This document shows positions 1-64,000 of a DNA stretch of 64,000 nucleotides, in pieces; within the stretch, counting starts at the first letter, position 1; each line of letters opens with the position of its first letter. The notes beneath the pieces were generated by a model. It worked only from the letters and a program-made list of their open reading frames with translations, did not search any database and was not told the origin of the DNA. The translations under genes and the position numbers were made by a program. This DNA is from Atriophallophorus winterbourni (Eukaryota > Platyhelminthes > Trematoda > Plagiorchiida > Microphallidae): positions 1 to 64,000 of the forward strand of contig JACCGJ010024172.1 of NCBI GenBank assembly GCA_013407085.1, read 5' to 3'.

Positions 1-1110
1 GAGATTTCTCATAATATAAGATTCACCGGGAACAAATTTAAGTTTCACTACTTTTGGTCGATTAAGAGAGTCGATCAGAAGCACTACGTGCTCACACATA
101 CCCAGTGGATTCTCAAAGTTACAACAAGGAAGTTAACTAAATAGAATCCCACTCAGCACTTCTGATTAAACCTTACCGTTAGACATCCATGATAAAACCT
201 TTGGGTGTAAGTTTACTTAGGCATCACCAAATTCAGTGGTCTAATTGCTATACGTGGTGTATATTCACCTAGATCCGATACAAACGAGGATAGTCAAGGT
301 CGTTTAACACGTGAGCTTTAAGAAAGCTATCCAATCAGTCATGATTCAGATCAATGATAAGATACTGTTATTCAGAGTCACGAATGACATTTACATAATT
401 TAATGTACCGATAACCATGGTGTTTACATTAGATCTATTTATAAAGAACTTGTTACAACCATAGCGAAAACACAGACACCTTTGTTTTAGCTAAAAGTGA
501 TTATCATTTCATTGTTCGTCATGAAACCCAAACATGTACAATTTACAAGTCATAGCGTTGATTTAAGCCATCTTATAGTGTTAACATGGGGTATTTGATT
601 GTCTCACGAAGCAAATAAGCTGTTGACAAAATCCTCTTTGATTGTGTATAGATCTCCAATTTCTAGTGTTCAGCACGAATGCGTGCATAGGTTAGTTAAT
701 ATTATTGTGATACAATATTTAAGGAGATTTTTCATAGTTTCTCAAACTTAATCTAATTAGACATACGTTTATATATGTGAGCCACAGAGTCATCCAATCT
801 TGACCATGTACATGGGGCGCGGCCGTTGCAATTAATATTTCAGCACATTTATCTCTTTATGTCATCAACTAACCCTTTTGTTTTTCTGAAATATTTTAAC
901 ACGCTTCTTTGTGAACCAATGATATTCTACGTCCCACGGTCTTCAAATCCGTGCACTGTAACTAAAAGTCCTTTGTATTGTGCGCCAATATTATCGTTTG
1001 CTTTCATATCGCACAACACATAGAAAAGGATGTCAAAGTTTTTATACGTTCCTATTGTGAATGAGAATGGTAATGTTGGTTATTCTATTTTATATTACAT
1101 TGATTCTCAA
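1..1110. other. AT-rich stretch, nothing recognised
   Basis: No open frame with splice support, no tRNA-like fold and no repeat I could match elsewhere in the window. The only open frame here (from 826, 65 codons) has a composition typical of chance AT-rich sequence. Confidence 0.5.
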
Positions 1111-1129
1111 TCCTTTTGTTTTGTCGAAC

Positions 1130-1300
1130 ACTACGCCGTGATCATCCGAGTTGGTTTTCCCTTTGGCCGCCGCTAGCTGCCGCGAGGGCGGCCATCGTCT
1201 TCCAGCCAACCGGCTGCGCATTCACACAAGGACCTGTGTACAATCATCCAGCGACCCAGCTGCGCATTAACCACAGGACCTGTCCACAACATTCTAATGT
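1130..1300. repeat. GC-rich patch with imperfect 46-bp tandem duplication
   Basis: The sequence GCTGCGCATT begins at 1,213 and again at 1,259. In both copies it is followed by a C/A-rich spacer and AGGACCTGT, giving two imperfect 46-bp units. The patch starts with a GGCCGCCGCTAGCTGCC stretch and is markedly more GC-rich than its surroundings. An open frame runs across it (1,116-1,571) but looks like a by-product of the GC content. Confidence 0.5.
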
Positions 1301-1484
1301 ACTGAGTAACTTACCAGCTACGGCTGTGCATCATTTCATACACCTTTGTATTTCGACTTCTGGAGTTCTCATTTGGTGTGCGTGCTATCATTGTGCTTGT
1401 GGTAAACTGAAGCTTTACCACAACCGCTACAGCAGTTTTTGTATTTTGATCTTTGGAATTTTCGTTGTGCAGGTCGGAGAAAAT

Positions 1485-1838
1485 TTAAATAAATACAGAA
1501 ACAACACGATGTGGCAAAAGCTCGAAGGCGGAAAATTCGCCAATTTCCATCTCAAAGCTAGATATCGGTAGTAGATGAAACCGAAGCTGTATTGGACTTG
1601 AATACTTGATTGGTGAATCAATCCTTCCATAAAACGTAACCATGCTCTTCAATTGTGTTCTAGAAATTTGTGTGGAAGATTTAATAATATTGACTAACAA
1701 TCTCTTCAAACGAATAATGCCTTTTTTGCTTATTTTTCTATCAGATTGATGTGAATGCTCACCGTGATAAGTTAACCAAGCGCTAATTGGTTTGAATTCC
1801 TCCAAGGTTGACAGAAGGCTTCTTAATGATAAGGTCAA
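1485..1838 (-). pseudogene. Fragment of gypsy-type pol (RT thumb / RNase H entry), degenerate
   Basis: A 117-codon frame contains KISKKGIIRLKRLLVNI followed by KSSTQISRTQLKSMVTF. This follows the pattern of the gypsy RT palm-thumb transition (G-x-I-x-x-x-G-I ... T-x-x-x-L-K/R-S-x-x-G-F-x-x-Y-x-x-F-I), although the usual Gly-Tyr-Tyr and Phe-Ile residues are eroded. No flanking LTRs or other pol motifs were recognised. A chance match cannot be excluded. Confidence 0.4.
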
Positions 1839-1839
1839 T

Positions 1840-3734
1840 TCAGAGGTGTTGGTTGGCGTGCTACATTGTTATGTTCTCTGTCTGACAAAGGTTCTGTACC
1901 AGAACGGAATGGTTATCCAAATATGTTTAAGTGATTACATACAGGTTGTTTTCAATAATGGCCACACAATCCATCTCAAACATGAACAATTCAATCAAGG
2001 GAAGCTTACTTTTCGTTAATTCTCCAGCTTGACCACTTGAAAAATTTTTATTGAGAAATATCCATCATTTGTAAACGCTGAACTCTTATTGATCTTATTA
2101 TTTTCCTTTATTTATGTAATTCATGACGAAATTTTTTATCTTCATCTACTAAACACCTTTTCTTTCTTTTAATTGCAAAATGCGAGCTCCATATAAAATT
2201 CATTATTAGCAGGCATGCAAGGATTTATCTTAACTAATAGCTGTTTCGTATTGATTGCACTTTTTCCGAGTGTTTTTATACAATTTTCTCTCCACTATGA
2301 ATACACCATCGGTCCAAAACATAATCCAAGCAATTGCTATCACAAGCAATCTTTGATTTTCGAAAATGATCGAATTCACTGCATGCGGATCATCACCGTA
2401 CTATCTCTATCTGATACACGAAATCGACCGTCGGATGTGTGCGATGGAGATAATCTTTCATAACCATTGGTATAACCCAATTTACATATTTTTGGGCGCA
2501 TGTGCTCGGATATCTTTGTCATGCCAAACTTATCTAACACTGGATTATAAGCTTAAGTTGTTAAAGTTTGCAGCAGCTTCCCATTTGCTTGTTACATTAC
2601 ATTGCTTCACTTTCGGGCAAAATGTAATAGATTTGATATCACGTTCAATAATTAAACAAACATATGTAACCCAGCGACAACGCAAACGAAACCGAGTTCA
2701 CGGAACAAAGTTTGACCCGAATTTAGCGCAATGTTCAGCTCGTTTAAGACATCCCATCTATAATACTGCTCAAAGCATTGAGCGGCGAAAGTTGTTCATA
2801 TTAAGCAAAAAGTACTGAAGATAGTTTAGTTTTTAGTAACCATCTTCCGCAAAGTATGAAAATTAGTCTGTTTTAGCGTCTACTCGCACTTTTGTTGTTG
2901 TATGAGATCATTTTCTACAGTATACTTGAACACTGGCACACAAGTTCGCAACTTATCTGCTATTAATTCTATTATTAATACTCTATACATCCAAAGCATT
3001 TTGCCAGCCTGACACTTGCGGATTAAAATTGCGCAAACGTTAATTTTTTAAAAAAATTGAAGGCTGCTTTCTATTTCATAACTTTATCCGCGAACGCTTT
3101 TCCCACTAATGTAACTCAACATAATGCTAATTGGTCAATCCAATATTATGAGCAATTTAGAATGTCGTGGCTGAGAGCGTTGAGAATAATCCAGAAATAT
3201 GGTCGTCCCTTTTCAAATTACTATCGAAATGCCACTTTATATATAGGGCCCCCACTATGTATTTTGCTTGATGTTTCTGCTTCAGTTTTAAACATGAAGT
3301 ACAAATTTTGTTGCATATATTTAAAAGACATTATACAGTTTTCATAACAATGTTACGATAAAATATGTACAATCACTCATCACCAACCATAAATCTTCAA
3401 TACTGTCCGGTCGCATCAAGGAGCACTTCGAATTCGTTCGACAGAAGCAACTGGTCGAAAAATGGAATATAATTTTAATCGTATTATTTAAACTGGTACT
3501 TTATCACTTACTGCGAAATCTTAGTTCTGAGAGCTACACAGACGAATCGACCTACAGACATTTAGCATAACAAATAAATCACATAAAAATTTCAACTAAA
3601 CGAAATGTGTGAGCAGAGTGATTGCTCCTATTGCCAGATTCATCTGACGCATGAATTAATAATTTCGGTTACAGGTACGTCAATCACCATCCAAACTAAA
3701 AAAAGCATTTTTTCTTCAAAATGCAATTTCATAG
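1840..3734. other. No supported gene; possible retroelement debris
   Basis: Two long plus-strand frames overlap here (2,215-2,463 and 2,366-2,818), neither with recognisable motifs or splice signals. The segment lies upstream, in minus orientation, of the gypsy-like fragment at 1,485-1,838 and may be more of the same element. 2,820-3,734 shows nothing. Confidence 0.35.
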
Positions 3735-3953
3735 CTATCCACTAGTAATTCGAAAATGATTTTCAAGTTTAGATTTGGATAAAAAATCAACTGGTGTCAT
3801 TACATTTTTTAACGAATTTATTACTTTTGAGAAATCGCTACCGAATGTCTTCCCCAATTGTTGATGATCGTTAGGAGTTACGACAAACATTACTTTAGAC
3901 AGTGTGCTTGCGTGTATTACTCGTAGATTTTCTAAGATTACCACGTGAAATAA
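3735..3953 (-). CDS. Possible last exon of the RhoGEF gene
   Basis: An excellent acceptor (CCATATCTACAG/TTA) opens a 72-codon frame ending in TAG. It reads LFHVVILENLRVIHASTL then SKVMFVVTPNDHQQLG and ends FRITSG. It starts in phase 0, the phase left by the donor at 4,716, about 760 nt upstream. Its composition is protein-like and unlike the surrounding AT-rich intron. If the TGA at 4,719 is a true stop this is 3' UTR or part of another isoform. No domain is recognised. Confidence 0.45.
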   Translation of the reverse strand, partial: LFHVVILENLRVIHASTLSKVMFVVTPNDHQQLGKTFGSDFSKVINSLKNVMTPVDFLSKSKLENHFRITSG

Positions 3954-6013
3954 CTGTAGATATGGCAAATTCAGCATAGGAAATAACACGACAAATGCTG
4001 TCCATCTAATGCGATATTAACAAATTCAAGTTGTAATAAATAATGCCCATTTGCAAGCATTTCCATCACACAACCAACGACTGGTTTCGTGCTGCTTACA
4101 CTCATCAGGTAGGGACAGTAAGATAGGGTAGTGGGGTGTGTGATGGAAATGAATGCAAATGAGCATTTTGGTTCATGGTTATGGGTTTAACCCCATTATA
4201 CTTCAGTTTGGAAACAGGTGATTGAATAGGTTGGTCGTACCAGCCTCATCGAACAGTGGCATACAAGCACTACTTGTTCAATTTTTAACACATTTAAATC
4301 AATACAAGAAATACGCTGATCACATTTTATATCCTAGAATGACACCGAAAATAATCAATCGAGATCTACATGTAGATAATACTTGTAATATTTCAAATTA
4401 ATACAGCTCAAATACTGAATAGAAAGACAAAATTTGGAATATTATTGGACGAAAATTTAATGAAATAATTTTTTCGGAACTTATAAACAGACATTTTTTA
4501 AACTATCTTCTATCAACAATAGATAATGTCGAACTTATGGAAACGATTAAAGCTTATGCTGATTAAATTTTTATAGGATCTGGTAAAAAGTCATACTTGA
4601 ACTTTTCACAAGTTTCCTTGTTTATGATATCCGTCACCAAGAGTTGAAAATAGACGAAATTCAACAAACAAATAACATGAATAATAAAACAATGGATGGA
4701 CTGTAAACATTTTACCTTTCATCGGTCCAATGAATGTTCAACGTTAGAACGCCGGAGACATTGGGAATCCACTTCTGCAAGCCTTGAACACGGGGCATGA
4801 AGAATCGGAGACAATGGCGGCGAGAACATTTGCTGATTCGATACATCTACTACTTTTTGGACTGAGGAGTCATCACCACACCTTCTGCAATTTAATTTCA
4901 TTTGAAGATTTTCATTTCCATGTATATCAACACTGCTGAAATTATTTTCCTCCGTATCGTTCGAAGCAGCTGTTTCAAAGTTTCTTTTATTTAAATTTTC
5001 AGAGTATTTCGTCAAATTCTCCGGACAGCTAGTCGAACTCGTGGGCTCCCGATTTACAGATAATTGATCCGATTTCACTTTTGATTTTGATAGAGTGTTT
5101 TGACAGGAAGAAGTCAACCTTTCAGTTTCTTCTACCGATTGGTCGAAAGCGTTTATAAAACTAGGTGGAGAGGTCAACGAAGAAGATGAAATTGAAACTG
5201 GCTGCGAGTCTAGGGGCGATTCTGACTCAGTTGTCTTAACTGACTTGTACGGGATCGCTTTACCGTGAACGTTGGTCGGATAGTCTACGTACGTTTCACA
5301 AAGTTTGAACTTGATCTTTACTTGAAGCATTCGTTGACTCTCACGCAAATAGTGTAGCCATTCTTGCTGCATGACGTAACAACATTATGAATCATTTAAA
5401 ATTAAATGAAATTTATTTCAATTACTTCAATTTTATTCGACTCAGATCAAATGCAATGGTCTAGAGAGCAGGCAGCCGTACAAAAATCACAGAATATTAT
5501 AGGAACTACGACCAATGTAAGAAACGAAAACAGGATCGGTTGTCTTACAGAGCAATTTAACAATAAGGTAAAACCCATGGCGAAAAATTTGCTTTAGGTT
5601 GCACAGTGGGGTGACATGTGTAGATTTACGACAAAAATGTCATCAACAGTAAAGTATTGAGTGAGGTGCCATCAGAGACAATACATGAATCTTTCTCTTA
5701 TGCAAGCCCGTAGATTAAATCCAAATCGCAAAAAGTGATTTGTGGTACTCAAAATATTGTAAAACAAAATCAAATCCTCACAGAGACGACAACGTGGAAA
5801 ATCAAATAAGTTTGAGATAACGATTCACTCATTGTAGGGTTTCCAGGCGGTGTCCGGCGACAGGATTTCTAACTCGATTATATATTCTTTGTAAAGTCTC
5901 AACATCATTGGTTGAATAATAGCTATATACATGTTTCATGAATAAACTATTAAATTTGAACTTTTTCTTGCACCTACTTATACAAAAAATGATTTCACAC
6001 ATTGAATCGGAAT

Positions 6014-6055
<42 letters not shown>

Positions 6056-9000
6056 TATCGATTGGTATATATGACACTCGATGTTGATTGTCGGATTATT
6101 GCACCCATCCTCGAATCTTTTTTTCAGATACTCACAACCAAATCGACTAAACAATAATACAAAACTTACTGCGAAAGGAACTCAGCATGGATTCACTAAA
6201 TCGACCGGAGGACAACAGATAAAATAAGGCCAGTAAAATCATATCGGTAGTTTTTCTTCACAAAATTACTTAGTGGCCCAGTATGTTATCTCTAGTTCAT
6301 AAGGAAAATACCACAGTGCCTTAAATTGATGCGATTTTATTTTCAAATATTTTATCGAGCGAATGGCGGTAAACGAATGGGAGGCATTTCGAATCGGCTA
6401 AATTTTATTTCAATAAAACCTAGAGTTCCTATCAACGAAATTATTTAGCATTACGAGTAATATAACCGCGTAGTCTTATTTAATAGAACTTGTTTAAAAC
6501 GAGTGGTCAACACAAATCCAATTTCAATCACAAATCGAACATGATCTGTGTAATCCGTGCGATTTTTAGAGGCCAAGCCGACTCAGCATATATTAAATAT
6601 ACCGCAGATAACCAAGGTTCTTCCAAACTAACATAACCAATAAGTGCAAGCTGTGTGTTGATGTTTTTCAGTGATGAAATATTTTTAGGAAGAAATTAAG
6701 CAGCTCAAATATAATTAAAGATCTAAGTCCTCTGAAGGCAGGCCAAAACGAGAAAAACGTTTAAAATGACAAAATGTCTGTAAATGATCAAGATAAAATC
6801 CAAGATAATCGATACAAGACAGATTCCGTCTGAACTGAAACTATTTAATCTATTTGTCCCTCAGGTACATAGGGAAATTTTATACGATTTTATGGCAAAA
6901 AGTAAATATCTCTACAAATCGTAACATATAAGTTCAATCCGTTTTTCAATTAGCGTTCAAGAGAAATAAATTCATAGTTATAAACTACTCATCCTTTTTA
7001 TCGGCTGGAGCGAAATAATTTCTTGTTAATGTGATGACGAGAGAAAAAATGGCAACCTATTACTGAGATCGTGTTTTTTAAGAGTATTATGATTCTCATC
7101 AGCACGTGTGGAAACATGGTCACCCAGTATGAAGGCTTATTTCATTTAATTCTGTTTCTTTGTGATGCCGCAACATCTGAATTTAAACTTTCGCCGGTAA
7201 TCGGCACATACTAAATCAAAGCTAAGACTACAGTATGAGTGCATTTGCTGCAGCCTAATATAACGAAATCTTCTACTATAAGAGTAGTCATCCCATTCAA
7301 CATGCTGAAGAAATCTGTCGGGTTGAAACGGTGAAGATATTCAGGGCGAAATCAGCTAAGAATTATTTCAATGTTACAAGTTAAATCAAAAAAGCAATGC
7401 CTCATGTTTAATGATTGCAGTTGATATTCAATACCCTATATCTTCAAATTTTACTCGACGTTAAATACCACTGCTTAAAATCGATTTCGGAATCCAACGA
7501 ATTTTACGCATAACAACATTCGCATTTTTTATTTATTACTTTAGCGTTGCATGAACTGTTTGTCGTATCAGAGGGGGGATGCAAAATACCTTCCGATTAA
7601 TTTGAATGAGTTAGGTCGACAAACCTTGACACGAAAACTTTATCAGCTCAAACGTAAAACCTACCTTAGTCGAAACATTGGGTGTCTGGATTGTATAGAC
7701 GGCAGTGAGTTGTTGAAATCGGTTGATTATTATCAGGACAAAAGCGCATCGAAGTCCATTAGCTGTGATAAATGAACACAGAGATGATAGAGTTGATCAT
7801 GCAAATAACTGTGAGACAGTTTGGTATTGCAGTAGCATGGATAGGTTCAATAGTTGCGAACATATAATCACATAAATGTATTCGGTGTTTCAAAAGTTAA
7901 TCGATATCCGTTTACAAAACTTCGCTGTTTAGATTTCAAGCTTCAGTAAAGTAGTCCAGGTAAAATAGGTTCTGAGAAGTATACAAAATGCAATAAAAAT
8001 ATCACATTTTGCGTATACTTCACAAAATGCACACAAAGTAAACACTCTGATCGCCCCTCCGTCTTGGGTTTTGTGCTGAAATCGAAAGAACTGTCTGTCA
8101 AAGCGATCAGATTCCAGGATCAGCTTGGACTTAGTAACAATTCAGAAATTTAGTTTGACTATGTTTGTTGTAATCAGCAATCGCTTGATGTGAGTGAGGC
8201 AGTGCACCCAGTAGATGAATTTTCCCTAAGTGTAACACTTATATAGATTCAGTAATGGTTACAAAGGCCCCGAATCACAATAGGACGAAATTTTATACTT
8301 CCTGAAACTGAAGATTGACGAGAAATCGCAGATCTTTCCTAAAATATCCGAACATGAAATTCGTTTTTGTTGTTCGCAGCACAGCAACATTTTTGATAGC
8401 ATTGATGCGAGCAGCGTGGATGCGGCATAAAACTAGCAATACCCCACTGTATGGCAACAATTTCCTATGATACACAACAAAGTGATTTCACGTATTCGAA
8501 AGGACAAGGAAGCGCACCAAATGATGTAGCTGTCAAAATGGAACGCAACCCTAATTTACTATACAAAATCATAAATTCAAAAACAAATGTCAAACGTGGT
8601 ATTTTTGCTGTCCACAATGGCGAAAGACTCACTGAGACCGCATTGAAACTTTAAATGCTCTCGCGATTTATTAATCTAAAGTTTCACTGGTACGTTTTAA
8701 GTAATCAGACAACGTAGGAATCGTTAAATTGTGCCAAGTTTTGTTAAGTCCAGAGATTATACCAATTCAATTGCTTAAACTGAATGTAAGAAAGTCTTCA
8801 GGTGTATATGACATCACACCGGATGTCCTCAGGTTGTCATCGTCGGCTTTGAGAACCGCCATCCAGGTATTTTAACTATTAGTTGCCTAGGGAAGTGTTA
8901 CCAAATGATTGGCGTGATTACACTTATATTCAAAGACGGTTACCGATATGACGCTGGAACGTATCATTCCGTCACACGTTCGACTGTTATTGGCAAGGTG

Positions 9001-12000
9001 ATGGAGTGTATAGTCTCAAAAATTGGTCTCAAGATTTAAAACGCGTAATTTGTTTTCGCCATCGTAGCGTTGATTTAGATCTAATCGAATCTTCTTGCGG
9101 AGTTACACGATTGAATTGAAGAGCCGAATAGAGGTAATTGCATACAGATTACATATTTAGACATTTACAAAGGTTTTGACACAGTTAATCACCGTTTGCT
9201 TCATATGATGCGTTTAGTAATATGCGATACACTCCTCTCATGGTTGTGCGACTTCTTGTCATATCGCCGGACAATAAGTGAGCTTGTATACTCTAGTATG
9301 AAATGACAAGCCTGATCCATGCTAAGTGATGCAAGCACGTTAAGATAATGTCAGCTTGTCAAGTACTATATAGATACGGAAAAGTTAAAATGTGATGGAA
9401 GTGAGACCCTAGTGTGTATTCGCACGCAGATCAATACCGGTGGAGAACCAATTTAGCACGGTGTTAGCTGCACATAAACCAAATTTTTGCGATTGCACAT
9501 CCGTAAAGAGAGTGCTATCAAATATGATTAAAACCCACCAGCGACGTCTTAAAAGGATCTGTGTTTGGTTTGGTTCTTTTTCTCCTATACATATACGAGT
9601 TACCCCCACTCATCTAATCCAAAATAGTTCTGTTCGTGGAAAACAAAAAAAATGTGAAGGCGAATCAGTTTTGCTGAACGCTGTGAAAAACTGCACATGG
9701 ATTTGGACAACATTTCAGATTTGGCTGTTGTGAATGATATGACATTTAAAGCACAAGGAAGCACGATGTTCCATCTTTCCAAGAATGTTCCAACTGAAAT
9801 CTTGACATGGAGCTTGGTGGAAAATGACCTTGGAATATGGATTATTGCAAACCTGAATAGCGCTGTTCACTGTCAGAATATATATCGAGAGCCCAGTAAA
9901 TGTTTAGGTAACTTTTGAAGAAAATTTATAGATTCTCGTTGGTTACGTTACCAAAGATAATGGACGTCTACTACCGCCCGACAATTGAGTATAGGTTAGA
10001 GGTTTAGGGTCCTTGGTTGTGGAAAGATTTTACTCTTTTCGATAAAATCTATCACAGAGCACCAACGTTAGTGATGTGCCTTCGCAATGCTCTGTACACC
10101 AAAAGATTACGGCGTCTGGGTCTATGTGACTTTAACCAAATGTGGAATCGACGCGTTTTTATTCTTGTCGATTGAATTGTGTCTAGTAAAGGACATCCAC
10201 TAGGACACTAAGAAATTGACACATGGAATTACCTTATCTCTTTACATCCCAAGATCCCGCATTGATGTTTGGCACAATGTTTCGTCGTATGTGCTATATT
10301 TTTCTGGAATTCCTTATCTCAAAACGTGGTCGACTCTCCTTGGCGGTATTTAAAGCGAAATTGATCTTATATATGCAAACAAACATCAATCGTGAGCCAT
10401 TATATACTATATTTTTTACATTTTCAATCAAAACCATAATAAAGTGGTGGTTTAAATATATTAAATTTTTTAAACTATAAATCCTTGAATCCTTGAAAAT
10501 CTTGCAATTTATTCAGAGGGCTGGTTTATGTGATTTGCAATGTTTCCAAAACTCAAAGGTTGCGCATTTTGGAAAATTTGTTTATAAATAAATCCGCACC
10601 ATACCAGATGTAAAATCGGTAGTGATTAGGGTTGGTGGATCAATTGCAAGCGTAGTCTGTCCGGTGGGTTAACCCATATCATTTTTACAGTTTTGCGCTA
10701 ATGAAAACAAAGATAAAATCAAACGAATGGACCACCGCAATCTGACAAAAAAGGGATAAACCTTTCAATGTTTATTTGAAGATTTGCTATTTTTATGAAT
10801 GGGCTAAAATATTTGGACAAGGCTCACCACTCTCTTCCGTTGGTCCAATGTCATGTATTGTGATTCGATCCAATGGGATTGGTTGTTTGTAGACAATGAA
10901 AATGCCTCCTTCGTGAAGAGTTCGTGTCGTGTTCACATTTTCAGTTAGTAATTTCTAAGAAAAACAATTCATCTCATCTTTATACATAATGCACGAATCA
11001 TTTTCAAACATGTCTCAAAGAAATTTCACACTGAGATTTTTGGCTGTGCGCCGTTTCAAATGAGCGCACAGGTTAAAGTTAGATGAGCATATACCCCTGA
11101 AATAATATTTATTTTGGTCAATTAAGTGAGGCAGTCGTATCCCATAGAAATGTGAAATTTTAAAAAAGGATTTTCTCATGTAATTTATAAATTAGTTCCA
11201 AATTATCACATAAAAATTATTACAAGTCTGTCCTAAAATATTGAGGACATTTCATTGTGTGTTCAAAATCAGAGTAGGCTGATATCTTGGATTGTTCCAA
11301 AATTTTGGCATTCAGTGCGTTACGATAATTTTAGAACCGAGTTGCAAAGGCAGGGAAGAAATTCAACTCATGAATTATTTTAATGACATTAGTTAACATC
11401 AGCCACTTGTGATGATTATTAATTATTATAAGTTTTCGCGTAGCATAATCTCGATGATTGAAAATGGCACAGTGTGTGACCTCGAAAATACATATGAATT
11501 ATCGATTAAATACGATAATCGGAACATATGAAGGGAAAAATGAACTCTTCGAAATCGATGGATAAAACGATATTCAAAGGTGGTGGTCATTCGTATCCGG
11601 ATATTTGATGCTTCTATCAGTGATCTTCAAGGTACTGGAGCGTTTGGTGTGTGAACGTTTTAACAGTCACCTTATGTTCCTAGTAAACTTGCCCGATAAA
11701 ATAAACGAATCGACAAACATTATATGATGGCATTTACGTGTATGCTTGCCACTTAGATACATCTCAAGGCTACAATCGCGTTGATCTTTCTTCACTTCAA
11801 CGAATGCTACAGGACGGTAGCTTGTGTGTTTGCGCTTGAACTCGGAAGTTTGTATAAGTTTCAAAATTTATCGAGATAGTGGCTCTAAAAACGATGTCAT
11901 ACAATTTTCATTACTCGGTTATTAATATACGAAAATAATCTGCCACATTCGGTACTGTGTAAGCTTCATTATTTGGCTAACAAATCAAAACATTGGATTA

Positions 12001-15000
12001 GATGTAATGATATATTTATATCCGTGAGTTCGACAAACAGTCTAAATTGCGAATTTCTCCATGAGGATGCATACATTTTAGCGGCGTTATTTACGCTCAT
12101 TTACCGTGACATTCGTTACAAATGATATTAATTACATACTACAGTCAAGGACTTTACACCACTAAATCATGCCCTACATTCGCAAAAGTACATTGTTTTA
12201 CTCGAAAGCCATTTTAGAAGTCAATAATCAACGTTAGTGTATTACCTACACGCCAAACGCAACAATTCAGACTCGAAAAAAGCAATATCCTGAACGGGAA
12301 CATTTGCGGTAACATAATGAAGGAAACGGAGACAGTAATCGTCAAGGTCAGTCGAACGCACCCGGTGCGACATGAGCAAGAAAAACTACACGATGAACCT
12401 CAAGGGGGTGATATAAGGCCGGATGTTTACCGCCTGCCACCTATTAACTTATGACCTGAGTCATTTGCATAATGACCCAGGAGTCGTCCGAAGAAGGTGC
12501 GCGTGTCACGCGATGTGTGCAAAATGTTCTTATATAAATAATCAGTTATGTGATTCTTCTTCTTCCATTGTTTCAAGCGCATGCGGAGCTTGATCTTACT
12601 GTCCCTACCTATTGAGTGCAAATAAGACGAAACTGGTTGTAGACTATGTGTGATGGAGATACATGCAAATGAGCATTTATGATAGGAATAAACGCTTTGT
12701 CCGGAACGTGTTGACGTCTCACTTGCTACACTAATATTAACCTGGTTCCAATATTCCTATAAGTAGTCATTAAATAGCGCCCGTTATTTGTCTTCGGAGC
12801 GCTTATTCGGCTCCGAGATGTATACTCGTTTTGATCTGTCTTTTTCTTTTTTAAATGGCTCGTGTTCGTTTATAAGCAAAATGAATAAAAATCATTATAG
12901 TTGCTGTTTTTTCTAGACAAGTTATTCATCAACAAATGTATTTTAGAAGATATTTTTATTTCGTAAAATCACATTGCTAAGCTAAAACATTCACCCACCT
13001 TTTTCGGTTGCTTCTTTATTTTCGTTATTAATAGAAAATCATCAAAAAGAAACGCGAAGGCTTGAAACATTTTTCCCCTATCTGAAAGTGGGATGGAATA
13101 GTAAATATGTTGTTAAAATAAATTATAAAGAAAAATTGATAAATGGAAATCTATTCTACATTTAAAACCGGAAGTTAAGATTTAACGATTATAATTCAAT
13201 CGTTGAAAATTTTCGGGAAAACGCAGATAACGCCAAATCAACTACATTTAAAGAAAAAAAATGATCCGCATACAAAATGAGCGGTTAAAACCGCGAAACC
13301 AGTCGTTTGCTTCCGTCCTGATTTTTGAACGACATATACTAGTTAATAATTAAAACGTACCTTTAACAAATTTAATCATCGTGCTGTTATTGGAACGTTA
13401 CAAAAATATACTAAACAGGTAACTGGGATGCATTGTACCGATGTGGGTCTCTGCTTAGTCATCACATGAAGGCTAAATTGGCGAATGAGGATTTATCCTC
13501 GAATTCGTAAATAATTGGGTCTAGACAAAAGTAAGAACGGCCTTTGAATATCAAGTCACGGATACACATACCTAATGTGCCGTAACAACCGCGAAACCAG
13601 TCGTGTGCTTCCGTCCTGCTTTTCGTACGTCATATACTACTTATTAATGAAATCTGACTTCCTACAAAAATATTGCTTGCTCTATCTCCAAAATGTTGTA
13701 AACCACACGAAAATGTTCCACTTGCGCACAGAAACCCTTAAGATGGGTGAACAGAATTGAATGCTCAATGGTTATTTACTTTTCTATTTAGTAATGTTTT
13801 CAAACACTACTAAACTGTTCAATACTGAATTTTCAGTAAGCATGGTGAACAAAATGTCAAATGAATTCCAAATAAATTCTATGAGCAAATCGCAAACTGA
13901 CCGCCGACCGCTAAATAACCTTCGTGTACCAATTGTCGCTTCGGATTAGCAAGCAGTCGTTCACAAGGTTGAGAGGAAAGGGTTTGCCTGAGGAAAGTTG
14001 GAATGAAGACACGAGGTTCCAATTCGGATATCGAGGGCCAAATTAGTTGAGACTGAATTCCTTGAAGTAGCTCAAAATTCTGCAACCAACGCATTTTGTC
14101 TTCCAGCGTTTCTCAGAAATAATAAGAAACAAGAAATTTGAATGTTGTAGCCAATGGAGCTCAGTAATTTATGCAAACCTTTACAGGATTATAGAAATTC
14201 ACTCGTTATATATACATAATTATTGATTTATTGGTGCTTTACTCAAATACTTAGAATATTGGGTTTTGTAAAATTATTTTGGTAGGCTGGCGTTTCGTCT
14301 CCAGTCCGATAGTTCGCTATATAATCAGCTTGACAGTTGTTCATATTGAAACAATGGGTTAGTTAATCAGATTTGACTGCTGTAAAGTGACTTATATGAG
14401 TGCTCAAGGAAAGAGATAAATTGAAAAAATCCGCAATTGCATGAATTTATATTACACACCCACACCCCAAGACTGGTTTTTGACGCTTGCATTCAGCAGT
14501 TAATAATAGTTAGACCAGAATCCGCAGATCTTTTAACGGTGGAGAAATAGTGAGCTTGGCAAATACTTGTAAGCCACTGTAAGATAATGGTTGGCACGAT
14601 CAACACACTTTTAGCTGTGGCTACACCGGTGGACATTAACAAACAATCGTATGATCGGTTTATTTATTTATATGTGTTTTACCGAAATGGCGCAGAGCAT
14701 TTGCCATGTTGTCCCGTTTGAACTCTCGTGGTTAGGGGCAACCGCAAGTTGCTTGTGAAGATTATGATGATGGTATAAAGCATGTGCGCACTAAATTATT
14801 TACTATATGGCAGTGAAACCTGGAATATCCCCACAAGAACCAAACGGTATCTGAATGTTTTACTTTTAAGGATCACAACTTGATCACATCGTGAATGAAA
14901 AAATATCAAATGCTTGAATTCGGTTTTAAAGTTGGTCTAATGAGCATGTGACCATTACTGCAACAACGCTGAATAAGCATATTGGGGCATGTGCAGAGAA

Positions 15001-18000
15001 TTGAAAATGGTTGTGTTCCAGAAGATCTACTCTATAGATAGATGAAATCGGGAGGTCGACATTTGGGTGGCCCGCACTACAAAAACGTTTGTAAAGGAGA
15101 AATGAAACCACTCTGCCTTGACCCTGCGAGCTGTGAAATCTCAAGACCGCTCACTTTGGAGGCACTTTGTAAAGTGCTTGACCTGAGGAAGAGCAGATAC
15201 AACCTTTAGCTGCTGAACGCAGATCACACCGCCGGCGTGCAACTGACGCTGATCGACCGAGTAGTGGCTATCGCTGTGAGCGCTGCGGGAGAAATTGTCA
15301 CTTCCGAATTGGACAGTTTAGTCATTCTAAAAGTTATGAAAAAGCATGAATCCATCATGCGCTTGTAATTTACATCGATATTTCACACCGGCCGAATGAC
15401 GTCATCAGACAACGAAAAGATTTAGAAAGTTGAGTCTTGGATACAGCATGCAAACTATTTTAGTAGCTTGACGTTTCATCTCCACTCCAACACTTTGCTA
15501 TAAAATCAGCTTTGAAGTTGCTTTGCTCAAAATCGGGTTAGTAACTCATATTTAATCCCTGTAAGGAGAATTATACGTGTGTTTTAGGAAATAGAATAAT
15601 TCGGCTAACATGTTGAAAATCTCGTATCGGCGGTAAGCTGGTGAACCACATTCACAATTGAGGTATGCTATATTACAATATAGCAAAATGTTAATTAGTA
15701 TCCAAATTTATTATACGATTTTCCTGACATTATACTACATCCATGAAGTGCGTTTTATACGTACTTGTATTAAAAAGCACAAACAACTTTTAGAATTAAT
15801 CTCAGCCATCAATTTTTGAACGGCGTTATCAATAAAATCAGATTTGAATAAGTACTTTCGGTTATAATGAATATTATATGTTAATATTTTAGAATAAATA
15901 ATGTAGATTTAATTTGCGATCGATCATGTAAAATGAAATTTTAGTGAAGTAGTATTATCATTATTCTTTATTATTATTAATATTCTAATTTTAAAGGCAT
16001 TCGTGATAAATAAAATCAAAAAATTCAACCGTTTATGTTAAAAATTTTCTTTTCTAAAAATGTCTTACTAAGTGAACGTTCCATCTTTCCCAAGCACCTG
16101 TTTAACATTTCTTGTTCTGATTGGTCGACGAGATATTGCCGAATGTTGGTGAGTAGTAACGGGATCTTTGTGTAATGCTGCATTGGTGCGATCAGTAGGT
16201 CGGTAAGCTGAAGCCGACGACACCGCGGATCTTGTTGGCACCACTTATGATACAATCAACCAAACAAAATAGAAGATAAGTGTAACTCTATTTAGCTCAA
16301 AAACTGTGATTAGGAAAATTACCGAAGCACGATTATTCGTGTCGAAAATTATGTGACAAATTGGGGAAATTGAAGTATGCCTAACTGATAAGAATACTTC
16401 CAGCGGCTTCGGGGTATTTAATATATCAGTAACTGTTGACAAAAGAAATTTTATTCTAAAAAGTCTCATTTACATTTTTATCACACACACCATGACCGGT
16501 TTGGTATGGTATTTCCTTATGAAATTTTCATGTCTATTTATATTCAAGTAATAAAAGTTCAGAACCTAATACGCTATCAGATCAAGTGAACAGAATTTGA
16601 TATATAAATGTTTTCAGGTTACCCAAAGCAACTGTAAAATGTTAGCACAGCAAATACAGTTATCGATGTGATAACTTGGGGAAAGCTACTTAAGTTATTC
16701 ATATTATTTATTAACCATCCACAATTCTGATATACCCAATAGTGAAAAAAGTGTGATGCACCGATTGGCTATACTACTCAGATCACCCGATTACTGCATA
16801 TAATATTGCGAACAAATGAATACAATGACGTGATCATCATAATCCGTTAACGACCCCATTAGCATTTTTCCTACAACGAATCATGTAGTCTACAAAAAGA
16901 TTCACAATGTGATGCGGTTCCAGCAAGATAACGTATTTAAAAAACTATTTCGTTTTAATCCCAATCCCCTTTCTTGCATTCAATTACCGGTTTCTGGCAG
17001 TTAGTCATGTATCCCAAAAGATCCTCTTTGCTTTGTTGCAAATAGGAAGGATATGCTTGCAATATGCTAGCCTTGCCTTAGCGCACCCTCAAAACCTAAA
17101 CGTTCATCCGACATTGCAAGAGAGTTTAATACGAACTTGATTCACATTGAATACACATATTTTTTAGAATAAATCATAAAACAATCACTGACTTTTTCAA
17201 ACTCGTTGAATTGTTCGTATTTTCTGATGTGATCCAAATATGAGATGGCCGCATCATAGTTCAAGCAATACGCGTGAAATACTTCCCCATCCTTGGAATG
17301 TTTGGCCCACTGAAATATATTTAGATTGAAAATTGTGATGGGGATACGTGAGTTTTACTTTGCCGATACGCGGACTCATATTACCCGCTTTGAAATGTTC
17401 GAGGAAAACAACCGATGAATCATTCCGCTCAATGATAAAATTTCCAGTTGACTCAAATAAAAACACAAATTTGAATTAACGACGAGCAGATGATTTCAAC
17501 AACGAATTTCTCACTTTAAGTATTGTGCTGCTCACATCCACAGCCTTACAATACATTAGTCATTTTGAACGTCTTATCCGCTTGAACAAGAATCACTTTG
17601 TGATGCTTTATTTGAAGATCACGATTCGTCGTACGAACACCCCTTTAACAGTTGCATGCAAGTTTAACTTTGTTTAATTTCTCAGTTACTTTTCAAATAA
17701 ATATTTAGTGAAGGTGATGTTTGCTTTGAAAAATAGTAGTTCCACGTGCTGGATTGTGTGAATACTTCTATCTAACATTCTCTGTACAAAGCATTTGGTA
17801 TGTGTTTAAACTCTCACCGTTGTTCACAACACTGTTGCAGTATCACTTCTCATTCGAAATGACACCTTGAAACAGGTAGTATAATTCACGGGATATCAGC
17901 ATCCATTGTATCGTTGTGTCTTATTCAGAAATCAGATCAACCGTCAATGTTGGAACATATTCAGATACGTGAACAATGGAAAACTCGACTATATCGTGAA

Positions 18001-21000
18001 TTGAATGAATAATCTCAATGGAACACTTACTCTTTCGAGTGGTGGGAGGAAGACGTTGACGCTACCGAATTCTGTCTCAAGTTGGCTCCGACACAACGCG
18101 GAAATCAAATCCCGACACAGGGCGTGGCTTCCCTTAATAAAAAATTTGAGGCGAATAATATATAAATATATATATATATGCAATTTGTTAAGGTCGGTCA
18201 AACGACATCAAAGTGTTGAGGGCTTGTAGGAATCAGGTTGTGGCTGATGAATCAGATCGATGTGGTACCTCGCAAAGACAGCTTGTAGCATTTATTTAAT
18301 ATCTAGGTTTGCCTAAACAAGATAATCATTACATTAATCTTTTTCATGTGCGTAATAAACGCTTGAGTAATTTTAATTTCAGCTACTTTGGAATAAGTGA
18401 GCATTTAGAATTATTGCGTTGTATTCTTTGTGGTAATCGAAACGCATTAGACGGTTTAACAGAAAACGAGAGAGGGAATGCGATTAACGTTGGCTCCATT
18501 CTTCTAGAAATGTAGGTCTACGTCGCCATAATAAATATAACCGGAGCTCGATTTGGCTTTCAATTACCGGCCATAGTATCAAGTTATACCATTTTTACAG
18601 AGAAGCTGCTCAACCTAAACCTACTGGGCTGCTCGGATCACGTTTTCTGAATTCTGCCCCATCAACTTCTCCAAAATACTCTATTTGCGAGGCCACTACT
18701 GAGTTACTATGAACTCATGATCGCCAAATCGCCACATGGATTGACAGTCAAAACCAGACTGGTAACCATGATGCACTTGTATGCCACTGTTGGATAAGGT
18801 TGGTACGACCATTTCAATCATATGTGCCGGAAAACGTGTAGACAGCGTTTAGACCCATGTCCATGAACAGCCGGTCGTAGGGTGGTTGCGTGATGGAAAT
18901 ACATGCAAACGAGCTATTTTTCATGATCATGGGTTTGAAACCTGTCTATACGTGCACCGGAACACACAGATTGATCGTACCAACGTTATCAAAAGTGGCA
19001 TACAAGCGCAACGTTTTTGACGATTCTTTCACTGTTTCAAGCGCATGCGGATCCGGATCCTACTGCCCCTACCTGATGAGTGCAAACCGCATGAAACCGG
19101 CTGTGGCGTGTGTGCATGATGGGAATCCCTGCAAATGAGCATTTTCAGAATAGTAGCGGTTCTAAATTCGATGATGTCCTTCATCCGGGTGGCTATACTG
19201 CGACTTGTATCACAATGGCTATTTTCGCTTGAAAATATATCATATAACGGTGTATAGTTACCATTTTGCAGTAAGTTTCTTCTTGAAGGGTCTAAATTAT
19301 TTAGTCATTACCGAGACGAATGCCGGGTAAAGCTTGTGAGACCTCATGGCAGTTAAAGCTACATGAAAGCTATCTTGTTGATTTTTCTCTAATTTTTGCA
19401 TGTTTCAACCGAGGTGTAGGTTCCTTTGCCGAGTGCATACTCTTTCATACATCGGTTTCCTTTTTGATCTTCGCCCTTCGCTAACTTCCATGATATCAGA
19501 TTATCATGTTTTTATGGCAATTATTGTTTTGGTATTTTTAACAGATGTATTGCTATCGCTGAAATGGATGATTATGATTATAATTAACATAATGATCATG
19601 ATAATGACGACTATAATGTTTGTGATTGTGATGATAAAGTTGATGAGGAATAATTAGCCTTGAACTGAAATGTAAATATCTTCGAATGAAGCTTGGACAT
19701 TATTTATTCTTCACACGTTCGACCTTATTACTGTGGCCATATCATAAGTTGGACACAGCTCTGGATTCCTACGATGAAATGGACGTGTCACACGTACAAC
19801 GCACTTCGATTACAGCGACGTCATTTTGATGAGCCTGAAAAACACTGCATTGACTCGGGTTTTTCTTTGTCGATGTATGTATCTATGATGTAAGAATCAA
19901 CCGATTCCGATTAAACTAACTCCGAGTGTCACATACCTAATTCATTAATTTCTATTCACTATTTTTTCAAGCTACGATGGATGTTCCTTAAAAATAGTGC
20001 ATTCGTCTTTTGTTTTTTTAGTGTATGGTCTTGGTTTCACTGCCATAAATTAAAACATGTAGTACGCATGCGCGGTTGGCCATCATGTTTTTCCTCACAG
20101 TCAACTTGCGGACTATCTAGACTCGAGACGGACAAGATGGCAGCAACTCTTCCGTATTCTCCAATCGCTTTAAATAGCTAAACAGGTTGATGTACCTTTA
20201 CTTATGTATAAATTTGTGGAACACTCAGTTACATTTAGAGAATTGTTAGATATTGCAATTTCAACATACAACAAAATCGAACGTGCGAATAATTTGAAGG
20301 CATACTCACATAGCACAGTTCATCTAAGTTTCCAAATAAATTCCCGGGTTCCACGAACATCAAATATCCATCAACCTGCAGCGTTTTCAAGGGTTCCATG
20401 AAACACTGTGAAGTAAGCTCAGTGTCATTATTTTACCGAATTCAAAGTAATCATATCAATAGCGTTCAAAATTTCTTAATGAGTGGATGTATATCCATTG
20501 CTACAAAAACTTACATCTTAAAACGAGGATAATTCAAAAGAAGTTCACGATAGAAAAGCTCATGCATTTCGTTGTGTGTATTGTGTTTATGTTGTTGACG
20601 AGTGGTGTACCAGAAAATCTTTTCAAGTACCGGGTAGAAATTTCGATAATTTCACTGATTTAAACTATGATAATTCTGATTTGTTGTCCCTACATGATGC
20701 TAAAACCATACCGCGGGTTATGCAGTTTGTTATCAATCTCCGTGTTAATGTTTGTAAACTAATGATAAATGAGGATTTATGAATTATTAAATAACGTTTT
20801 GAGCAAATCTCTTAGAGTTGGCTTTTATACAGTTTTGCTTCTGATACTGAAGCTGGATCAGAGCGAGTGACTAAGAATGCGCAGGTCATGTTAGGCGATA
20901 ATAATCATAAGATAGTCAGGCAATATTAGTATCAATAAATGCTCACCCCAGCTTGTCGTTCAATTCGCTAATGGTATTGAGAGCACGCGGGTGTGATCAG

Positions 21001-24000
21001 CTTGCACTGACCGATTAGCTTTTTTGCTTAATCCGTATGCAATATTAGGGCCATGCCCATTTATGTATAACCGCAGTAAATATTGAAAATCTCTACTCCC
21101 ATGAGCTTGTTGACCACATTCCCAGCAGATTTTGTTATTCAACCGCTTCAGTGTGAAATCTTACAAAATATAATGTTACTCCCAGCCATATCGCGTCTAT
21201 GTTGCCAAAATGCATGATATAATGTGTATGCAGAACATGTTTGGCTAGGGTTGAATCCCGGACCATAAATTGATATTGATTAGCTAACGCATCACAAGTG
21301 TTCAAGTTGTTTTAAACATCGATTTCTCAAGTGACATAAATACAATTTCGGGATGCGCAGTGGTGTATCTCAAACGAAATCCGTGTCGATCTGCTTAATT
21401 AAACAGTAATTCTTATTCAGTCATTGTTTTTGCACACGACAGTCTTTTCCATCAAATCAACTTTCTTTCTAACCTGAATATTTTATCGAATATACTACCG
21501 CAAATATTGAATGCTTTTAAGCTGTTGAGTTTCATGATGATGGATATGACATCAACGGCGACGTTGCATCCCGAGCTAGAGAGCTCCGATTTTCATAACT
21601 GCGCTCGCATGTCAATATTTCTTAGCAATAGAGAAATAGGTGTGCCCATCGCTTGGATACCAGTCCGGCAAACAAGAAATGATTTACATGTTCACAAATT
21701 GTTCTACCATTGGCGATTTGCTGTACACACTATTTCATATAATTTTAAAAAAGTGACAATTTAACCAACTCTAGATTGCTCACCGATTACGCAAGAATGT
21801 AAATCGGTTAGCAGATGGCATCTGTTCATAACGAAAACAATAGAGCGATTCTACATAATTCAGATAACTGCATAAATTTATTTTGCTCTAGCACGTTCTT
21901 CTTCAGCGCTAACTTGGCCTGTTAATTCGTTATCCCACACAGACTTGGTCAGATAATTGCAAATTTGACCTAATCTTTATTCCTACACACATGGCTGTTT
22001 GAAACCTCTGTGTTGGAAGAGAAACCTTTCCCAGAACTTATTCTTACCGATTGATAGCCTTACAATTTTGCACGACCTTTAAATCGGCCGTGCATACATT
22101 TATTTTTACCTCATCTTAGGTCATCAATCTGCCGCGTGATTTTTACGTGTCAACATAAACAAAGAATATTTTACCTCACGCGCGCTTTGCCTGCTGTACA
22201 CTTATTTTTTATCTGTGGTGTTTATTGCTGATCCAGCCGAAAAACACTTCAAATTAACACTAAACCAACTGATTTGATTATATCGTGCAGACTGAACTTT
22301 CGATTTTCATTCTTCACATAAATCTCTGGATAGTCGCCGGTAGAAAAAACCAATGCTGAATAAGATTGGAAAATAAAAATGGCAATTTAAAGCTTTACGT
22401 ACAACCGACATTTAAAATCTTTTCCGTTTTCGAGAAATTATTCTTTAAACAATCGTGAAGATGAATACATCAATTTTTACCAATCGGTTTGAAACTTATT
22501 AAATATTTTAATGGAATTACTGGATTTAGGGTGTAATTGAAGAAAATCATTTGTTATACCTACGTCACATAATCCGCTAACTGAAGTTTTAGCATATTGA
22601 CTACTGATTCCATAATAATTTTAAATTCTCAAGAAGAATATAAACAAAATGGACATTTGAATTGTATACGCTGAATAATCGCCACTAATTAACACAGGAA
22701 ATATGTTGAGAATAAATTGCGATATATAAAGGATCATGGCCTACTCACGTTTTTGAGAACCATCAGGTGATCCAATAAGAAAAGCAGCTCACACTTAAAT
22801 AATTCCCACACCGCCTCTCGTCTTTGAACCTCGTGTTTCGCTAGGTTGCCAACGGATGTCTTAGATCGGCCGAGATGTTTCTTGGTGAGCTGACTCCAAT
22901 GTACATTCTAAAGTAAAGAAAATAGACTCACTACAATATTCTTAAGAGAGTTGCTTGTTAATTTCGTGATTTTGTTTGCAGATGTATTATTCGTAAATCT
23001 GTACTGGTACACCAAATAATTCATGGACAATAGTCATTAAACATATTTTTGTGAATTTCCCTGTCAGTCTGTCCGATTTACACACGGGAACAATCTTTAA
23101 TGTTGATTCTATAAATAAAAGCGATCTGAGGGTTTTTTATCATTGAGCCGCACCAGAGCGGAACGAAGAGTTCGACCATTCTCATGTATTCGGCCGTATT
23201 AGGCCGGCGTTCAAAATTCAGTTGATCGCTCTGGATAACCCATTTTTGTTAGGTTCACATACCGTAGCTAGCCCATTTTTCTCTGTTTTAGGCGTTGGGT
23301 ACTTTCGGCGTTTTTACAAAACTGTAAGAATAGCCGTCGTCTATTAGTCGTTGGCGGGCTTCTTGATGAGACGCTTCCATTCTAAATCATCACTACATAT
23401 GTTTTCGGTTTTATGAAATAAAACGAAGCTCCATCTATGAATACCTGACCAGAATACGGTTATGTGAACCTCAGGATGTCGTCCGTGTCAGCTAGATTTT
23501 GTAAACTAAAGCTTGGATTTTGCCTTTGAACTTTCGCGCTAGGCAGTCAAGAAATGGAAGAGTCCCTGCGCCTGATTCTGATTCTTAAGGAAATTTGATT
23601 CGCGCGTCTACATCGTGCAAGTGCTTGTAAAACGCTTTTATTATTCCAATATCATGTTGTTCTGCAGCTTACGAATTGTCTTTTGCCTTCGAGAAAGTAT
23701 CGGACCCATGAATATGTGCTGGTGGTACCTCATTCCCGCCAGAAATGTAGAAGGTATTTTATTTTGTAGGTGTCTGTTTTACTTGGAACATTTTACCTTC
23801 TACTGTTGCTCACTCCACTAGCTTGCATAAATAGACGTTGTTTTATTGAATTATTTGTTTCCCTAACACTTATATACTGCTTAATCTAATTCCTTATCTT
23901 GTTTATACACTTACATTTCAATTTTTACCATCCTATGGTTGTCGTTAAGCTCGTTGCTTTTTAGACAATTAAAAACCTTGAATTGCCTTGAATTTGTGGT

Positions 24001-27000
24001 CAATGTTGGATTCTCATTCTTACGGGCACCTGATAACACCAACAATACAATTTCGTTCTACATCCGCTGGAAAACTGGTAATCGCAATATGTGTTGCTTC
24101 AATTCATAGTATAAGTTCGTCGGTCTTCACCGTTTTCTAACTTTTTGCGAAATTTAGGCTCATTTACAACAAACTTCGCTCAGACTGTGATAAGGGGCCG
24201 GTCGAACAAATTCAAGAATTTTTGAGTACTGGGTACCATTTTTTCATTGTCGAGCGAATATTAATTAAGGTAGAATTTGTCATAATTTTTTATATAAATT
24301 TTATAACCTAGTTAGATTTATGCACAATTATCACATGTTTAGCCGTGCATGTGTGAACCGCAGTGTCAATTGACCTTTACCTATTTTAATGTGCTGGGTA
24401 AATATGCTGATTGATTTTGTCATTGTCTATAATAATTGGCACTCCTAGGATTTCAATAAGCTGTTTAGTCAAGCAACAATTATAGGTGAGGGTTGGAGTG
24501 GTACTTAATGACGTGTCCTGTTCGCACTTATACCCTTGGTCTGACGAAGCTTGTGTCAGAAGTTAAACGTTACTTGAAAACTGCACCAATCGATTGTTTT
24601 TTTTTCAAGTTTTGATTTCATTAATCCAACAGTACAACTTGCGACGTTTACCTGCGCTACTACAACAAACATTTCGCTGAATCATTCATTTTGACGCTAG
24701 AATGTTCAACATGAAGCATCCACGTTCTATCGTTTTTTCTTTCTCGCACATAAATCGCGATAGCTTTCTGCTTTATTGTTCAGACAGATATTGCATAAGG
24801 TTTTATTGTTTCCAAGGCTGTGATTCATGATCATGCAACCCCTACATTATCAAAGTAAATGTCACGAAACCAGCCGGGTGTGATTGTATGCAAAATATGA
24901 AAGTTTATAATTTGTTCGATATGCTTACATTATCACCTGTTACCTTCCAATCAGTTATTAAGAACCCACTGATTAATGGCTTATCAATAATTGATTATTT
25001 ATTTGTCATTTACTAAAACTAAACGAGTCCGAACAAAACGTGAATTTTTGCAAGAGATAAAAATGCATAGTAATACGAAGTAAATAAATAAATGTACCCC
25101 TATCACCCCTGAACAAACTGCTGAGCATTTAATATTTGAGGAGATAAAATAACGTTCATTCCATTTGATGGAATACATGGTTGTGTTGTTGTTTGCATTC
25201 TTCAGTTGATATCGACCATGGATGAATATCACAATCGCATGATGGTTTCAAGCTTCGCAGCTTTTAGACTGATTAAACAGTCCCATTCGGGAGTGACTAT
25301 CTTTCCCGCAGTAGTCAGCGGTACTCGATCAATCTGCGTCAGTTGAACGCCGACGGCGTGATCTGCGTACAGTAGCCAAGAGCAGTATCTGCTCTTCACC
25401 AGTTTGGACATGACTCTTCTCACAGTGCCTCCAAATTGAGCGGTCAAGAGCAAGCTCTTCACGTCTCATATGGTCAATGCCGAGAGATTTCATATCTTTC
25501 TTGCCAACGTCTTTGTATCGCGAGTGTATGAAGGTTGACTTCTGATTTCAACTCACATGTTTGTGTATGGTTTAAATTATATTGTAGCCTACGATTTCAC
25601 GATCACAGCCCATTTGCTCCATGTCAATTCACTTTAGATTTTATAATAATTCATGAAAACGTTCAGGTCAAGTTAGATGCATTGATATTTTTCTAATAGT
25701 CATCATTGTAAACTTACTCTGAAGGATTCTAAGAAATGATCGTCGAATTGTTGAGGACGGATTTCTCGAAGTGCTCGACTCAATTCGGAAACATCATCTT
25801 TCGTTTTCGAATATCGTCCTATCTAATCGAGAGAGAAAATTTCACCTTCCATAAAACTAGCATATTAATTAGAATATTCTATTAAAAAATATAGAGCATT
25901 ATTTTACAAAACATTGATCGTTTATTTTATTGTTGAATATAATGGTTAAAACACCAACTATCGCATTGATGTTAAATTACTCTAATGTTTACATGAATGC
26001 TCGCATGAATGCACTAATTGTTTAATAGCCCAAAGTAAAGTCAGTTAACCAGTGTCGCACTGATTTGCAGGGTCAATAAAAGTAATTTTCAAGGCAATAT
26101 AAAAATATAGTGAATTTTCTGTTACAAATTTAAATAGGACGCTAACCTTGACAATTTATCATTTTATTATAAGCATTTGGTAATTTCCAAAGTTCAATTA
26201 CTTAAAGGCAAGCGGATATCTATCGTAATGTCCATACTTGATGAGAACAAACAGGACGGCGGTCTTCCGCGGTTTTCAGGCCGAAACGGCTTTCTGTTTA
26301 TTCGCCGTAGTCAAATCGAGATAATAAGTTTAGCTTCAATTTGGTGGAAGCAGCAAAAAGCTGGTCAAAATATACAGTTTAATAAGATTCAGCTAGGAAC
26401 ACCGTGTGTAAATACGAATTCAAAAAGTGTTTCTCGAACAAACTCTCAAGGTGCCTAAAATGATCACTGAATCCTCCGCATTCAAACGACATAATCAGCT
26501 TCTGTCTGTTTGCCGTCATCAAGTGGAGACAGTAACGATTACGACCAGTGAGCCTTCGTTAAAAAGGATCGGTACAATGAACCACTCTATTTTAAATATC
26601 AATCATCACTATATACAGTATTTTTTCTTAATGCACAGAAGAAATATTATTGGTGTTTCGCTTCACATTCAGCTTCAAATATTATGTCGAAAATATTCTC
26701 GTAAATTATTCCGGTAAGTTTTCTTTCCCAGAAATCTATACATTGTTGCTGTGCCAAATTGCAAGACAAAGTTCTTGACAACATTATTTTGCTAAGTTTA
26801 ATGAACTCTAACAATATTGATCAGGCCATGTAACTTACCAGTTTTTTCAATGTTATATTTCCCTTTTTCACACCTGCAATTACCAAATAGTTATTTTAAA
26901 TACATGCACACTATTATTTATTTAAACAACACTGATACAAAAGGCTTATTTGCATGCATTTCCATCACACACACCCCGCGACCGGTTTCATGCTGTTTAC

Positions 27001-30000
27001 ACTCATCGAGTAGGGATAGTAGGATCAGGATCAGCATGTGCTTAAAACAGTGGTAGCAATACTTGGTGCAATGTTATTAGTCCGAGGTATCGTTGGTTCT
27101 ATTTTGTTGTGATTGTGAATCGGAAAATATATTAACTTAATCCTCCGAGACCGGGTACCGATAATAGTTGGATAAATAACAACGAGAACCTATCACCCTG
27201 CTCTTTGTTGGATGTTATATTGTGGGATTCGTAGGTGAACACAATTAGCGTTTAAACGTTTTACCTCGTTGATGAGTCAAATCTCAATCGGCAAGTGGGT
27301 TGAAATGAGTAGGATACGATTAGTGTTGGAGTTGAAGCATATGCAATCAATGTAATGGACAGCAAGCCCAGATATACCGGCGGGCCTCGAGTAAACTGAC
27401 GTGATTCCTTCTAATCGTGCCTTACATTGAAGCTATGACATGTCATGACTGAGCAAAGATCAGGCCGTGTCGAATCCCATTTATCGAGTATGAACAGAAC
27501 ATGTACACGGTCATGAACGAAATGCGAATTATTACCCACGGATGCGCATCGAGAGCCAATTTTAAATTCATTGTTGTCAAAACTTTGTGTGAGCGCGCCA
27601 GAGTATATTCCATGAGGCAACTGTAGTTAATGACCGGTACTAAGAGACGTTAAAGATGTCATTTGGGTTCGACCACGAATTAGATAAAGCTTGATACTTG
27701 ATTAGATCTTGATGCATTTTGTAGGAAGTATCTGTGAGTACTATTATTTTTCGCCGTTCATATGGTACAATAATAACTCGAATTGTTTTGACCATATTTT
27801 GTCACGTAAATAACTTTAATCGTCAAGACGATTAAACCAAAGGTAACAATTACAGTTCAAATGTATTGAACATGACCCTATCATAGATGTTTAATTGATG
27901 TAATTATTACATTGGGCAAAGAACGGAGACTAAGCGTCTAGAATTAAAGCATACATTTATCTAAATGCGACATTGGGACATGACAATATTATTTTCAATA
28001 AATTCTGCGCGGTAGATTATTGTCCTTTGTCACTTTGACACGTTTCAACGCGCGCTTGCAGATTTACAAAAAAATATATTTTGTCCAAGCTTCATTTCTA
28101 TCCAATTCGAATTTTAATAAACATAAAAGCCAATCGATAAATAATTCAAAAATGTAACTCGGAATTGAATATTTGGGTGTTTTTGTGTTTTATTTATCCA
28201 GGGACTATTTTTCTGCTACATTTGAAAGACGCTTTGGTTTCGGTTGAATACAGGAGCAGACAGGCGTGCATGAGGAAAATTGTTGAAAAATCATTTTCTG
28301 AATCATTTTAGAGCAATTAACCGAAGCGAACTCATAGTTGATTGTCAAAATTATCAATTTATAAGAGGTTTTCAATAACGTGAACCGTAAAATACTCTGT
28401 ATTACTTGAAAGTAACTGTCGTGCATATTGTTAACGAGCATAATACAAATATTCTATCGAAACTCGACGGTGTATGCACATTAATAATACGATATGGATA
28501 CTTTCTCATTCAGAATCTGAGCAGGCGTTGGCCTTTTTAATTACTTTTTGTTATTAACTGATCAGAGTTTCCGCCTCCACTCCTTCTTAGTCATTAAAAG
28601 TACAACAGTCAAGCTATACACAGCTACGCGCACTAAGAGTGACATGAAATTGAATGTCCAACTGAAGGAACATTAACAATTGAACAAAAGTTCAATCATG
28701 CTTTTTAATAACAAACTCGCAGTATCACATAGAAAACTACTGAATCTGGAAGTCAGTTATACATGTAAAACCATAAAGTCGGAAAACTTACTTGAGCTTT
28801 GCTGAACTTGAATATTTTGATTTTGACCCGTCAGAGTATGGAATGTGTGATGCTTAAGGAGCAAACGTTTCTCTCTTTCTGGTATTACACAAACGCTCAT
28901 CTCCTCGAGATTTTCCGTTTCATTCGCCATTAATCTTCCACTACTGTAATTTCAAGACGGTCAGATAAATAGACAATTCGATGTTTGTTGAAAACGTGCG
29001 TATCAATAACTACACCACCATTAACAAAAGTTGATAAACATAAAAACAAATAAATTATTCATTCGCTGATATGATGTACTTCATGATTCTAATTATTTCA
29101 AGAATGGTCCGTAATAACATAATATTGGCTTACTGAGAAAATTATTTAAAGATAATTCTCATCCTAAATGCAAATTTAACTAAAACTCTTCATGCATTTC
29201 AATCACACACACACCACAAAACCAGTTTATAGTTTGGCTCATCCGGTAGACAATACGTTCATGTCTAAAATAGTGAAACATGGTGAAAAACGTTTGAAAT
29301 TTTAATCCACTTGCGATATAGCCGACACGACCGTCCACTTTAATCACACGTGCCCAATCACGTAAAACACTTAAACACTTGGCTTGAACATTTGCGGTTG
29401 AATAAAGCATCCGCATTTGCATGCATGTGATGAAAATGAATTATAACATAAAAAGCACATTTGATTGCATTTCCATCCCACACATCCCACGACCGGTTTC
29501 GTGCTGTTTGCAGTCATCAGGTAGGGACAGTAAGATCATGATCCGCATGCGTTTGAAACAGTGGAGGAATGGTAAACAAGTACGGCTTGTATGCCAGCGT
29601 TGGATAAGGCTGGTACGACCAACCTGTTCAATCGCGTGTCCAAACACATGTATATTGAGGTTAAACCCATAACCATGAACAAAAATGCTCATTTGCATTG
29701 ATTTCCATCATACACCCCGCGAATGTAAATAAAGATTTTCATTCAATCCCACGGCTTTATTTATTGATATGTCAGTGGGCACATTCGAAATTTATCTGGC
29801 ATTATGTATTCCAGACTCGAAAGTGAACATTCACACATTCGAGCTTATCCGTGTTCGAACCCATCAGATGTGCTCATGTGGATTACTTTCGAACGTCATT
29901 ATTCCGGTACAAATATGCATCATGTTTTGATTTTGTGGCAAAATTGCAACACAATAATGCGTGAGGGTTTGGAAGAGTGTGCTTTACTGAAAAAATATGC

Positions 30001-33000
30001 GCAAGCTACAACCTGCGTCATTTATAATAAAACACAGTACCTTGTTCAAAAACTGAAGAATTAAAAATAAATGTAGTACTCAATTTCATTGAGTGATTTT
30101 CATTCAAATGTTAGCTAGCCAATTCAAGTGGTTGCTGTGTTCATAAAAAGCGTCAAACATTGCAATATTTTAATAAGTTGTAGACCGAACGTATTGTTTT
30201 GAAAGAAAGTTTTCATGATAAGATTGAATATACGGCCGTGTCTGATCGACAAACAACTGCCGCTTTTCAAATCAATGGTAAATTAATCTCTCTATTTCGG
30301 TATTCTTGCCAAAATCAACCAGAGACATATCGATACCAACGAGTTCATAAATCATCAAGGTTTTGACGTTCACGGTTTGGGCTAATTTCGTGGTTTTATG
30401 TGCAACTGGATTTTCCTGATTCTACATTTCTGAACGAAATTTCGCAGGTGCTGCTTGAATGTCTTGTGGTAAAATCTGGCATTTTAACTTGTATTGCAGC
30501 ATTATAATTAAAATATCTAAACCTAACGTTTCAGACATTACGAACAACATATTTTTGTGAGCGCAAGCCCACTTTGTGAACTGGCAAATTGCTCTTTCTA
30601 TATTTATCTGGTATTAATAATCAAAATAACATATTGAACTTGGGAAACCGTATACTAAATTACTGGAAGCAATATTAGGCAACTGAAAATATGAACTGAA
30701 TTTAATCTGTGCAACAATAATATCACCTGTCCCCATGGTCATCCTCTCCAGTGTTTTCCAGCAACGATCCAGCGATTGCGTTCTGTAAAAAGACGAAACG
30801 TTGTGGCGTTTACGAAATCTAATACTTGACATTAATTAATTTAGCTGCAAAATTTAGCACTTGAAAAATAATCTTAAATGAAAATCAGAATCTTTGGAAC
30901 TATCGCGTTAGATTTCTGACAGCACGGGACACCCCTGATAACCTCGTGAATTCATTTCGTCCGAATTCAAAGCGGTGGACTAATGGACCGTTTAAAATAT
31001 TTCACGATTTTCTTACATGAAATGAAAGTGTTTATTCACACATGAAGCAAGTCTAAAATATAAACTCGAATACCTCAATTTATCATGTACACTACTGGAG
31101 ATATGCGCCAAACTTTATGGCATAACTTGACTGATAAAATTGTTTTCTGATCTAAGGCTGCATTGTGTTAAATCATTATGTCGGGAGTTCTTCGTTTTTT
31201 TCTCCGTAATTTTGTGGCGAAAATAATTTAATTGTTGAAAAGGTATTTACACAAATAAAGCTATTTTCTTCTTCCTATATTTGGTTTGAGCTCAGCTTGT
31301 GAAAAAATACTCTTGTAAATATGCATCACTTTTGAGGTGATATAACATATTGCGCGAATTAACATTAGTTGTCTTTGGAATAAATACCTGAGGGACTTAC
31401 TCTCCTATGCCAATGAACATCAAATTGACCTCGGTGCTCACCTCACAATGCGTAACAAATCATAAGCACATAGTGCTAAACGTTTCGTATTCAGAGCATA
31501 AATCAAACCTCAGCTTGGAATTATCGTTTGAGATTTTGCGCGTCTAAGCATCATCTCAATAACTATGATAGGATAACGCTGGTTTGCTTTCGACCTACAA
31601 GTATTGACCACTTAATAACACATACGATAATACCTCATTTTCAAAAAGTTCTTTTGTGATTTTTGATGGTAATCATTTATACAACCTCAAATATCTGCAA
31701 TAGAAACACATATTTTCGTTTATCTTGGCGTCGTGAACCTATGCATACACCGTGCGCGTTTAGCCTTGGATGCATCATAATGAAATTACTCCCGGGCATC
31801 GAAGATAATGTTTAAACATTGAGTGCTTTTCAATCAAAACCATCCCATGTCCCGACCAAATGATGAAACTATTTGCTCAGCATTATATCTCCACCGCTTT
31901 GTTTCTTTTGACTTAAACAAAAATAAACAAATAATATTCCATTTTTCGGATTTTAATATTTTTCCTTATAAACAAATTAGGTAAACGAAAGGGAAATTTA
32001 ATCCGTAACATAACTCTTCACCTTAAAATGGTGAATACAATTCGTACGTATGAGGATTAGCTTTTGAAAAGATAATTCTGAAACCACGTTTACCACAAAA
32101 TAATGATGGAAGATGCGTGAATCTGTTTTTATGTTTCTGTTATCCACGAAACATACCTCATCAATCACAGCTCGCCTTCTTTGTCTGTGCTTTGGGATTT
32201 CTTTCGCCGTATCATCATCTTTCTCAGAAATTGGATTTGATATATTGTTGTCTGATGTGATTTCTCTTCCCTGTTGTACATTCAGTTTCTCCGTGGTTAC
32301 ACTTTCCGCACTTTGTTCGTTTGTACTCTGTAATCAATGGACAGGTACGCCACCAATCAGGTATATCAAACATTAACATCTTTATTAATTAAATTAATAT
32401 ATGTGGTGACGAGATTTACTGTTCACTGAAGAGCAGTGTTTAAGCAACTACAATTGGAGTTAAAATGTCATTTGATTAAAATGTCCTCATTTGTCAGTAA
32501 AATACTTCGTTTTTGCGAAAGAATTTCGTTTTCGTTATTTCATACCAAGCTCTACAATATATGATTTTTGAAAAAATGGAGAAATAGGTAGACGAGTGAA
32601 AACGTCGCCTCAGTTTTTAATCGGTGGCCCGCGGCATTCAGATGAGCTAGGTTCGAACTATTAACCTGCTTACAACAGTCACGGATTACGGCGAATGTAT
32701 CCAACTCTACTGAGGCTAATGCAACTAAAGGTACACAATGTGATTACCTGACGGGGTAGCTAGTATTTAAACTGCAGTTTGATTATTGGTTTGTTGGTGA
32801 AAGTATTTCCTAAGTTTTCCGAAATGTGAATCTTTTGAGCTTTAATTTCAAGCTTGCTGGTCAAAGAATCATTAGAGGCGTCGTACTTAAATTGAAGTCG
32901 AAGATACAATGTTTTCTTTCCTATAGCTGCTACAGATATTCTTTTCAGCATTGGGCGCGTATTGTTCATTGAAGCAGGATAGATCGCCGTTTTAACATAG

Positions 33001-36000
33001 TGCTTGATGCGAAATACCGAAAAGAAATTCCTTCGGTTTAATCGAGTATTTTATTGTCAAATTTAATTGATTTCAATTGTGATCGTGAGGTAGGAGGGTT
33101 TGTGTTGAATGTGATTTATATGAAGATCGTTTAATTTATTGCCAATAAATCAACATTGGTGACATTGAAATATTTACAAAAATTTTATTCACATAAAATT
33201 GTTGTTTTATGGGTATGCGCTTAGATAAGGTATCAAACAAGTTTACTTCGTATGTAACTTGAGTTTTTTATGTTTAATCTCTCATATTAAATAACTATAC
33301 AAATTCGAGGGATTGAAAAGTGTTAATGAGATGTCTATGATTATGAGCTCTGGAAATTTTAGAAGTATATGATTCAAAGATTGATATTTCACGAATATTT
33401 TGAATTTTTGTAACGTTTGACATTTGTGACGTTATTGTTTTACTGTACATAACAATTGACCTTGATACACACTTCCCGTTGATTCGTGTTCCGTGATTGC
33501 TTCCTCTGTACCTTCGTGCACTTTTTGGCTACCGCGATAAATCTTTCATCTCCTGTGCCTTTTCTCCGACATTCTTGGGGACATTATTATAGTGGTCAAT
33601 CTACTACAAATTGGTGAGCCCGACGTGATACACGAATCCTTCGTCTACTACAAATTGGTGAGCCCAAGGTGATACACGAATCTTTCGTGAACTACAAATT
33701 GGTGAGCCCCACATACACGAATCCTTCGTGTATCTTATCCGGTACGTCATTTTCCCGCTTTACATCACAGTTTTCAGGTATTTTTTTTACTTCGTTAAAT
33801 CGTGCATTTTCGCATCATTTGATCCTAATTATCATGAGTGAATCTAAACGCGTTATTGTGGCATTGACGGTCATCACAATACCCAGTTTTATTCCACAGG
33901 ACCATGAGTATTGGTTTAATGTTTTAGAAACTGAATTCAGTTCTAAAAATATAATTGATGACTCCGCCAAGTTTCCACATTTAACGCAGAAACTCTCTGC
34001 GGATGTGTTGTTACAGGCACGCGATGCGGTCCTGACTGCACCCATAGGTGACCGCTACCGTATCGTCAAACAAGCCGTGATTTCTCGCACGGTTCCGTCT
34101 GAACGATCTAGGCTACAGCAGCTGTTCGGCAAACTTAGAAATTGCCAACAAAAAGCCTACTACCAAACTAACGGAGATGCCCCGCCTGCTAGGGTCATCA
34201 CACATGGACGAGTCCTTACTAAAGGAACTATGGCTCCAGCGCTTACCTGAGTGCGTGCAACCCATTTTAGTTACTGCAAAAGCACTCTGGTATCTGAGCT
34301 TTCGGAAATGGCAGACAGCATCGCTAAGTGTATCCGTCCCTATCCAGATGCCCATATTTCCACGGTAACCGCAGGCGAGCACGCACACATGGTAATATAA
34401 CTGGAGTCAGCAATGCGGATCTGTTGCCCGAGGTTGCGGCTTCACGCAATGAGGTTCAAAACCTCACACTCAACTATAAGTCACGATGTCGCACCCCATC
34501 CCGCCGACACTCGAGTAGTCACACTCGGTCACCCGTTTGCTGGATACATCGGAAATACGGCGATGATGCGCAGCGTTGCATTAAACCTTGCGTCTATCGC
34601 ACATCGCCAGCTGGAAACCTCCGGGCCGACAGCTAACGATGAATACTGTCGTCGGCCCGAAGAAATTATGTCGTCTTTTAAACATCGAGGATAAATCCAC
34701 AGGTCTGCGTGACGGACCGAAAGCCAGTAGAGACGTTCGAAAAAGCGCTGAAGCGTGCGGTAATTGTCAACGCTCGATAATCCACCAAAACACAAAAAGC
34801 TCATTAGAAGCTTTCGTCGAACCGGATAAACGTTTCTCGAACATCCACGTAGACCTCGTTGGCCCGTTACCACCTTCAAGTGGCTATACATATGCCTCCC
34901 CTGATAGGCAATCACCATTTGCCTATGGAGATTACGTGGCGCGCTTGTGACACGGTATGAGTTTCCACCCACCATCTTCGCGACTTTAAGCAAAACAGCC
35001 CCACATGCCGAAGGAGTTGGTACATTGCCAGTATGTCTTTTTCCGAAACAACATGGTGAAGAAACTTCTTCACCCTCCTTATGCTGGACCATTTCAGATA
35101 ATTCGGCGGTCCCAAAAAACAGTTGTGATTGACCGCGCCGGTCGACACGACACGGTCTCGATTGACAGAGTCAAACTGGCATTCATGGACAATACGGTCG
35201 ACTCAGCTAATCCGCCATATTTAAAATCAGCACCACCGGTGATAACCCCTACCTTGCCCTCTACTATCTCAACTCCTGCCAGCACAACAGCTAGGCGAGC
35301 GAAACGGCAAGCCGTAAGGTTCGCCGACTATGTAGTAAATTTTTAACGGGTTATTATTACTTGGTATATGCTCGTGCATGTTTTGCATACCTCATCACTA
35401 TAACTCGTTCGTGGCCTTAAACCCATGCACCAGAGATTATTTTTTCCCGCTCCTCAGGAACACATGCACTTCCCGCTGTGGAAGACGTGATACGCGCCAC
35501 GCACGGATCGCCGACGCTTGTCGCCATCCTACCCGGTAGCCCGAAATACACGCATCCATCGTGTATCCCTTCTGAGACACATGCACCTCCCGCCGTGGAG
35601 ACCGTGGCACACGCCACCCGCGGATGACCGACGCTTGACGCCATCCTATCCAGAATCCCCAACCATGAGCACACCGCCCAACACGATATCCATCAGACAA
35701 GGTCCGTACAAGCCAGACTACACGCCACTCAGCTTTCTCTAGGCGATGCCGTTCGCCATCGACCCTGGGGGTGCAGGAAATTCTCAGCACGGACTATGTT
35801 TTCGAAACTTCTCGTTCTATGTTGTCAAGCCTACAGATGTGCCTACATCTGCTCCTATTGGGTTCATACTAAGACCATGTCAGACTGGCGATTCCCGCTA
35901 GCAGCACGTTCACCCTATGTGATTCGGCTCCTGCAGCACGTTCACTCCATGTGAGACGTGACTCGGCTTAGTATTCATCGGTTTTTCGTGTATCCTACCC

Positions 36001-39000
36001 TGGTCACCACCGACAATCGACCCATGCAGATCAAGTGCCTTCGATGACTTCGAAGTGACTGGTTGCTAAGAGACTATGTTCCAGCCTGGAACGCCCTGAC
36101 ACCGCTTGGCCAGTTCAATTGTCAATTCCTGATCAGAAGTCTCCTCTGACCAGACTTCTTGGAAGGGGGCCATGTGACAACATTGTTTTACTGTACATAA
36201 CAATTGACCTTGTTACACACTTCCTGTTGATTCGTGTTCCGTGATTGCTTCCTCTGTACCTTCGTGCACCTTTTGGTTACCGATATAAATCTTCCTTCTA
36301 CTGTGCCTTTTCTCTGACATTCTTGGGGACATTATTCTAGTGGTCAATCTACTACACATTTTACTTCCTTAAAGTTCGGAGAAAAAAATTTGTTGTATCT
36401 CAGAGTCTTACTGGTAGCACGACAGAATGTTTCTCAATCATGGTATACCCGTTATGCTAGAGAAAGCGATTCTTATATGCGAATGAATCAATAAACTTAT
36501 TGTTTCAAGCGCTAATTAAGTGACAATAACTCAACGGTAAAAATTTACACATAAATCTGCTAAATTGAACTGAGTGTGGACTACCGACGAAAAATGTGGT
36601 GTAGGTCTAGCGGCGCCATTTCCAAATTCGATTTTCAGGCACGAATTTGGTAAAACATGAAATGTTCGACAAAATCGGAAAATAAAAATTCATTAGGAAA
36701 TGCCATCTAAAAGATTTTTCACTATTAATTTCAATGTTTTAGTATCTTAATCGTGATACGTGATTGAAAGTTTGAAAATGTATGGGATAATTCAAATAAA
36801 AGATATGAAAGATATTCTCAGTTAAACACGAATTAGAGAGAAATTTAATGCCGCACAAAATTGATACGTTGATAAGTATTTATTTAATTTTCGTTCGAAT
36901 GCGACAGACTTATGAATAATTTACTTACACAATTTTAATTTTTGAAATTTAAAGGCGTTTTAGTGGCTCCACTCAAGTTACGTTGACTTGTATTCACGAA
37001 ACTTATACCGTTTTATTTGAATCCGTTTCAGAATATATATCTAGATGATGGTTAATATTTTTACACAGAATCCATGTTGAAAATTTAAATATATTATTTA
37101 TTGAATGTTCTCCATCTCCTCAAGTTTCAGTAGCCGGAAATCTTTTTGTCCATTTTAGAAAATCAGCAACAATATAAAAATGGACAGTTTTATGATGTTT
37201 GATGAAGCCGGAGCAAATTTTATTTGTGCTTTATAATTTGACAATATTCAATCTAGCAATCCTAAAAATCGAATTACACTTCAACTTATTCACTTTGTGT
37301 ATAAACGCTCAACGGTACCGAGAGCGTACATAAAGTTTTCCAGCAAGAAATAAGCAGAATTTCGATTACAACCTATACTGAAATTATTTTATTTATTTAG
37401 TGAACTGCTGACCGATTTGAGATAAAAGCTCACCGTAATGCTTTCTTCACTCGTTTGTAAAAGACCTGCAAAAAAGATATGAAAAACACCGCAATACACT
37501 TCAGATTTAGCTGTTTATAATACTTTTTGAAGTTTTTTCAACACATAATAAGCTTTCAAACGCTCACACTGACATCAAAAAATATTTGCATTATATTTGA
37601 TTTAAATGTTGCGATGAGTGATTAAAGCTATGGTGCATCAGCTGCCTATATAGGAACTTATGATAATCAGATTATCTATTTTGCTGGTAGGATGTATCCT
37701 TAAAGAAGCTGATCACAATAAAAAAATAACGGTTTAAACTGCCTAAGCTTGCAATGCTTTTTACGCAGTGGTACTCACATCAACCTTACATACATACATT
37801 CATCCATATGTATACATGTATGAATGTATGTATGTTTGTATGTATGTATGTATGTATGTAAGCATGCATGCATGCATGCATGCATGTATGTATGTATGTA
37901 TGTATGTATGTATGTATGTACGTATGTATGTATGTATGTATGTATGTATGTATGTATGTATGTATGTATGTATGTATGTATGTATGTATATCAGAACAAA
38001 AGTCTGTTATGTGATGTGGTTAATATTTAAAGCTTTCCTATTAACTTTATACAGAGATATTACACCTATGTACACCTGATTAATGTCACTTTTTATAAAA
38101 TGTAAATAGAATAGTAAAAGTACCATATCTGTCTTTTTTATATAATTTAGAGTAGGAAGAATTTTTAATCTAGTAAAATCTTCTTTCTATCTCTATATAT
38201 GTAGAATATTTACAGTATTAAAATTGCTTCCTACTCTGAAGTATAAACAAGAGATAATCGAATGAATTAAAATCAAATTACTTCACATTAAAAAGTAAAG
38301 AACTATTTTGTTCATAACAACTTGCAACAGAGAAGCAAACTATATTTCATTTTTTAGCCATTCTTCGCAAACCTTCATCTTCTCACTCACCCCTGAAAAT
38401 GATATTTTAATGGTAAAATATAATTCTCCGTATACCGGACACTTGAATATTCGTTCTTGTTATTGGTGACATAAAAGCTTAATTGTTTTATAATTACTAT
38501 TTCTTTTCATACGAGTAATATTTCTGGATTTAATATAAATATCTACATTTTGACAACGTATGACAGTAAAAGCTGAACGGTCTACGCAATTCACAAATGG
38601 AATCTGATTACTTTTAATTTAAAAAGCATTCGCCGTATCTTGAACATATCGTGGATGTACAAAGTAACGAATTCTGATGTGCTTTCTAAAGCTTGTCTAC
38701 AGAGCATAGTCACACTACTAAGATAGCGCAACCTCTGATGGCTGTTAATATGTAAAGAATATAAAATGGCCGTATTTCAAAGTATCTGCTCTCTGGAGAA
38801 CTAAAATAAGGAAGTCAACCATTGGGCAGACTGCACTTGTAGTACATGCTGTTGTTGTTGGCCACCTTCTGTCGATGTCGGCCATGGATGTATATCATCA
38901 GCGCATGAGATTTTCATGTTCCACAGCTTTTCGAATGAAAAAAAGAGTTCGTTTGGGGGGACAATTTTCCCCACCGCGCTAACTGCGATAGACAGTACTC

Positions 39001-42000
39001 GGACGAGCGATGCTATTTGCACCATGTCGACGTGAGCAACGATTAGCAACGGAAAGTATCATCCGCACCTCCACAGCTTGCAGGTGACATTAATATTAGT
39101 TCACGCCATCCGAGTGAAACTGACATAGTTCGACCAAATACAGAGCGCTCTGGGAGATATTTTCACTAACGAATCGGACTGTTTAGGCATTCGAAAAGAA
39201 GTGGAACATGTTGTAAACCCATGGTCGACACCGACCAATAGAAGCCAACAACATCATAAATAATTTTACAACCGGATTCTCGTAGTATCTTATGTAAGAT
39301 CTTTATCATTATAGGACATAATATTATGTTACAGAGCAAGTAAATCATTAAAAATCATACACAGCATTGACCATGAATTTTTAATTCTGTTTCGTTCTCT
39401 TCGACAAGATCTAGATTAAAGTAATAAAAACAAGATCAGATATGAATTGTCTAACCTGTGTACGAGTTTGACGTTTTTGCCAATAATGATTCATGGACTG
39501 CAATTAACGGAGATGGTAGTGGTGATGGATGCGTAGCAAAATAATAATGGGGTGTTGATGGTTGGAATGAAGTGGAAGTAGAGACGACACGTGACCTTCG
39601 AATGCCGAAAGGTCTTCGAGTGGACCGCATTTCTCGTACAGGTTTTTGATCGATCAAGCTGGTGGATTTGATCATCTGCGAATTCTTCGGATAAATCGCA
39701 TTTCCCAAAGTTGCCGAATGGATATCTTGCATCGTGTGGCTTCGCACGCTATAATCGGTAAACAATACAATTAAGTGGAATAAAAGGAAAAAAAGAATTT
39801 GGTTTCACGATTTTGTTTAAAATATATCGAAACGTATTTAACTCAGCGAAGTGAAAACACATGAAAAATATAAAACATTACAACCATCATTATGATACAC
39901 CCCGTTGCATTTACTTCATAATTATAGCACGCTTGTGATCTGCTTTTTTGTACATTTATTTGCTAAATATTTTGTATTTCTCTCTCAGTACATTTACTCT
40001 CGTTTTATATAAGTAAAGCCTTACTTATTCTATACAAACGTGACTTCTTTCGGACACAATTCGGACCTTATTCTAAAGCGTTACAATTTACACATCTAGA
40101 ACACGATTTATCCAACATTACGAGCACTATTCTTCGACGCTGATCCAAACTCACCATATGAGCCTATATGTTGAATTCATTGGTTTTATTCTTTCAAAGC
40201 TTATCCTAACTCTGTGGAACGTTTTAAAGCCGACAAAATCGAAACTCATTCATTTCATCTATCCTCAGATCTTTAATAATATTGGGTACTGAAACGAATA
40301 TTATTCATTATAAGAGACAATGTATCAACTTTATGTCCACAGAAGAATATTATTAATGTTTAATATCTCTTGCAAACGTGCAAGTAAATATCTGGCCGAT
40401 ACGTTGATCAGTTTGTGCTAAAAATAAAGAAATCGGTCAAGGATAGCGAATTCAAAGCTTTCACCGCAGTGGAATATCAGAAAAAATATATCCGAGATGC
40501 TGCTATAGACGAAATTCAGTACTCACCTTTCCGCAAAAAATGTGTTCGGGCAATCAGAACTCGGTCTAGAGTGAGCACGCTGACTTACGAGTTCTCTTGA
40601 ATTAGCTAAAAAGCAGCCAAAATCATATACAGTTATTCAGTTCCTCTCTTGTTCAGATGACTCCATACACACAACAAAAGCAGAGGGACTCTCATCACAG
40701 TCTAATCCGTGTGGTGATAATACTACTGCTTCATCAAGATCCACGCAATCTCGTTATTTGCAAGGTTACAGCAAACACCGTCGTTCCAAATTCCGTGCAA
40801 GATAGACTGTGTGCAATAATTGTGGTAAAAGAAGTCACTTTCATTGTGTGTGCCCTTCATACAAACTGTGTGTAAATATCAGTTTTATCATCTATGTCGG
40901 TTGCTGCTGAACCTGCTTGCTTATCTCTCACCATCACAACTGTTGAAATTAACGGAATCTTCCTCCATGCTCTTGTTGATACTGGAAGATCTTGTAGTTT
41001 CATCAGCCCTAACCTAGTAAATTAATACAATTGGAAAGTTTACCCAAGCTCTTCAGTAGTCGAAATGGCGTCTAGGACACTCTCCTGACAAAAGACGGGT
41101 TAATGCATTGTATCTGTCCAATACGGATGTGCCCCATATGACAAATTTAAAATATTCTTACTGAGTAAACATTGCACTTAAGTCATATTGTCACATGAAT
41201 TCCTTGGTTTGCACACCAAGATTGATATTCCGCTCGGTAGGGATCGTGGCTCCTTTATTCTCTGCAGCTTGACTGTTGCAAGCGTTGAATCTCCATGATT
41301 CTTTACGAACCTGTCCCCAGCTTACAAGCCTGATGCAAAAAAATCGAGAAGATATTACTTAGATGATGATTAATTCATAAGAAATGAAGTTGGTCACTTG
41401 TTTCAAGAAGGCATTACTGACCCTTCAACATCCTGATGGAGATCCCATGTGCTAGTCACAAATAATGCGAACCACAAACGTAAAATGTTCGTGGATTACA
41501 ATAGGACCCTCAATTAGTTTACATATTTGAATGCGTACCCATTGCCGTGTCTTGATAAAAATTTTGAATTGATCTCACGCTTCGGGAATAATAGTACTTT
41601 AGACAATGTACCTGCTTATCACCAAATTCCGATGACTGCAACCGACAATCCACTTTTGAATCTGTTGGTGGTCAACCCCATTTTACCCCATACCGTTCGG
41701 TTTTACAAAAGGTTTTGTATCTTTTCAATATGCAATTGCTGGCATCATAGTGACCAAAAATTTGAAAATCACTTAGAAAACGTCACAGTTTTTGATAACA
41801 ATTAGAAGGAGCATGATGCTCATATCGATTCATTCATGGAGGCTCAGACAAAGTATACAATAACACTTATTGCTTATAAAACTCTCACAACTGCAGAGAG
41901 TGCATCTGTTTGTCTACAAAATCTCAAAGGGTGTGATTAAACTAGACGCAGAACACATGGAACCTATTCGCAGCATACCTACCCCATGTTTGCTTACTAA

Positions 42001-45000
42001 TCGTACTGGATACCTCTCCTACTTCTCCTCATAAAATAACTAAACTGGTCAAAAACAACAGATTCCCTCTATTTGATGACGACCAGGCAAACTTTGAAAA
42101 ATCTGGGAAGCGAAATTTAGAGTGCCACGTTTAATACAATAAACTATATCAAAACATTGGTTGTCGAAACATAAGCTTACGATGTTGCCATTGCCGCTTC
42201 TCTTAGTAAAAACCACAAACCCATTACCTTTTTCTCGAAAACAGTCAATCGTAGCAACAAAACACTAGGCTGTAGAGAATAGGGTATATGCCATTTTTAA
42301 TCCAACGGGAAATGGATGCACCTTATGCTTGGCAGACCATTCAAACTGTTAACTGACTAGTGCTCAGTTACATTTTTGTATGATGGCGGCTAGAAGACCA
42401 AACTGAAAAACAATAAGATACAGCGCTGAAAAATCGAGCTTTCCGAATTCAATTATGATTTCGTTTATCGGCTGGGTAAAGAAATCCATGTCTCTGACAC
42501 TTTTTCGTAACGTCTACGTTCTACGTTCGAACCCTGAAAAACTGAGGGGTCTGCAAAAATCACTGTGTCATCTTGGTGATATCCGAAAGTTTTATTTCGT
42601 CTGGTACAAATATCTACACTATTCTGTGGACGACGTTGAACGAGCCATTACCAATTGCAGTGCCAATGTTTCTCAAGTCCTCATGTATTCTTATTAAAGG
42701 TCCTGTACCTTCAAATACTCTGTATCGCTCCTCGCTGACGAAATATCTCTGTTCTATTTTGCCATTTCATGTGCGGACTTTTCATCAGCTACTGTATTTG
42801 GTTGTCGCAACAACTTTTCGCTTTATTCTGGAGGTATGCCCATATCTCGTATGATATAGGTTCATCCTTCTTGTCCTCCGAACGTAAAAACTTTCGGACT
42901 GAGGAAGTATTTGCCAAGAGCCACACAGCGGTCTATAATCCACAAGGTAACGGCCACGTTGTAGGTCTCAATGACACACTTTGAAAAAGAAGAAGCCTTG
43001 CAATAAAAACTCAGAATGTACGGATTCATTGTTTGGTGATTGTTTCGCTGAATGTTTTACACAACCTCCGGTTATTGGTTTGCACACCAAAGATTCGCTT
43101 TCAGTTGAGCTGTTGCCGACGTCACCAGATGAAACCCATTATAAACCCTTAACAGTTAGAAAAACAGCAACGTTTTCACCTCTATTGTCTGAGAAACCGA
43201 GAATTTTAACATCAATTTGGACTGACCAATACTTTATTCACACCAACTGTTTCATAACAAGGTCGAGATGAATGTTATGATTATTACTGTTTTGTGGTGT
43301 ACGTATTTTTGCAAGCGCTTACCGAAATTTTTCATATTTATATTTAGCACACGTACTCAAGTTCTAGATAAGTAAAATGTTACTTATTCTATACAAATCT
43401 GACTTCCTTTCGAACTCAATACGGACATTATACCAAACATTTAACTGTTTTTAGCACATGTATATCACACCATCTAAAATCCACGACTACATCTTGCTAA
43501 GCCCGCGGTTCAAGTGCTTAACTTTTGAAACCACTTTTTGTATGTTGATTTTGATGCCTCTTAAGTATGTGCAGATGAGTATCTCGACACAATTTAAGAT
43601 AGAATGTTAGAACGTATTTCTCGTCCCATCGTTATTTTTTATGTGAGACAGACAATCGACACATTTGCGAATCATCGAAAGTTTTTAATTGGGTATACAG
43701 ATCAGTGTTCTACAGACGTGAAGACCAGTGAAGTCATGCTACTGTTAAAAACAAACCCGTCAAGATATTACCCTTCGACTTGCAAATCATAATAATCCTG
43801 AGAGTTAATTGAACTCCAATTTAAGCGAGCTGAAATTACATAATTAAATGACGTGTCCTAAGACATGTGAAGAATCTTGAATAATACAGGCATAAGAAAA
43901 ACGAATATGAAGTGGAACTAGTCTTCTCTTCATTTTATAACGACTGAAGTATATGGAAATTTATGTGGCGCGATTTATTTTTAATTGCTCTGGGTTTCAC
44001 TTAAAGCCAAATTATTTTTTATATATAATAAATTTATATATATATGCAATATCCATCTAATGAGTTGTTCGTTTCGTTGAGAAAGATTCTAAACCAAGTT
44101 GATTCCATTAATCAGTGTCTACTAACGTGGAAAGCGCTAAAACCCAATTCATAGTAAAATGCCGATTTATTTGCGGATATCCATTACACGAGATGGGTCA
44201 TTGCTTTTATGACAAATTGATCGTAACTTTCTAGAATTTTCTAATCGATATTGCATCGAAAATTGTTGTAAACGTTGTTTCAAGTTAAATTGGTGAATCG
44301 AGTCGTATTCACTGATTTAGAGTAGTGTCCAGGTTCCAGTCAATCAAGTATTTGGGCTGATTTATGGGTTAGGAATATTTTCTCATTACATTTTCACTGT
44401 AATAATAAGCCGATTTGATTGAATTAAAAGACTGTGTCGAACACTAGAATGGGAGTTAAGAAATATCTGACTTTCGCAGATCATCATTTTATTATACCTT
44501 ACAATTCGTAATTGAATAATTATTTGAGATTAAATATAACTGAAAAACAAAAGCGCTCCCTGCACTGTTGGAGATCACATTGTAATCCCCGCATGCTGGG
44601 ACACATGTTGCCTGCTTGTGACGTGCCATTTGACATTTCGATTGTGTCTGATTTTACCCACGCCGGAACTTTCATTGGCATTTCTAGCAATTATTCAGAT
44701 TTCAAAGATTTACCCACGCTCAAAACAAATGCAAAATGGACATTGCTGACTATATAGAATGACATTTTATGATTACTGCCTGCCCAAATGGTATCGTTCA
44801 CTTTGCGATGAGTAAACTAAAAGGCACTCAAACAAACAATAGGTGTTAATCATTTTTTATTGATTAGGGTCATTCACCTACTGACACCAGGTACAAATGT
44901 CAAGTGAAAACGCGTTTAGAATTAAGTTCAATTTGTTCGAAACAAGTTTGCTTCGAGCACATATGTCGTGTACCATGCAAGTTACATTTTCGTTTACAAC

Positions 45001-48000
45001 CAGATGGTGCTTAACATTTGACCGAATTTGCGAAGATTAATCGCGATTTATAAAGAAACAACAAAATGTAAATTCACCACAACAATGGTGATTTTCATCA
45101 AATCGTAAACGGTTGCATGTTCAGGCGTTTAACAAGCTAACACATAAAATACATATTATCCCATTTGTTAGAAAATAGGTACTCGTAAAATCATTCGTTA
45201 AACGGAGATAATTCAATGGGTTCAACATTCATGTTTTTCAATTTTATTTATCAATGGATGGCTCTGCATTATTCAAAGATTTTGAAATAAACTAATTAAA
45301 ACACGCAGTGGAATGTAATGACATATCAAATCTTTGATAGTCTTTCAAACAACGCTGAAGTCTGTTAGGTGAACGATAATCGTTAACTCTGATTTCGCAG
45401 CATAGATGACTTACAAAATACTCATTTTCATGCATTTTCATCATACACAAATACCGGCTTCCTGCTTTTTTCACACATCAGGTAGTGCGAGTAGAATCAG
45501 TATCCACATGTCTGGAACAGTTTACAAATGGCATAGTAGGTGTGAACTTGTGAGCCATTTTTGATTAGGTTTCATAGGACCAACCTGTTCAATCACATCA
45601 TGTGTGTGGGTAAATGTGAGTTGCTTTCAATCGTGGCAACGAACTCCGATTGCTTTATTGCATGATGATGTACATTTTACTTGCTGGGTGAGTTGCGTTC
45701 ATCCATGCCAGCAAATTGCGATTTGTTTTATCATGCACTGGCCAACATTCTACTTGTTTCCGCCTGCTTTCTCTAATCTAGCAACCAGCTTGATTTTCGG
45801 TTTAATCAGAATTTGCGTGCATTGGTTTTGTTGTACTATAAATAAATACAATGTCCTTGAAAGACACTTTTGACGTTTGACATGTGACATCTGTTTAAAC
45901 TTTTCATTCCGGCATTGCTCTGTTTTCCACACTGCTGAGTTAAAGATTGCGCAACAAATGTATCTAAATTACAACATCATATGGTAAACAACCTCAATCG
46001 TCACGGCGATAAATAAGTTTGCCATTGACATTAATTTTGTACTTTTAATGAATTATATTCTAGGGTCGATAAATATCATTAAATACATTATAAACTAACT
46101 GAATGTTTTGCATTCACTGATACTTAATAGATAATTGAATTGCATGCAATAGTTACAAATAACCAATGATAGCTGATACTGGGCTAATAATAAAGTAAAG
46201 AAATATACTGCTGTATATACTGTATATCTGTCCATTGAGAAAAAAACTTTTAAATTCACATCAGCATTTTCATCAAATCATTGCATAAAATTTTGATTAT
46301 TGTTCAATGCCTTCAAAAAATAAATGAATATCAGGAACTTTAATTAGCTCAGTATTGATGCATATAAAACGGATTTATTTAACATTAAAAGAACCAACTG
46401 TTTTTTAGTGCTTCTTATAACGTTGTTAATGTGCCGGTTTCTCTAATTTGTTTACTCATCTGATTTTTCATGACAATGTTGCCATTAAGTCAAATAGATG
46501 GAATATTCTGTTAGTTCAGAAGTCATTGTGTTTTCAATTCAATCGCCAAAATTCGAGGACGCCGGTAATGCAGATATCTTATCATTAGCACATTTAACGA
46601 CAAAGTGACACTTTCTGCACTCGTTCAGGTGATTTATATACTTCAGTTTCACGAAAAGCTACTAGTATTTCTATGGTCACTGTACTTTTTCATTTATTTC
46701 AATGAATTCAGTTGCCGAAGCTGAACATATTTCTGATCGGCTTATGTTGGAATGCACATATTCTTTCCTCTATATATCGTGGAGCTTGCAGATGATATGC
46801 TGAACATTACCCTTCAACACTACACAAGAGTGGTAAGAGCCGAAACAAATTTTGACAACCATAGCTATCCCAAATAAATCGAAGTTATGTAGTATTGCAT
46901 GCGATGAACAAATTTACCAACTATCGAACCATATGCACTACGTCGTGGTCGGTAACGAGATGATGAGACTTTGGAGTATATCTTTTGGCATGAAATACGT
47001 TGACAAATCAGAACAAAATAAAAACAGGAACAGATATTTCGAGGAACGTATTGTGGTAACAGGATTTAAATATATAAGATGAGCATATATTTCAACTAAT
47101 TTGAGTTCTTTTGCGATGTATGATTTGTGGCTGAACGTTATTAGCAGTGGGAAGGTTGACCTCAAATCTGAATCGGGACACAGACGTTTTATACTCGAAG
47201 CCTGAGTAAACAACATTCGCTAGGTTCGGAACAGCGGTTTGATTTGATTTACCAGACGTAACCCCTTGAATATAAACGACCAGCCAAAAGTAAATTGATG
47301 TGAGATAGGTTTGTTCGCTGCAGAAACGATACAGTATAGGGAAATCAATTTAAACGCACATCGCTTTTTTGCAAAATGATGGGGATACACAAAACAATCT
47401 TACGCAAATGAAACTCCAAGTTATTTGGGAAAAGATAAGCTTAGATAATAATTAGGCTCAAGATTCATTCTCGCAACTTATTACAGAGAAATGATTTAAA
47501 TTCTTGAAATAAAAGTTGCAATGGATTATGCAACAATATTTAAAAACGACGTAAATGAAAACTTCGGATCTTTCGCGAAATAAATCATAGGAGATTTGGG
47601 AGAGACCCTTCTGGTAATGTCGGAAGCCACGATGGTAGTCTAATATGAATTCTTTTTATTGAGGTTACCCATCATACGCATTCGACACATTTGTGTTTTA
47701 TCGTGGTGGTGGTGGTGACGTTCAGTCCGATTGGTTAACACGTTTGTCTTATGTGTGGTTATCGGCGGATTAATCACCGCGGATGTTCATTAAGTGAAAG
47801 ATGCCTCATCTCAATCACTCCAATAGACTGGTTGTAAAAATTCTTCGCAATAAACTGAGGTAAACGAACGGATTGGCAAAGCGAATTCCCCTTTGTTCAG
47901 TTTGTACACCCGTATCTTGGGCAAACGAATATGTACGGTTATTAAAACAATGGTAGTATAAAGCACAGAGTATGAAATGCCTCGATGCATGAGAATGAAG

Positions 48001-50346
48001 CCTTGACCATATACGCAAATATTGAACTGGAAATGAACGCATTATTTTATACGGACCTACGTTGCTTGCTTTTTTAATGCGACATATTTATTCGAACTAA
48101 ATTGTGCTACTCTCCAAAAAGTCTACAGATAACATGGAGACCGTGCCACTGACGCTTATTGATGGCTGCTATTTAGCATTAAATACGCTGTTGGAAAGAT
48201 TAGTACCTTCGAATTGGGATGTGTAACCAAATGTGAAGGTGTGTGTGTGTGATATGCATAGAGTGATGAATATCATCTACAAACTGACCACAACGTCAAC
48301 GAAACCAATTCATTTCCAAAATGTCTAGCAGCAGTATTCGAAAAATAAAGTGAAACAGCTAGTGTAGACCGAAATCTGTAGCATACAATTCCCAAATTTA
48401 TTCACACTCCAAAGTGTACTTGCACACGTAGCAACATAGCATTTGTGGAATACTAACTTCTACACATTATTACACGTGTTTCAATCAAATCTTATTTCCA
48501 AGTTTAGAGCACACGTTTTGACGTGAAAATTCCCCTTTTGTGAAATCCGAAGAGGGTTTATTTTTGAGATTTTTTTACTGTTACGTGAATTGTGAATTCG
48601 CTTATATAATAAGTGATATCACATTTGTATAGGATTCAAATTGCATGCTGAATAATATAGAATATATTGCGCTTACGATAAAATGTATTTTACAAGATTA
48701 AATCACTAATGTTGCACTTTTAAACACTTAAATTGCTAATAATCTTATTTAACTATCAAAACTCGTTGATCAAACGTGATTGAGGACTGGATTTTCGTCT
48801 GCATGTACTTCAGGTGCAACGCATATTTTACCGCTCACCACAAATTTACCCACAGGCGTTAAGTTTGTTCGCATCTGGTTTACGAATTACCAGAAAAAAT
48901 GGCAGGTGGCATTTATGGCCTTGAAACTTAGACCATCGTTGTAAACAACTGATCGACGGACGGATTCCTTGTCTGTGCTATTTAACCAAGGATCGAAAAC
49001 TTCGATCCGGTCACAACCATTCGATTTCCAGATGATAGTTTATATTTGGTTTCATATATATAAAAGTATGTGCTCATTTTGAAACGTAGTGGCTACTGGA
49101 AAGGAAAACTTGTAACATGAGTTATCACGTTGAGATTTTGTCTACTGAGACTAAGTTAAAACATAATATGTAAGGCGTAACAGAATTTTCTTTGAGAAAC
49201 AAGTTTGCGATTCACTTCGTTTCCCTTTGATCCCTGCTTAGATTATCGTTCTCATTGTCTATTATAGATTTGGGTTCTATAAAAGAAAAGGCTATATCTC
49301 GATTATCCAAAGCACAGCTTATCAAATCTTCAACCGAAATGATGCTAAGCTACTGCAGTTGATTTTACGAATATTATGCATAGCTGATTAGAGCTAGGTA
49401 TGACGAATACATATTTAAACTCACTTTTACAACAAATACAACGACGTTGTGATTTAAACCTGAGCGCGATATATTTGAAGAAACAGGCTTAGTAAGGTAC
49501 ATTTTAATTTAAATTTACGCAGCCATCCACGATTTAAAAAAGAGTATAGAAAAATAACAAGCGTCATTAGAAAATATTCGAAATTTGTGCTTTACGTTAA
49601 AATCTAACATCAAAAACAGAACTAAACAACTACAAAATAGCAACGAGATGAATGATGTTCAAATTGTTCAATGACTGCATCGTTCTGACAGAGACGTTTA
49701 GTGGTAAATGAAACGAAAGCTCAATGATAAAGTGAAGATCAAGATAACAATGAGATACATCGTGTTCGTGTTGTAGAAAAACATTGAGAGTTAACTAGTA
49801 CGGTTTAGCGTGGGTGGTATATATTAGCAAGAATATCGGTATTAACTAAATCAAAAACGAAAAGTGTTGCTTCATTATAATTTCCAAAACAAGCTTGTAG
49901 AAATTTGAATTTGTGCGTGATACAATTTTAAAACATTATATTGATAACACGATTTTTGAAAAGAGTGCAGTAACAAATTGCACGAACTATTCTGCATTTA
50001 TTGCAAACTTTCGAAGCCAAATTAGCAATGAACTTGATATTCATGAAGATGTGCAATATATATATATATATAATTATTAAATGTAATGTGTATATAAATA
50101 TTTCACAAACCTTTTTCTTCCGAGCCAGAATTGGGATTGTGGCGCATTTGCTCGCCTCTTTGCATGAGAGTTTGTTGTTTGAGAACTTGCCTTACGGCTA
50201 TTATTGTTCAGAACAGCTTCCGCTGAAGCAGTACGATCTCTGCTGCCTTGTATGGTGTTTCGCAAAATATGTGTCCACACTAAGCTGTGCTTCAGTGCCC
50301 TCCATTTTTGTTTTAAACTCCTTTCTTGACTTGATTTCGAATCCAT
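3735..50346 (-). CDS. PLEKHG7: PLEKHG7-like Rho guanine-nucleotide exchange factor (DH-PH), whole gene model, multi-exon
   Basis: This is a gene span assembled by eye from fifteen exons listed separately. Each has an AG acceptor and GT donor on the minus strand, and neighbouring exons agree in intron phase except at three gaps. The DH domain opens with EAVWELFKCELLFLLDHL and continues with YCLNYDAAISYLDHIRKYE and CRRLQLTDLLIAPMQ. The DH-PH linker has LEDKMRWLQNF, and the PH domain has FAFLFDDFLLITKIK and QPIPLDRITIHDI. DH-PH proteins load GTP onto Rho-family GTPases at the membrane. From remembered family sequences the closest match is PLEKHG7; PLEKHG5 is a less good alternative. Missing parts are an exon before the DH domain, the middle of the DH domain and the last PH strands. 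Introns hold LTR elements, LINE fragments and hammerhead repeats. An in-frame TGA at 4,719-4,721 raises the question of whether the gene ends there. Confidence 0.8.
4050..4290 (-). repeat. Family-1 hammerhead repeat copy, rearranged (two halves in opposite orientation)
   Basis: The left part (4,060-4,125) reads as family 1 with the ribozyme on the minus strand. At about 4,130 the sequence switches to the opposite orientation: GTGTGTGATGGAAATG, GCAAATGAGCATTTT, GGTTCATGGTTATGGGTTTA and GTGGCATACAAGC read forward. The result is an inverted junction inside one repeat. It sits in the last intron of the RhoGEF gene. Confidence 0.75.
4079..4108 (-). ncRNA. Hammerhead ribozyme core, family 1
   Basis: On the minus strand CTGATGA is followed by GTGT-AAGCA-GCAC (4-bp stem II with one G-U pair), GAAA and CCAGTC. 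All invariant core positions and a GTC cleavage triplet are present. Stem III would be only two or three pairs, as in schistosome satellite hammerheads that work as dimers. CCCTAC before the core can pair partly with the GTTGG after the cleavage site as stem I. Confidence 0.6.
4716..5366 (-). CDS. RhoGEF gene exon, PH C-terminal helix and Ser-rich tail
   Basis: The exon is 651 nt, phase 0, with acceptor GTCATGCAG/CAAG. It starts QEWLHYLRESQRMLQVKI, which fits the closing helix of a PH domain, then runs into a low-complexity tail (SSSSLTSPPSF, SFSPPLSP-like stretches). Near its end are two closely spaced Cys pairs (NCRRCGDD). The frame meets TGA at 4,719-4,721, followed after one Lys codon by a strong donor AAAG/GTAAAA. 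So either the protein stops here or the TGA is a mutation, sequence error or recoded codon. An ATG at 5,372 is available, but the acceptor just inside it is the better explanation. Confidence 0.8.
5400..8449. other. RhoGEF intron, mostly without recognisable content
   Basis: Apart from the AT microsatellite, only one frame stands out (plus, 7,551-7,775), preceded by a plausible acceptor TTATTACTTTAG and reading RRGD-type sequence without a known motif. A missing PH exon of the RhoGEF should lie between 5,367 and 10,827, but I could not identify it. Confidence 0.4.
6016..6052. repeat. (AT)n microsatellite
   Basis: About eighteen uninterrupted AT dinucleotides in a RhoGEF intron. The Tyr-Ile runs in frames across it are shadows. 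Confidence 0.95.
8451..10500 (+). mobile_element. CR1-like LINE fragment (EN-RT linker, RT, C-terminal domain, 3' tail), inactive
   Basis: The pieces are in order on the plus strand. They begin with the EN-RT linker (NPNLLYKIINSKTNVKRG, 8,551). The RT start is SSGVYDITPDVLRLSSSAL (8,800). Around 9,170 comes FDTVNHRLLHMM, near 9,550 a VPQGSVLGPLLF-like stretch (KGSVFGLVLFLLYI), and at 9,820 ENDLGIWIIANLNSAVHC. The C-terminal piece at 10,080 is YTKRLRRLGLCDFNQMWNRR. The frame is broken by many stops and shifts. It ends in a short AATCCTTG octamer repeat at about 10,478-10,495, the type of 3' end known from CR1 elements. Confidence 0.8.
10828..10954 (-). CDS. RhoGEF gene exon, PH domain middle
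   Basis: The exon is 127 nt, phase 0 to 1, with acceptor TTTTTCTTAG/AAA and donor AGTG/GTGAGC. It encodes KLLTENVNTTRTLHEGG then IFIVYKQPIPLDRITIHD. The EGG...QPIPLDR stretch matches the PH domain of PLEKHG7. The next exon, carrying the last PH strands, was not found between 5,367 and 10,827; a CR1-like LINE occupies 8.45-10.5 kb of that intron. Confidence 0.85.
11590..11670 (+). mobile_element. Short RT fragment of a CR1-like LINE
   Basis: The plus-strand translation LLSVIFKVLERLVCERF matches the RT segment LLSVISKVxERL seen in the copies at 62.99-63.18 kb and 63.82 kb. Nothing of the element can be traced beyond about 80 bp. Confidence 0.6.
11667..11864 (-). other. Unassigned open frame beside the RT fragment
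   Basis: A 65-codon minus-strand frame reads EFKRKHTSYRPVAFVEVK and YLSGKHTRKCHH. It looks coding-like but has no clear splice sites. It could be LINE debris (it abuts an RT fragment) or an unrecognised exon of the RhoGEF, in whose intron it lies. Confidence 0.2.
12427..12690 (+). repeat. Family-1 hammerhead repeat copy
   Basis: It contains the family landmarks TTGTTTCAAGCGCATGCGGA, TACTGTCCCTACCT, a degenerate ribozyme core at 12,609-12,638 and TGTGTGATGGAGATACATG, then GCAAATGAGCATTTATG. The core reads CTATTGAG...CGAAACTGG, so CTGATGA is mutated and self-cleavage is unlikely. Confidence 0.7.
12999..13081 (-). CDS. RhoGEF gene exon, PH domain strands 2-3
   Basis: The exon is 83 nt, phase 1 to 0, with acceptor CACTTTCAG/ATAG and donor AAAAAG/GTGGGT. 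It encodes RGKMFQAFAFLFDDFLLI then TKIKKQPKK. FLFDDFLLITK is the standard PH signature of Dbl-family proteins. The basic KIKKQPKK follows the third strand where phosphoinositide or GTPase contacts are often made. It joins in phase to the exons at 13,902 and 10,954. Confidence 0.9.
13274..13304 (+). ncRNA. Hammerhead ribozyme core, family 2, first tandem copy (5' part eroded)
   Basis: ATGAG-CGG-TTAAAA-CCG-CGAAA-CCAGTC retains a GC-rich stem II, the GAAA and the GTC triplet, but the CTG of CTGATGA is replaced by CAAA-like sequence. It is probably inactive. Confidence 0.5.
13572..13602 (+). ncRNA. Hammerhead ribozyme core, family 2, second tandem copy
   Basis: CTAATGTG...CCGCGAAACCAGTC, with one substitution in CTGATGA (G to A) and one G to T in the next position. 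Stem I is very clear: CATAC before the core pairs with GTGTG after the GTC, and the distal ACGG pairs with CCGT (13,557-13,560 with 13,611-13,614). The fold is preserved while the catalytic G is not. Confidence 0.6.
13902..14111 (-). CDS. RhoGEF gene exon, DH-PH linker and start of PH domain
   Basis: The exon is 210 nt, phase 1 to 1, with acceptor TTATTTCTGAG/AAA and donor GGCG/GTCAGT. It encodes TLEDKMRWLQNFELLQGI, then WPSISELEPRVFIPTFL, then NPKRQLVHEGYLAVG. The split Lys codon at the 5' junction restores ERSL-K-TLEDK. LEDKMRWLQNF matches the linker of PLEKHG7 as I recall it, and LVHEGYL is the usual first beta strand of a RhoGEF PH domain. A family-2 hammerhead repeat lies 300 bp away in the next intron. 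Confidence 0.9.
14283..15603. repeat. Pair of direct repeats (about 140 bp) flanking an RTE-like LINE tail
   Basis: The segments 14,283-14,425 and 15,462-15,603 align along their length: TGGCGTTTCGTCTCCAGTC versus TGACGTTTCATCTCCACTC, TATAATCAGCTT versus TAAAATCAGCTT, then GGGTTAGT and ATATGAGTG/ATACGTGTG. They are 1,178 bp apart and enclose the RT C-terminal fragment. They could be long terminal repeats of a composite, or the 3' ends of two successive insertions. Confidence 0.55.
14750..15365 (+). mobile_element. RTE-like LINE, C-terminal part of ORF2, degenerate
   Basis: The plus-strand translation shows LLYGSETW (14,800), ILGHVQRIENGCVPEDLL (14,980) and GGRHLGGPHYKNVCKGE (15,050), then RPLTLEALCK and the tail ADHTAGVQLTLIDRV...AAGEIVTSELDSL. 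This is the usual end of RTE/SR2-type ORF2 proteins (GHV.R...P, GRP.LRYKDVCKRD, W...). Stops and shifts make it inactive. It is related to the copies at 25.2, 38.8 and 51.7 kb. Confidence 0.75.
16069..16243 (-). CDS. RhoGEF gene exon, DH conserved region 3
   Basis: The exon is 175 nt, phase 0 to 1, with acceptor ATCATAAG/TGG and donor CACTTA/GTAAGA. It encodes WCQQDPRCRRLQLTDLLI then APMQHYTKIPLLLTNIR and EQEMLNRCLGKMERSL. The LLIAPMQ...Y.K.PLLL core is the long DH helix (CR3/alpha-5) that most exchange activity depends on. The usual sequence is P(M/V)QR(I/L)(T/P)(R/K)YPLLL; here His replaces the usual Arg and Ile the usual Tyr. Confidence 0.9.
17193..17309 (-). CDS. RhoGEF gene exon, DH domain middle
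   Basis: The exon is 117 nt, 39 codons, phase 0 to 0, with acceptor ATTTCAG/TGG and a GTCAGT donor. It encodes WAKHSKDGEVFHAYCLNY then DAAISYLDHIRKYEQFNEF. The YCLNYxxAxxYL signature corresponds to the DH region just before CR3. It joins directly to the exon at 16,243 to give FEK-WCQQDP, as in the DH domains of PLEKHG family members. Confidence 0.85.
18200..18740. other. Intron sequence, no supported feature
   Basis: A plus-strand frame (18,309-18,515) reads FGISEHLELLRCILCGNR but has no motif or splice support. The remainder shows only AT-rich sequence and a short TATATATA run near 18,165-18,178. Confidence 0.3.
18750..19145 (+). repeat. Family-1 hammerhead repeat, one full unit plus a partial unit
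   Basis: A partial unit (GGTTGGTACGACC, CCCATGTCCATGAACA, CCGGTCGTAGGGTGG, GTGATGGAAATACATG) runs into a full unit (GGGTTTGAAACC ... GTGGCATACAAGCGC ... TTTCAAGCGCATGCGGATC ... ribozyme ... GCAAATGAGCATTTT). The boundaries of neighbouring units coincide at GATGGxAATxCxTGCAAA, as expected for monomers of a once-tandem array. Confidence 0.75.
19073..19102 (+). ncRNA. Hammerhead ribozyme core, family 1
   Basis: CTGATGA-GTGC-AAACC-GCAT-GAAA-CCGGCT. The core CTGATGA and GAAA are intact and stem II forms four pairs (one G-U). The expected GGTC before the cleavage site has become GGCT, so the conserved NUH triplet is lost or shifted. Stem I strand CCCCTAC precedes it. Confidence 0.6.
20035..20170. 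repeat. Dispersed repeat fragment, shared with 52,140-52,230
   Basis: CAGTCAACTTGCG, then GAC...GGACAAGATGGCAGCAACTCTTCCG recurs with changes as GTCAACTTGCGCT ... GGGACAAAATCGCAGCAACTCTGCC at 52,147-52,210. The second copy sits next to an RTE-like tail, so both are probably LINE debris. Confidence 0.5.
20175..22700. other. RhoGEF intron, no supported feature
   Basis: Several open frames exist on both strands (for example minus 20,960-21,142 and plus 21,507-21,764), but none has a motif or a usable phase. The missing middle DH exon (length a multiple of three) should lie somewhere in 17,310-22,748. Confidence 0.35.
22749..22907 (-). CDS. RhoGEF gene exon, start of DH domain (first conserved helix)
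   Basis: The exon is 159 nt, 53 codons, phase 0 to 0, with acceptor TTTACTTTAG/AAT and donor AAAAAC/GTGAGT. The second half, KHEVQRREAVWELFKCE then LLFLLDHLMVLKN, is the first helix (CR1) of a DH domain. It carries the conserved Glu and the pattern R-E-A-x-W-E-L in which most GEFs contact switch regions of the GTPase. PLEKHG7 and PLEKHG5 have the same arrangement. The following DH segment (about 60-90 residues) was not found in 17.3-22.7 kb. Confidence 0.85.
23100..24000 (+). mobile_element. LINE 3' end with short tail repeat
   Basis: The segment ends at 23,970-23,997 with ACCTTGAATTGCCTTGAATT, a short repeat related to the tail at 10,480. It is preceded by CCTATGGTTGTCGTTAAGCT, which recurs as CCACGGTTATTGTTAAGCTTA at 55,325. 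That makes it the 3' end of the same CR1-like family. The body upstream is too eroded to translate. Confidence 0.45.
25220..25560 (-). mobile_element. RTE-like LINE tail, degenerate copy
   Basis: The minus-strand frame (25,229-25,462) reads AQFGGTVRRVMSKLVKSRY then ADHAVGVQLTQIDRVPLTT and EWDCLISLKAAKLETIMRL. It aligns with the plus-strand copy at 15,190-15,365. The DNA further left on the gene side (GTCTTTGTATCGCGAGTG) matches KDVCKR-coding sequence of the family. Confidence 0.7.
25718..25822 (-). CDS. RhoGEF gene exon just before DH
   Basis: The exon is 105 nt, 35 codons, phase 0 to 0, with acceptor CGATTAG/ATAGG and donor TTCAGA/GTAAGT. It encodes IGRYSKTKDDVSELSRAL then REIRPQQFDDHFLESFR. 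It joins in phase to the first DH exon at 22,907. No domain is recognised, but the position and splice sites are good. The intron upstream contains an RTE-like tail at 25.2 kb on the gene's downstream side. Confidence 0.75.
26177..26717 (+). other. Two overlapping plus-strand frames with an internal direct repeat
   Basis: Frames at 26,177-26,458 and 26,427-26,717 have protein-like composition but no known motif. The segments GGCTTTCTGTTTATTCGCCGT (26,288) and CAGCTTCTGTCTGTTTGCCGT (26,499) are similar and about 210 bp apart. The second frame runs into TCCG/GTAAGTTTTC, a strong donor on the plus strand. It could be an eroded mobile element or an exon of a plus-strand gene nested in the RhoGEF intron. 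Confidence 0.25.
26940..27060 (-). repeat. Family-1 hammerhead repeat copy, truncated
   Basis: Reads TTTGCATGCATTTCCATCAC, then the ribozyme and GATCAGGATCAGCATGTG CTTAAAACAGTGG. Only about half a unit is present. Confidence 0.75.
26980..27009 (-). ncRNA. Hammerhead ribozyme core, family 1, one insertion in the core
   Basis: On the minus strand CTCGATGAG-TGTAAACAGCAT-GAAA-CCGGTC. GAAA, the palindromic ACCGGT stem III and GTC are intact, and the following GCGGGG can pair with CCC(T)AC. CTGATGA is changed to TCGATGA, so activity is doubtful. Confidence 0.55.
27060..28200. other. Intron sequence with an unassigned minus frame (27,411-27,620)
   Basis: The frame reads HGIYSGALTQSFDNNEFKI and VHVLFILDKWDSTRPD without a recognised motif. 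The surrounding 600 bp are less AT-rich than the flanks and may be an old transposon. A missing RhoGEF exon (phase 1 to 0) is expected between 25,823 and 28,791 but was not identified here. Confidence 0.25.
28792..28943 (-). CDS. RhoGEF gene exon upstream of DH
   Basis: The exon is 152 nt, with acceptor TTACAG/TAGT and donor CTCAA/GTAAGT. The only open frame reads SGRLMANETENLEEMS followed by the basic PEREKRLLLKHHTFHT and a Gln-rich end. It starts in phase 2 and ends in phase 1. The next exon I can place (25,822) begins in phase 0, so at least one exon with phase 1 to 0 is missing between 25,823 and 28,791. Confidence 0.7.
29195..29720 (-). repeat. Family-1 hammerhead repeat, about two units
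   Basis: A degraded unit (29,195-29,420) is followed by a well-preserved unit (29,460-29,720). The latter has GCATTTCCATCCCACAC, the ribozyme, GATCATGATCCGCATGCG, TTTGAAACAGTGG, GCTGGTACGACCAACCTG, TTAAACCCATAACCATGAAC, ATGCTCATTTGCATTG, and again TTTCCATCATACACC. The repeated start and end show a monomer of about 245 bp. Confidence 0.8.
29491..29520 (-). ncRNA. Hammerhead ribozyme core, family 1, best-preserved catalytic core
   Basis: On the minus strand CTGATGA-C-TGC-AAACA-GCA-C-GAAA-CCGGTC. Both invariant blocks and the GTC triplet are intact. Stem III is the palindrome ACCGGT, as short as in schistosome satellite hammerheads. Stem I pairs CCCTAC with GTGGG (one G-U pair). The outer pair of stem II is C-C, leaving three pairs. 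Confidence 0.7.
29804..30064 (+). other. Unassigned plus-strand frame
   Basis: An 86-codon frame reads LESEHSHIRAYPCSNPSD and FERHYSGTNMHHVLILWQ. The composition is protein-like but there is no motif and no splice context. It directly follows the family-1 repeat and may be part of an eroded element. Confidence 0.2.
30727..30782 (-). CDS. RhoGEF gene short exon
   Basis: The exon is 56 nt, with acceptor CTTTTTACAG/AAC and donor GGACAG/GTGATA. The reading NAIAGSLLENTGEDDHGD starts in phase 0 after the exon at 32,157 and leaves two bases, which pair with the single leading base of the exon at 28,943 to make a Ser codon. Phase agreement on both sides supports it. A second open frame (TQSLDRCWKTLERM) exists but does not fit the neighbours. 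Confidence 0.6.
32157..32327 (-). CDS. RhoGEF gene exon, charged linker
   Basis: The exon is 171 nt (57 codons, phase 0 to 0), with acceptor GATTACAG/AGT and donor GATGAG/GTATGT. It encodes a hydrophilic segment starting STNEQSAESVTTEKL and ending with the basic run KHRQRRRAVIDE. No domain is visible. The acidic KDDD and the RQRRR cluster suggest a disordered regulatory linker upstream of the catalytic module. The opposite strand is also open across this exon but has no splice logic. Confidence 0.7.
33425..33608 (+). repeat. 5' LTR of the CsRn1-like element
   Basis: 184 bp, TGTGACGTTATTG ... CAATCTACTACA, same length as the 3' LTR and differing at roughly fifteen to twenty positions by eye. 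This suggests an old insertion. Confidence 0.9.
33606..33735 (+). repeat. Triplicated primer-binding-site unit
   Basis: CTACAAATTGGTGAGCCC occurs three times, starting at about 33,604, 33,648 and 33,691. Each is followed by a spacer and ATACACGAATC(C/T)TTCGT. The first copy has the best tRNA-Trp complement (GACGTGA after GCCC). The units are about 43-46 bp. Confidence 0.85.
33834..34250 (+). pseudogene. gag N-terminal part of the CsRn1-like element
   Basis: The frame begins MSESKRVIVALTVITIPS and runs through DHEYWFNVLETEFSSKNI and FPHLTQKLSADVLLQARD to SERSRLQQLFGKLRN. This is the typical gag start of trematode gypsy elements (W...LE..F...I.....KF..L...L). The same frame is open upstream to 33,669 into the leader. 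It is broken by a frameshift near 34,180; the continuation (LLGSSHMDESLLKELWLQ) is in another frame. Confidence 0.75.
34177..34636 (+). pseudogene. gag C-terminal part with CHCC zinc knuckle (frameshifted)
   Basis: DESLLKELWLQRLPECVQ continues the capsid region. Further on, CWIHRKYGDDAQRCIKPC (about 34,540-34,595) fits C-x2-H-x9-C-x3-C, the CHCC knuckle of CsRn1 elements, in place of the usual CCHC. The two parts are in different frames. Confidence 0.7.
34700..34900 (+). pseudogene. Integrase fragment (HHCC end and core start)
   Basis: ACGNCQRSIIHQNTKS followed by RFSNIHVDLVGPLPPSSG is the C-x2-C end of the integrase zinc-binding domain and the first catalytic Asp region (HVDLVGPLP). It is joined directly to the pol C-terminus, so the rest of the catalytic core is missing. 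Confidence 0.8.
35005..35346 (+). pseudogene. pol C-terminus of the CsRn1-like element
   Basis: The frame reads HCQYVFFRNNMVKKLL, HPPYAGPFQIIRRSQKTV and GRHDTVSIDRVKLAF, the standard end of gypsy pol (VFVR.D..+.PL..PY.GPF.V..R). It ends RFADYVVNF before a stop. Confidence 0.8.
35452..35660 (+). repeat. 115-bp tandem duplication inside the CsRn1-like element
   Basis: Two copies of the block ACACATGCAC(T/C)TCCCGC, GTGGA(G/A)ACG(T)..., CACGCGGATG-like, GCCGACGCTTG, CGCCATCCTA(C/T)CC start at about 35,461 and 35,578. They lie between pol and the 3' LTR and contain no useful frame. Confidence 0.7.
36173..36356 (+). repeat. 3' LTR of the CsRn1-like element
   Basis: 184 bp, preceded by the polypurine tract GGAAGGGGGCCA and followed by CATT, the second half of the target duplication. 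Confidence 0.9.
36360..37433. other. AT-rich intron, no feature seen
   Basis: No frame longer than about 60 codons, no repeat matched elsewhere. Confidence 0.5.
37434..37465 (-). CDS. RhoGEF gene 32-nt micro-exon
   Basis: A strong acceptor (ATCTTTTTTGCAG) is followed by 32 nt and a GTGAGC donor. It starts in phase 1 and ends in phase 0, fitting both the preceding exon (ends phase 1) and the following one (starts phase 0). It encodes GLLQTSEESIT across the junction. Exons this short are common in trematode genes. The case rests on splice signals plus the double phase match, because 32 nt carry no homology of their own. Confidence 0.55.
37817..37990. repeat. (GTAT)n / (GCAT)n tetranucleotide microsatellite
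   Basis: About 170 bp of TATG repeats with an internal block of GCAT repeats at 37,861-37,884. The Met-Tyr-Val-Cys frames across it are artefacts of the repeat. Confidence 0.95.
38815..39165 (-). mobile_element. RTE-like LINE tail, degenerate copy
   Basis: The minus translation reads VAHVDMVQIASLVRVLSI then AVSAVGKIVPPNELFFS. The DNA GTCGATGTCGGCCATGGATG with AGCTTTTCGAATGAAAAAAA parallels ATCGACCATGGATGAATATC with CAGCTTTTAGACTGATTAAA at 25.2 kb. Confidence 0.65.
39456..39748 (-). CDS. RhoGEF gene exon, Ser/Arg/Pro-rich N-terminal region
   Basis: The exon is 293 nt, with acceptor TTATAG/CGTG and donor ACACAG/GTTAGA. It encodes about 97 residues including SHTMQDIHSATLGNAIY, the basic REMRSTRRPFGIRRSR and the Pro/Ser-rich HPSPLPSPL. 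It starts in phase 2 and ends in phase 1, which joins exactly to the 32-nt exon at 37,465. There is no known domain; low complexity with basic clusters is typical of the regulatory N-termini of RhoGEFs. It lies directly beside the eroded LTR of a retroelement at 39.9 kb but is itself not repeat-like. Confidence 0.65.
40415..40860 (+). pseudogene. gag remnant with CCHC zinc knuckle
   Basis: A frame at 40,415-40,600 reads KIKKSVKDSEFKAFTAVE. At 40,812-40,853 another frame gives CNNCGKRSHFHCVC, a perfect C-x2-C-x4-H-x4-C knuckle, preceded by a TAA-free window of only a few codons. Confidence 0.65.
40918..41022 (+). pseudogene. Aspartic protease fragment
   Basis: The translation ITTVEINGIFLHALVDTG then RSCSFISPNLV contains the retroviral-type active site (A/V)-L-V-D-T-G-(A/S) with Arg in place of the last residue. 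It lies directly after the knuckle, as expected for gag-pol order. Confidence 0.75.
41390..41805 (+). pseudogene. Reverse transcriptase fragment
   Basis: VLVTNNANHKRKMFVDYN, TYLNAYPLPCLD and DNVPAYHQIPMTATDNP correspond to gypsy RT: V.KK.G..R.CVDYR.LN..T..d.YPLP.ID and DL..AYHQIP. The LDL Asp is replaced (TLDNVPAY), and the YxDD motif is not visible. A frame remains open for 92 codons at 41,527-41,805. Confidence 0.75.
42150..42560 (+). pseudogene. RNase H fragment
   Basis: Disjointed frames give HKPITFFSKTVNRSNKTL, then FNYDFVYRLGKEIHVSDT, corresponding to the RNase H segments PI.FFS+.L......Y and YDF.I.Y+.G+.N..AD.LSR. Confidence 0.6.
42769..43060 (+). pseudogene. Integrase fragment
   Basis: DIGSSFLSSERKNFRTEE then SHTAVYNPQGNGHVVGLN is the integrase segment containing SD.G..F...F...L and YHPQ.NG..ER.N. 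The catalytic Asp and Glu positions are changed (DIG for DNG, HVVGLN for QVERLN). Confidence 0.75.
43510..45420. other. Intron sequence; one unassigned plus frame at 44,512-44,757
   Basis: The 81-codon frame reads HCWRSHCNPRMLGHMLP then ACDVPFDISIVSDFTHAG, protein-like but unrecognised. A TATATATA run is at 44,020-44,045. Otherwise AT-rich with nothing supported. Confidence 0.3.
45430..45610 (-). repeat. Family-1 hammerhead repeat copy, degenerate
   Basis: CATGCATTTTCATCATACAC, an eroded ribozyme (45,451-45,482; minus CTGATGTGTG...GGAAGCCGGTA), ACATGTCTGGAACAGTT and GGACCAACCTGTTCAATCAC are recognisable. Confidence 0.65.
45610..50110. other. Large intron, no supported feature
   Basis: Several 60-90 codon frames on both strands (for example plus 46,852-47,082 and minus 47,815-48,042) lack motifs and clear splice logic. 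No further repeat copies were recognised. Confidence 0.4.
50111..50346 (-). CDS. Putative first coding exon of the RhoGEF gene
   Basis: The frame starts at an ATG in a good context (A at -3, G at +4) and encodes 78 codons beginning MDSKSSQERS and ending FWLGRK, rich in Ser, Asn, Arg and Lys. The donor is AAAAAG/GTTTGTG, leaving two bases (phase 2), which fits the phase of the next recognised exon at 39,748. The same frame stays open upstream to about 50,522. That extension contains a hydrophobic stretch (VSVVAIITAIGIITLSI) which could be coding if the true start lies further upstream, for example at 50,421. No domain is recognisable. Assignment to the RhoGEF rests on phase agreement, strand and order only, and the intron would be about 10 kb. 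Confidence 0.45.
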
Positions 50347-51239
50347 TATGGATAATGTAATAATTCCAATGGCTGTTATTATCGCAACCACACTGACCGT
50401 TTTACAAAAAAGATCATACACGTAATCCGGGCCCGGTCGATAAAAGTTTCACTGGTAGCATATCCGAATTTTGTACACGGACCCGCTGGCCTTTTCAGCT
50501 GTTCCCGCTTTTGTGCGGCTGTTCACGTAAGTTTCTTGTGCAAATGTCGTGCAAGATGTGTGTGCGATTTGACTGTCACGTGACATGGTGTTTTGCACAT
50601 CGAAACATATGTGTGTTCCATTAAACGCGAACATAATTTACTGGATGAGCTTATAATAAACGGAACTGACATGTTCAAGTAATGGTAATAAATGTTCAAA
50701 GTAACCGAATCATCATACGAATGGGTTAATTGTTTTTCGAAAGTTTTGTTATTCGGTGGTGAAAGTGGGGGGAAAGTGGGAATTCGATGGCGTCAAAATG
50801 GTTCAGGATCGGGAATAATTTGTGTTATTATTTGTGATAAAGTCATGTCCATCAATGTCGATATCAATATTGACTTGAGCTGGTAGTGAGTCTGTTTAAC
50901 GTTTTCAAGTATAAAAAATTAAGAATTTGGTATCTGGTCTTATGGTGCCATGTGAACTTGGATTAAGTTGCTGACAAGCTTATAAAACAAAATAGAAAAT
51001 ACTATCTTTGTTAAGTTGTTGACGTTTTGAGAAATATGTTTAAAATAATTATGGTAATGATGAAATTATCGATTCATTTACATAGGACTACAATTTTTCG
51101 CTTTATGCATAATTGAACCGCGAATGCACGTCAACCAAGAGAGATGCATATTTACGGTATGATTTTTGCCATAGTTATTTTTAATAGCATTCTAAATAAT
51201 TTTTAATAGCATTCTAATAATATTTTCCACAGTCTGTTC

Positions 51240-51355
51240 GAATGTCAGGTCACGGATACTCTAACCTGATGAGCGGAATAACCGCGAAACTGGCCGTGTT
51301 CTTCCGTCCTGCTTTTCGAACATCATGCACTACTTATTAATACAATCTGAAGGGA
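51240..51355 (+). repeat. Family-2 hammerhead repeat, single copy
   Basis: From GTCACGGATACTCTAAC through the ribozyme to CTTCCGTCCTGCTTTTCG and ACTACTTATTAATACAATC, it aligns with 13,554-13,665. Homology stops soon after ACAATCTGA. Confidence 0.8.
51266..51295 (+). ncRNA. Hammerhead ribozyme core, family 2, intact CTGATGA and GAAA
   Basis: CTGATGAG-CGG-AATAA-CCG-CGAAAC-TGGCC. Stem II is G-C rich (GCGG/CCGC) with an AATAA loop. Both invariant blocks are intact. The expected CCAGTC is TGGCC, so the cleavage triplet has mutated. Distal stem I (ACGG with CCGT) is kept. Confidence 0.7.
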
Positions 51356-51639
51356 ATACTTGTTTAATTCACTAGTAGGCTCTACATAAGATATGTAAAT
51401 AAGTGGTTAATACTCACAAGATATTCGAATATGTAGTGTTCAAATACAATGATTCTAGTATGGAAAGCACTCGCATACAAGCAGAAAAAGTATAAACTAG
51501 ATCAAATGATGGTATTGCAGTTGTTTATTCTAGTGAAACTGATTCCTCATTCTCACGTCGGTATCGTCTCGCCGTGTGTACATTTTATTCTTCGCGGTAA
51601 TACGCAAGACATCTGAGTTTAGTTTTTCCTTAGTCTCAC

Positions 51640-52020
51640 ACACTACTCATAGCGACAGTCAATACTCGGACGAAAGATGTCAATTGCACTTGGATCGCGT
51701 GATCTACGATAAGCAGCTGAGATTAGTATCGACACCACGATGCTTTACATAGTGCCTCCAAAGTGAGCGGTTAATTTCTAGTTCTTCATAAATCGTAAGG
51801 TCAATATCAAGAGAATTCCTATCTCTTTTGCAAACATCTTTGTAACGCAAGTGCGGTCTGCCAAATGGTAAAATTTCTAATTTTATTTGACAATAAAATA
51901 TATCTTTTTTAATAAGATCAGTTTCCGTTCGGTACACATGAGCCAACAAGGATAGCCTGTGCTGTCGTGGTACGGTGAATGTGCTAAGTAGACCGGTGTC
52001 AAAGAGCACTTCAGTGTTCG
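51640..52020 (-). mobile_element. RTE-like LINE C-terminal fragment
   Basis: The minus frame 51,704-52,009 reads FTVPRQHRLSLLAHVYR, then FGRPHLRYKDVCKRDRNS and LDIDLTIYEELEINRSLW. GRPxLRYKDVCKRDxxxLxID is the classic RTE/SR2-type ORF2 C-terminus. This is the best-preserved of the four copies and lies outside the RhoGEF coding span. Confidence 0.85.
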
Positions 52021-52229
52021 TTATTTTCTAGATCTACGACATTTACAAGATACGGCGGATGCTTCTTACTTAGGAAACGTTCAATTGCTGTTAGTTTCTT
52101 GCGTAGATTGTCGAGGATTCACTATCTTATTATTATTTGTATTCACTGTCAACTTGCGCTTGCCCCAGACACAAGATTTTAATCGGGACAAAATCGCAGC
52201 AACTCTGCCAATCCGCTATTAATAATGTG

Positions 52230-54170
52230 GATTTTATCAGTTGCTCCGACGGAGATTTACTTAATAACAACGTGGGCCTTTTGATTCTTCTTCTTATTCT
52301 TTGAATAGTAGAAATTCGCTTAACAACATAGTAGAACAAGTAAATTCAGCTTAGCAACATAATAGAAGATCTGTCTCAGAATACGACACATAACCAAGAT
52401 GCAGTATATTTTCATTTGATCAGATATCTAAGTGTATGTATCATATAAAAAAACAAAGGAAATAAAAAACGACAAAAATGTGCAAAGATTAAAACATCAT
52501 CTATTCATAAACAATCAATTACCACAAAACTTGCAATGGAACATATGAGCTAGCAAATTACAGGTGTTCATATCTTCATGAAATCAGTCAATATCACATA
52601 AAATAAATTTTACTTTTCACATAAAGATGGCGATTACGTTGTTCCGTCATTATTGAGATCTTATCAGTTGATGCATTTTATAAAATAACATAAATGTTAC
52701 CATCCGTAATTGACATTATACGTTACCACAATATTCAAATCTACGAAAACACTGTCAGAATGTTAACATATTTTCCTACGAAAATTTTCAATGCTGTCCG
52801 GAAACATTGCATTTTACACATTAAGCGAAATTGATTTTTACCAAACAAACAAAAATTTCACCGAGCTGTTAAATGCTATCTCGGCGATTTTTTCAACGAA
52901 CGACATTTTCCCACGGGCAAAGTTGAGTGTTTAAAACACCATATTGTGCCTCCGTTAAATGGATTGGATCAGCTGTTGACACATTTTGCTTGCATTTAAA
53001 CAGAAACTTCACTGCTATTTGACCGTTTTCGTGATTACAATTTTAATGGTACATGAATATTTACTACAAAGTAAACCGATAAAAAACCATAGTATGTTAA
53101 CAAAAATAACTTACACGGATTCAAGTAAAATTATATGTTTTAAGGATTTGAATAACATTTTAGACATGATGTAGAATGCATAATATTTAGGATGAATTTA
53201 CATTTTCGGTTCAAGGATTGTCGAAGATTATCATACTGTTTCTATCTGATGAGAACAACCAGCCAGTAGTCAGTTGTGGCACGTAAATACAGCGAGAAAC
53301 TCATTACATTGATTTAACTTAAATTTGCGGCAGAGTGAAATCGGAAAATAGATTGAACAGAGACATTCGTTCAATTCTCTTTGCCAATCTTGCAAAATAG
53401 TGGTATCATTTTCAACGTTGATTATTATTACTACCATTATTATTATATCAACAATATTATATGTCATACATCACATACATTTCAATTTACCCCGACCATA
53501 ATGAATATCTAATTCGGTGTATTTTGGTGATTACACTCCTTCGTTTGCCAAATAAACAATAGATCTAGAATATGGAACTCAACTTTTCATCGCTTAGAGA
53601 TCGCTCAACAGAGCATTTAATAATATCGATTAGTTTTCAATAGAGATGTTCATTATATGTGACTGCTAACTTTTTTCTTTTTTAGATGCTTATTCCTGAT
53701 CAGCAACTTTTTATATCTACGGGGTATTAAGATATTACAAACATTAATTCTATGCGCACACAGTTTAGCGTATATGTAACATACAGCGAATGTCAGTACT
53801 GAAACTTGCGTCATTCAAATTTGAAAATACACGTGATAAAAATCATCGGAATTATCAAAATACTTTGAGGAAAATTCTGCAAATCTATAGTGTGTAAGAG
53901 AGAATATCACTCTGGATTCAGACATTGTATTCGTGCAAAGTGATATGGTGCATAAAATAATCATCTCCTCGTGAATTACATTTATTTCCTTCACTAAAAC
54001 ACATTCATTTAGATCAGGTAGAAATTCAGGATAGTCTGATTCAGTTTCACTTGTCAACAGTGGCATTCACAACTATCAAAGTGAATCAAAAGATATCTAT
54101 TTTTGATCTGCACCAATATTAAAAGTTTTATTATGTTAATTAAAATTGGATTAAAAAACGTTGATCGTAT
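52230..54170. other. No supported gene; minus frame at 53,815-54,066
   Basis: The frame reads SETESDYPEFLPDLNEC and VLVKEINVIHEEMIILC, protein-like. AGA/GTGATA could serve as a donor, but no phase partner or motif is visible. The rest is AT-rich and empty. Confidence 0.25.
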
Positions 54171-54175
54171 AAAAC

Positions 54176-55380
54176 TTGTACTTGACAGACGATGTGGTGT
54201 TCAGTAAACCTAGTCAAAAGAGAGGAATGTACGATCGGTACTGCTCGGCGTCATCCGATGCTAATCTTTTCGAAACCTTGAAATACATCACGAGCTGCCA
54301 GATTACTCAATTGCTGATCATGGGCGATTTTTATCTCCCGTATTTGATTTCAATAAGTAAATACTACCTACATTCGTTTGAACATAAATTCAAGGAGGTT
54401 ATCGAAATGGCTTCATATCACAACCACGTTGACCAGCCAACGGGGTCAAACTAACCTGCAACCCTTGACTTTGTCTTAACGAATGAAGTAACCGCGGTAG
54501 AGGATATACAATACTTGGCACCACTGGGAAAGAGTGACCTGAGTGGTGCTTGTGTTTGATTATGTATGTCGTGCCGAACAATTGAGCGAACAGTCATTAA
54601 ATATCAATCTCCAGGATGCTCATAATCAAGCGTTTGATTTCATTAATTCTGGCTCATATTAAAATACTTTTCTAAATTATTTAAATCCAAAGATTGACGA
54701 AAACTCGAGTTTTATACCACACAAATGCATCCACAACTACCAGTTTGTTATGCGGATTAGAACTAAAAATGGTTAGCTATAAATATAGAGCCATGGGTAA
54801 CTCATAAGAATTTTGGTACAGAAGAAACTTGGAAGCGATTTTGTAACATACGAAATCACGTCAGGACTCTTGTTAGAGAAGATCGCATGCAGTTCCAATG
54901 AAAATTGCTTAAGAGAATGGAAAACAATCCAAAGCTTCGCTACAAAATATTAAATGAGGGATCAAGAATCAAACCAGGCTTATTCTCTGTACAAACACCT
55001 AATGGCTTAACTCACTCTGCCCAATTCACTACTTTTAGAATTATTAAGCGAAATAACTGTCAATGAATATATGATTGGACGGGAACTTTGTCATCTAAAC
55101 GAAATGAAGTTCTCGCCATACATAAGCAGGTGTGGCATGGCTCCTCACACGCGCTTATTCAATCTCAGCCTACATGATTGAAAAATACCACCGCATTGGA
55201 AGTCCGGGATGATATCGGTTGCGGTTTTCGCTTCGAAAGCAGATAAGGATATGACACACCATGTAGTCTGTGACGGTACCTATTGATTTTTGATAGATTT
55301 TTTACTCCATATAATTCGTCCTTCCACGGTTATTGTTAAGCTTACTGCTTTTTCTACCATAAAACTTTATGAGTTCTGAG
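54176..55380 (+). mobile_element. CR1-like LINE fragment (EN C-terminal half, linker, 3' tail)
   Basis: The plus frame 54,176-54,454 includes LLIMGDFYLPYLI, the endonuclease GDFNxP block. Past a stop, PATLDFVLTNEVTAVEDI and YLAPLGKSDLSG follow; the catalytic SDH His is Leu. NPKLRYKILNEGSRIKPG then LFSVQTPNGLTHSA (54,930-55,020) is the EN-RT linker. RT is absent, and the 3' tail (CACGGTTATTGTTAAGCTTA, 55,325) follows. Confidence 0.8.
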
Positions 55381-57640
55381 TTTTGATATATAATTGACAA
55401 AAATTCATTGATAATTCTGAAGGATAAACCGAATCAAAGGAAGATAGTTAATTACGTTTTTAGTCTTTAGGATGCAAAGCATCTTCAACTTCCGATTTTT
55501 TCAGTGAAACGTCTAATGTGATTCAACGTAACAACATGTGCCGCTCACACTAAAATCACATTCGAAATGCTTGATTTCGTTTCAAGTTCAATTCAATTTT
55601 CTCAGTATTTTCCACAATTCAATTCACTCAAAAAGTGGAACATAGATGAAATTATCCTGATTGAAAAGCACGTACGCAAATGAATCTATATACAAGTTAC
55701 TAAAGACTTTTGGAAGCAAAAAGACTTGAGTCATTTTGAAACCTAGTAATTTTACACATAAATTTGGAATATTAATTATTTATCCAAAATCTTATTCTAG
55801 TATTCTAGCAAAAAATTGAAATTTGCTTGCATTTACAATCTTTGATTAAATGTTATGCTGGTATACCACGTATTTTTATCATATCCAATTCGCTCCATCC
55901 TATCAGTTAGGAATAGCTGAAATTAATCACGTATCCGCATTATTATTAGGTGTATCAAGCTTTCAACTCGATCAGCATAGGTTAGCGTATGTATATATCA
56001 TTCTTTCTCAGACATTTTGGTGCAATCGGTAGGCTGCAAATGATTTTTTTGAACTGACAATATTAACTAGCATGGATGAATAGTGTGAATAATGTGAATA
56101 CTTTCGCAGATGCTAAAAAATCCCATGCCAGATAAAATTGCGATGAATCAATTCGAAATTATTATTTTTCGAACACAATCATGTATGAACATTCGTTACT
56201 GCATTGAGTAATTTGATTGTGCAGTTATAATATAATCTTGTTTATTATCAGATCATCAATCAACCCAACAATTATATTGTTGTACTGGAATATAATGAAA
56301 TATTTTTCCACAAATTGGGAATATATTCCATATTATATTTTTAAAAAAATATTGATTCTATTGGAGGAATTCTCGATTGTAAAATTCTCTATATTGCTCA
56401 ACACTTAATAAGTACGATGTAAAAGAAGATAATCCAGCAACTTGCTTGTCAAATGCCCCCAAGTTTGATGGGAGTATGTAATTTACTGTCATTTATGATT
56501 AATCACATTTGAATGTTTCTAATAAGATCCACTATTTTGTGCAGTTCATAACACATTTTGACGGTAAAAATCCTACATTTGAGGAAGTTATTATTCCAGA
56601 AACCTGAAATTCGTGAACACGAATAAAGTCATTCTTCTTCTTTTTCTTCAAAATATTTTGCCAGATTTACCAGAAAATTCTTGGAAATTATGCTACTGAT
56701 GATAATTTAGTAATGTCGAAATTAGCAAAGCTGAATTCGGTGCATTGTTTGAAAAAATTGTATTGTAAAATTTTACATGTTCACCTCATCCACAGAAGCA
56801 CAGTTAGTTTCTAGTAGAATGGGGCTATCGCAGACTTATTTAACAGAAAGGTTTTTTAACTTTGTTTAAAATCGTGCAATCAGAAATTATAATTTCTGAT
56901 AATAAAGATTTGCTGGGAAAATTACATGGACTGAGAAATTGTTCAGATGAGAGTTTATTCGGTGAGATATATTTGAAGAAGCCATTTAAAAAATATGTAT
57001 CACAAGACAGGTACCTATGTTATTTATGTGCCTATTTTCGTGGCAAGCTGTATGCATTCCTCTTTGACTAAGTATTCAGTCATTTCAAAATGAGTCAGCG
57101 CGTGAGGGTGCACAATCCCTAAATAAATCCTCATTATTAGCGCATTGTCGTTTTTCAAACATGGTGTGCGGTATATAGTCTACCAGTGGGGGTTTTGAAC
57201 GTATTTTGTGTATATGTCATTATACTACACATTTATCAATCTGACGAGCGGCCGGAATAATCTTACGCTCGTTCGCGAATTAATAATTGTTCCCAAGTCT
57301 TCCACGGATAATTTTCATGGTTTTGTGATCGTCTCGTCAAGATTTCGGAGTATGCCATCTACAAAGGATAACAAGTAAATTTTTCCTATTCAGGAAAAAT
57401 TTACTCGTAACAACCACGCGCGTAATATTTAACAATCCTCAACGCATATAGTTGAATTTACACCCACTTGAAATAGCTTAACATTCTACATCCTTTGAGC
57501 TATCTCAACTTTGTATCTGGATCGTGAAGCTTAGCATCCTTGATAACATTTTTGTCTAGCTTTGCAAATCTGACTTAACTTGTCCACTCATCAAATCCAT
57601 ATAATCGAAAACCAATAATCGATATTACATTGCCTACACG
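55380..57640. other. AT-rich region, nothing supported
   Basis: Open frames such as plus 56,862-57,071 have no motif. No hammerhead or LINE landmark was found here. Confidence 0.4.
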
Positions 57641-57642
57641 AA

Positions 57643-58860
57643 GTGTTATTTCGCCCCGTTAACTTGGACACACAAGCAAACACTACTGCAAATATACACG
57701 AAACCTATGAAAAAGTGCAAAACTGTACGAATGGAGTAAATGTGGAGGCACGTTTTTTAGCTTGTCATGTCTGCCCAGGCAAAATCCATGAAAGCTGCGA
57801 TTCGATCTTGAAGAAGGAAGCAATATATATAATCAAAGACCATACTATCGCAGGCGTTTGATACATTTGCTCCGAATGCAGACAAAGTTCACGAGGCTTA
57901 AGCGAACCAACAAATGTCGTCACAACCCATCAGAGACTGAGCTTAGAGACGCGAATGGTCACCCTTGAATCGTGATTTAAAAATTGGAACTTAAACTGGA
58001 TACTTTTTTAGAAACCATCTTCTTCTGAAAACAAACAAGCAATAAATGATAATTGTATATTAGTGAATAACAAAGCTACCGCTGATCAAAGGAGAAGATG
58101 GAAAAACAAGATGATATTTGCCACACCAACGCGAGTTCCCAAAGCCAGTACATATATCAAACTAAAGAACACGAAAACCCGGCACAAACACTGAAATCAT
58201 ACGCTACCGCAGCTCTAGTTCATTCAGCGGAAAGAATACAAGAGGACGAACGCCGCAAAATTCGAACAATCGATCAGCCACCCGCTTCCACAACTTAAGT
58301 GTAATATGTACGAATATGCCAGAACCTGAAGCTTCACTATTTGAAGCTCGGATGCAGCACGACCTTAAGGCGTGGTTTTACCTGTGCAATATGCTGAAAA
58401 TAAATCACGTTATGCCCACCTCATTGAATTGGCTTACTATAAAACGTGATTTGTCACACCGCGACAAGCCATGATTGATTAAAGTAACTGTAGACAATGA
58501 AAGAGATCTCAAATAAATATTTCTGAACGCATACTTACTACAAAGTTGCTCAGAAACACCCTGCCATGTCTACCCCGATTTTCCATGGTACGAGATAAAC
58601 AGCACAACCGCTGATCGTGAAAAGCATACTGCCCGTAGTCTAGTCTTACTTGGGATTCTAGAAATCATTGGTGACTATTCCACTCACGAATACGCTAACC
58701 GTAAGAAGTAAACATTCCTGGCAGAAATTATCAACATTTCAGAGGAAGTTGCGGTCGATAATTTCCGTCTACCACGATCTCCAATGTAGAATGCCATGTG
58801 TCCAAATTCGCTGAAATTCACCCTCCTAAACAGTGCTATGGCTGATAAACTGAGATGCAC
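57643..58860 (+). pseudogene. CR1-like LINE ORF1 with PHD-like zinc finger, broken
   Basis: The frame at 57,643 encodes FLACHVCPGKIHESCDSI, and beyond an in-frame TGA, YICSECRQSSRG. Together this gives C-x2-C-x4-H-x2-C...C-x2-C, a PHD-like finger found in ORF1 of CR1 elements. A later frame (58,098-58,298) is a polar linker ending PASTT. Then RDLSHRDKP and NAYLLQSCSETPCHVYPD with DFPWYEINSTTADREK (58,450-58,620) match ORF1 C-terminal sequences of the family. Several frameshifts and stops. Confidence 0.65.
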
Positions 58861-59139
58861 GTTAAAAGCCTTGAAGCATAAGTTCCCAAAAGGGCTTATT
58901 TCTACGGAGGCAATCATCGAGTTCAAAGGAAAACGGTTAACCGAGTAATCAATGAGATGAATACACAGGCGAAGCATTTCACTGTTACGAATAACGCAAA
59001 TGCCGCTCGATCCGAAATCGATCAACATTCAAATGGAGAACGTGATACAATTTCCGATGTTGTCACTCAAGCAATATCAACACAAACAAAGATACACACC
59101 CACCAAATAATTTAAGTTTACACCCCGACATTTATCACG

Positions 59140-60650
59140 AAATATCAAGTACAACTGTACCAACGTGCACAGCCTTATCAACAAATTAATCGAACTGTTT
59201 CAGATTAGTAATAAAACGATGCTGGATATAGGTTCAAATGTCAAGTTTCAAGATTTTTGGTAAAAAAAGCAAATTGCTATACAATATCATACGATATATG
59301 TACAAAAGTTAAACAAATCATTACTTTAATGTCTACGTCCATGTACTTCAAACGCGGAGCAAATGTAAATCCAATTGTGAAATGAAGAGAGGAAATTTCT
59401 CCAAGAAATATGTTTGGGTAATTTGTTTTTCCAGGTATGTGTGTGAGCAGCAATCACTAAGGGATATTATTAAAATGGGGCCACCTCAGTATTATTCAAC
59501 ATATAACATCGTAACTTTTGTTTGCTGAGGAAATATCAGTCGCCATAGCAGAAACGTGGATACATGCATCGTTGACTGGCAATGAACTTTCTTTACTTAA
59601 CATATCTCTATTCCAGCGTGACCGTTTAGGTGATGAAGGAGGAGTAGCACTCTATTTCAAGAAATCATTTATCTGTAGAGTTAATAACGATGAGACCCTT
59701 GATATACCCGACACACTTTGGTGCTATCCGACTCTTACTTCAGTAGACGAAGACATTATTAAAGTGATCTATCCTTCTCCAACAGCAACTCCCGATCTAA
59801 ACAATAAACTGAGTGATGGTTTGCAATAGGTGACACTCGACTCAAATATTGATGATGAAGTATTTCAACCTTCCTCAGCTTTACCGCCAAGATGATCATC
59901 CACCAGAGACACTCGGCTATCAACTTAGAAGCGTATTGGATTAAGGTTCCGCTTATAATCACATTCTTGGATTTACTCGCATGAGGCGATCAGACCGACC
60001 GTCTACCTTGGGCCTAATACTTACATCAGATCCTACCGCTGTAGAGAATATTGTATATAAACGAAGCGAACATGTCCTAGAATTCGAGTATGCTTTTACC
60101 ACTGGGCACAGCAGTAACGGAACAAAATATGTTAGATGAGTGAATTACCTGGCTCTGTGTGTCGATCTACAATGCACTAGTTTTGTACAACTGGATTACT
60201 CCGATCCAAATAGTCAATGGCTCTCTCTCTTACAACACCTGAAATCTATACAGGACGAACATTCAATATTTGTTGTGAAGAATGCTTCTCGACATAATAA
60301 ATTTAAATTACGAAGCGTGAAATAGATGAAACAATGGACAAGATAACAGGAGTTTCATAAGGTTACAAACGGCCAATTCATGGGTACACGACTGAGAAAC
60401 AAAGTCATTTTCTTTATTCGAGATAATAAACAAGCTTTTCAATCGCCTTCGACTTCTTATATGCGCCACAATCAGATGATCTTATATGGACTCGTAAATG
60501 ATAGAACGCATATTAAACCAGGAATTTTTGCCTTAAAAACATCGACTGGTTTCAATGAATCCGTTAAACAGACCGCTGATCTATTAGCAGACTTTAATGC
60601 CAAAGTTCTCGCGCCAAAATCCACGGAACTGACCAACAAGTAGGAGAAGA
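59140..60650 (+). pseudogene. CR1-like LINE ORF2, endonuclease domain and EN-RT linker, broken
   Basis: The endonuclease start KYNCTNVHSLINKLIEL (59,150) is separated by about 280 bp of unrelated sequence from AIAETWIHASLTGNELSL (59,545), the ETW block, which continues GDEGGVALYFKKSFICRV. The linker HNQMILYGLVNDRTHIKP then GIFALKTSTGFNESVK lies at 60,470-60,590. The RT that should follow is missing; a different LINE in opposite orientation starts beyond 60,840. Confidence 0.75.
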
Positions 60651-60849
60651 TTACCTCTTTACATTTTTGAGTATTTAACGATAACGAGGATGACCACTTG
60701 CCAATGATATTGATCAAAAATTCTTATGCAAGAGGGTATACAGTATATAGTTGTCAAAAACAACAGTAAATTAGTCAGCGTATATGAGAGTAAGGTTGGA
60801 ATTACACATTGCGAATGATCAGAAATGTAAACAGAGAATAGGAAGTGTC

Positions 60850-62190
60850 AAACATTCACACTTTGCAGGACACCGCGAGGAATCGAGATCGAATAGGAGA
60901 CTTTGCTATTCCCGACTGTATATTGCACACGGCCTTTAAAGTAGAAGGCTATTCAGCGAAGTATGTTCAGTGGGACCCTACAGTGAGAAAGTTTTTTAAG
61001 CAAATAACAGACAACACTGTTGAATGTGTTAGTGTATTCAAGGAACCAAACTTGCACGGCTTGCGATTTCGAATCAAGTGAACAGGATACGTGATTCTTT
61101 AGCACAGCGTTAACCGTCAAACGATTCTCCTGGTATGCAAACTGATGAGAATCTTCTGCCTGACAGCTCAAATCCATGCGCCGAAGCACAATAGTTTTCA
61201 GTACTTTGAGTAACTGCGAAGTACAAACGATGGAGTTGTAATACTCGGGATCATTTTTGTGAATCGGAATGATATGAAACGGCTTCCAACAGTCAGACAT
61301 AATAAATTTCTCCATACATCAATTAAAAGTAGATGAGATAGGCAAAGAAACTTTACGTGCACATTCTTTAAGTAAAATAGGTGAAAAATGTCAGGTCCCG
61401 CAGCTGAATAAGCACACCAGACTTCTGATGCGCAGGTATACATGCTCTGTTAGTAACTTTTCTGGCGGTTCTGCGAGTCCGGTAATGATTTCCCGTATTT
61501 CCGTAGGCTTTAGGGAAAATCCTGATAACAAAATGATCAGAATTACCGATAGTTGCAGAATTACGAGCAGGAAAAATTTGTGGTGCAATTGTAAGAGCGT
61601 AATCCAGACACGCATTAAGAAGTGAACAATGCTCTTTAGAGACGAGAAAGGAAACCTTGAAAGATTTGAGTGATTGATGTTTCCAGCAAGTACGAGCAAA
61701 GAGTTTTGAAAAGGGGCAAGTTCAATAAGAAATTTGGCAAAAAATGCATGAAAAGTGTCAGAATGACAGTTTGAGACGACATATGCATTTATCAAAATAA
61801 AGGATTGAAAATTAGAAAGATGTCATTGTTTGCAATCAACAGTTAAACAAGAAACTTCAGTTTTGTCAAAGGTGAAAGTGTTTCTACAAGAGGCACACCA
61901 CTCGTTGCAGACAAAAGTTATAACTCCAACACCACGATTGGCAATAGGGCAGATCCGATCCAAACGAAAGCATTAGAACAATCGATGCTAATCAAATCAG
62001 TTTCAATTTCAAAATAGAGTCAAGTTTCTTTGAAAACAACGACACCGCAATGAATGGAACGATTTGACCTTAGAAGAAGAGATTTCATTAAATTTAGACC
62101 AAAAGATTGCTCATTCGAAAATAAGATGAGAGGTAAGGACATACGAGAAATTGTACGACGTCGACGAATTCTAGGATTTAAGGATTTATG
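60850..62190 (-). mobile_element. L2/Rex-like LINE fragment (EN and RT), minus strand
   Basis: Reading leftwards, endonuclease remnants with VITFVCNEW (61,905) come first. LIELAPFQNSLLVLAGNI with NHSNLSRF (61,690) is the GDFNH block with Asp to Asn. The linker PTEIREIITGLAEPPEKL is at 61,490. RT blocks PFHIIPIHKNDPEYYNS, EDSHQFAYQENRLTVNAV and VWFLEYTNTFNSVV (61,290-61,000) follow. The last corresponds to FIDFSSAFNT with the catalytic Asp lost. It is another clade than the CR1-like pieces around it. Confidence 0.75.
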
Positions 62191-62700
62191 GTTAAAAAAT
62201 TAATACTTTACAACACCACCGGATTACTGTATGAATAAAAACATGAAAAATACAATTGTATAAAAGCAATAGAGAATATCAAATGTAAGGCTCACGAATG
62301 TTATTCTTTTGCATATGTAAGTCCAATTTCGCTTTAAACGCCGCCAGGCAAGGAGAGTCCATCACATGTTGGGGTAGGGAATTCCAAAGAAATATAGCGC
62401 GTACGGCGAAAAATTGGCGAAAACTTGGAACGTAAAGGGATAAGGTTGTTCGCGTGTCACTTTCCCATCACACACATGGAGCAATTGTTTTAGTGGATGT
62501 CCTTCGGTAGACACAATTCTATAAGTCAGAATAATATCGCGTCGTATCCTCCTTTGGGTAAAGTCGCATAGACCCAGAGGTCGCAATCTTTCGGTGTACG
62601 GAACATTGCGAAAACTCATCACTAACTTTGTTGCTCTATGATAGAGTTTATCGAAGAGAGCAATGTCTTTTCCGCGAATAGGACTATTTTGGACGATACG

Positions 62701-62711
62701 AGGGGGGGGGG
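62701..62711. repeat. Poly-G run
   Basis: An interruption of the LINE by nine or ten consecutive G, unusual in this AT-rich window and close to a frame break. Confidence 0.8.
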
Positions 62712-63334
62712 TAAATCATTTTATTACAACAGAAAGAGGATCGGGTCCTAGCACAGATCCTTGTGGACTCCACTGGTGGTTTTTGAACGTTTGGGATAGC
62801 GCTCCTTACTTTACTTGGGCGTCGCGACCTGACAATCGTCGCACACCATGGAGGAGTGGATCACATATTCTAAACGCATCAGTTTTTAAAGAAGCAAATG
62901 ATGATTGACTCGGTCAAAAGCTTTCGAAATACTAGGTAACAGACGTGGATGCAAGAACTTCTATCCAACTCATTTGTCCAGTCGTCTAACGCTATGAAAG
63001 ATTCGTTAGACAAGAGCGATGAGATCGAAATCCATACTGCGCTGGCGAAAACAAATTATGCGATGCAAAGTGTGCAACCATTCTTTCCATGATCTTAGCA
63101 ATAACAGGTAAAAGTGTGACGGGACGATAATTTGCAGCGTCGGATCGGCAACTGCCTTTGAAAATAGGTGTTATCACGCCGGACTCCCAATCTTTCGGTT
63201 CAACTCGCTTAACAACGAATAGTTAACAGGCTGGAGATCATAATCATGAAAAAAACTACCCATAATCTATTCTCACCGATTCTGTACACAACAAACTAAC
63301 TTTATTTTTTCCTAAAACAATATCTTTATTTGCA

Positions 63335-63480
63335 TTCTTTTCCCTCACAAAACCCTGCACGACCGGTTTTCGTGCTGTTTTGCACTCATGCAGGTATGGA
63401 CAGTCCAGATCATGATCCGCCTGCCGCTTGAAAACAGCCTTATCCAACAGTGGCATACAACGCTCCTTGTTTATTTTTTC
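63335..63480 (-). repeat. Family-1 hammerhead repeat inserted in a LINE
   Basis: Ribozyme region GACCGGTTTTCGTGCTG at 63,361, GATCATGATCCGCCTGCC, CAGCCTTATCCAACAGTGG and CATACAACGCTCCTTG are recognisable. Compared with other copies it carries several single-base additions. Both sides continue the same LINE RT. Confidence 0.75.
63361..63393 (-). ncRNA. Hammerhead ribozyme core, family 1, with single-base insertions
   Basis: On the minus strand CTGCATGAG-TGCAAAACAGCAC-GAAAA-CCGGTC. CTGATGA has an extra C, and GAAA and the loop have an extra A each. Stem II (GTGC/GCAC), the ACCGGT stem III and the GTC triplet are otherwise intact. Confidence 0.55.
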
Positions 63481-63821
63481 ATGTTTATGATTCCCCGATC
63501 CGTCACAAACATTTTCAATTACAAGGCTGGTGAGCGTTTCACAATGCTGACGGTGACAGAACCTGAGCACATCCGGTGTGATGCCATCCGCTCCTGGGGA
63601 TTTTCTTATGAAGAGCGACTTGTCAACCTGTGTGAAGCTAGTTTTTCCTTCTCGACGATTGCTTTGAAATTTTTACGAGTGATGCAGTAAAAATGATTCA
63701 GTCGGGAACTTTGATTCAACAAATGTCCCTTGGTAGACCTGAACTCATTATGGAAAAATTGAATAATCAGAGTGAATTTTTTTAATGTGTGGAATAATTA
63801 ATAGTGTGCACGGACGAATCA

Positions 63822-64000
63822 ATGGCCGGAATTTTACCAGCTGACTGGAAAACCGGAGTTATTACCTCAAACTACAAAGGTGGCAGTTGTTCAGATCAGA
63901 CTAATTACCGCCCTGCAACGCTCCTTTCAGTGGTTTCTAAAGTATGGGAACGTTTGGCTTGTGACAGTGTTATGATGCACCTCGAGAGTCATGAAATACT
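63822..64000 (+). mobile_element. CR1-like LINE RT, plus strand, cut by the window end
   Basis: MAGILPADWKTGVITSNY, SDQTNYRPATLLSVVS and KVWERLACDSVMMHLES are the first RT blocks of the same family as the minus-strand element at 63.0-63.2 kb. The frame is open to the last base, so the element continues outside the window. Confidence 0.8.

Follow-up and report, generated by a model that had tools for sequence, protein, structure and literature searches.

A dispersed repeat of the trematode Atriophallophorus winterbourni carries a type I hammerhead motif and resembles noncoding metazoan retrozymes

In the portions of the published accounts consulted here, metazoan non-LTR retrozymes are tandem, noncoding units of 150 to 450 bp with type I hammerheads, a GC content below 50%, and target-site duplications (TSDs) longer than 4 bp (PMC7229834). 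They make circular RNAs, and their describers name LINEs or Penelope-like elements as candidate helpers for copying these into DNA. The Penelope-like protein PAc has been found in vitro to start reverse transcription at two internal RNA sites and to cut and extend both DNA strands, a mechanism that accounts for a 30- to 40-bp tail; ribozyme cleavage is not needed for insertion in vitro (PMC11167929). In schistosomes, repeats of the SM-alpha type have a tRNA-derived part beside the hammerhead (PMC2770079, PMC8490949, PMC4918200), and in newts a satellite hammerhead with a very short stem III and a palindromic tetraloop acts as a dimer (PMC6155905, PMC7229834).

The window analyzed here, 64,000 nucleotides of contig JACCGJ010024172.1 (positions 1 to 64,000), contains a dispersed repeat, termed family 1, that carries a type I hammerhead motif. 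An nhmmer profile made from eight seed segments (threshold E<1e-3) retrieves 18 matches on both strands of the window and none in each of 20 shuffled windows, in agreement with an earlier note that had counted seven or more copies on both strands; blastn likewise finds copies on both strands. The least diverged copy (91% identity to the seed consensus, K2P 0.09), which the note had placed at 29460..29720, is refined to 29445-29720 on the minus strand (profile positions 1-277, E 2.6e-89) and comprises one full unit counted from the ribozyme cut position, then the hammerhead and the tail. Instead of the 245 bp given in the note, the unit measures 231 nt in the window profile and ~232-233 nt in the genome, where the hammerheads of locus L021 lie 233 nt apart, and after it comes a ~41-nt tail in which the unit start recurs. 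The consensus of six window copies, CCCTAC-CTGATGA-GTGC-AAACA-GCAC-GAAACCGGTC-GTGGGG, agrees with the common block described previously, with CCCTAC before it and GTGGGG after it.

In the 29445-29720 copy, the hammerhead motif (stem I strands, CTGATGA, stem II, GAAA, CCGGT, and C) occupies 29485..29526 on the minus strand, and the cut predicted from the motif falls between 29491 and 29490. The tail past the cut, 29450..29490, ends at a common 3' end that we call site A. The pattern CTGATGA-N13-GAAACCGGTC at 29520-29491 (minus strand) is the sole exact match in the window and occurs in 0/100 shuffles. Both core blocks and the GTC triplet are kept in this copy, as had been claimed; its hammerhead as a whole is not intact, the basal pair of stem II being a C.C mismatch and GTGGGG being altered to GTGGGA. 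At least one defect was seen by eye in each of the nine aligned window hammerheads, and no Rfam hammerhead is found in the window, either at the gathering threshold or at E up to 10. We attribute the latter to decay of the window copies, since copies elsewhere in the genome do match RF00163.

Directly downstream of the 29445-29720 copy lies an older, decayed copy (29166..29426, minus strand; K2P 0.36), which its age marks as a separate insertion; a tandem dimer at 29.2-29.7 kb arising as a single insertion was rejected for this difference in age (K2P 0.09 versus 0.36). A full unit with its tail is present on the plus strand at 18884..19152 (E 4.8e-78), and its inverted 5' segment (18758..18869, minus strand) has its outer end at a second recurrent end point, site B. 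An inverted insertion near 4 kb consists of a part with the hammerhead (4032..4128, minus strand) and an inverted half (4131..4289, plus strand) that starts at the cut position and ends at site B, the two being about equally diverged (K2P 0.12 and 0.11). The copy at 2379..2571 (plus strand; adjoining matches with E 3.9e-9 and 5e-8) extends across the hammerhead and on into the following unit, with its 3' end at site B. Further copies are 5' truncated (45406..45600, minus strand, E 6.9e-49), short, reaching from the site B region to site A (26935..27061, minus strand, E 8e-39; 12556..12684, plus strand, E 4.7e-36), or decayed (14424..14636, minus strand, E 2.1e-19). Another short copy at 63314..63434 (minus strand, E 5.2e-27) is joined to an inverted 5' segment (63433..63479, plus strand) whose outer end is again site B, and this insertion is flanked by an A-rich 11-nt repeat, GAAAAAATAAA.

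Beyond the window, a search of the genome (537,331,230 bases) gave 5,739 first-look candidates, of which the best 40 were scored. Because the 39 loci fetched are those that best match the window copy, they are biased toward full units; 34 were kept after exclusion of the look-alikes L017, L028, L037, L040, and L046. L020 and L039 have flanks in common; both were kept for the end and TSD counts, and L039 was dropped from the counts of private variants and young-copy pairs. The consensus of 45 genome units is an intact type I hammerhead, with stem I CCCUAC/GUGGGG, a stem II of GUGC/GCAC capped by the loop AAACA, and a stem III in which CCGG closes A-U. The assignment to type I with a minimal stem III made in the earlier note thus holds at the level of the family, and so, as far as the sequences go, the interpretation as a hammerhead repeat is supported at this level. 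A 232-nt reference was edited by hand from this consensus by adding GT and removing one gap column. The 34 loci hold 13 exact 42-nt ribozymes and 37 matches to CTGATGA..GAAACCGGTC; among the loci fetched, the best sense segments match the consensus at 86-96% identity. Units are tandem, from 1.16 to at least 4.6 per locus, with a main run of fewer than two units in 28/34 loci. Searches with exact patterns gave no match in viral contigs or in prokaryote genomes.

The covariance-model match anticipated earlier is lacking in the window and present among genome copies. In a scan of 20 of the 34 loci, RF00163 gives 29 matches at E up to 10 in 17 loci and reaches E<0.05 in 16, one match lying above the cut-off of 34 (L024, 34.9 bits); two further loci of the 20 show weak HH9 matches (23.9 and 23.4 bits, cut-off 52). 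A separate RF00163 search of the genome retrieved another family-1 copy above the cut-off (L074, 37.2 bits). The stems and loops of the RF00163 consensus differ from those of family 1, in which the CUGANGA and GAAA core with a cleavable triplet is present.

To gauge abundance, we used a 200-kb sample of 20 stretches of 10 kb (L048-L067), taken from contigs of 98-171 kb picked out of the family-1 hits; unlike the 39 loci, these stretches were not selected by best match to the window copy. It holds 36 loci covering 2.45% of its bases, which, if the sample is typical, would give a rough figure of ~97,000 family-1 loci in the genome. Short copies are common among the decayed copies of this sample.

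Folding and covariation give a mixed picture of the ribozyme. The minimum-energy fold of a single consensus hammerhead keeps stems I and II and pairs the core CUG with CGG; it has -19.6 kcal/mol versus -8.5 kcal/mol for the hammerhead fold, energies that ignore tertiary contacts, and 24/200 shuffles fold as well. When two family-1 consensus hammerheads are cofolded, a double hammerhead with a six-pair stem III results, at an energy that is ordinary (83/300 shuffles as low). The compensatory changes looked for in the stems exist in part. In an alignment of 79 genome matches fitted to the model, and therefore leaning toward the structure, double changes occur in 10/14 pairs, with 0/500 shuffles as good and slid controls reaching up to 6. 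The double changes inspected sit in divergent copies, stem I being fully re-paired in L014:1432 and L033:1117 with defects elsewhere in these copies. Among young copies aligned pairwise, the two double changes are not above the shuffles (maximum 3), and the six window copies show no covariation beyond shuffles. More generally, divergent copies (L014:1432, L026:623, L033:1117, L047:1388, and 26484-26547 on the minus strand of the window) have stem I changed to CUCCAC or CCUCAC, some of them with a GGC/GCC stem II. Folded as a circle, the unit is predicted to pair with itself, as is also predicted for metazoan non-LTR retrozymes, with a z score of -2.19 (2/100 shuffles as low); this fold, a circular rod with site A facing site B, shows no covariation and was not used.

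At the 33 loci with a free 3' end, the sense 3' ends fall at site A (unit positions 38-54) in 25 cases, at site B (145-160) in 5, and elsewhere in 3; one of these last three is L022, where an older neighboring copy was taken as the main one and the younger segment ends at 43. The outer ends of 13 adjacent inverted 5' segments lie at A in 3, at B in 7, and elsewhere in 3. Of the 28 free 3' ends carried by the 30 segments of at least 30 bits in the 200-kb sample, 13 fall at A and 4 at B; another 11 lie at profile positions 241-259, in the tail short of A, and are probably decayed ends, which leaves 0/28 elsewhere. Half of the same segments (15/30) start at profile positions 146-181, next to site B. 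A recognition motif shared by A and B was sought and rejected, 774/2000 shuffles being as good. Among 32 loci (L021 and L022 are omitted from this count), 12 are bounded by TSDs of 8-14 bp, and matches of at least 8 bp occur in 1.5% of mismatched flank pairs. Eight of the 12 TSD pairs enclose an inverted segment; a duplication around both inverted and sense segments implies that the two came from one insertion event at that place.

Possible traces of the ribozyme and of the template can also be read in these copies. At 4/34 loci (L018, L023, L027, and L032; P about 0.03), the sense 5' end is no more than ~3 nt away from the cut; in L018 and L027 an inverted segment abuts this end. Two segments of the window likewise begin at the cut. 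This is modest evidence that cut RNA may have been copied. For copies extending from A backward across the cut, the template must have been an uncut multimer or a circle. Units within a locus share 0.049 of private variants versus 0.009 between loci, a mild enrichment that gives weak support to one template having been copied repeatedly.

Set beside the described systems, family 1 is closest to the metazoan non-LTR retrozymes of Cervera and de la Pena (2020), with which it agrees in unit length, hammerhead, GC content (0.46), and TSDs. We know of no sequence common to family 1 and the described metazoan retrozymes. The two fixed 3' ends and the inverted 5' segments distinguish family 1, being absent from the parts of the retrozyme description consulted (PMC7229834). 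The PAc element resembles it in anatomy only, both having a hammerhead, tandem or partial-tandem copies, and a tail of ~40 bp; the end traces of family 1 in turn resemble what would be left by the two internal starts and the priming on both strands seen with PAc in vitro (PMC11167929). The PAc sites bound the 30- to 40-bp tail, whereas site B of family 1 lies ~124 nt upstream of A, and the Penelope-like open reading frame with reverse transcriptase and GIY-YIG domains is absent from the noncoding family-1 unit. Since this unit is only ~232 nt long, family 1 can at most be a nonautonomous client of Penelope-like elements. The newt satellite hammerhead is likened to it by architecture, in a host that is unrelated. 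Like SM-alpha and Sj-alpha of schistosomes, family 1 is dispersed, with a type I hammerhead and thousands of copies (PMC8490949, PMC2770079, PMC4918200). We file it as a probable new metazoan non-LTR retrozyme that would work like a Penelope-like client; it may already have an entry in a repeat library.

That family 1 differs from SM-alpha, as the earlier note had supposed, is borne out by a separate repeat in the same genome. The RF00163 search of the genome gave 96,317 candidates; among the best 74, which were scored, at least 32 match, at least 27 of them over the cut-off, and 0/14 control genomes match. Six of seven matches read (L068-L073, 301 bases each) belong to this third hammerhead repeat, at 37.5-41.9 bits. 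A tRNA-like B box is visible by eye in four of the six (L068, L070, L072, and L073), on which ARAGORN is nonetheless silent; it also reports no tRNA in the window, L012, or L021. L071 contains a long inverted copy. By the tRNA-like B box beside the hammerhead, the third repeat appears SM-alpha-like, being likened to SM-alpha by description, and family 1 is distinct from, and coexists with, this SM-alpha-like family.

The window contains another type I hammerhead-like motif, family 2, with a GCGG/CCGC stem II at 51237..51350 (plus strand; cmsearch E 1.3e-5), which is 82% identical to a copy at 13543..13657 (plus strand) with a damaged core and a paired stem I; a further copy lies 298 bp upstream of the latter in the same orientation (13263..13354, plus strand). 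Family 2 is unrelated to family 1 outside the hammerhead. Its stem II pairs throughout in the 51-kb copy, a paired stem I is confined to the 13.5-kb copy, and the cofold procedure yields no double hammerhead for it. Its copies have a common 3' end ~50 nt past the cut. A relation of the family-2 tail to the family-1 unit was dropped, as shuffles were as good in 13/500 (c51), 188/500 (c13b), and 336/500 (c13a) cases. Elsewhere in the window, 33600-34247 (plus strand) is a gag-like frame of LTR-retrotransposon type (DUF7041), preceded by a 44-bp repeat that occurs in three copies and includes TGGTGAGCCCAACGTGA, which resembles a tRNA-Trp primer-binding site; neither this frame nor the host frame has matches in the protein database. 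A TATG microsatellite occupies 37807-37989, with weak Rfam microRNA matches.

On the basis of these observations, we consider it likely that family 1 is a noncoding retroelement of the metazoan retrozyme type, inserted by an enzyme that initiates at A and B. The tandem units, TSDs, and two fixed 3' ends recast what the earlier note had proposed as a possible satellite or SINE. RNA of tandem units would be cut by the type I hammerhead, with two hammerheads probably acting as a dimer, as in newts, because the palindrome CCGG closes a stem III of just one or two pairs. Uncut multimers or reclosed circles would then serve as the template, and a reverse transcriptase from another element would start inside the RNA, at A (~41 nt past the cut) or B (~150), priming from a nick in either DNA strand. 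Insertions made in this way would differ in length, end on the 3' side at A or B, have inverted 5' segments that likewise begin at A or B, and be flanked by TSDs of 8-14 bp.

The same copies could have arisen otherwise. In the first instance, a LINE acting on a SINE-like element and producing the inverted 5' segments by ordinary twin priming would fit the 8- to 14-bp TSDs and the 5' inversions, and broken LINE-like reverse transcriptase frames are found in the window itself at 60956-63200 (minus strand; a weak RVT_1 match, E 0.0033, the rest by eye). In ordinary twin priming, however, the inner priming point varies, while 10 of 13 inverted segments here start at A or B, where sense copies also end, and the multi-unit copies require a multimeric or circular template. 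Even with the 15-bp TSDs of Nematostella hammerhead repeats having been read as LINE-like (PMC4918200), we regard this origin as unlikely. Spread of tandem satellite DNA by recombination, with the hammerhead as a passenger, would explain units in tandem at up to at least 4.6 per locus; in most loci the main run falls short of two units, and the separate sites, the TSDs at 12/32 loci, and the fixed ends all speak against it, making it highly improbable. It is rather doubtful, too, that family 1 is a fossil whose hammerhead was active in an ancestor and no longer acts: the damage in all nine aligned window hammerheads and the 86-96% identity of even the best genome sense segments point that way, and the 13 exact ribozymes in 34 loci argue against it.

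If the A/B-initiating enzyme of the retrozyme-type reading comes from another element, the most likely helper by comparison with described systems would be a Penelope-like element, linked to family 1 by the manner of insertion rather than by sequence. More specifically, a paired Penelope-like enzyme might start at two fixed points of a circular RNA and extend both DNA strands, yielding rolling-circle copies that are often joined to an inverted copy, a scheme that we advance tentatively. Candidate GIY-YIG domains are encoded in the genome, with at least 17 matches over the cut-off when the best 150 of 1,370 candidates were scored; these are weak (E 4.5e-4 to 9.5e-4), and the profile is unspecific, as 12/14 control genomes also match. 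One such locus, L075, has five protein matches, in the tapeworms Sparganum, Spirometra, and Schistocephalus; it yields a GIY-YIG match, a scan of two of its five listed frames revealed no reverse transcriptase, and a hammerhead of family 1 is absent. A Pfam scan of 25 window frames found no GIY-YIG. The GIY-YIG matches in control genomes, together with the LINE-like reading of TSDs (PMC4918200), led us to lower the weight of this circular-RNA, Penelope-like scheme and to raise that of the LINE alternative.

Among the articles found on hammerhead ribozymes in tapeworms (cestodes), none, judged by title and the start of the abstract, concerns such an element. The end sites, inverted segments, and TSDs of family 1 provide a readable trace of how a retrozyme is inserted into DNA, the step for which LINEs or Penelope-like elements have been named as candidate helpers of animal retrozymes (PMC7229834). 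If the circular-RNA, Penelope-like reading is true, it would join retrozymes and Penelope-like elements in one mobile system, and that joint system would fill roughly 2% of a flatworm genome.
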